The notes under the pieces: model-generated
The model's database searches: none
The model's input: only the letters and a program-made list of their open reading frames with translations
Told to the model about the DNA's origin: nothing
DNA from: a virus
Virus record (IMG/VR): IMGVR_UViG_3300048837_002094
Span: 1 to 26,561 of that record
Reading direction: 5' to 3' (one strand)
Length of the DNA stretch: 26,561 nucleotides
Made by a program: the position numbers and the translations under genes
Part shown: positions 1-26,561 of the stretch, in pieces
Layout: each line of letters starts with the position of its first letter
Position numbering within the stretch: the stretch's first letter is position 1

Positions 1-168
1 AGACTGAAGCACCAGGCCGTTGTAAGTGGTAGGCACAGTGGCTTCGACCAGCGTGCGCACTGCAGCATCGTCTTCGGTACCCTCGACTGTGTACACCAGA
101 TCGGTCGATGCACTGTCCGGGCTCTCGGTAGCTTCACGGCTGTCAAAACGCTCGATGATGGTGGGCAT
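1..168 (-). CDS. Phage tail-region protein, N-terminal 56 codons only
   Basis: This minus-strand frame starts with ATG at 166-168 and runs off the left edge of the window, so only 56 codons are visible. It begins MPTIIERFDSREAT and is acidic and threonine-rich. Its start lies 17 nt downstream of the tape measure stop, in the same orientation, so it is almost certainly the next gene of the tail module. By position it could be a distal tail, baseplate or tail-tip component, but the visible residues do not identify a family and I assign no function. A weak GGAG lies about 11 nt before the ATG. The reading frame is clean and has no competing frame of comparable quality. Confidence 0.6.
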   Translation of the reverse strand, partial: MPTIIERFDSREATESPDSASTDLVYTVEGTEDDAAVRTLVEATVPTTYNGLVLQS

Positions 169-184
169 GGTGACTGGGCTCCGC

Positions 185-2173
185 TTACGAAAACACCAGC
201 CCACCAAGCTGTGCTTCCTGCACCAGACGCTTGGTATTGGCAGCCACCTGTTCGCTGGCCTTGGCTGTGCGCTCACCCAAGGAGTCGGAACTCAGGCTGA
301 CAGCTGCCAGTGGATTAAAGGTACCCACCACGTCTACTTTTTGCCGAGTGGAGTCGATCACATCATCCAGGCCATCCAGCTCCAGTTCTGCCCGCTTGAT
401 GCTCTCCGGCCCCTGGCCAGCCTGGGCGTCCATGCGTTTAGCAGCCGCTTCGGCCAAAGCCTTCTCCCATTCCCTGCGGGCTTCGGCCAGGGCCTGCTCA
501 GACTGTTTCAGATCGCCACCCAGTCGCCGCTTCTGATCAGCCTGGGTTCGCTGACGATCTTGCTCCAGATTATCAATAGTACCCGTCCGCTGGTTTTCGA
601 TGTCTGACTGCCGGCGCTGGCGACCTGTTTCAATGTTTTGGAGCTGTGCCTGAGTGGCCTTCTGTCTTGATTGCTCGTCGCGCTCAAAATCTCCCTGTAG
701 GATATTCATGGTGCCTTCGACGTCGACCGAGTCATCCAGCATGCCCATCAGTCGCACGATGCCCTTGGCAATAAAGTTCTGGGCTCCCTTCCAGGCAGAT
801 ACTGCCCCACTGGAAAACACGGTCCAAGCCGTGGACATGGCAGCGACAGTCTCAGTCCAAACCGACTGTAGTCCAGCCCAGGCACTGGTCATGATTTTTG
901 AAAGTCCGTAGACTGCATCGGTCCAGACCGACAGAAAGTATTCTTTAAAGCCGATCCATTTTTCCTGCAGCCAGCCAACACCGCGCTGCCACTCCATTTT
1001 GAGCGTTAGCCACAGTATCTTGGCTGCCAGGGCCATGTCACCGGCTGCCAGTGCGTCGGTGATACCTTGAAAGGCTGCCAGTGCAGTGCTCTTCAAGTTC
1101 ATGAACATGCTGGATAGCCATGTGAGAGCCTTCCCACCCACACCCGAGACATAGAGTAAGTAGCCTGCCAGTCCGACCACGCCTGCGATCACCAGTCCAA
1201 TGGGCGAGAGGATGGATGCCAATACCGAACCCAATGTGGCAATGGCTGTGCCAATACCAGTGGCAACTGTGGCCGCCATGCCCATTGCGGCTCCAATCCC
1301 AGAGATTGTTGTTCCAAGTGCAACAAGGGCTGCTCCAGCGCCCACTGTAGCTACTGCAATCTTGAATAGCCACACGACCAGCGACTTATTCTGTTTGACC
1401 CAGTCAGTGACCATGACCATGATGCGCGTCACAGCCTTGGCCGCTTCCACCAGCATGGGAGCCAGGGATGCTCCGATCGTGAACGCAGTACTTTTTAATA
1501 CCCTCCACAGGTCATCCAGTCGGTCGCCGAATACTTCGGCTGCCTTGGCATCCTCAGTGGAAATGGTCAGCCCCAGGTCCCGTGCCTGCTGCTGAAGATC
1601 CTCGATCCCGGCAGCTCCATCAGCGATCATCGGCAGTAGCTTGGTACCCGACTTTCCAAATACCTCCATAGCCATAGCAGCTTTAAGTGTCGGATCCTCA
1701 ATCTGCGAAAGCCGATCGGCGATCAATTTAAACTGTTCTTCGGGTGAGAGACTGCTGAGGTATTCCACAGAGATGCCTAGCCTCTGAAACGACTCGGCGG
1801 CCGAAGCCGAACCGCTGGCAGCCTCGACCACTTGCTTCTGCATGCGCCGCACAGCAGCTTCGAGTGATTCCAGGTTGGCTCCCGACTGATCAGCCGCGTA
1901 GCCAAGCTCTGAGAGTGCTTCAACCGATACACCTGTCCTGCCGCTCATCTTGGCCAGTGTATCACCCATACTGGCAAAGACACTAGTGCTAGCCAGCATG
2001 GGACCAGCTATGGCTGCACCCAGACCAGATATTCTAGTACCGATGGCAGTGATGCCTGCTCCAAAAGCCTTGAGCTTCTTTTCAGCATCGCGCAGTCCTT
2101 TGATCAACGGGCTGTTCTTGGTGTAGAGCTCGACGTAGGCAGCTCCGGCTTTGATCCCTCTGGCGGCTGACAT
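185..2173 (-). CDS. Phage tail tape measure protein
   Basis: This is a 662-residue protein with the usual build of a siphovirus tape measure. The N-terminal part is helical (roughly residues 20-260) and contains the repeated Ala/Gly-rich helices and the AMEVFGKSGTKLLPMI stretch common in TP901-type tape measures. A long hydrophobic block (about 266-341) is rich in Gly and Ala. A charged coiled-coil segment (about 500-600) is full of Gln, Arg and Glu. In this family the protein sets tail length and helps DNA cross the cell envelope. At about 0.15 nm per residue it would imply a tail near 100 nm (inference). The ATG at 2173 directly abuts the stop of the preceding chaperone ORF and is preceded by a GAGAGAG purine tract, so translation is probably coupled. 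No separate lysozyme or peptidase motif is evident. Confidence 0.88.
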   Translation of the reverse strand: MSAARGIKAGAAYVELYTKNSPLIKGLRDAEKKLKAFGAGITAIGTRISGLGAAIAGPMLASTSVFASMGDTLAKMSGRTGVSVEALSELGYAADQSGANLESLEAAVRRMQKQVVEAASGSASAAESFQRLGISVEYLSSLSPEEQFKLIADRLSQIEDPTLKAAMAMEVFGKSGTKLLPMIADGAAGIEDLQQQARDLGLTISTEDAKAAEVFGDRLDDLWRVLKSTAFTIGASLAPMLVEAAKAVTRIMVMVTDWVKQNKSLVVWLFKIAVATVGAGAALVALGTTISGIGAAMGMAATVATGIGTAIATLGSVLASILSPIGLVIAGVVGLAGYLLYVSGVGGKALTWLSSMFMNLKSTALAAFQGITDALAAGDMALAAKILWLTLKMEWQRGVGWLQEKWIGFKEYFLSVWTDAVYGLSKIMTSAWAGLQSVWTETVAAMSTAWTVFSSGAVSAWKGAQNFIAKGIVRLMGMLDDSVDVEGTMNILQGDFERDEQSRQKATQAQLQNIETGRQRRQSDIENQRTGTIDNLEQDRQRTQADQKRRLGGDLKQSEQALAEARREWEKALAEAAAKRMDAQAGQGPESIKRAELELDGLDDVIDSTRQKVDVVGTFNPLAAVSLSSDSLGERTAKASEQVAANTKRLVQEAQLGGLVFS

Positions 2174-2377
2174 TTATCGATCTCTCTCTGGTACAAACAC
2201 TTTTTTGAGGATGCTCACATCGGCCTGCAGCTTGGACTCCAGCTTCCGCCTGGCGTAAGGATTGAAGTCGGCTGGTTTCAACGGTCGTGACTTCTTAGGA
2301 TCACGCTGAAGGTTAGCCATCAAGGCCATTAGTGCGGATGTGTGCATCCACTGACATTTAAGTCGCTCGTCGGCCAT
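2174..2377 (-). CDS. Tail assembly chaperone, downstream (gpT-like) ORF
   Basis: The ATG-initiated frame encodes 67 residues starting MADERLKCQWMH. It overlaps the end of the upstream chaperone ORF (2329-2877) by 49 nt in the -1 frame. The same -1 frame stays open upstream of this ATG and reads plausibly as protein: WQLAGILGLHPGPF, then TLRELIDMADERL. That is the kind of sequence found in downstream tail assembly chaperone ORFs. The true product therefore probably starts further upstream, either by a -1 frameshift in the upstream gene (as lambda G/GT) or from another start. Its place directly before the tape measure gene fits this role. In the family the fused product binds the tape measure and recruits tail tube subunits. 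Confidence 0.62.
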   Translation of the reverse strand: MADERLKCQWMHTSALMALMANLQRDPKKSRPLKPADFNPYARRKLESKLQADVSILKKVFVPERDR

Positions 2378-2877
2378 GTCGATGAGCTCTCGAAGCGTAA
2401 AAGGTCCTGGATGGAGTCCGAGGATTCCGGCAAGTTGCCAAACGAGTCGATCAATTTCGCTGCTTCGGCATCCGGGTCGAGGCTCTCCAGCAGGCTCTCG
2501 GCTCGGGCCAGTAGATTGGCTCTGACTTTTCGGCCCGCTTCGATCACCTTCCTGAGCCCGCTGCGAGCGCGGGCATCGGGGAAAAAATCGATCAGTTCCT
2601 CCACAAACGCATCAGCAGCCTGTGTGATGCAATCACCGGCAAGGGCCCTGCCAAAATCCTCATCGGTGATCTGCTGAGAGTCAGCCTGATCCTTGACCAG
2701 ACAATAAAGTACATCAGCCAGATCCAGAGGGTTGCTCACCAGTTTGCCAAGCGATTCAAAGCCGTCACTGGCCAGTTGGTATAGATCGATGCCCACCAGA
2801 GCTCTCACGCGTTTGACGGCAGCCACGTTGATCTGCAGCGTCCAGGTCCTTCCGGCATTGTCTTTGAATACTCGCAT
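2329..2877 (-). CDS. Tail assembly chaperone, upstream (gpG-like) ORF
   Basis: This 182-residue protein begins MRVFKDNAGRTWTLQINV and has a compact folded N-terminal part followed by helices containing AADAFVEELIDFFP. A serine-rich tail (residues about 140-182) looks like low-complexity sequence read out of frame relative to the downstream ORF. A size near 15-20 kDa, position between the tail-tube-like genes and the tape measure, and the overlapping -1 ORF at its 3' end all match the lambda gpG position. In that family the protein keeps the tape measure soluble during tail assembly and is not part of the virion. ATG is at 2877 with an AAAGAGA purine tract upstream. I cannot point to a textbook X XXY YYZ slippery heptamer in the overlap, so frameshifting is inferred from the reading frames only. 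Confidence 0.7.
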   Translation of the reverse strand: MRVFKDNAGRTWTLQINVAAVKRVRALVGIDLYQLASDGFESLGKLVSNPLDLADVLYCLVKDQADSQQITDEDFGRALAGDCITQAADAFVEELIDFFPDARARSGLRKVIEAGRKVRANLLARAESLLESLDPDAEAAKLIDSFGNLPESSDSIQDLLRFESSSTWPTSDLNVSGCTHPH

Positions 2878-2908
2878 TGGTTCTCTTTCTAACTAGGTTG
2901 TATCGCAG

Positions 2909-3274
2909 TCATGACGTATAGCCTTGTGCATTGACAAATACAGCCGTTGATCCGGTACCCTCCTGCCCGTCGATTTCAAGCGTCAGAGCTTCGTTCTCTG
3001 CCGACTGAAGTGGCTGTGGGAGTGGTATCGATGTTGGGATGCTCGACGTGATAGGCAGTCGTAGAAGTACGGTAGAGCCAGTCTTGATAACCAGAGTGGC
3101 TGGACCACCACCGGTCATGGAAAACTGCAGCGAAGTCAGCAGTCGCCGGCGCCCAGGACCAGCGGCTGAAGCCAGCGTGGCACTCTCCAGCACGGCTAGG
3201 CCAGCCACCGGTGCTGCATAAAACCAAGTGGCTGCTGGACGAACGGGAAAGGGACCAATGTTGATTCCATTCAT
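2909..3274 (-). CDS. Small phage tail protein with a C-terminal domain shared with the 525-residue protein
   Basis: This 121-residue protein starts MNGINIGPFPVRP. From about residue 20 to the end it resembles the last ~110 residues of the larger structural protein at 4714-6291. Both carry a beta-rich pattern of ESATLASAAGPGRRRLLTSLQF type versus DVVLAAAAGAGLRRYVTSLQL type, and both end VNAQGYT plus one or two residues. The shared part looks like an all-beta decoration or ligand-binding module (inference). It lies between the tail-tube-like genes and the tail chaperone, so it is probably a tail decoration protein. ATG at 3274 is preceded by GGAG at a slightly long distance. No enzymatic motif is visible. 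Confidence 0.62.
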   Translation of the reverse strand: MNGINIGPFPVRPAATWFYAAPVAGLAVLESATLASAAGPGRRRLLTSLQFSMTGGGPATLVIKTGSTVLLRLPITSSIPTSIPLPQPLQSAENEALTLEIDGQEGTGSTAVFVNAQGYTS

Positions 3275-3314
3275 GATCGATTGTTTCTCCGGGACTGACA
3301 GCCGCTACTAGCTA

Positions 3315-3755
3315 CTAGGTTGTAGTCATCCAGGCTGGTGGATTGGTAGAATAGGTAGGCTTGGCTGAAACGCTCACAGTGATGGCCTCTTCGAGCGGCT
3401 CGTTGCGAGTAAAGCTAGTGATCATAAAACTAGCTCGCAGCCCCTGGGAACCGATCACTGTCACCAGGCCATCCAGGATGGCAAGCTCCAGCGGCGTGTT
3501 ATTCAAAAACGCGTTCCGAACGGCTGTAAAATCCTCGTCCTCGGTGTCCCAGATCATTTCGAACTCGACTGACGCGTCTTTGAGCGTGGCCATAGTAGCC
3601 CGCCAGCCGTTGTTGCCACGCGTGGTCACATCGGCTTCGCCGGTCTCCAGCGAGAGCGTCAAGTCTCTGACATTGGGCACCAGATTCCAGACTGGCGTCG
3701 CAAAGCTACCCGTATTGCGGTACAGCTTCGCATCCATGCCGAGCTTGATAGCCAT
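3315..3755 (-). CDS. Phage tail tube-like protein, second copy
   Basis: This 146-residue protein begins MAIKLGMDAKLYRN and is a close paralogue of the product of the gene just upstream (3768-4223), roughly 70% identical by eye. Long shared blocks include LETGEADVTTRGNNGWRAT and RNEPLEEAITVSV. The size, the beta-rich pattern and the position directly before the tail chaperone/tape measure genes fit a siphovirus major tail (tube) protein. A good AAGGAG Shine-Dalgarno lies 8 nt before the ATG at 3755, and the gap to the upstream copy is only 12 nt. One of the two copies may form the tube and the other a terminal ring or a decorated variant. The sequence alone does not say which. Confidence 0.7.
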   Translation of the reverse strand: MAIKLGMDAKLYRNTGSFATPVWNLVPNVRDLTLSLETGEADVTTRGNNGWRATMATLKDASVEFEMIWDTEDEDFTAVRNAFLNNTPLELAILDGLVTVIGSQGLRASFMITSFTRNEPLEEAITVSVSAKPTYSTNPPAWMTTT

Positions 3756-3767
3756 AACAGATTCTCC

Positions 3768-4223
3768 TTACCAATCGATCAAATCAAAGTTCATGGAATC
3801 GACCCACAGCGGTGGATTAGCACTGTAGGTGGGCTTGGCAGTCACGCTGACCGTAATGGCCTCTTCAAGGGGCTCGTTCCTACTGAAGGCAGTGATCATC
3901 CACCGGGCGTAGATTCCCTGTCCGTCGCCCATGAAGTCATCCAGGACAGCCAGCCGAATCGATTGATTGCCCAGAAATGCGTTGCGGATCACAGTAAAGT
4001 TTGCATCCTCTGTGTCCCAGACCATCTCGAACTCTAGCGAGGCGTCCTTGAGCGTAGCCATAGTAGCTCGCCAACCGTTGTTGCCACGTGTGGTCACATC
4101 GGCTTCACCCGTTTCGAGGTTCAGTGTTAAGTCGCGCACGTTACTGATCAGCACCCACGAGGGAGTACCGCTGGCGGCTGCGTTGCGATACAGTTTGGCG
4201 CCTAGCCCAAGTCTGATGGCCAT
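3768..4223 (-). CDS. Phage tail tube-like protein, first copy
   Basis: This 151-residue protein begins MAIRLGLGAKLYRN and is paralogous to its immediate downstream neighbour. The N-terminal 75 residues are nearly the same in the two, while the loop around residues 90-108 (LDDFMGDGQGIYAR versus a different sequence) and the extreme C-terminus (DSMNFDLIDW) differ. The family role would be the polymerising subunit of the tail tube. ATG at 4223 has a GGGAG Shine-Dalgarno about 9 nt upstream. Its gene order (gp10-like protein, tube-like, tube-like, small beta protein, chaperone, tape measure) supports a tail function. I have not seen a motif that excludes some other virion protein. Confidence 0.7.
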   Translation of the reverse strand: MAIRLGLGAKLYRNAAASGTPSWVLISNVRDLTLNLETGEADVTTRGNNGWRATMATLKDASLEFEMVWDTEDANFTVIRNAFLGNQSIRLAVLDDFMGDGQGIYARWMITAFSRNEPLEEAITVSVTAKPTYSANPPLWVDSMNFDLIDW

Positions 4224-4261
4224 GTAAGCGACTCCCGTGTACTATTCTCTCTTTGTGCTGA

Positions 4262-4717
4262 TTACTTAATCGACTTAGCCCAGAGTCCTTCGAACTTGGG
4301 TAGCTCGCGCTGCATGGCCGGTCCCATGAATGGTCGGGCTGGGTAGCGGACACGCCGCTTGCGTATGCCCTTGCCAACCACAGCTGAGCCGCCATACTCG
4401 TGCAGTGCGGGAACCGTTGGCTGGTCGCTACCAACCAGCGCCGAAGTGTTTAGCTTCATGGGACCAACCACCACGCTCTTGTTAATCGGATCAAAGACAA
4501 ACCAGATATTTTTCAGCGTGGCTACTCGGTCCCGAGTGTGAACACTGGGTGGCTCGCCAGGAGCTGATGCCTTTTTCCTGCGCCTCAGCGATGACCTAGC
4601 AGATCGCTGAATGAAACTACCCGCCTTGGACAGATTCTTGGCTGTAGCCACACCCACAGCATCGATAACAATCTGTCGATCGAAGAATAGCCGTTTCTTT
4701 TCAAAGCCAATCATCAT
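4262..4717 (-). CDS. HK97 gp10-like minor tail / head-tail joining protein
   Basis: This 151-residue basic protein starts MMIGFEKKRLFFDRQ. A helical N-terminal half is followed by the segment VPALHEYGG and the C-terminal YPARPFMGPAMQREL. The RPFMGPAL-like ending is characteristic of HK97 gp10-type head-tail connector and minor tail proteins. Members act at the head-tail interface, commonly as tail completion components. The start overlaps the stop of the upstream 525-residue gene in an ATGATGA arrangement (a two-Met start at 4717/4714), which indicates translational coupling. The lysine/arginine-rich stretch RSSLRRRKKASAPGEPP around residues 40-57 is also typical of the family. Confidence 0.68.
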   Translation of the reverse strand: MMIGFEKKRLFFDRQIVIDAVGVATAKNLSKAGSFIQRSARSSLRRRKKASAPGEPPSVHTRDRVATLKNIWFVFDPINKSVVVGPMKLNTSALVGSDQPTVPALHEYGGSAVVGKGIRKRRVRYPARPFMGPAMQRELPKFEGLWAKSIK

Positions 4718-6291
4718 GGTGCGGTGTACCCCTGAGCGTTAACATAGACCGCCGCACCAGTGGTGATGCACGCAAAATTCAAGGCAGTATTGGCCGTGGT
4801 TCTGAGTGGATTAGTGAAGATCACTTCAGCCATCGGGGCGTTGCCGGCAAGATGCCCACGCCAGATAATAGTAGCTCCGTCCCTCAGTACTACTTCCGTA
4901 GCAGTGGCCGAGTTATTCGATAACTGCAGGCTGGTCACGTAGCGCCGCAGTCCAGCGCCAGCCGCAGCAGCCAGGACCACATCGCTCGTATTGACCACAC
5001 CACCGGCGGCCGAGGAGAACGACCACTCGAGTTCGGGTATTTGCCAGGGCCGTGTCACAAGCACTCCCTGCAGAGTGGCCACCAGGTCCGCCACATCACC
5101 AGTGGCCACATTGGCGTAGGCAGCCGTGAGCGCTCTGCCAGCGATGCGCACTGGATTACCTGAGACCGCAGCATCGTGAGCGGCCTGACCAGCCACATTG
5201 GCCGTTACAGTTCCAATGTTGGTGCTGGATGCCGTGGCTCCAGTAAGAACAACCCCCATACCCTGCCCGACTACAGTCTGACCGCGACCAGCTGTGATCT
5301 CACTGGTTAGCTCCGCGTAATCCTGGCAGTTGATAAACTGGGAAAGCAGCAGGATGTTCGAAGCGGGAGCGGCAGCTAGAGCAACTAGTCCTGAACCCGC
5401 AATGTAACCTCCTCCAAACACAGTGCCAGTCAGATCCAGCGTATTGGCGTCCACAACCGTGGCCGAGTAGTTGCCTCGAACCGGGGCTCCACCATTAGTC
5501 ACACCTGTCAGATACTCTACCCATACGGTCGGGTTGCCAGTATACCCATGGGCGGTCGATGTAAGCCGGATGACTCCTCCCGGTCCAGCCACTGCGTTGG
5601 TGATTCCCCTGAACGCCTGATGGTTCATGGCGCGGATTCGGAGCTTGTAGACTGCCGTGGGATCGGGAATCTGCTGATGCCGCACATAGGAGTTGGACCT
5701 GCCGGTGGTCGCATCCATGGTGCGTGAATGAAAATAGCATTCATCGGAGAATGGTTCAAGCTCTAAGATAGAGTAGTTGGCAGTGGTCACGATTGTCGAA
5801 GCACTCGAAGCCAGCGGCGCTAGTCCACCGTTTTGGACATAGTACAGCATGTTGGTCACCGTAGTGCTCGCCGCACCGCCAATGTCCACAAACATGCTGT
5901 GCAGCCCGTTGGGGACACCCGTGACCGGATCCACCGAGACAGCTTCGATGATATGATGGTTGTTGGCCTGGCGCGTGGCTCCACTGGTCAAAGCCATCAT
6001 GGCTCTGAATGGAATGGTAAAGGTCTCTTTGGACAGGAGCTCCGCGAATGCACCTGCGTTGGTTGTTGAGGCGATCGTCAGGACGCCAGCCCAAACCGAA
6101 GCGGTCATACCACCACCTGTGACTACGTCCCACTGATCGGTCAGTGGCCGAGTCCAGGAATCCCGGAACTTCTTCTGGATCGACTTCACCTTGAGCATAT
6201 CGTCCGAGGAGTCCAGTCCGGGCAACTGCTCGGACACGCCCTGATCGCTGGTAAATCGAAGCCGGTATGGGCCAACATCCACACTTGTCAT
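4714..6291 (-). CDS. Large beta-rich phage structural (tail/adhesion-type) protein
   Basis: This 525-residue protein starts MTSVDVGPYRLRF. It has no transmembrane segment and is rich in Ala, Thr, Gly and Val, as in beta-structured virion proteins. About residues 70-220 read like a lectin/jelly-roll type domain (DQWDVVTGGGMTASVW through Ser/Thr-rich strands). About 225-300 contains an AHGYTGNPTVWVEY module of the kind found in phage fibre-associated repeats. The last ~110 residues are shared with the small protein at 2909-3274. Its location between the connector genes and the gp10-like gene is unusual for a fibre, so it may be a head or tail decoration protein that binds host glycans (inference). 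ATG at 6291 has an AAGGAG at a long spacing (about 11 nt). I do not recognise a named family. Confidence 0.6.
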   Translation of the reverse strand: MTSVDVGPYRLRFTSDQGVSEQLPGLDSSDDMLKVKSIQKKFRDSWTRPLTDQWDVVTGGGMTASVWAGVLTIASTTNAGAFAELLSKETFTIPFRAMMALTSGATRQANNHHIIEAVSVDPVTGVPNGLHSMFVDIGGAASTTVTNMLYYVQNGGLAPLASSASTIVTTANYSILELEPFSDECYFHSRTMDATTGRSNSYVRHQQIPDPTAVYKLRIRAMNHQAFRGITNAVAGPGGVIRLTSTAHGYTGNPTVWVEYLTGVTNGGAPVRGNYSATVVDANTLDLTGTVFGGGYIAGSGLVALAAAPASNILLLSQFINCQDYAELTSEITAGRGQTVVGQGMGVVLTGATASSTNIGTVTANVAGQAAHDAAVSGNPVRIAGRALTAAYANVATGDVADLVATLQGVLVTRPWQIPELEWSFSSAAGGVVNTSDVVLAAAAGAGLRRYVTSLQLSNNSATATEVVLRDGATIIWRGHLAGNAPMAEVIFTNPLRTTANTALNFACITTGAAVYVNAQGYTAP

Positions 6292-6306
6292 GCTTACAGT
6301 GGCTCC

Positions 6307-6735
6307 TTACCTGTGGTCGCGATAGATCAGTGTGATGACGCTAGTGAACTGGCGCAGCTCCAGCAGATGCTCACTGGCATAGATTGGTGCATTGCGAATC
6401 TCAGTACACCGCGCCTTGAGTGGCTCGATCACTGGATTTAGCTTGAAATGCTCTGCAATCTCCTCGACCAGTTCCAGCAGATCATCAATAGCCTGCAGCT
6501 CGGAACTAAGCCGCTTTTGGACTGCCACGTCGATCTCGTACTCGTAAGCATGGCGCTCTCGGTCCAGGGGCCGCAGAGACAGTCCACGCGGTACTACGCT
6601 CACCTTGAGTATATCCATCTCCGACAGGTCGAACCTGGGCTGGTAGTGACGCTCGGCCAGCACGGTCTGTGAGAAGCTGGCCGCATTAAGCTGCTCCACA
6701 ACTGCCTGGGTCAGAGTTACAATAATGGCTGTCAT
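6307..6735 (-). CDS. Phage connector or tail terminator-like protein
   Basis: This is a 142-residue protein starting MTAIIVTLTQAVVEQLN. The N-terminal helix is followed by an alternating beta pattern with LERHAYEYEIDVAVQKRL-like content and a C-terminal strand TSVITLIYRDHR. This arrangement resembles tail terminator/minor tail proteins of siphoviruses (lambda gpU/Z position), but the match is structural and by position, not a recognised motif. The ATG at 6735 overlaps the stop of the upstream gene by four bases (ATGA), which predicts coupled translation, and there is no strong Shine-Dalgarno of its own. It sits 15 nt before the 525-residue structural gene. Confidence 0.55.
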   Translation of the reverse strand: MTAIIVTLTQAVVEQLNAASFSQTVLAERHYQPRFDLSEMDILKVSVVPRGLSLRPLDRERHAYEYEIDVAVQKRLSSELQAIDDLLELVEEIAEHFKLNPVIEPLKARCTEIRNAPIYASEHLLELRQFTSVITLIYRDHR

Positions 6736-7118
6736 ACGGGCTGAGTTCGAATCTGTTTAGTGTGAATTCTTAGCAGCGATCGGTACAGGTCTGACCATTT
6801 CCACGGTGGCTCACTGCCGGGTGCCAGGACTTCATAGGTGTACTCCGTGGAATCCTGGACTTCATGGATCAAGTCGCCACGCTCGGGCAGGATCGGCTGA
6901 CCGCCAATGACTAACATGGCTGAAGGGATTAAAAAGTCTCGGTCGGTCCACTGCAAAAGCACCCCGCCGAAGCCATCATCGAGCTTCAGCAGGGTGCGCC
7001 CTATGGTTGCCTGGACCGTGACAGTGTCGGGCCCACGCTGGTAGACTACCTCACGCGAGGCATGTTTTTTAAGCTGCTCGTTCAACCATTGTTGGCCCCA
7101 TAGGAGCAGATGCGACAA
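6732..7118 (-). CDS. Head-tail adaptor-like phage protein (TTG start)
   Basis: This is a 128-residue protein. The only start that gives the full frame is TTG at 7118, supported by a GGGAGAG Shine-Dalgarno a few bases upstream and a 14-nt gap from the preceding protease gene. The sequence has an N-terminal helix (LLLWGQQWLNEQLKKHAS) followed by beta strands including VVYQRGPDTVTVQATIGRT and RGDLIHEVQDSTEYTYEVL. The latter is similar in style to head-tail joining/adaptor proteins that carry an EITLDGVTYEV-type strand. In the family these proteins plug the connector between portal and tail. The assignment is supported mainly by position between capsid genes and tail genes. Confidence 0.55.
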   Translation of the reverse strand: MSHLLLWGQQWLNEQLKKHASREVVYQRGPDTVTVQATIGRTLLKLDDGFGGVLLQWTDRDFLIPSAMLVIGGQPILPERGDLIHEVQDSTEYTYEVLAPGSEPPWKWSDLYRSLLRIHTKQIRTQPV

Positions 7119-7132
7119 GTAACTCTCCCGGT

Positions 7133-8305
7133 TCAGGCTGCCGACGGACTAAGCGACTGGAATAGCTTGATGATTTCAATCACCTGTTTAGCCAGCGCTA
7201 CCCAGTCGATGCTCTTGATTAGATCGCCAAACCGCGATGTTTCGGCTTGCTGAGACCTAATAAATTCGATCAGCTCGCGCTCCTTGGCTGTGACCTTCAT
7301 GTGATCGGGTGGGCAGACTTCGGGGCAGGGCGGACAATCCGGACAGGGATCGGGCTGCGGCTTGGGTCCACCGGGAGTGACCCAGATGGGTAGCTCAGCC
7401 AGTCGACTGTCCACCAGGCTAAAGATGCCATCCTCAGTTGATGGACGAATCAAGGAGTCGCCATCTGGGTGCTGATCGCTGGGCTCATTGATCAAGTCAG
7501 CCGCTGAGGTCTCTGCGCCTTCAAAGAAGATCCCATCCTCGGTCACTGGCCGAACGTACGGCACACCCTCGGGACCCTGGGAGACTTCCTGGAGCCCGTT
7601 GGGTCTACCGGGAACGCCGAGTAGACTCCGCTCTGAGGCCACTTTCCACAGCCAGTGAGTCTGCTGGCCAGCGCAGTAGCCGCCCCAGCTCCAGGCCAGC
7701 AGGGCAATGGCATTGCCATCGGCATCGTAGATTCCAGAGCCCGACTGGCCAGGAATCGAGTCCGGCAGCCCTCGAATCAGCGGACTGTTTGAGGAAATGA
7801 TCACCTGGTCAAAAGGTTTCACTACCAGAGGCCAAACGCAGCGAGGCGCGCCTCGAGTACTGAAGGGTCTTTTGGAAGGTACATCCTTGATCATTGGCAA
7901 GTACCGTGCGGCTCTTAGAGAATCCACACGCACAATGGCAGCATCGATCAAGCGCTGACTGTGGTACATTGCCAGAATCACCCGGCCACGCAGCGAGCGC
8001 ATTTGACCGGCCGATAAAATGTCAATAGTCACCTCGCGGCCGATCTGCGTACCGACCACGTGAGCGTTGGTCACAATGTAGGCTGATTGGGAATCGGCTC
8101 CGGCGATAAAGCCACTACCACAGCTTCCGCTGATCCGCACTCGGACCGCCGGGCTATCGGCCTGGACCGCCTCAGTAACCTGAGTATCTGTTCGAAAAGA
8201 CTGTTCCGATTGGTTGTGGGCTTGACCAAGGTTGGCGGCAAAGAGCAGCAACAGAACCGGTAGGCAGGTTTTGAAATAGTTGGTGCGAAGCACGGGCAGT
8301 TTCAT
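7133..8305 (-). CDS. Secreted trypsin-like serine protease inside the phage structural module
   Basis: This 390-residue protein begins at ATG 8305, which has an AAGGAG Shine-Dalgarno 6 nt upstream; an in-frame ATG at 8329 lacks one. Residues 1-29 form a signal peptide (basic n-region, CLPVLLLLFAANLGQA core). Residues about 50-235 read as a chymotrypsin-fold peptidase: His82 in TNAHVVG, Asp121 in LIDAAIVRV, Ser188 in GQSGSGIYD. A linker holds two copies of a (V/I)RP-x-TEDGIF motif (about 250 and 286). A Pro/Cys-rich segment (PDPCPDCPPCPEVCPP, about 319-334) leads to a C-terminal helical region. The gene sits between the DUF2190 and connector genes in the same orientation, so it is expressed with the virion genes. 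Its substrate is unknown. Envelope processing, lysis or host modification are possible roles (inference). Confidence 0.8.
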   Translation of the reverse strand: MKLPVLRTNYFKTCLPVLLLLFAANLGQAHNQSEQSFRTDTQVTEAVQADSPAVRVRISGSCGSGFIAGADSQSAYIVTNAHVVGTQIGREVTIDILSAGQMRSLRGRVILAMYHSQRLIDAAIVRVDSLRAARYLPMIKDVPSKRPFSTRGAPRCVWPLVVKPFDQVIISSNSPLIRGLPDSIPGQSGSGIYDADGNAIALLAWSWGGYCAGQQTHWLWKVASERSLLGVPGRPNGLQEVSQGPEGVPYVRPVTEDGIFFEGAETSAADLINEPSDQHPDGDSLIRPSTEDGIFSLVDSRLAELPIWVTPGGPKPQPDPCPDCPPCPEVCPPDHMKVTAKERELIEFIRSQQAETSRFGDLIKSIDWVALAKQVIEIIKLFQSLSPSAA

Positions 8306-8361
8306 GGGTACTCCTTGAGTGGTTGACATAAACTGAATTAAACTCGGTTGTTGTGGATGAC

Positions 8362-8426
8362 TTGGGGCAAGCGGTGGTTACGGAGTGAACGGAATGCGAA
8401 TTTGGGGAAAGCGGTGGTTACGGAGT
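8362..8426. repeat. 25-bp direct repeat pair at the 3' end of the DUF2190 gene
   Basis: A 25-bp sequence at 8362-8386 is repeated at 8402-8426 with one mismatch (a C in the first copy, an A in the second, at the seventh base), a period of 40 bp. The second copy contains the last codons and the TAA stop of the DUF2190 gene on the minus strand. The first copy is therefore a duplicate of that gene's 3' end lying in the intergenic space before the protease gene. Both copies carry GCGGTGGTTACGGAGT. It looks like a short tandem duplication and is not hairpin-forming. Confidence 0.85.
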
Positions 8427-8741
8427 CAGCAAGACACGAACTCGGGTGTCGCCGCCCAGGGCTCCTCGGACAGCCTTACCCATCAGCGTGTTACTGCCGA
8501 CAGTGGTGGTTGCCAGCTGAGCGACTGAATCCCAGTAGATGACCTGGCCTGCAGTGACAGCCCCAGCTGCCTTCTCCACGTCAAAGACTCCCTGGATGGC
8601 AAGTGACTCAATCCGTCCAGCCAGAAGCTGCCTCGTGGCGATGCCGATCAGCGTGCCCTGGACGACCACACTGCCAGCGGCCAAATCTGCCGGCGGCGTG
8701 TAGTCGATGTTGTCCGCAGAATGAACTCGAATGGCTTTCAT
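8418..8741 (-). CDS. DUF2190 family capsid-associated protein
   Basis: This 107-residue protein starts MKAIRVHSADNIDYTP and contains the family-typical opening turns (AADLAAGSVVVQGTLIGIA) and the ALAIQGVFDVEKAAGAVTAG-type core, ending GDTRVRVLLTP. DUF2190 proteins are small trimeric beta-barrel proteins encoded next to the major capsid gene in many tailed phages. They are thought to stabilise or decorate the capsid. The gene lies 42 nt downstream of the protease-capsid fusion on the same strand. ATG at 8741 is preceded by AGGAGAG at about 12 nt. Length and order match the family. Confidence 0.8.
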   Translation of the reverse strand: MKAIRVHSADNIDYTPPADLAAGSVVVQGTLIGIATRQLLAGRIESLAIQGVFDVEKAAGAVTAGQVIYWDSVAQLATTTVGSNTLMGKAVRGALGGDTRVRVLLTP

Positions 8742-8783
8742 GGCTTGTAAAACTCTCCTGTTACTTCACTGTGATTGACTGGA

Positions 8784-10811
8784 CTAAACTTCGCCCTTGC
8801 TCTTGATGGCACCGCGTGGATCTTGCATCGCACAGCCAAAATCGTGATAGCCGCGCATCTGCACACCCAGCACGTTAAAATCAGCCTCAGCCGTTTCGAT
8901 CGTGGGAGCTTCCTGGCCGTTCAGGAATGCCACTTCAATCACTGGCAGATCGGTGGGCTCGGCCATTAGGTACCAGGCCTTGGTCGAGTTGCCCGTGTAG
9001 GTCGTGTTGGACAGGTAGCGACTGACCTCGATCCGGAACTTGCCTTGATGCGGGTTAGCTATCGGAAACTTGGCGTTGGGCGTGGTATCGCGTAGTTCCA
9101 GCGACTTAAAGAGCTGAGTGCCAATGGCTGAAAGCGGTGTTGGCACCAGCGCGATAGCTGGCATGATGCCAATGGGCTTGCCCTCAGAGTCGGTCAAATC
9201 CATGAACGCCGTCTCGGCCTTGGTCAGTCCATCGATCGACAGCGCCGTGTCAGCCCCAGTGAGAAAGTTCTTGTTGCCGACCGTGAAGAAGCTCGCGTTG
9301 TTCAGGAACGTAGTCCAGAACACGTCGTTGATCTTCAGGCCCGAACCACGGCCCAGCTTGCGCGGTACCGTGGTGATGGCTCCCAGATCGTCGTTGATGA
9401 TGTCCCGTCGGTCGATCGCCAGCAGCAAACCGTAGGTATCCGCACGGTTGCTATAGGTCTCGTTGCCGAGAGTCCCATGTTTGATCTCTCCACCGGGTGC
9501 CACCAGTTCATACTGATCTTTACCGATCAGCCGGTAGCTGTTGACGGTCTTGAAGTCACTCACATTGCGGACAGCACAGATATTGCGCCAAGTTCGCTCC
9601 ACACTGAAGAATCCTTCAAGCAGGAATTTATTGGCCACGTTCGACAAGATGCCACCAATGTCGATATTGGAAAATCCTGCGGCTTCGACTGTCCGGCCAA
9701 ATGCGAATCGCAGCACGCTTCGGCTGTCGCGAAAATTGCGTCCCGTGTAACCATTAGCCCAGGCAGCCTCGAGAAGCAGCTCCTGAAGTCCAATACCTCC
9801 ACGAAACCTCTTGCTAGCCAGTTCGAGTGTCTTTTCATCAGTTGTCTGCTGGACATCGCTGTGCCCGGCCGCTAGCAAGCAGGCCGCCTCTAGCACGGCT
9901 GAGCTAATGCCGTTCTCGGGAACATGAATGGCGGCTAGAGCTGGGCGCTGCACGCGAAGCACCTCGAGTTCAGTGCGCTGTTCTGTCCAGCCTTCACGAA
10001 TGGCTCTGGCCTCGATGTCGCTGTGACGGCCGCCACAAATGCTCCGAATCGACGCGATACGCTGCGTTTCAGCGGCTTGCTGGGCTCGGAACGCCTCCAG
10101 TTGTTGCGAAAAGTCAGCTGCTGGAGGCGCACTGGTGCTGTTAGAGATTGGCTCCACGGGTTGGGCGGCCGGAACCTCCATCTGAGGTTGACTACTAACT
10201 AGTGGCTCGTCCATGATTGGTTCTCCGGAGGCAGGTTGACTGACAGCGGCCACACTGGCGCTGGTGGCACCGTCGGCACCCAGGTCCACAAAGCTGATTT
10301 CTCCCAGTGAGCTCTTGCGCACCACGTTCAGTGGGCCTGAGTACTGCTGGCCATTCACGGTGACCTTTTGACTTTCCTTCACAAACTCAAACTCCTCGAC
10401 GCTGGCGCCAACCGAAGCCTGCCAAGGAAAGCCATTCTTGGAACTGACAACCACCTCGCGGGCGGCCGGTGTGTCGCGCGAAACCACACCGCTGGCGACC
10501 AGCAACCCGGCTTCCACACGGATCGAGTCGGTATGCCCGACACCCGAAAGTGGATCATGTCCAAAGCGAATCGGCCTGGATTGTGACGGGATACTGAGCC
10601 CAGCTAGATCGATGATCACAGGGTGTCGCCAACCTCCAATCCGCATGGGAGTACCCGTGTAGGCGACCATGCGAAAGCGCGGCAGAGCGCCAGGCGAGGA
10701 GTCATCTTTGGCTGCTTCCAGATCCAGAGTGCAGCTTGCCGTAAACAGCAAGTTGCCCTGTGTCTGCCCGCTTTCACTCGGCTCGAGTGGCTTCTTTTTC
10801 GTCAACGTCAT
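8784..10811 (-). CDS. Prohead protease - major capsid protein fusion
   Basis: This is a single 675-residue ORF. ATG at 10811 is chosen because GGAGG lies 6 nt before it; an in-frame ATG two codons earlier sits directly against the GGAGG. Residues about 1-200 resemble an HK97/U35-type prohead protease, with a His in RFGHDPLSG (about 85) and a Ser in PWQASVGAS (about 133), plus the closing EISFVDLGADG. A Pro/Ser/Gln-rich linker (about 200-265) is followed by a capsid-type region to the end, including ERTWRNICAVRNVSDFK and KLGRGSGLKINDVFW. The protease would cut the scaffold/linker during maturation, releasing the coat. The start overlaps the portal stop by 38 nt, so translation is coupled. Fused protease-coat ORFs are known in phages. 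Confidence 0.8.
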   Translation of the reverse strand: MTLTKKKPLEPSESGQTQGNLLFTASCTLDLEAAKDDSSPGALPRFRMVAYTGTPMRIGGWRHPVIIDLAGLSIPSQSRPIRFGHDPLSGVGHTDSIRVEAGLLVASGVVSRDTPAAREVVVSSKNGFPWQASVGASVEEFEFVKESQKVTVNGQQYSGPLNVVRKSSLGEISFVDLGADGATSASVAAVSQPASGEPIMDEPLVSSQPQMEVPAAQPVEPISNSTSAPPAADFSQQLEAFRAQQAAETQRIASIRSICGGRHSDIEARAIREGWTEQRTELEVLRVQRPALAAIHVPENGISSAVLEAACLLAAGHSDVQQTTDEKTLELASKRFRGGIGLQELLLEAAWANGYTGRNFRDSRSVLRFAFGRTVEAAGFSNIDIGGILSNVANKFLLEGFFSVERTWRNICAVRNVSDFKTVNSYRLIGKDQYELVAPGGEIKHGTLGNETYSNRADTYGLLLAIDRRDIINDDLGAITTVPRKLGRGSGLKINDVFWTTFLNNASFFTVGNKNFLTGADTALSIDGLTKAETAFMDLTDSEGKPIGIMPAIALVPTPLSAIGTQLFKSLELRDTTPNAKFPIANPHQGKFRIEVSRYLSNTTYTGNSTKAWYLMAEPTDLPVIEVAFLNGQEAPTIETAEADFNVLGVQMRGYHDFGCAMQDPRGAIKSKGEV

Positions 10812-12261
10812 CCGCATCCTCCGGATCTTCCATGGGGGTTAGTTGAGATGTCACCAGCCCAAGCTGGTTCATCAAAGAGAGTTCTTTGGCTCGCTGCCGT
10901 AGCTGGGTCTCCCAGTCCTGACCGCGCCGCGCGTACTCGTCGGCAAGGGTGGTCGTATGACTGGCTAAGCGAGTGGCCTGTGCATTGGCTTCTTTGGCAG
11001 GGTCGACATGTTCATGACCATCCCAGAACCATTGATGAGGCCAGCTAGCGATTGGGCCGAGGCCCGCGGGTAGAAAATCTGTTAGCAGCGCAGCCTCGTC
11101 GAACCAGGCCGATAGAAGACGGTTCAGCACCGCGCACTCCAGGTGCGACTGTTCGACACGGATGGCTTTGTAGTAGGTTTGGTGGTCTAAACGACCACTC
11201 GCATAGTTATATCCCGAACTGTTGGCTGAGGCCACGTTGTATGGCATGTTGAGACAGCGGGCTATTTCATTGAGCAGTTCATGTTTAAACTCACCGTAGC
11301 TCGTACTTGGTTGTTCACTACGCATCTGCTCCATACGCCATCCACCGGGCATGGTCAGTAGTGCGCGCTTTTCTAACTCGATGGGTTCAAATGGTTCAGC
11401 CGCATCAGCCTCTCCTCCGGCTGGAGCATCGGTATAGAGAATCCCAGCGAAGTCTGCCGCAGTCTCAGCGGCTGCCAGTACAGCCAATGTGTATCGACGT
11501 AGCTGGGCGAACAGTGGAAGAGCCGGCATGATATCCGGAATGCCGCGGGCCTGACCGGGCCTGTCCATTCGGTACCAGTGAAGAACCGAGGAAGCTGGCA
11601 CCGAGTCATGTTGGTATGGAAAGCGGAATTGTCCCTCGCCCGGATGTCCACGCAGAATGTGATACCGCTTCGGATTGCCAAACTGATCAAACTCGATACC
11701 ATCGACGGAATTATCCAGTGCAGACCCTAACTCGACGCTGGTTACTTGATCGGCCTCGATGAGCCTCAGGTCAAGTTGGATTTGCGTGGGCAGGGCTGGG
11801 TTGTTGGTAAGCAAAGCAAATGCCTCTCCATCGGTTGCTCGAGCCGTCCGCATGGTACGCAGCTTCTCTGGCAGTCGAACTGCCTTCGACCAAGCCATGA
11901 ACTCCTGTTCGATCCGCCGATTGGCTTCACTAGAGTCGGTCAGCATCTGAAGCCGTGGGCCAGTGCCGATGACATCGTTGGCCAAAGTGAGCACGATGCC
12001 TCGAGCGTAGGAGTTGTTGGCAACCTCGTACCGAGCCCGGTTTCGAAGGATTCTGCGAATCTCCGGTCGATTGGCCGCGTTGGCGGAAAGTCCATCTGCG
12101 GCCATCCAGTGGCGTGCATTGTCCGGCGTGGTCACGGCAGCGTCATAGCGGCCCAGCAGCCTCGAAAGCGAAAAAGGGTGTCGGGCAGAGCTTCCAGAGT
12201 CGAAGGATCGCTTTTCACGACCTTTTCCCTTGCTCAGTATTCCTAACAACGTTTTGAACAT
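10774..12261 (-). CDS. Phage portal protein, lambda family
   Basis: This 495-residue protein forms the dodecameric portal through which DNA is packaged. Recognisable stretches are the N-terminal DNARHWMAADGLSANAA, the RNRARYEVANNSYARGI helix, TARATDGEAFALL, the DIMPALPLFAQLRRY region and the near-C-terminal GYNYASGRLDHQTYYKAI, all typical of lambda gpB-type portals. ATG at 12261 (MFKTLLGILSKG) is preferred over a GTG at 12294, although its Shine-Dalgarno (AAGGGA) is far upstream. The C-terminus is acidic (EDPEDADDVDEKEATR) and overlaps the start of the capsid fusion. The frame appears intact, in contrast with the terminase upstream. Confidence 0.87.
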   Translation of the reverse strand: MFKTLLGILSKGKGREKRSFDSGSSARHPFSLSRLLGRYDAAVTTPDNARHWMAADGLSANAANRPEIRRILRNRARYEVANNSYARGIVLTLANDVIGTGPRLQMLTDSSEANRRIEQEFMAWSKAVRLPEKLRTMRTARATDGEAFALLTNNPALPTQIQLDLRLIEADQVTSVELGSALDNSVDGIEFDQFGNPKRYHILRGHPGEGQFRFPYQHDSVPASSVLHWYRMDRPGQARGIPDIMPALPLFAQLRRYTLAVLAAAETAADFAGILYTDAPAGGEADAAEPFEPIELEKRALLTMPGGWRMEQMRSEQPSTSYGEFKHELLNEIARCLNMPYNVASANSSGYNYASGRLDHQTYYKAIRVEQSHLECAVLNRLLSAWFDEAALLTDFLPAGLGPIASWPHQWFWDGHEHVDPAKEANAQATRLASHTTTLADEYARRGQDWETQLRQRAKELSLMNQLGLVTSQLTPMEDPEDADDVDEKEATRAE

Positions 12262-12335
12262 CCGTGAATCAATCCCTTTACTGAAACCCGACACCCGCTG
12301 AGAAGAGAAATTGAGTTACCCACAGTTGGGCTAGA

Positions 12336-12533
12336 TCAGTCCGCACCCGGTGGCACGAGCTTGTTAAACCGAAGTCCTCGATTCTTTAAACTGGCCGCCT
12401 GCTTACTTGCCAAATACTTGTCTGCTGCGATCTGGTCGGGAAGCTTGTGTTGCTCGACACTCCCGGCATCCCCGGATGCCTTGGCCGGTGCCTTGGCACT
12501 CTCGCGAATGGTTTCCTGTAAATCACTGGACAT
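12336..12533 (-). CDS. Small pre-portal phage protein (gpW-position)
   Basis: This 65-residue protein starts MSSDLQETIRESAKAPAKA, continues with the conserved-looking DQIAADKYLASKQAA and ends KLVPPGAD. It precedes the portal gene by 74 nt on the same strand. Small proteins of this design often sit between terminase and portal in phage islands of planctomycetes and relatives (recalled, not searched). Position suggests a head-tail joining (gpW-like) role, but the sequence alone does not prove it. The upstream Shine-Dalgarno is weak (AGGCA). A decayed copy of its beginning lies about 170 nt further upstream (12660-12705). Confidence 0.6.
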   Translation of the reverse strand: MSSDLQETIRESAKAPAKASGDAGSVEQHKLPDQIAADKYLASKQAASLKNRGLRFNKLVPPGAD

Positions 12534-12659
12534 TGGGTTGCCTAATCGGTGACGGAAAAAATGTTTCCCTAACTGTAGGGTTACACGCGAAGTGAGCTGT
12601 CGGACGAACGAAAAGCCTCAGATTTTCGGAAATAGTTTTGATCGCCACACTTTGGCGAT

Positions 12660-12705
12660 TGCCTTTGGAGCTCTCGCAATTAGTCTCGGTCAAGTCAGCG
12701 GACAT
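12660..12705 (-). pseudogene. Decayed second copy of the small pre-portal gene start
   Basis: The minus-strand frame beginning with ATG at 12705 reads MSADLTETNCESSKG. It aligns with the first 15 residues of the small pre-portal protein (MSSDLQETIRESAKA) with about nine identities. After this the similarity is lost and the frame continues with unrelated residues to 12523. It appears to be the 5' end of a duplicated gene that has decayed or been cut. The rest of 12534-12893 shows no convincing coding sequence on either strand. Confidence 0.45.
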
Positions 12706-12893
12706 GGCTTTGGGACACTCCCACAGACGACATTCGGTCATCTATCTGTAGGAATACCCGGAATGGCCGCGAAGTGACGGATTCGGCAGACGATTTTCCG
12801 AAACTTTTTTTGATTAATGACCTAAGGTGTCCTGCGTTTGAGTCATTTTGATCTCTGGTTATGTCCCAAAGTTCATTGAAACGGAGTTCAGCC

Positions 12894-13142
12894 GTGTCTC
12901 TCAACCGAGGTCGCAAAGAGAAAGAGATAGATTTCAATGCTGAAGCTCATCAGCATCAGAACCTGTTGAGAAAAATGATTGGCAAGCCCGTTCCACTGAG
13001 TCGTTCCTACACCCAAGGTGAACAACCCATATTGGTTGCGATCGAAGATGACACTGCGACAGTTCGCTTTCGCAATGGCGCTGTTCTCACGGGTGTGCCG
13101 ATTCGAGACTTGGTCGACGATGCCCCTTACTGGAGGGGGTAG
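12894..13142 (+). CDS. Small hypothetical protein (GTG start)
   Basis: On the plus strand, opposite to the phage genes, a frame of 82 residues begins with GTG at 12894. A CGGAG lies about 7 nt upstream. An in-frame ATG at 12861 lacks a ribosome binding site. The N-terminus is basic (SLNRGRKEKEIDF), then comes an amphipathic helix (HQHQNLLRKMIGKPV) and a beta-strand region (ILVAIEDDTATVRFRNGA, then VLTGVPIRDLV). It looks like a small folded beta-barrel-type protein, but I do not recognise a family. It is isolated, with no co-oriented neighbours, and could be a phage regulatory or accessory gene. Confidence 0.45.
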   Translation: MSLNRGRKEKEIDFNAEAHQHQNLLRKMIGKPVPLSRSYTQGEQPILVAIEDDTATVRFRNGAVLTGVPIRDLVDDAPYWRG

Positions 13143-13333
13143 AGTTGTATCATCGCTACATCAAGCATTGGAATTCGTGCGGGTTTAAGCGCACTGCCCA
13201 ATACAAATGACACGCCCTCATGGGCGCGAACGTCGGAATTCACGGCCTGGCGGGAATTGATCATCCACTTCGAGATGCCCGGACACCGCCACCACCGTGC
13301 AATTCTCTGGTAATCCGGCCCTTTCCTGCTCAT
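13127..13333 (-). CDS. Doubtful small ORF overlapping its upstream neighbour
   Basis: This 68-residue frame starts at ATG 13333, which overlaps the stop of the upstream ORF (13330-13584) as ATGA, the only reason to take it seriously. The sequence is Trp- and Arg-rich in its first third (RIARWWRCPGISKW) and has no recognisable fold. It ends convergently, overlapping the plus-strand ORF by 16 nt. It could be a real coupled small gene or a chance frame over decayed sequence. Confidence 0.2.
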   Translation of the reverse strand: MSRKGPDYQRIARWWRCPGISKWMINSRQAVNSDVRAHEGVSFVLGSALKPARIPMLDVAMIQLYPLQ

Positions 13334-13584
13334 TCGCTCCCACGTTTCTTTTGAAGCCTCCTTTCCTTGGCCTCAAGTATTTTTTGCAAAGCCTCGATAC
13401 GCTTCCTGCCCCATTCTGAATGGCACTTGCCGGACGAAATCAGGGACTCCGTATGGCGAATGACGCGATCTAGATATCTGATGCACGGATTGCGGAGGTG
13501 GTGGTGATGGACGTCTGAGCCAACGGGTATCTGACCTGTTCGTGCAACTTCAGAACGGCGCACTTTACTCTTTACTCGTCGCAT
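13330..13584 (-). CDS. Small basic hypothetical protein
   Basis: This 84-residue protein has a strong ribosome binding site (AAGAGG, 6 nt before ATG 13584). It is very basic: MRRVKSKVRRSEVARTG at the start, a His-rich turn (DVHHHHLRNP), and a C-terminal charged helix (RIEALQKILEAKERRLQKK). Such a composition would fit nucleic acid binding, but no defined domain is visible. It lies on the same strand as the phage genes in a region without other well-supported genes. Confidence 0.4.
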   Translation of the reverse strand: MRRVKSKVRRSEVARTGQIPVGSDVHHHHLRNPCIRYLDRVIRHTESLISSGKCHSEWGRKRIEALQKILEAKERRLQKKRGSE

Positions 13585-13646
13585 GTACGGCCTCTTAGTC
13601 GTTGGCCTGATAGCAGATAGACAGGCGACTCAACTGCCGCACATTG

Positions 13647-13928
13647 TTAAGCGAGATTAGCGATTTCATCTGCGTTAGCAATAAAGCCGACAACTTCTTC
13701 GCCTGATACTCGAGGAGAAAACGGCTCGATGGAAAAGATTTCTGCCAACTCCCATGCGACTGATTCATCGGTGCCATTCCTATATGCACAGTTCGGTTCA
13801 GCCTCGATGGTTTGCCGCACTACGGAATCGTCGGCTGCGTCGAACCACCGAACTTGCAAGTCAATCGAACCACTTGACACTCCCTCAACAAGACTGCGAT
13901 ATGCCACAATAGCAAGGAACTGGGGCAT
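13647..13928 (-). CDS. Small hypothetical protein, faintly DUF4288-like
   Basis: This 93-residue acidic protein starts MPQFLAIVAYRSLVEG. The pattern of two leading beta strands followed by YRNGTDESVAWELAEIFSI and EEVVGFIANADEI resembles small DUF4288-type proteins, in which a conserved aromatic/Trp-Glu segment follows a helix. The similarity is weak and from memory. There is no good Shine-Dalgarno before ATG 13928. It is not obviously linked to phage functions and may be host cargo or a remnant. Confidence 0.4.
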   Translation of the reverse strand: MPQFLAIVAYRSLVEGVSSGSIDLQVRWFDAADDSVVRQTIEAEPNCAYRNGTDESVAWELAEIFSIEPFSPRVSGEEVVGFIANADEIANLA

Positions 13929-14362
13929 TAAGTGTAAGCCTAATTTGGTTCTAGAATGATCGATGCTGAACTTATCGGCGACAACTTTGCAGCCTGTCGG
14001 AACTTGTCGATTGTTGTAAGATGTATTGTAACCATCGGTTCCTTTGTCGTAAAGTTATTTCTGGTGTAATAGGCTGCTTGGCTGTTTCCGCCTAGCGCCC
14101 ATCGGACCGGTGGGCCAGTCCGTTGGCTGGCCTGTTGAAGTCGCGACGCAAAGGTTCGGGACATAAGTGCAAACCACTGGGGCGTCGTCTAGCAAGGTTC
14201 ATGTTCCTCCGGGCCGTGAATCGGTCTTCGACTTGAATCGCGAAGGTCCTCGCACGCTCAGGACGAACCGTCATTTAGCGTTTTGGCTGCGAGCCTAAAG
14301 CCGCGTTGCACGACATTCACGTTCAGACAAATGCCATCCTAAGCACGGTTGGGATTTGTAGA
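13929..14362. other. 434-bp stretch without a convincing gene
   Basis: Between the small hypothetical ORF and the terminase remnant I see only frames rich in Arg, Pro and Cys with no ribosome binding sites (for example the minus-strand frames at 13940-14164 and 14092-14274). No tRNA-like cloverleaf, strong terminator or repeat array was found. It may be eroded phage or intergenic host sequence. Confidence 0.4.
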
Positions 14363-15475
14363 TCACTTTCTTTTTTTGTACTGCAAATCCTTAAAACTTA
14401 GGCGGCCAGGCTTCAACGTTACAGTGGCGTCTGTTCCGGGAAGCACACACCCGAGCATGGAAGCTCCAACAGTTGCTCCAACCAGGCAGTCGAACCAGTG
14501 GTTGTCAGGCTGCTCGGGTCGCTGTTTCCATTCGTCCACGCTTCGGCCGCGGGCCTGCGTCTTGATGAAGTATTCCGAGGTCAGGTGCTCCGCCAACAGC
14601 CGGTGGGTCTCTGGGTTAGCACCAAATATCGACAGGCAACCACGATCCCCCATGGCCACACGCAGTCGGGCATTGATAAACGACTTCCACCAGTTGGTGT
14701 CGTAAACAACGTGGCGTACGGCTCGTTTTCCATGCACATTGGGGATTCGCCAGTTGAGCCCAACTCGATCCCCTGGCCGGCGACGGTACTCGCTGAACGG
14801 TAGGCTTGAGGCTCCAACGAACCGACCGTGGCTGGGCATGATCACAGCGGCGTGCCTTGACTGCCGACAAAACTGGTAGACCACGTCGGTTGATTGCCCC
14901 CAATTGGCGTCAATCAGACAGCGCCCGATCCGCATTGCAGCTCCATCGTCGCGCTGCCACTCTCGGTCCAGTAGTTTCGAAGTCAAACACTCAAGGCCAG
15001 CGTAGATTGATCCCTCGAGTCCTGTACCCGATGCTGTAGAACTCAGCGTCTGACGTGTCTCACGCAGAGTGAAGTATGGCCGATGCTGATCCGGATAACA
15101 ACCATAGTCGATGACATAGCCAGTGAAATCATCCTCCCAGGCAGCGACAAGATAGAACAACAGCTTCTGCTGGACGTCGATGAACGCGGTCAAGTGGTTC
15201 GCTCCAATGGAGACTAGACCACGCTCAATGCGGTTTACCTTGGTCGCTACCTCTTCCGCACCCAGCATACCATCGGTCACGGTCTCTTCTATCAGTGGCT
15301 CATTCTGGTATTCAGCAAAGAAGGCCGCTTTGTCCTGCAACTTGAGATTCATCGCATGCTGGATGGCCGAAAGTTCGTCATAGTTGAATCGCTCCTGCCA
15401 AGCAACGACAGCGCCCTCGTCCATTGCCGGCTGGTTCTCACGATAGAACTCGGTGGCCGCCTGATGACCCAACAG
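14363..15475 (-). pseudogene. Phage terminase large subunit (GpA-like), C-terminal half only
   Basis: About 365 residues of a large terminase are present, starting near AATEFYRENQPAMDEGA and running to the natural C-terminus. The nuclease half is well preserved: ELSAIQHAMNLKL, FFAEYQNEPL, LTAFIDVQQKLLFYLVAAW, CLIDANWGQSTDVVYQF and DNHWFDCLVGA, with candidate catalytic Asp residues in FIDVQ and LIDANWG. The whole N-terminal ATPase (Walker A/B) is missing. The reading frame stays open upstream to 15898, but those 135 or so residues are the antisense of a plus-strand segment and do not look like terminase. The large terminase normally translocates DNA into the prohead and cuts it, so this copy could not package. 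The break lies between about 15460 and 15500. A mis-joined assembly is an alternative. Confidence 0.8.
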
Positions 15476-15658
15476 AACTGGCCGTTCGAGAACCGAATCT
15501 GCGGCGTGACCAGCGGCCGCGAAATGAATGAAGCCGATGAAGATGACTCGGATGACGACGACCAAGACGTCGCCCAAGACAACACGATCTACATCGTTGA
15601 AGGTGGGCAGATTTGCTACGGCAGCAAGCGGGCTTGGGAGAACTACCGCGACGGCTAA
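15476..15658 (+). pseudogene. 3' end of an unidentified plus-strand gene
   Basis: The plus frame ending at TAA 15656-15658 has a protein-like C-terminus: a very acidic stretch (EMNEADEDDSDDDDQD) followed by DNTIYIVEGGQICYGSKRAW and a short tail. The frame continues upstream into the antisense of the terminase, where it stops looking like protein, so this is probably only the last ~50-60 codons. An internal ATG at 15524 has no ribosome binding site. I do not recognise the family. Downstream (15661-15799) is a normal-looking intergenic gap with an inverted repeat GGGGAAAA (15678-15685) / TTTTCCCC (15710-15717). Confidence 0.45.
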
Positions 15659-15799
15659 ATGGAAGCCCCAAAGGTATGGGGAAAAGAATTCCGAGTAATT
15701 TCGCGCGTTTTTTCCCCTTCGGCTTGCAAGCACCAAAAGTTCATGGCTCATGTGTGTTAATGCCACGCATTTCATAACCCCCGAACCGGAGATACCAAA

Positions 15800-15865
15800 A
15801 TGACCACCCACGACCTGGACCTGACGATCACCAAAATTTCCAACCGCAATCGAAACGTCGGTGGC
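15800..15865 (+). pseudogene. 5' end of an unidentified plus-strand gene, cut after about 20 codons
   Basis: ATG at 15800 has a GGAG Shine-Dalgarno 8 nt upstream and encodes MTTHDLDLTITKISNRNRNV. After this the plus frame becomes the antisense of the helicase-like remnant. This is a gene start joined to foreign sequence. With the preceding gene end it forms a roughly 390-bp segment in opposite orientation to everything around it. The product is not identified. Confidence 0.45.
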
Positions 15866-15879
15866 TCTTGGGTGCAAGG

Positions 15880-16425
15880 CAAGATCTTCTTCCGCCATTC
15901 ATCTTCATTCTGCTTGGCAGGAATCGACTCGGACGAAACGTTGCCCACTGCTATCTTCGCTAGCACGGTGATCAGCAACGACTTGCCGGTCCCTTGCATT
16001 GGAGCGTCGACAATAGCCAGCGGCACATGTCCCTTGATGACCGGACGCATCAGTATCGAAAACAAAATCGCCAGTGCATTGGCGCGGCTTGCATCATCAA
16101 CGAACGGGAACTCATCGATTACCTGCAGGAGAATATCAACGCACGCGCGGACTTCTTCGCCGCAAGGATACTCTGGGACTGGTCTGAGGTTGAGCGAAGG
16201 GTCAGGACAATACATCAACCTCGATGTGGAATCGTAGCCAGGCGTTGTGCAAATGGTTCCATCGCCTCGCAAGATGGGAGCGCGAGCCACGCCGGCAAGT
16301 GGCGGGAGGTCCCAGTCTGTTTGTGCTAGAATATTCTCGGCAAGCGCTTTAGGAGGGTTGGTGCCGACAGGAATGTAGCCACCATCCGATTTGCGCATGG
16401 TGAAGAAATTAGCGACTTCGGTGAA
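15880..16425 (-). pseudogene. Phage primase/helicase-like ATPase, internal fragment
   Basis: Roughly 180 residues of a helicase-type ATPase remain. The segment TEVANFFTMRKSDGG, the QTDWDLPPLAGVARAPIL block (reading on to a GYDSTSRLMYCP turn) and the ATPase core RANALAILFSILMRPVIKGH followed by AIVDAPMQGTGKSLL (Walker A) are of the kind found C-terminal to phage/plasmid primase domains. Upstream, the frame meets a TAG just before FTEVAN. Downstream, the similarity ends after NEDEWRKKI, before the Walker B and sensor motifs, and the frame runs on to 15772 as nonsense. The fragment lacks both the primase part and the second half of the ATPase, so it is non-functional. An ATG-initiated ORF (16398-15772) exists, but it starts inside the domain. 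Confidence 0.65.
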
Positions 16426-16969
16426 CTACATTGCGGGCTCGGTCCGGCAGACTGGGCACCGTCTTGGTGTACTCGCCAGTCCGCGTTTCGATCGTTCTGT
16501 CGACCGCATGTGAAATGAGAATCAGGCCGTAAGGCAGACTGGCCAGTCTGGTCAGTACGCGATGCCACTCGTTTTTGACCAGCGCCCAACCCTTGCCGTG
16601 AGCCATGTCGCCTTCATACTCAATACCATGCTTGGCACACACGTGCTCGGAGCACATTTTGAAGGCGTTGTCGACTGTATCGATGACCACTGTTTGGAAA
16701 TTGTGATCACCCTTGGCAATCAACTTGCATGCTTCGAGGAATGCCTCCCAGGAATAGGTAGGTACCTTAAAGACTTCCAGGTGATTGAGGCCTGGTTCAC
16801 ATTCCAGAAAGATTGCGGATGGAAATCTTGAAGCCATGGTACTTTTTCCCAACTTGGGAGCCGAGTACAGCAGGATGGTTTGTTTGCCGAGTTCGGTAAC
16901 AGGTTTTGATGGTTCCGTGGGCAAAATTAGTGGGGAGTCCGGGGTCGGGAGCCTGGAGTTAGAATTCAT
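16409..16969 (-). CDS. Phage AAA_24 (Sak4-like) ATPase, C-terminally truncated with repeat-derived N-terminus
   Basis: This 186-residue P-loop protein has Walker A SAPKLGKST (residues 36-44), Walker B VVIDT (94-98) and LILISHAVDRTIETRTG near residue 155, typical of the AAA_24 family. That family includes Sak4-type phage RecA-like recombinases that work with single-strand binding protein in replication and recombination. Two oddities stand out. Residues 2-14 (NSNSRLPTPDSPL) are encoded by the heptameric repeat array flanking the neighbouring four-helix gene, so the native start was replaced. The frame ends abruptly after PSLPDRARN with VVHRSR, where family members continue for tens of residues; the next bases already belong to the helicase-like remnant. 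It is probably defective. It follows the PD-(D/E)XK nuclease in the same direction. Confidence 0.7.
   Translation of the reverse strand: MNSNSRLPTPDSPLILPTEPSKPVTELGKQTILLYSAPKLGKSTMASRFPSAIFLECEPGLNHLEVFKVPTYSWEAFLEACKLIAKGDHNFQTVVIDTVDNAFKMCSEHVCAKHGIEYEGDMAHGKGWALVKNEWHRVLTRLASLPYGLILISHAVDRTIETRTGEYTKTVPSLPDRARNVVHRSR
16932..16959. repeat. Left heptameric repeat array, inverted partner of 17380-17411
   Basis: The array has degenerate 7-bp units of AGTCNGG type (AGTCCGG at 16936, GGTCGGG at 16943, AGCCTGG at 16950). The 28-bp stretch is the reverse complement of 17384-17411 at 24 of 28 positions. The arrays resemble the heptanucleotide STRR sequences known from cyanobacteria. They bracket the plus-strand four-helix-bundle gene and form codons 4-13 or so of the AAA_24 gene on the minus strand. 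Confidence 0.8.
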
Positions 16970-17013
16970 CAGTAGTGTTAAGTCCTTTGTCTGGAATCAT
17001 GAGGAAGATTTTT

Positions 17014-17367
17014 ATGAGAGATCACACAAAGCTCAGGGCGTTTGAATTGGCGGACCAATTGGCTTTGTTTGTTTACGAATTCACTCGACAGTTTCCGAAG
17101 GAGGAGCTCTTTGGTTTGACCTCGCAAATGCGTCGTGCCGCCGTGTCTGTGCCAAGCAACATCGTTGAGGGAGCGGCGCGCCAGTCAGAGCTGGAATTTG
17201 TACGTTTTCTTGAAATCGCTTACGGTTCGCTCCGAGAGCTTGAGTACCAGGTCTCGCTTGCATCGCGTTTAGGATTTTTAGATGTCGAGCCATCAACAAA
17301 ACTCCAGGAATTAAGTGCTGAGTCTGCAAAAGTACTAAATGGGCTAATTCGTTCATTCAGACGCTAA
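17014..17367 (+). CDS. Four-helix bundle protein (23S rRNA intervening-sequence protein family)
   Basis: This 117-residue protein starts at ATG 17014 (MRDHTKLRAFELADQL) with GAGGA 8 nt upstream. It shows the TIGR02436 signature: LFGLTSQMRRAAVSVPSN, followed by IVEGAARQSELEFVRFLEIA and a long C-terminal helix LRELEYQVSLASRLGF. Members form homopentameric four-helix bundles. Some are encoded within 23S rRNA intervening sequences, and a relative (Avd) assists reverse transcriptase in diversity-generating retroelements, but free-standing copies are common and of unknown function. Here no rRNA or reverse transcriptase is nearby. It is the only well-preserved plus-strand gene inside the phage early genes, and inverted heptamer arrays flank it. 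I infer a small inserted unit; the mechanism is unknown. Confidence 0.88.
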   Translation: MRDHTKLRAFELADQLALFVYEFTRQFPKEELFGLTSQMRRAAVSVPSNIVEGAARQSELEFVRFLEIAYGSLRELEYQVSLASRLGFLDVEPSTKLQELSAESAKVLNGLIRSFRR

Positions 17368-18425
17368 AACGGCTCTTCTCCCGACTCCAGACTCGCGACT
17401 CCGGACTGCCCTAGTTCTTCGTTCGGCAGAGCAATCTCATACAAATTGCCAGCCACGTTGGGATTGAATCCTGACTGGCAGTAAGGCAGATATTCACAGG
17501 GTCGCTGAAATAAAAAGCAGTTGGATGTATTAAGCAGCCACTTTCCGCGCCGCCTGGCGTCCAGATACTGCTGGGTGATCTCCCAGACTTCGTCCTGCAA
17601 CATGGCCAGGCGATCTTCCGAGAGATAGATGTACTCGCGATGGAAGGCTTCAGGCCGGGAATACCACTCTAACAACCGGCTCTGATACTCCTCGTCAGTC
17701 TCCGGTAACTGTCGCTTGGCCGTTGACTTGCCGCTCTTGTTTTTGGCTGCCAGTTCCGCTTTGCGTGCCTCGTATTCGGCCTGCGTCTCGCCTTTGCCCT
17801 GCTTCAGGCGGCTTTTTAGCAGCACGTTGTAGATCACACCAACAATCGGGTAGCCCAATTCCCGCAGGTAGTAGCAGTAGAGGGCGATCTGCGTGTCGGT
17901 CCACAGCTTGTCCAGATAGTTGGCATCAACAGTCGAGGCAGTTTTATGCTCGAGCAGATACAAGCCGTCGTGGCAGCGCACTATGGCGTCCACCTTGCCT
18001 GCCATTCGAAATGTTTGGCTCAGCCTCCCAGTCTCCGGATTGCGGATTTCACCGTTAAACTCCTTCTCAACTTCGACTATCTCAAAATCTTCAGTCTCAT
18101 AACGCTCGGCATAACCTCGCATCATGGCTGTGGCCAAATGCCAGGCAGCCAGCTGCTGGGAGTCGCCAGCGCGATTTCCAAATGCCTGGTCGATAGCGTT
18201 TAGCACCGTCTCAAGTCGAGCCATCCCAACCTGTGAGCGGTACCACAGCTCAATTGCACTGTGAACAACACTGCCAAACGACAGGACCTCCGGCCGCTCT
18301 CGCGGTCTCAGCTGGTCAAGATACCGATTCTTGTACTTGCGCGGACAGTTACGAAAGGTGTTGAGCGCCGAGTACGTCAGCAGCGTCTTATCGGTCGCGT
18401 CAACAGGTGTGGAAATATGTGACAT
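17364..18425 (-). CDS. PD-(D/E)XK superfamily nuclease (Cas4/RecB-like)
   Basis: This 353-residue protein has the features of RecB-family exonucleases. It starts with SALNTFRNCPRKYKNRYL (Cys27), has His55 in VVHSAIE, GKVDAI (Asp146), LLEHKTA (Glu159, Lys161) and a Q-motif DTQIALYCYYL (Gln179). Cys303, Cys310 and Cys316 near the C-terminus, together with Cys27, could hold a 4Fe-4S cluster as in Cas4 and AddB. In phages such nucleases process DNA ends for recombination and replication, fitting the neighbouring Sak4-like ATPase. The last ~14 residues (GQSGVASLESGEEPF) are encoded by the right heptamer array, so the native C-terminus was probably replaced. The 3' end overlaps the convergent four-helix gene by 4 nt. 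No adjacent cas genes or CRISPR array were seen. Confidence 0.8.
   Translation of the reverse strand: MSHISTPVDATDKTLLTYSALNTFRNCPRKYKNRYLDQLRPRERPEVLSFGSVVHSAIELWYRSQVGMARLETVLNAIDQAFGNRAGDSQQLAAWHLATAMMRGYAERYETEDFEIVEVEKEFNGEIRNPETGRLSQTFRMAGKVDAIVRCHDGLYLLEHKTASTVDANYLDKLWTDTQIALYCYYLRELGYPIVGVIYNVLLKSRLKQGKGETQAEYEARKAELAAKNKSGKSTAKRQLPETDEEYQSRLLEWYSRPEAFHREYIYLSEDRLAMLQDEVWEITQQYLDARRRGKWLLNTSNCFLFQRPCEYLPYCQSGFNPNVAGNLYEIALPNEELGQSGVASLESGEEPF
17380..17411. repeat. Right heptameric repeat array, inverted partner of 16932-16959
   Basis: Four consecutive 7-bp units NNNGACT (CCCGACT 17380, CCAGACT 17387, CGCGACT 17394, CCGGACT 17401) are followed by GCCC. The array is the inverted counterpart of the left array and lies just beyond the stop of the four-helix gene. 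On the minus strand it encodes the end of the nuclease ORF. Confidence 0.85.
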
Positions 18426-18444
18426 CTGTGATAAAATTCGTTGG

Positions 18445-18669
18445 CTAAAAGAAACTCGATTCGTAGGAATTGGGTGGATCCAGTGGCAGACCGTTCATCC
18501 TCTTGGCTCCGCGCTCACGGGCAATTTCTGCTTCACTCACATGTAGTGCAGCGTTCACGGCCGAACACTTCTTGCAGATGCGGTTCCCCGCCCCTCTGGA
18601 CTGGAACATCTGGCTGCATTTGAGGCACTGCCGCTGTCCAGGTTCATTGGGTTTAGGTTGCGTTGACAT
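18445..18669 (-). CDS. Small zinc-ribbon protein
   Basis: This 74-residue protein has two CxxC knuckles separated by 14 residues (CLKCSQMFQSRGAG, then CKKC), which is enough to bind one zinc ion. ATG at 18669 (MSTQPKPNEPG) is preferred to an in-frame TTG at 18699 without a ribosome binding site. It lies 19 nt before the nuclease gene in the same direction, so the two are probably co-transcribed. A small phage-encoded zinc ribbon could bind DNA or a protein partner; its role is not known. Confidence 0.6.
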   Translation of the reverse strand: MSTQPKPNEPGQRQCLKCSQMFQSRGAGNRICKKCSAVNAALHVSEAEIARERGAKRMNGLPLDPPNSYESSFF

Positions 18670-18721
18670 AGTAGGCGAGCTCTCGTTGGACACGACCAAT
18701 GGGGGGATGCATGTGAATTTG

Positions 18722-18958
18722 TTAAACCAGATCGATCTGATCCACCTCGAAATTGCCGTCTTGATCGCTGGTCACCAGGTAGTGTTGGTGTGAAACCTGG
18801 GCCACGAATCTGCTGGGTTTTGGAAGTGAACTACGAATTGCTTTGCATGCTTCGTTGAATTCATTGGAGGCATCCTCAAATCGATCCACGGCCCTTAGAT
18901 AGCGGTGCAATGCCAGCGAAATGGTCACGCGTTTCTGGACGTTCAAAGTCGAGCTCAT
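18722..18958 (-). CDS. Small hypothetical phage early protein
   Basis: This 78-residue protein starts MSSTLNVQKRVTISLALH. A helical first half (YLRAVDRFEDASNEFNEAC) is followed by a beta hairpin-like end (SHQHYLVTSDQDGNFEVDQI). AGGAACC lies about 8 nt before the ATG. It sits between the sigma factor and zinc-ribbon genes on the same strand, as expected for an early phage operon. No family recognised. Confidence 0.5.
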   Translation of the reverse strand: MSSTLNVQKRVTISLALHRYLRAVDRFEDASNEFNEACKAIRSSLPKPSRFVAQVSHQHYLVTSDQDGNFEVDQIDLV

Positions 18959-19045
18959 ATACTTGGTTCCTGTGGTTTGAATGCTTAGACTGAAAAATAC
19001 GCTTCTCTACCTGTTGGAATACCCGGTCCACAGCTGAGTTGACGG

Positions 19046-19642
19046 TCACGATTCCAAATATCTTTCGAATCCCGCCTCTTCGAAGAGCTTGCGGATCTGA
19101 GAGAACCAGTCGTTGAGTGTGGTGCGTGGAATGCCAAGGTCGCGTGAAATCTCAGAAATCGTGAGGGTTTGACGCAGTCTGAGGATTTCTTGAAACTTCT
19201 CAGGCAGCTTCCCCATGAAGGCCGCTAGATCCATTCGCAGGTCATTCAGCTCTTCTTCGCCCAACGGGCGTGAGCGTCCTAGCCGTCGATCTTGGTCGCG
19301 ATCGTGTAAGGTCTGAGACATCTCTGTGGTGCCACCGTCGTCGCTTCGGACTACCTTGCTCAGACTCACTCGACGAGCAGTCGAGCGCTTGGCCACAGAG
19401 CGATCGCGAATGACATTGACCAGATGGCGCTGAACTACAGTGCAAACGTAGGGATAGAGATGGCCGACCGAAGGGTCATAGAGCCGGAGGCTTTTGGTTG
19501 CCCTGACGTAGACCTCTTGGACCAGATCGTCACGATCCTGCTGAGTAAAGCCGGACTTGGCAATTAGCTTCCCAACCTGGCGGTGAATGATGCTTCGAAC
19601 AAAATTGTCGTCGGCAAGATTGATAGAATGATCTTCTGACAT
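19046..19642 (-). CDS. Phage-associated sigma-70-like (ECF-type) factor
   Basis: This 198-residue protein starts at ATG 19642, preceded by a perfect AGGAGGT six bases upstream; an in-frame GTG at 19669 lacks one. Sigma region 2 is recognisable as RDDLVQEVYVRATKSLRLYD with VGHLYPYVCTVVQRHLVNVI behind it. Region 4 is a helix-turn-helix: LRLRQTLTISEISRDLGIPR, then TTLNDWFSQIRKLF. The linker (about 85-125) is charged and variable. It is the first gene of the minus-strand phage block, so it may direct host RNA polymerase to phage promoters (inference). Its leader (19647-19750) is highly structured, and an operator-like array lies further upstream, suggesting that its synthesis is tightly controlled. 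No anti-sigma gene is adjacent. Confidence 0.75.
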   Translation of the reverse strand: MSEDHSINLADDNFVRSIIHRQVGKLIAKSGFTQQDRDDLVQEVYVRATKSLRLYDPSVGHLYPYVCTVVQRHLVNVIRDRSVAKRSTARRVSLSKVVRSDDGGTTEMSQTLHDRDQDRRLGRSRPLGEEELNDLRMDLAAFMGKLPEKFQEILRLRQTLTISEISRDLGIPRTTLNDWFSQIRKLFEEAGFERYLES

Positions 19643-19646
19643 GAGC

Positions 19647-19750
19647 GGACCTCCTGAATGAGGCCCCACAGGCGACAGGTCCGAGAGTTAAAGCCTGTGA
19701 GGCCCGCCCGCTCGTTTGCGGGCTGTTTCCTGTTGTGAATCAGACCTGTC
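19647..19750 (-). promoter_or_regulatory. Structured mRNA leader with possible pseudoknot and SD-sequestering stem
   Basis: Read on the minus strand, several helices overlap. Stem 1 is GACAGGTC (19750-19743) with GACCTGTC (19681-19674), 8 bp. Stem 2 is GGCCTCACAGGC (19704-19693) with GCCTGTGGGGCC (19673-19662), 12 bp with one G-U pair. Stem 1 and stem 2 interleave, so together they make a pseudoknot. A local hairpin GCCCGC/GCGGGC (19718-19723 / 19702-19707) lies in the first loop. A third possible stem, GGACCT (19682-19677) with AGGTCC (19652-19647), would bury the Shine-Dalgarno of the sigma gene and excludes stem 1. This is the layout of a translational switch; no known riboswitch class was recognised. 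Confidence 0.5.
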
Positions 19751-19768
19751 ACCCGCTACTGGCGAAAA

Positions 19769-19893
19769 TTCCCAAAACGGCTGGGAAAAATCAAAAATTC
19801 CCAGGCGCAAGACCAGCAAACCCAATAAATCGTTGGGAAAATGAAATCAGAAATTTGCTAAAATCCCATTAGTGGGGTTTGGGAAAATTCCCA
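19769..19893. promoter_or_regulatory. TTCCCA/TGGGAA operator-like array upstream of the phage sigma factor
   Basis: TTCCCA or its complement occurs six times in 125 bp: 19769-19774, 19782-19787, 19798-19803, 19834-19839, 19880-19885, 19888-19893, with a near match ATCCCA at 19863. Two form inverted repeats: CTGGGAA/TTCCCAG spanning 19781-19804, and TTTGGGAA-AA-TTCCCAAA spanning 19878-19895. The surroundings are AT-rich. The spacing is irregular, as in repressor operator regions. The cognate regulator is not in the window. Confidence 0.5.
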
Positions 19894-19939
19894 AATCTTC
19901 CACTTAGCAGCCCGTTACACTTACTGGAGGGCGACAGCG

Positions 19940-20038
19940 TTGAAAGACAACTCACCAACGACCACGCCGTGGCAAATTGATCCGACCGACTTTCCAGGGG
20001 GTATTTGGAACCAGTGGGCTTATGTCAAAGTTCAGTAA
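19940..20038 (+). pseudogene. Nitroreductase remnant, left copy (N-terminus joined to internal piece)
   Basis: A TTG at 19940 with GGAGG 9 nt upstream opens a 32-codon frame whose PWQIDPTDFPGG is like the start of Acg-type nitroreductases. At 19994 the sequence switches to 37 bp that match the right-hand remnant, but in a different frame. Read one base on, it gives QGVFGTSGLMSKFSK against QGVFGTSWLMSKIGK on the right. I read this as an internal deletion plus frameshift. The frame stops at 20036-20038. Confidence 0.45.
19994..20030 (+). repeat. 37-bp direct repeat, left copy
   Basis: The 37 bp are identical to 26287-26323 at 34 positions (core GGGGTATTTGGAACCAGT). Both copies have the same orientation and lie about 6.29 kb apart. 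They bracket the ECF sigma / kinase / exported-protein block and lie inside nitroreductase-like remnants. Confidence 0.9.
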
Positions 20039-20065
20039 AAGCCCCGAGTTCTTGGTAGAAACGCA

Positions 20066-20123
20066 AAGACCCGCTGGGATGAGCCAGCGGGTCTTGAACG
20101 GGATGGTCACGTTGCGGTGACCA
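20066..20123. terminator. Two adjacent stem-loops, possible terminator for the minus-strand operon
   Basis: The first is a perfect 12-bp stem, AAGACCCGCTGG (20066-20077) with CCAGCGGGTCTT (20084-20095) and a 6-nt loop. The second is TGGTCAC (20104-20110) with GTGACCA (20117-20123), 7 bp and a 6-nt loop. On the minus strand the first stem is followed by TTGCGTTTC, only moderately T-rich. It lies about 190 nt downstream of the exported-protein gene stop, so a terminator is plausible but not certain. Confidence 0.45.
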
Positions 20124-20285
20124 ACTAGATGGAGGCGGTTTCTTGGATTTGCTACGAGGATTGTCCAGCGAAACGCAATTCGAGAAAATGCCACCACACT
20201 TCTAACGATTTGCAACAGCTAGGCCACGGAATCCAAATGCTTCCTTCTTTTAACTTGCTGTTGGATCCTTTGGAGTTCATGAAAG

Positions 20286-20822
20286 CTATCGCAGAAATAT
20301 CGCCTTGACGATGACAACTGTGTCAGTCCCTCCGGAACTCGGGACGTGCCATTTCCCATCGTTGGCAAAGCCACCGCAATTTCCGCTAGTGCAGACCTTA
20401 ATACGATACACCTTCTGTGAGAGAATGAACGGACTTTCAAGCCCAGTGAACGCGATTGTTCCGGCAGTGGGAGGTTCAGGATGCTCGGCGTCGATTTTCC
20501 AATAGATCGTCCCGCTATCAGCTTGTCCGCCGGACCGAATGTGTCTTGTGGGGCGACTTTGCCACAGAGTGCCGCGCAGTTCGGGAGCGAGGCCATATTC
20601 GGCAAACTCGACTTGGTCCTGGGCATTCGATGGTCCCGCCACAACCACGGCAATCGACGTAGGACTGTTGAAGTCCGGCGGCACTTCGCCCTGTGGAACC
20701 CAGTACATAAACGTCCGTTCCTCGAATCCGGACGATTGCGCCATTGAGGGGCTTGCCTCCAGCAACAAACCGAACGTCAATAAACCACACAAAGCAAGCG
20801 TTTTAGCACCAAAGTAATTCAT
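20286..20822 (-). CDS. Small exported hypothetical protein
   Basis: ATG at 20822 has AAGGTG 7 nt upstream and begins a clear signal peptide (MNYFGAKTLALCGLLTFGLL through ASPSMAQ, cleavage after about residue 28). An in-frame ATG at 20858 would bury the signal behind a hydrophilic stretch. The mature part (about 150 residues) is beta-rich with motifs PTSIAVVVAGPSNAQDQV and YRIKVCTSGNCGG (a possible disulfide), and ends DTVVIVKAIFLR. It follows the HAF-type exported protein gene by 136 nt on the same strand. Function unknown; no homologous family recognised. Confidence 0.6.
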   Translation of the reverse strand: MNYFGAKTLALCGLLTFGLLLEASPSMAQSSGFEERTFMYWVPQGEVPPDFNSPTSIAVVVAGPSNAQDQVEFAEYGLAPELRGTLWQSRPTRHIRSGGQADSGTIYWKIDAEHPEPPTAGTIAFTGLESPFILSQKVYRIKVCTSGNCGGFANDGKWHVPSSGGTDTVVIVKAIFLR

Positions 20823-20958
20823 GGAAGCACCTTTTGAATTCAGATTCTGCTCGCGCATTTGCGGTTTTGGTTCCGTGCAGTGCGCAAGCCTGTTCTGCCC
20901 GGAAAACGAAAACGGATATCAGTAGGTAGGATAAGTCTCCTAGCGACGAACTAGTCGC

Positions 20959-22122
20959 TTATTTCGGCAACGCAAGGAATGCCCGCGTCATTCCGCTTGT
21001 GCTGTGCCAACCGTAACCAACAATTTCTTGCTCGTCGTTGATGGCTGCTGCATACTTGAGGTAAGTGAACGGCGAATTGCTTTTCGGCAGGAAGCGGTCC
21101 AGTGACTGCATGGTGCTGGTGGGACTTGACCAAAAAATAGCCTGTTCGCGACTAGTCTTTTTGTCTCTTCCGAACCCGACAACGAATCGTGTCGCATTGA
21201 TTCCCGTGGGAATGCCTCTCTGCAAAAACGTATTTGCGTCCCACGAAAGGATTGTCTTCGTGGCGCCATTCCAAATCACTGCGTTTGCCACGTCGTGTCC
21301 ACACACGGCTCCATTTCGATTGACTCCCCATGCTTCACCCGCGGTATCCAAGACGATTGGAGTTGCATCCGATTCCAAGTCGCCGTCAGCCATGAGCAAT
21401 ATCCCCCAAGCCACGGGCACGCCGTTCGACATCCCGATCGCGAAAGCTCGTCCTTCCGCATTGACCTCGGAAATGGCATGAATCACATCGTAGTTTGACA
21501 TGTCACCATAAGTGGGTAGCGATGGCAAGATAATAGGCAACGTCGCTTGACCCTCATAGACTCGCCAGGCAAGGGCATGAGTCTCTGTCTGCCCATCCAG
21601 ATCCCGAGAGGAGCCGCCGACTACCATGCCCGAAGAATTCAACTTTGTGGCGAAGCTGAAGCTCTCTTCCGGCATCCCAATCAATTCAATCGGGTTGCTC
21701 AACGCGTCATGCCAATGGAATCCGACGGTTTGGCCAGTTAGTTGCTGGCCTTGCCCAACAATGGCACCTCCGGCCGATACTCCATTCGCCTGGCTGCCTC
21801 CGTAGTCTGTCAACAGATACCGAGAAATTTGGGCCTGACTACCCGATCCACTCAAGAGCCAACATGCGGCCCGAGAATTGCCCGACGCGGAGGAGTCAAC
21901 CGAGCCGGCTATCCAACGTCTGCCATCCGGTGTTTTCTGAGAGATGTCCGACGCGAATGAAGTCCCTGAATCCAATGCGACGATATTGAAACCGACGGAC
22001 GTCGATCCGCCTCCGCCCCTATTGGGCTTTTGAGCACTGGCTTCATTGCACAGCAGACTTATGATCATTGCCGTAAGCACAAACCAATGTTTGAATGTAA
22101 TAGTATGGCGAAGGGATGTCAT
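20959..22122 (-). CDS. Exported HAF-repeat-like protein
   Basis: This 387-residue protein has a signal peptide (residues 1-30, HWFVLTAMIISLLCNEASA) and a mature part made of repeats of about 40-60 residues in the style INxxGxVVGxSxxxxGxxHAFLW. Examples are KLNSSGMVVGGSSRDLDGQT, GVSAGGAIVGQGQQL, GVNRNGAVCGHDV and the last INDEQEIVGYGWHSTSG followed by MTRAFLAL. HAF-type extracellular repeats form beta-propeller-like structures of unknown function and are common in planctomycetes. AAAGGAAG lies 5 nt before ATG 22122. The gene follows the kinase gene by 93 nt, so it may belong to the same transcript and be part of the envelope output of the kinase/sigma pair (inference). Confidence 0.7.
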   Translation of the reverse strand: MTSLRHTITFKHWFVLTAMIISLLCNEASAQKPNRGGGGSTSVGFNIVALDSGTSFASDISQKTPDGRRWIAGSVDSSASGNSRAACWLLSGSGSQAQISRYLLTDYGGSQANGVSAGGAIVGQGQQLTGQTVGFHWHDALSNPIELIGMPEESFSFATKLNSSGMVVGGSSRDLDGQTETHALAWRVYEGQATLPIILPSLPTYGDMSNYDVIHAISEVNAEGRAFAIGMSNGVPVAWGILLMADGDLESDATPIVLDTAGEAWGVNRNGAVCGHDVANAVIWNGATKTILSWDANTFLQRGIPTGINATRFVVGFGRDKKTSREQAIFWSSPTSTMQSLDRFLPKSNSPFTYLKYAAAINDEQEIVGYGWHSTSGMTRAFLALPK

Positions 22123-22215
22123 TTACTTCCTTTCCACTAATCATTGAGTTTGAGATTGAGCTACTTCTGGGAGTCCTCGCCACTGAAGGCACTCGCTCGC
22201 ATAAGAGTTCTGTTA

Positions 22216-25200
22216 CTAGCCACCAGAATTAACCTCGTCCTTTTCAGAAAGGCGTGGTTCGTCGATTTCTTCTCCGCCATCGGCGTAGGATTTCCGAATT
22301 TTACGCCAATGCTCCAATTCGTTGTCATTGCCGGAGGATTCATAGAATTGAGTTATCCTGTCACAGGCTTGCTGAAGAATACGCTTCCTGGATCGCTCAG
22401 GGATTTTGTGTTCTTGTCTCATTATCCCGTGGTAACTCTGAAGCAAGATGGGTTCCGCTTCCTCGAGCTTTCCCTGTCCCCTAAGGCTTTCGCCGAGATG
22501 ACTCAGGACATTGAAGTATCCCCACTCGTCGGGCATTTGCTCCAGTCGGATCGCCACCGCCTCACGAGCTGCTGCTTCCGCCTCAGCCCATCGTGAAAGT
22601 CGATTTAGACTGTTTGCGACGATCAATAAAAAGACAGCCCGCTGTCGCTTATCCAACGCTTCGCTCGGCGAATGCAGCCTTTTTGAATCTAAACCGATTC
22701 GTCCTAGGTCCAAGGCTTTTTTGTGATCACCCAGGAGTTCACAGGTCAACGCTAGTTCTTCGAGGCTATCCAGAGTATGACGATGATCATTGCCGAGTCG
22801 TTTCTTACGCAACATCCAGGATTGCTCGTATAGAGACTCGGCTTTTTGTAGATCGCCTACTTCAACATAAACCCACGCCAAGTTGTACATGCTTGCGGTT
22901 GCAGCCGGGTGTTCGGGGCCGAGCTGAGATTTTCTATGTTCCAGTACGTACTCGTGAAGTCCGATCGATTTGCGATATTCGCCGATCCTCGAGTAGGCCG
23001 TAGCTAAGCAGTACATACTCATAAGGGTTTCAGGATGGTTTGGGCCACGCGTCTCCTTCTTTAGCTCTAGTGTTTGCTCAAAAAGCGGGATCGCTTTGAC
23101 CACATCGTTGTTGTCGTAGTAAGCCATTCCCAAGTTATTCATGCAGGTAAGCGTATTCGGATGTTTTGGGCCGAGTACGGCGGTCATTAACTCCAGCGAT
23201 TCCTCGAAGAGCCGAAGAGCTTTTGATAACTCGCCTGTCTCGCGGTATGCCATTGCCAAATTGTTCATGCTCAACAGCGTGTTGGGGTGGCTAGCTCCTT
23301 CCGCAGCCTTTGTTTGTTCTAGATTCTGTTCGAGCAATGGCACAGCCAAGTTCAATTTATCTGCGTCGATATATGCTGTTGCCAAATTGTGAATGCTGTC
23401 GAGTGTGGCGGGATGCTGCAGTCCGAGGCTTGATCTTTTGAGCTCCACCGTCTGCTCAAGTATCAGAATGGCTTTGTCGTATTGGCCAGAAGCTTGGTAC
23501 GCCAATGCCAGGCGGTTCATGCTTTTTAGCATGTCAGGATGCTCGGGGCCGAGAGTTGATTTCCCAAGCTCTAGTGTTCGCTCGAGAAGCGACAAGGCCT
23601 TATTGTTCTGGTTGGTTCCCATATACGCCGCTGCCAGATTGTACATGGTCGCGAGTGTTGAAGGATGTTTGGGGCCAAAAGCTTGATCGAGATGCCGTTG
23701 AACCTTTTCAAAAAGCTCGGCGGCCTCTGTATAACGACCGATGCTGAGTAGGGCATTAGCCAATGTCGCTTGAACTGCAGCACGGATTCGCGGTTGGTCT
23801 GCGAATCGCTCCTCGACCTTCAACAAAGCACGGTCGAGCAGCGTGCTCAGTTTCAGATCGGGATCCGGCTTTAGGTTGGCGTCGAGTTGGGCTTCGGCAC
23901 CCGCCAGCCCCAACAAGTCATTTTGCAGGAAGTCTTGTACCGCCTTGGCAATCGCCGCCTCTTCCACCGCCTTCTTTTCCGCTTCCTCTGCTGCTGCTCT
24001 CTGAGCTGCCTCTGCTTCTTTCGCCTCTCGTTCGGCCGCAGCTGCGGACTCGGCAGTCCGGCGCTGTTCCGCTTCCCGCTCGGCACTCGCGATAGCCCGC
24101 TCTTCCGCACGCGTCGCACGGATCGCTTGCCAGGTCGTGCCAATCAGGCCGATGACCAGAGCCGCGGCTACTGCTGCCGTTGCTCCCAACAAGGCTTTGT
24201 TCTTCCTGGCGAACTTGCGGAAGCGATATCCAGCGCTTGGCGGACAAGCCAACACCGCTTCGTCGTTGAGATACCGCTGGATGTCCATCGCAAACCCGTT
24301 GGCCGTCTCATACCGCCGATTGCGGTCTTTCTCCAGCGCCTTCATCACGATCCAGTCGAGCTCGCCGCGTACCAGCGTCGATAATCGCGCGGGCTCAGTT
24401 TTGCGATTGGCGGCTATGCTCGGGAGAGTTTGGCTGCTGCTGAGCTTGGTGCTCGGTCTGGGTGGCTCCTCCTCGCGGATGATCCGCAACAATTCATCCA
24501 ACGCTGCTTCGCGCATCCGCTTCTTGTCAAACGGCGTGCTCCCGGTCAGTAGCTCATACAGCAGGACTCCCAGCGAATAAACGTCGCTGCGGGTGTCGAT
24601 GTCCAGCTGATTGACCCGGGCCTGTTCGGGACTCATGTATTCCAGCGTCCCGATGATCTGTCCCAGCCCCGTAAACATCGTCTTTTCGGTCAGCGGCTGA
24701 TGGACCGCTTTGGCCACGCCAAAGTCGATCACTTTGGCCACGGGACGACCATCGTATTCGGCGACCAGCACGTTCGAGGGCTTGATGTCCCGGTGGATGA
24801 TTCCTTTCTGATGCGCATGCTGGATGGCATGGCACACGGGAAGGAATAACTCCAGCCGTTCGCGCGGGGTGAGATGGTGTTCGTCGCAGTACAGGGTGAC
24901 GGGCTGTCCCTTGACTAGTTCCATCACGAAGTAAGGCCGGCCGCTGTCGGTGGTTCCGGCATCGAGGACCTTGGCGATGTTGGGGTGGTCCATCATCGAC
25001 AGGGCCTGGCGCTCAGCTTCGAAGCGGGCCAGGACCTGGCGGCTATCCATACCAGGCTTTATCAACTTGAGGGCCACCCGCCGCCGCACAGGTTCGTGCT
25101 GCTCGGCCATCCAGACGCTGCCCATTCCCCCTTCCCCAACCTGCTGCAGCAGTTTGTAGGGACCGATCTGGGTTCCGGGCATCTCGGAGACGGGCATGTC

Positions 25201-25407
25201 GACGGTGGGATCCGGTTGATTCGCAATGGCCGGCCTTTCTAAAAAGCTGTCCGGCTCTGCGTGAGCGCGGAGAAGGGCTCGCACGCGAACAACAAGCTCT
25301 TGGTCACCGCCACTTGCTTCGACCACACGATCTTCCCACTCCTCCGGCGGTACTTTGCCGACGAGTTCAACGAAGATATCTTTGGCTTTTTGAGATTGGC
25401 TATTCAT
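22216..25407 (-). CDS. PknB-type serine/threonine protein kinase with TM segment and TPR domain
   Basis: This 1063-residue protein starts at ATG 25407 with GGAG 7-10 nt upstream; a TTG at 25419 is the longer alternative. An N-terminal region (1-80) is followed by a complete kinase domain: GEGGMGSV (about 91-98), the lysine of VALKLIKPG, the HRDIKPSN loop (about 205-212), DFG in VIDFGVAK (about 228-230) and GTLEYMSPEQA. One transmembrane helix (about 405-425, LLGATAAVAAALVIGLIGTT) leads to an Ala/Glu coiled coil (about 430-495). At least nine TPR-type repeats with LGPEHPxTLxSMxNLAxAY consensus follow (about 545-960). The kinase is cytoplasmic by topology only if the TPR half is outside, an unusual but common planctomycete design. 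Genes of this type often follow an ECF sigma gene, as here (gap 68 nt). Confidence 0.9.
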   Translation of the reverse strand: MNSQSQKAKDIFVELVGKVPPEEWEDRVVEASGGDQELVVRVRALLRAHAEPDSFLERPAIANQPDPTVDMPVSEMPGTQIGPYKLLQQVGEGGMGSVWMAEQHEPVRRRVALKLIKPGMDSRQVLARFEAERQALSMMDHPNIAKVLDAGTTDSGRPYFVMELVKGQPVTLYCDEHHLTPRERLELFLPVCHAIQHAHQKGIIHRDIKPSNVLVAEYDGRPVAKVIDFGVAKAVHQPLTEKTMFTGLGQIIGTLEYMSPEQARVNQLDIDTRSDVYSLGVLLYELLTGSTPFDKKRMREAALDELLRIIREEEPPRPSTKLSSSQTLPSIAANRKTEPARLSTLVRGELDWIVMKALEKDRNRRYETANGFAMDIQRYLNDEAVLACPPSAGYRFRKFARKNKALLGATAAVAAALVIGLIGTTWQAIRATRAEERAIASAEREAEQRRTAESAAAAEREAKEAEAAQRAAAEEAEKKAVEEAAIAKAVQDFLQNDLLGLAGAEAQLDANLKPDPDLKLSTLLDRALLKVEERFADQPRIRAAVQATLANALLSIGRYTEAAELFEKVQRHLDQAFGPKHPSTLATMYNLAAAYMGTNQNNKALSLLERTLELGKSTLGPEHPDMLKSMNRLALAYQASGQYDKAILILEQTVELKRSSLGLQHPATLDSIHNLATAYIDADKLNLAVPLLEQNLEQTKAAEGASHPNTLLSMNNLAMAYRETGELSKALRLFEESLELMTAVLGPKHPNTLTCMNNLGMAYYDNNDVVKAIPLFEQTLELKKETRGPNHPETLMSMYCLATAYSRIGEYRKSIGLHEYVLEHRKSQLGPEHPAATASMYNLAWVYVEVGDLQKAESLYEQSWMLRKKRLGNDHRHTLDSLEELALTCELLGDHKKALDLGRIGLDSKRLHSPSEALDKRQRAVFLLIVANSLNRLSRWAEAEAAAREAVAIRLEQMPDEWGYFNVLSHLGESLRGQGKLEEAEPILLQSYHGIMRQEHKIPERSRKRILQQACDRITQFYESSGNDNELEHWRKIRKSYADGGEEIDEPRLSEKDEVNSGG

Positions 25408-25475
25408 GTCGCACTCCAATGAACAATGCGACCTTTCCGGCGGATCGTCCGGAAAAATCTAGAAATTTTGAATTT

Positions 25476-26033
25476 CTATTCAGCGCCGATTTCGCAACGT
25501 AGCCATGCGCGGGCGTAAGCCCATTGCTCGTAAGCACTTGTGCGAGAAATTCCAAGCGCTTCGGCCGCTTGGGTCATGGAGAAACCGGCGAAATAACGCA
25601 GCTTGACGAGTTGGGCGGCCTGAGGATCTTCAACAGCGAGTTTATTCAACGCCCCATCAATGGACAGCAGCTTATCGTGGCTCGTCGTGATGGCGATGTC
25701 CGCGACGCCAAGCTCGACCCGCTGAAAATCGCCGCCGTGTTTTACCCTCGCTTTCCGGCGAGCTTGTTCGACTAAGATGCGACGCATCGCCTCCGCTGCG
25801 GCCGCAAAGAAATGGCCCCGCGAGTCCCAGTGCTGCGCCTTTTCTACGTCCACCAAACGGATGTAGGCGTCGTGGACAAGCGCTGTAGCTTGCAATATCT
25901 GCCCTGGTTTCTCTTGGGCCAGTCTTGCAGCGGCCAGCTTGCGAAGTTCGTCGTACACCAGAGGCAATAACTGCTCAGCTGCTGAAGGATCGCCTTCCTC
26001 GATTTGCGAGAGAATGGAGGTCACGTCGGTCAT
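25476..26033 (-). CDS. ECF sigma factor paired with the kinase (planctomycete/acidobacterial type)
   Basis: This 185-residue protein starts at ATG 26033 (MTDVTSILSQIEEGDP), the usual N-terminus of this subfamily (TIGR02999-like). A longer frame to 26132 adds unrelated residues. Region 2 includes LPLVYDELRKLAAARLAQEK, TALVHDAYIRLVD and the following WDSRGHFFAAAAEAMRRILV. Region 4 has VKLRYFAGFSMTQAAEALGI, then SRTSAYEQWAYARAWL. In planctomycetes such ECF factors are frequently encoded next to PknB-like kinases and are thought to be regulated by phosphorylation instead of a classic anti-sigma factor. The kinase gene follows 68 nt downstream. The Shine-Dalgarno is weak (AAGTGATG). Confidence 0.88.
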   Translation of the reverse strand: MTDVTSILSQIEEGDPSAAEQLLPLVYDELRKLAAARLAQEKPGQILQATALVHDAYIRLVDVEKAQHWDSRGHFFAAAAEAMRRILVEQARRKARVKHGGDFQRVELGVADIAITTSHDKLLSIDGALNKLAVEDPQAAQLVKLRYFAGFSMTQAAEALGISRTSAYEQWAYARAWLRCEIGAE

Positions 26034-26200
26034 AAACATCACTTGCAAATGAAGCATCGGCCTTGAGAGAGGATTTTCAATGGGATGCCGACGCCAATCG
26101 TGATTATACGATTCCTGCAGATTCAATTCCACATGCCGATCGCAGGCCGGCTAAGCAATTGATGAGTTGATTTATAATGGCATCACCGTGAAATTACTCA

Positions 26201-26412
26201 ATGGCGCGGTTTCGCACAGTAGTGCGAGGAGATGCCATCGAGTTTGCCGATCCCAAGTTTCGCGAGGAACTGGCCTACTGGATTGGCCAAGGGGTATTTG
26301 GAACCAGTTGGCTCATGTCAAAGATAGGTAAACTGGCGGTGAGTTACATCGACATGGGAAAGTCTCAGGCCAAGAAGGATTCGGACATCCTCATGAGCTC
26401 ACCAATCGTCGG
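26201..26412 (+). pseudogene. Nitroreductase remnant, right copy (internal fragment)
   Basis: The plus frame from ATG 26201 reads MARFRTVVRGDAIEFADPKF, then REELAYWIGQGVFGTSWLMS and KIGKLAVSYIDMGKSQAKKD, then SDILMSSPIVGII. This matches the interior of Acg-like nitroreductases. The N-terminus and the C-terminal half are absent, and after about 26412 the frame runs into the antisense of the next gene. A perfect TATAAT lies at 26173-26178 on this strand, but no -35 box matches at 17 bp. The fragment shares 37 bp with the left remnant. Confidence 0.55.
26287..26323 (+). repeat. 37-bp direct repeat, right copy
   Basis: This copy has 34/37 identity with 19994-20030, in the same orientation. Its reading frame is the intact nitroreductase frame here, which suggests this copy is closer to the ancestral sequence. 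Confidence 0.9.
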
Positions 26413-26561
26413 GATAATTTGTACCCGGCCGCCTCGTATGCGGTCTTGATCCAAGCGATCAACTCCGCGTCCACTTCTTTGGCGTCAGTGAGCTTCACCT
26501 TGTAGTTGCACATTTGTCCGGCCGGCAGCTGCTGGAGGCGGTCGGTAGCTTCGACACCCTT
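26391..26561 (-). CDS. 3' end of a minus-strand gene entering from the right edge
   Basis: The last 56 codons of a gene enter from the right edge and end at TGA 26391-26393. The visible protein reads KGVEATDRLQQLPAGQMCNY followed by KVKLTDAKEVDAELIAWIKT and AYEAAGYKLS. The LTDAKEVDAELIAWIK helix pattern is typical of small DUF1801/DUF5655-like proteins, although I cannot name the family with certainty. The final codons and the stop are the antisense of the nitroreductase remnant, so the natural C-terminus may have been replaced at this junction. Confidence 0.55.
   Translation of the reverse strand, partial: KGVEATDRLQQLPAGQMCNYKVKLTDAKEVDAELIAWIKTAYEAAGYKLSRRLVSS

Follow-up and report, generated by a model that had tools for sequence, protein, structure and literature searches.

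The window analysed here, which is the whole stretch of DNA at its full length, corresponds to a linear IMG/VR record, 26,561 bases long, whose phage genes, read from right to left on the minus strand, run in the order exonuclease, AAA_24, primase/helicase piece, plus-strand gene ends, terminase nuclease half, portal, protease-capsid fusion, and tape measure. Between 14363 and 16969, AAA_24, the primase/helicase piece, two plus-strand small-gene pieces, and a terminase that lacks the ATPase half abut one another directly. The features are listed below in order of position.

185-2173, minus strand: tape measure protein, 662 aa (phrog_8462, E 1.7e-42)
8784-10817, minus strand: protease-major capsid fusion, 677 aa (PF25209, E 1.4e-41; phrog_4523, E 8.8e-67)
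10774-12294, minus strand: portal protein, 506 aa (PF05136, E 2.4e-58)
12785-14362, no strand assigned: extra sequence of about 1.6 kb, lower in GC and with small ORFs only, between the terminase end and a conserved element before the structural genes
14363-15460, minus strand: terminase large subunit, nuclease half only (PF20454, E 7.9e-24)
15460-15461: junction C, lacking 4.35 kb that the intact relative G005 has; no shared bases seen
15461-15658, plus strand: 3' end only of one small gene, cut at junction C; stop codon at 15656-15658
15742-15757, plus strand: 16-bp repeat CATGGCTCATGTGTGT, one copy, before the ATG at 15800
15800-15886, plus strand: start only of another small gene (ATG at 15800), cut at junction B
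15883-15886: junction B, lacking 6.9 kb that G005 has; GAT in common, 3-4 bp
15883-16424, minus strand: internal piece of a primase/helicase gene (phrog_29234, phrog_10537, phrog_19930)
16409-16969, minus strand: AAA_24/Sak4-like gene, truncated at its 3' end, from 16424 downwards (PF13479, E 3.6e-39)
16424-16425: junction A, lacking 5.2 kb that G005 has; 0-1 bp in common
16975-17367, plus strand: inserted 23S_rRNA_IVP four-helix-bundle gene (PF05635, E 4e-34)
17364-18425, minus strand: PDDEXK exonuclease, 353 aa, apparently whole (PF12705, E 3.5e-25; phrog_1218, E 8.6e-51)
19906-26561, no strand assigned: probable host DNA with the 3' end of a plus-strand frame, family-less ORFs, a Ser/Thr kinase-TPR gene, and an ECF sigma factor gene

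Outside the damaged block, the phage part of the window largely follows that of intact Planctomycetota phages such as IMG/VR records 3300048835_000959 (G005) and 3300042294_005859 (G002), with which it has in common the gene set (exonuclease, AAA_24, primase, small-gene array, GpA-type terminase, portal, and capsid), its order, and its strands. The exonuclease shares 70-78% DNA identity with most relatives. Unlike the window, intact relatives lack the PF05635 insertion between exonuclease and AAA_24 and leave a gap of only about 60 bp at that site (median 61 bp in the 54 relative loci with both neighbours), and G005 and G002 lack the 1.6 kb insert, whose origin was sought and not found, as it matches nothing in relatives except for one 93-aa ORF. 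The conserved element beside this insert, CCGGGTATTCCTACAGATAGA (window 12736-12761), is located about 65-90 bp past the terminase stop in relatives and is perhaps a candidate late promoter; a weak second match (19006-19026, 21 bp, E 0.038) lies near a phage sigma-factor gene. The initial annotation had described an apparently intact portal-capsid-tail set, and the portal, the protease-capsid fusion, and the tape measure are indeed recognisable, although the window ends inside the tail genes, such that the description is confirmed for part of the set. Among these tail genes, two neighbours (3315-3755 and 3768-4223) belong to one family with about 72% DNA identity, the first of them matching a major tail protein PHROG; because both align to one and the same locus in relatives, G002 among them, they represent a tandem duplication.

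IMG/VR scans yielded 9 loci for the primase piece, at least 80 for the terminase half, and 48 for AAA_24. In DNA comparisons, the window pieces (16425 and up, 15883-16424, 15458-15886, and 14455-15460) align with relatives as far as the junctions and stop there, and their counterparts in G005 (39719 and up, 33976-34517, 26269-27039, and 20910-21915) are separated by about 5.2, 6.9, and 4.35 kb, a sum of about 16.5 kb that is nil in the window. Homology to G005 switches sharply at all three junctions, in keeping with their earlier description as abrupt. When the loci of the window and of a near-identical record are omitted and several loci per contig are counted separately, the matches to AAA_24 and primase lie on the same strand in 13 of 13 loci at 2.7-7.2 kb from each other, those to primase and the plus-strand segment in 7 of 7 (spacing 5.2-6.9 kb), those to the segment and terminase in 42 of 42 (2.0-6.3 kb), and those to AAA_24 and terminase in 3 of 3 (16.0-17.8 kb, versus less than 1 kb in the window). 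As every pair of pieces is thus same-stranded and far apart in relatives, deletion rather than scrambling accounts for the arrangement, and the proposal of a scrambled block is not supported: the pieces are collinear with relatives, with order and strands kept. Judged from these alignments, the block is best described as the outcome of three large collinear deletions (about 16.5 kb relative to G005) and one small deletion between repeats. The proposed end-to-end joining of truncated genes holds, except that five genes are truncated and not four.

The individual pieces bear this out. The AAA_24 ORF comprises 186 aa in the window versus 260 aa in G005, its match to phrog_124 (E 3.6e-36) reaches position 197 of 382, and homology to relatives stops at 16423-16425, where an abrupt end near 16420 had been reported. 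The primase/helicase piece, with 95% amino-acid identity to loci L004 and L009, aligns with an 866-aa G005 protein over about residues 398-578 and accordingly lacks both ends, as had been noted. The segment between 15461 and 15886 does contain the end of one plus-strand gene and the start of another, as first described; nevertheless, it is not inverted, for it is on the plus strand in relatives too. The 3' end at 15461-15658 is 76% identical in amino acids to a plus-strand frame in G005, and the start at 15800 is 79% identical to the same plus-strand frame there, which encodes 104 aa; the segment at 15.46-15.89 kb is, by this comparison, a remnant of a small-gene array that is likewise plus-stranded in relatives. 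An inversion of this segment was considered and is ruled out by its strand, which is the same in 42 of 42 loci relative to terminase and in 7 of 7 relative to primase. Finally, the terminase half (up to 85-88% amino-acid identity to its nearest relatives among the matches listed) aligns from about residue 408 on with the 773-aa terminase of G005, confirming the absence of the ATPase half; the listed 511-aa terminase ORF (14363-15898) simply continues into foreign sequence. Among the 79 terminase loci tested in relatives, 7 left too little sequence upstream; in the other 72, the upstream half is open in 70, and two (L069 and L080) are shorter. A search for the missing halves covered the 26,561-base record, in which the block occurs once and terminase gives a single match. 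Set against G005, the window is without the C-terminal 75 or so residues of AAA_24; an ERCC4-type nuclease, a RecD2-like helicase, and a ParB-N/N6_N4 methylase; primase residues of about 1-397 and 579-866 (NrS-1-type domain; primase PHROGs); most of the small-gene array; and terminase residues of about 1-408.

The joins left by the three large deletions, with little or no shared sequence, fit those of end joining. The small loss inside the plus-strand segment is of another kind: the two conserved parts are 102 bp apart in the window and at least 424 bp apart in 30 of 30 loci, and the G005 counterpart of the interval is one small gene between two repeat copies. By eye, the left side of the single repeat in the window is like the first G005 copy and its right side like the second, which fits a predicted recombination between the two repeats.

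The pieces also carry information on the age of the breaks. No stops occur in the truncated pieces, and most of the codons that differ from the nearest relative do so synonymously (synonymous to non-synonymous 82:9 for primase, 73:10 for AAA_24, and 155:45 for terminase, compared with 97:34 for the exonuclease and 210:104 for the portal), which implies that these genes were under selection until recently. Invariant columns were violated at none of 45 (AAA_24) and none of 35 (terminase) positions, a weak test given that relatives omitted singly in turn also have a median of 0, and the primase piece, with only 5 distinct relatives, had no testable invariant column. Long-standing decay is ruled out by the absence of stops and of raised amino-acid change, and the breaks appear, from these codon comparisons, to be young relative to the divergence from known relatives; the damage is so either recent or, less likely, artefactual.

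The second of these options is that the joins arose in the library or the assembly, with an intact phage or co-occurring strains linked wrongly, and it is given a minor though appreciable share of the probability. The total lack of decay is what would be expected of genes that are whole in nature, and the 0-4 bp shared at the junctions could be taken in the same sense; however, a 4-bp overlap is far below what assemblers require, and none of the joins alters order or strands. No parent contigs were seen, and no other locus compared exceeds about 90% DNA identity to the pieces. Each of the three junction patterns matches one other IMG/VR record only, 3300048838_001675 (G001), which differs from the window by 1 mismatch over 15,940 bp, through all three junctions. 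Two contigs so alike should stem from two assemblies, in which case three shared chance joins would be unlikely, and the chimeric assembly initially listed among the possibilities is made less likely by this second record. The two contigs part at window position 1816 (L220, 15940), where G001 lacks 1.3 kb of the tape measure (window 509-1815); its tape measure remains in frame, at 226 aa versus 662 aa in the window, and identity beyond this point is 91%. A wrong join may be present at 1816 in at least one of the two contigs, or these may be real recombinants; in favour of an artefact, the shift of the second record to a 91% strain indicates that joins in such material are not all safe.

To the right, phage homology is over by 19905 in all relatives compared. 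The stretch beyond, with matches to PF00069/TPR and PF07638, is probably host DNA, a call made by gene type only. Among 296 genomes from a single planctomycete order, 50 contain homologues of its ECF sigma factor at E<=1e-60, and 2 have weak matches to a 387-aa ORF (20959-22122). Kinase and sigma-factor matches were also found in three phage loci (L063, L119, and L129), and these genes may be carried by the phage itself. The breakpoint at 19.9 kb may be an att site or could be one more deletion end; several relatives continue with further shared genes there, and MmeI-like, ORC-CDC6-like, and PRTase-CE proteins follow at a greater distance in G005. Att sites and a left flank were not found in the window, nor was an integrase among the 20 window ORFs scanned. 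As to the host, 75 of 80 portal loci among the matches listed belong to Planctomycetota by record title, the other five being titled Fimbriimonadales, Caulobacterales (2), Acidobacteria, and Lentisphaerae.

Taken with the observed collinearity, the junctions, and their recurrence in a second record, the flank makes a recently inactivated (cryptic) planctomycete prophage, shortened by deletions without change of order or direction, the probable explanation. Of the three origins originally put forward, a prophage decaying through deletions is the one that best accommodates the kept order and strands, the roughly 16.5 kb missing, and the host-like genes beyond 19.9 kb. Under such a scenario, a planctomycete phage would have integrated into the host chromosome, three large deletions and one small deletion would then have removed most of the replication-packaging region, and the half-genes would have been left dead; because the terminase motor and primase are missing, the element would be capable of neither self-replication nor self-packaging. 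Homology to intact phages and broken essential genes (terminase, primase, and AAA_24), both features of cryptic prophages, were found. Incomplete prophages are reported to lose replication, packaging, and release genes preferentially (PMC7744054), and the window has in common with cryptic prophages the lost replication and packaging genes, the remaining structural genes, and, probably, attached host-type DNA (PMC7744054). Inactivation by such deletions is, in kind, ordinary for prophages; nevertheless, the presence of three large, clean deletions in what is now 1 kb of sequence, free of point decay, sets the window apart from cryptic prophages and exceeds what gradual decay would lead one to expect, a point against the prophage reading.

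Gene transfer agents and domesticated prophages likewise retain structural genes without replication genes, and a domesticated particle producer, whose structural genes are kept under selection while replication and packaging genes are shed, had also been suggested. The portal, capsid, and tape measure genes are open, and the portal departs at just 1 of 118 invariant columns; yet a cluster kept for its function should appear across strains, and conservation of the arrangement over many strains, as in gene transfer agents, was not found, each junction being confined to the window and one other IMG/VR record, nearly identical to it. A working packaging motor was likewise not found in the cluster: the terminase ATPase half is absent from the 26.6 kb record, and the filling of particles would require a helper. 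The broken pieces, moreover, were recently selected, which dates the loss as recent. With no positive evidence in its favour, this suggestion is very improbable. Equally slim are the prospects of a defective-interfering or satellite-like genome that keeps its packaging sites and borrows the rest from intact relatives. Such relatives are common (at least 80 terminase loci) and short internal pieces remain, but genomes of this type usually keep origins and lose structural genes, the reverse of what is present here, and the host-type DNA attached at 19.9 kb points to an integrated copy. A small element devoid of most structural genes, typical of phage satellites, is not what the window contains, since portal, capsid, and tape measure are all there. 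It is conceivable, at very long odds, that the three clean, strand-preserving deletions came from one event or are repeatedly generated, yielding a structural-only satellite newly derived from a planctomycete phage and carried by a helper from its abundant intact relatives.

The cryptic prophage interpretation replaces a scrambled genome with plain collinear deletion and would add a freshly inactivated prophage to a phylum with little-studied phages. The undamaged relatives are of greater interest, as they reveal the lost region, including an array of repeat-headed small genes with a hammerhead ribozyme. In relatives, the interval between primase and terminase that is lost from the window contains small plus-strand genes, each headed by the conserved 16-mer CATGGCTCATGTGTGT, which forms part of a longer, semi-conserved repeat. 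In G005, the matching array has 7 copies of the 16-mer (L227, 3483-6909); of 243 collected loci, 80 contain it in exact form, with a maximum of 11 copies in one. An ATG frame of at least 40 codons begins within 200 bp of the 16-mer in all 166 distinct contexts (median distance 45 bp, quartiles 43-49), which, being drawn from related phages, are not independent of one another, compared with 61% of random positions in the same loci (median 61 bp). The repeat may serve as a repeated phage promoter or operator, and genes may be gained and lost at it; it may also resemble the repeated start-associated sequences of mycobacteriophages.

An Rfam search detected no hammerhead ribozyme in the window, whereas a type II hammerhead ribozyme (RF02276) was detected in the array region of 9 of 9 relative loci searched. 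In G005 it lies on the plus strand (L227, 7267-7334), directly after the gene whose start survives in the window, and the others are in L054, L174, L221, L229, L016, L022, L036, and L038. Elsewhere in G005, at 45666-56668 (L228, 5666-16668), MmeI-like, ORC-CDC6-like, PRTase-CE, and methylase genes adjoin the phage genes in what looks like a defence cluster.

Follow-up and report, generated by a model that had tools for sequence, protein, structure and literature searches.

The window, a 26.6-kb viral record (26,561 nucleotides) carrying terminase, portal, capsid and tail genes, contains a unit of ~480 bp (16932–17411) that is probably a copy of a widespread minimal mobile element with the layout heptamer array, S23 gene, inverted heptamer array. 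On comparative sequence grounds, the proposed anatomy and past movement of the unit appear well supported; the role of the S23 protein and the chemistry of movement we infer. It seems to represent a type of tiny mobile element not previously described.

The initial annotation had reported a plus-strand S23-family gene between two minus-strand phage genes, and this gene is real. It encodes a 117-residue four-helix-bundle protein of the S23 (23S_rRNA_IVP) family (17014–17367, plus strand; PF05635, E=4e-34), with a profile score of 117.5 bits against the curated cut-off of 33.8 that places it in the family. The likely start is the ATG at 17014, with GAGGAAG upstream, and the stop ends at 17367; a longer reading frame is possible from the GTG at 16975. 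The gene lies antisense between a PDDEXK nuclease gene (17364–18425, minus strand; native part 17412–18425, PF12705, E=3.5e-25, conserved in 80 viral loci) and an AAA_24 ATPase gene (16409–16969, minus strand; native part 16409–16930, PF13479, E=3.6e-39, conserved in 55 viral loci). No rRNA was found in the window, and the unit is therefore located outside a 23S rRNA gene, between two phage protein genes. S23 is the sole gene inside the unit, which encodes neither a transposase, as had been noted, nor a reverse transcriptase. No RVT_1 match was obtained in the 26.6-kb record, which may be a fragment, and no Y1 transposase was found in the phage window. Elsewhere in the window lie a serine/threonine kinase-TPR gene that strongly matches PD-T4-6-type kinases (22216–25419) and an ECF-sigma-like gene (19046–19669); both are probably of host type and located at the edge of a prophage.

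An AF2 model of the S23 protein (pLDDT 96) had its best PDB match in 2gsc (TM 0.96), a relative also matched at E=1.8e-24. The next structural matches were to the Avd protein of DGRs, including its RNP structure 8ub7 (TM ~0.79). The PHROG match was "Avd protein of DGR" (E=1.3e-8), and the bAvd profile was far weaker than PF05635 on this protein (24.3 versus 117.5 bits). A solved S23 relative is a toroidal homopentamer (PMC4990558). Residues Glu-31, Ser-37, Gln-38, Ser-45, Asn-49 and Glu-75 are invariant and Arg-41, Glu-52 and Arg-56 nearly so; many of the conserved residues are polar, and no catalytic domain was recognised in S23. The dN/dS ratio was 0.08 between the window gene and its relative in phage L083 and 0.03–0.10 between S23 copies, even at different sites, showing strong purifying selection.

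The inverted heptamer arrays previously described at the ends of the gene are also real. The left end consists of ~4 heptamers on the plus strand (16932–16959; GGAGTCC-GGGGTCG-GGAGCCT-GGAGT), and the right end of ~4–5 heptamers that read AGTCCGG-AGTCGCG-AGTCTGG-AGTCGGG-AG on the minus strand (17378–17411). TRF called the right array as period 7/14 at 17378–17407. The arms 16932–16959 and 17384–17411 form an inverted pair of 28 nt with 24/28 identity. The inverted score across the S23 gene was 18, as against a mean of 8.05 (sd 1.08, maximum 13) at 396 other window positions; this score, together with control positions at other S23 loci, rules out a chance origin of the inverted arrays. The S23 reading frame is thus flanked by inverted repeats able to form a stem, as in rRNA intervening sequences (IVS). 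The two arrays pair in the minimum-energy RNA fold, although the complete fold is unremarkable (z = −1.6).

Both arrays are in frame with the phage neighbours, giving AAA_24 an inserted N-terminal stretch and PDDEXK a new C-terminus. The left array encodes AAA_24 residues 4–13 (NSRLPTPDSP) on the minus strand, and the right array, in the PDDEXK frame, encodes GQSGVASLESG, which makes up the larger part of the PDDEXK C-terminus. Neither stretch is present in relatives. Relatives were found in 80 viral contigs for PDDEXK and in 55 for AAA_24, and in >70 related phages the two genes are adjacent, separated by a short gap with no S23 gene. The whole unit is absent from these phages, which provide the empty sites that the initial annotation had hoped would define the ends. 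Homology to the AAA protein begins at residue 14 in most relatives, and homology to PDDEXK stops near residue 338–340 in many; both points coincide with the outer edge of an array.

The target duplication envisaged at those ends is absent, and target DNA was lost instead. In the window phage ~60 bp of native sequence was replaced by the unit. Two more phages with related S23 units have empty relatives, with losses of ~11 bp (L534 versus L536) and ~618 bp (L603 versus L604); all these losses are estimated from relatives that are not direct ancestors of the filled sites. Over 113 loci, outer-edge direct repeats scored 2.93 compared with 2.94 in shuffled pairs, and there is thus no sign of target duplication. 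A classical IS or DDE-type element with target site duplication was rejected on this basis. Break repair or template switching would be consistent with insertions that leave no duplications and remove differing amounts of target DNA.

A native-looking PDDEXK tail (EEPF-stop) and an AAAGGA...ATGAA motif possibly lie inside the array brackets of the window, and a simple end-to-end insertion does not account for such a position of the tail and Shine-Dalgarno/ATG. In Hymenobacter, a promoter-like GTAGCTTTACC likewise lies within array brackets. Our first reading of such enclosed native DNA was that the arrays had formed separately in the flanks. Hymenobacter sites with array remnants and no S23 suggest that the motif there may have come with, or survived, the unit.

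Array bracketing is general among S23 genes. Among 81 homologues from many phyla, matching inverted arrays were present at 79%, whereas displaced positions within these loci gave 0.9% and cross-locus pairs 2.5%; arrays beside other copies are therefore the rule, as the proposed mobility had implied. Period 7 was enriched at these loci (57% versus 5%), with period 8 secondary and no other period enriched. An independent planctomycete set, the group in which the initial annotation had proposed to look, gave arrays at 21 of 28 S23 loci and at none of 81 controls. In cyanobacterial plasmids, heptamer arrays were seen by eye at all 10 of the S23 genes examined, which fits the earlier pointer to cyanobacterial STRRs. 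Across 194 unique S23 genes from many bacterial phyla, cyanobacterial plasmids and phages, a sample guided by similarity to the window S23 and including MAG contigs that may be misbinned, 72% had inverted arrays versus 1.6% of controls; about one-quarter had no clear arrays at the threshold used. The left arm contained more G than C in 129 of 140 loci, so that the G-rich strand runs inward at both ends. Array length peaked at 4–5 units on both sides, with a median of 4.4 that is near five but detection-limited. Several of the cyanobacterial plasmid units sit within operons (cas6/cas4, cas10/cmr3 and two ribonucleotide reductase genes; L524, L525, L526 and L528). The planctomycete CA13 carries seven S23 genes in 23 kb (L004, G003:C1 ~2409424–2432300); many array pairs lie next to this cluster, which may be a hot spot for nesting, and a tRNA-like stretch is found between arrays.

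The initial annotation had expected a single heptamer type, AGTCNGG, to recur. This was not the case: the heptamer sequence is specific to the S23 lineage. The array type was common to 33 of 34 S23 pairs with at least 75% identity when all pairs at all sites were counted. When pairs with similar outer flanks were left out, it was shared at unrelated sites by 10 of 13 pairs with at least 70% identity versus ~3% of those below 55% (Fisher p=4e-13, for pairs that are not fully independent). The AGTCNGG type of the window recurs with related S23 genes at unrelated sites in phage L083 (75%) and in CA13 (L233). Conversely, S23 genes of one genome that were <60% identical shared their array type in 0 of 60 pairs, and the seven units of planctomycete genome G096 represent about six array types. 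Since different S23 genes of the same genome carry different arrays, the arrays are not a host-wide product. The S23 tree, although poorly resolved, mixes phyla (28 changes, minimum 16) and is also clustered by phylum. The array type passes down with the S23 gene rather than with the host.

Two copies within G096, L483 and L484, have 93% protein identity; their DNA is 88% identical over the stretch that the arrays delimit, arrays included, and unrelated beyond it. This similarity and the empty sites support the proposal that the arrays are the ends of a unit that was mobilised in one piece. They also bear on a reading with no mobility of its own, in which selection keeps the arrays as RNA stems insulating an S23 gene with a regulatory or ribosome-related role, and the gene spreads by ordinary horizontal transfer. 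The arrays do pair in predicted RNA, RNase III cuts out rRNA intervening sequences (PMC4990558), and array-stem pairing alone could be selected at the RNA level. We nevertheless consider this reading highly improbable, given array-to-array similarity at unrelated sites in one genome, enrichment of period 7 rather than of just any stem sequence, an array type shared by S23 relatives across sites, and empty sites without flanking recombination.

Arrays also occur without the gene. One Hymenobacter site is represented by intact two-array units, S23 pseudogenes with arrays, gene-less array remnants and sites without either. Decaying units are also seen at L006 1986–2333 and L007 10001–10369, where S23 contains an in-frame stop next to arrays. 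In 800 kb of Geobacter DNA there were 25 period-7 arrays at threshold, against 0–5 for any period not a multiple of 7. Where the Geobacter array pairs bracketed a clear gene, it was S23; the rest were short hairpins or single arrays. The solo arrays resembled the ends of S23 units in their own genome more closely than the ends of units in other genomes (14.4 versus 9.6 ± 1.2). Planctomycete segments lacking S23 contained 18 period-7 arrays in 329 kb from S23-rich genomes versus 2 in 306 kb from S23-free genomes; such arrays were found in 10 of 20 S23-rich and 2 of 20 S23-free genomes (p=0.014, a statistic that ignores phylogeny). No period-7 arrays were present in 654 kb of S23-free viral DNA. 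Far from being scattered at random, which would have spoken against mobility, the arrays show an association with S23 in cis and also at the scale of the genome. The S23-free genomes, the S23-free viral DNA and the 0/60 result rule out the arrays as a general host product. As a separate observation, identical CGGTATA arrays occupy successive gaps of one pilin-like operon in a Wolfebacteria genome (L041 10373–13725).

Gene-less arrays and solo hairpins are common enough to be read differently, with S23 as a passenger that settles inside hairpins while host repair and replication (slippage plus template switching at hairpins) make and spread the arrays. The lpxD-lpxC gap of Hymenobacter contains gene-less inverted array hairpins (L051 12850–13080, L057 12780–13010 and L080 12800–13040) whose heptamers differ entirely between species while both arms are still complementary. 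This pattern, which by sequence comparison would reflect replacement or concerted change, is what quasi-palindrome correction would give at orthologous gaps. A passenger, however, accounts poorly for the lack of array matches between different S23 genes of one genome, for S23 being the gene clearly bracketed in unbiased Geobacter DNA, for the near absence of period-7 arrays from S23-free genomes, or for strong purifying selection on S23 across moved copies. We regard this explanation as unlikely.

A further alternative is that a Y1/RAYT transposase or a reverse transcriptase mobilises the unit in trans, the unit being non-autonomous and S23 an accessory like Avd in DGRs. Avd shares the S23 fold, and Y1 transposases were present in 19 of 20 S23-rich genomes and reverse transcriptases in 12 of 20, although static gene presence is no proof of current activity. 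Against this, reverse transcriptase was undetectable in 8 of the 20, some of which are incomplete MAGs, and the phage window has neither enzyme. Geobacter G002, a 3.68-Mb scaffold, contains four clear units of S23 along with numerous solo arrays, yet lacks both Y1 and reverse transcriptase, so that neither seems obligatory. Movement in trans is accordingly quite improbable in our estimate.

For the mobile element that we favour, we envisage that the array ends are probably recognised by a pentameric S23 ring, by analogy with the solved relative. The ring would bind the repeats of its cognate end with approximately one subunit per heptamer (about five) and would then bring both ends together, after which intergenic DNA with breaks or gaps would receive the unit through copying or joining by host replication or break-repair enzymes. 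At the RNA level, pairing of both ends would give a stem of ~30 bp; its cleavage by RNase III, as known for rRNA intervening sequences, could limit the harm done to the host transcript. The broader proposal is of a new class of mobile element in many bacterial phyla and their phages: without any known transposase, a toroidal four-helix-bundle protein would recognise lineage-specific heptamer ends and drive both its own spread and a genome-wide scatter of heptamers that includes STRRs and rRNA intervening sequences. We consider the case for it evenly balanced. If true, it would provide a function and a driver for the S23/IVP family, rRNA intervening sequences and heptameric repeats such as STRRs, all long unexplained. 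It would also represent a transposition-like system with no recognised transposase, recombinase or reverse transcriptase, whose ends co-evolve with one small ring protein, and the model is directly testable in the laboratory.

The unit resembles several known systems. The 23S rRNA IVS of Coxiella and Leptospira likewise comprise an S23 reading frame in ~0.4 kb with terminal inverted repeats; unlike the window unit, they are confined to rRNA and described as fragmenting insertions. In Coxiella the S23 reading frame is preceded by three tandem heptamers (GACAGAT) whose number varies by strain, RNase III excision has been reported, and mobility of rRNA intervening sequences was suspected earlier (PMC4990558). 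Judged from this published description, the rRNA IVS looks like one known special case of the element. The IVS papers found do not describe array ends, a link to S23 type or insertion at ordinary sites, and searches of an open-access library yielded no paper linking S23 genes to heptamer arrays genome-wide. REP/REPIN-RAYT systems share a single gene between inverted repeats and gene-less end copies scattered in the genome, but their repeats are palindromic REPs with a Y1 transposase, whereas the S23 unit has tandem heptamers and no Y1. DGRs share the fold through Avd and differ in carrying a reverse transcriptase in the cassette. IS elements and MITEs share inverted ends and presence or absence at orthologous sites; the S23 unit differs in having no transposase, no target duplication, variable target loss and ends that differ between lineages. 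Finally, cyanobacterial STRRs are, like the arrays, tandem 7-bp repeats in intergenic DNA; the window itself is not cyanobacterial. To our knowledge, STRRs have no assigned cause, and we propose that their heptamers are ends or relics of S23 units.
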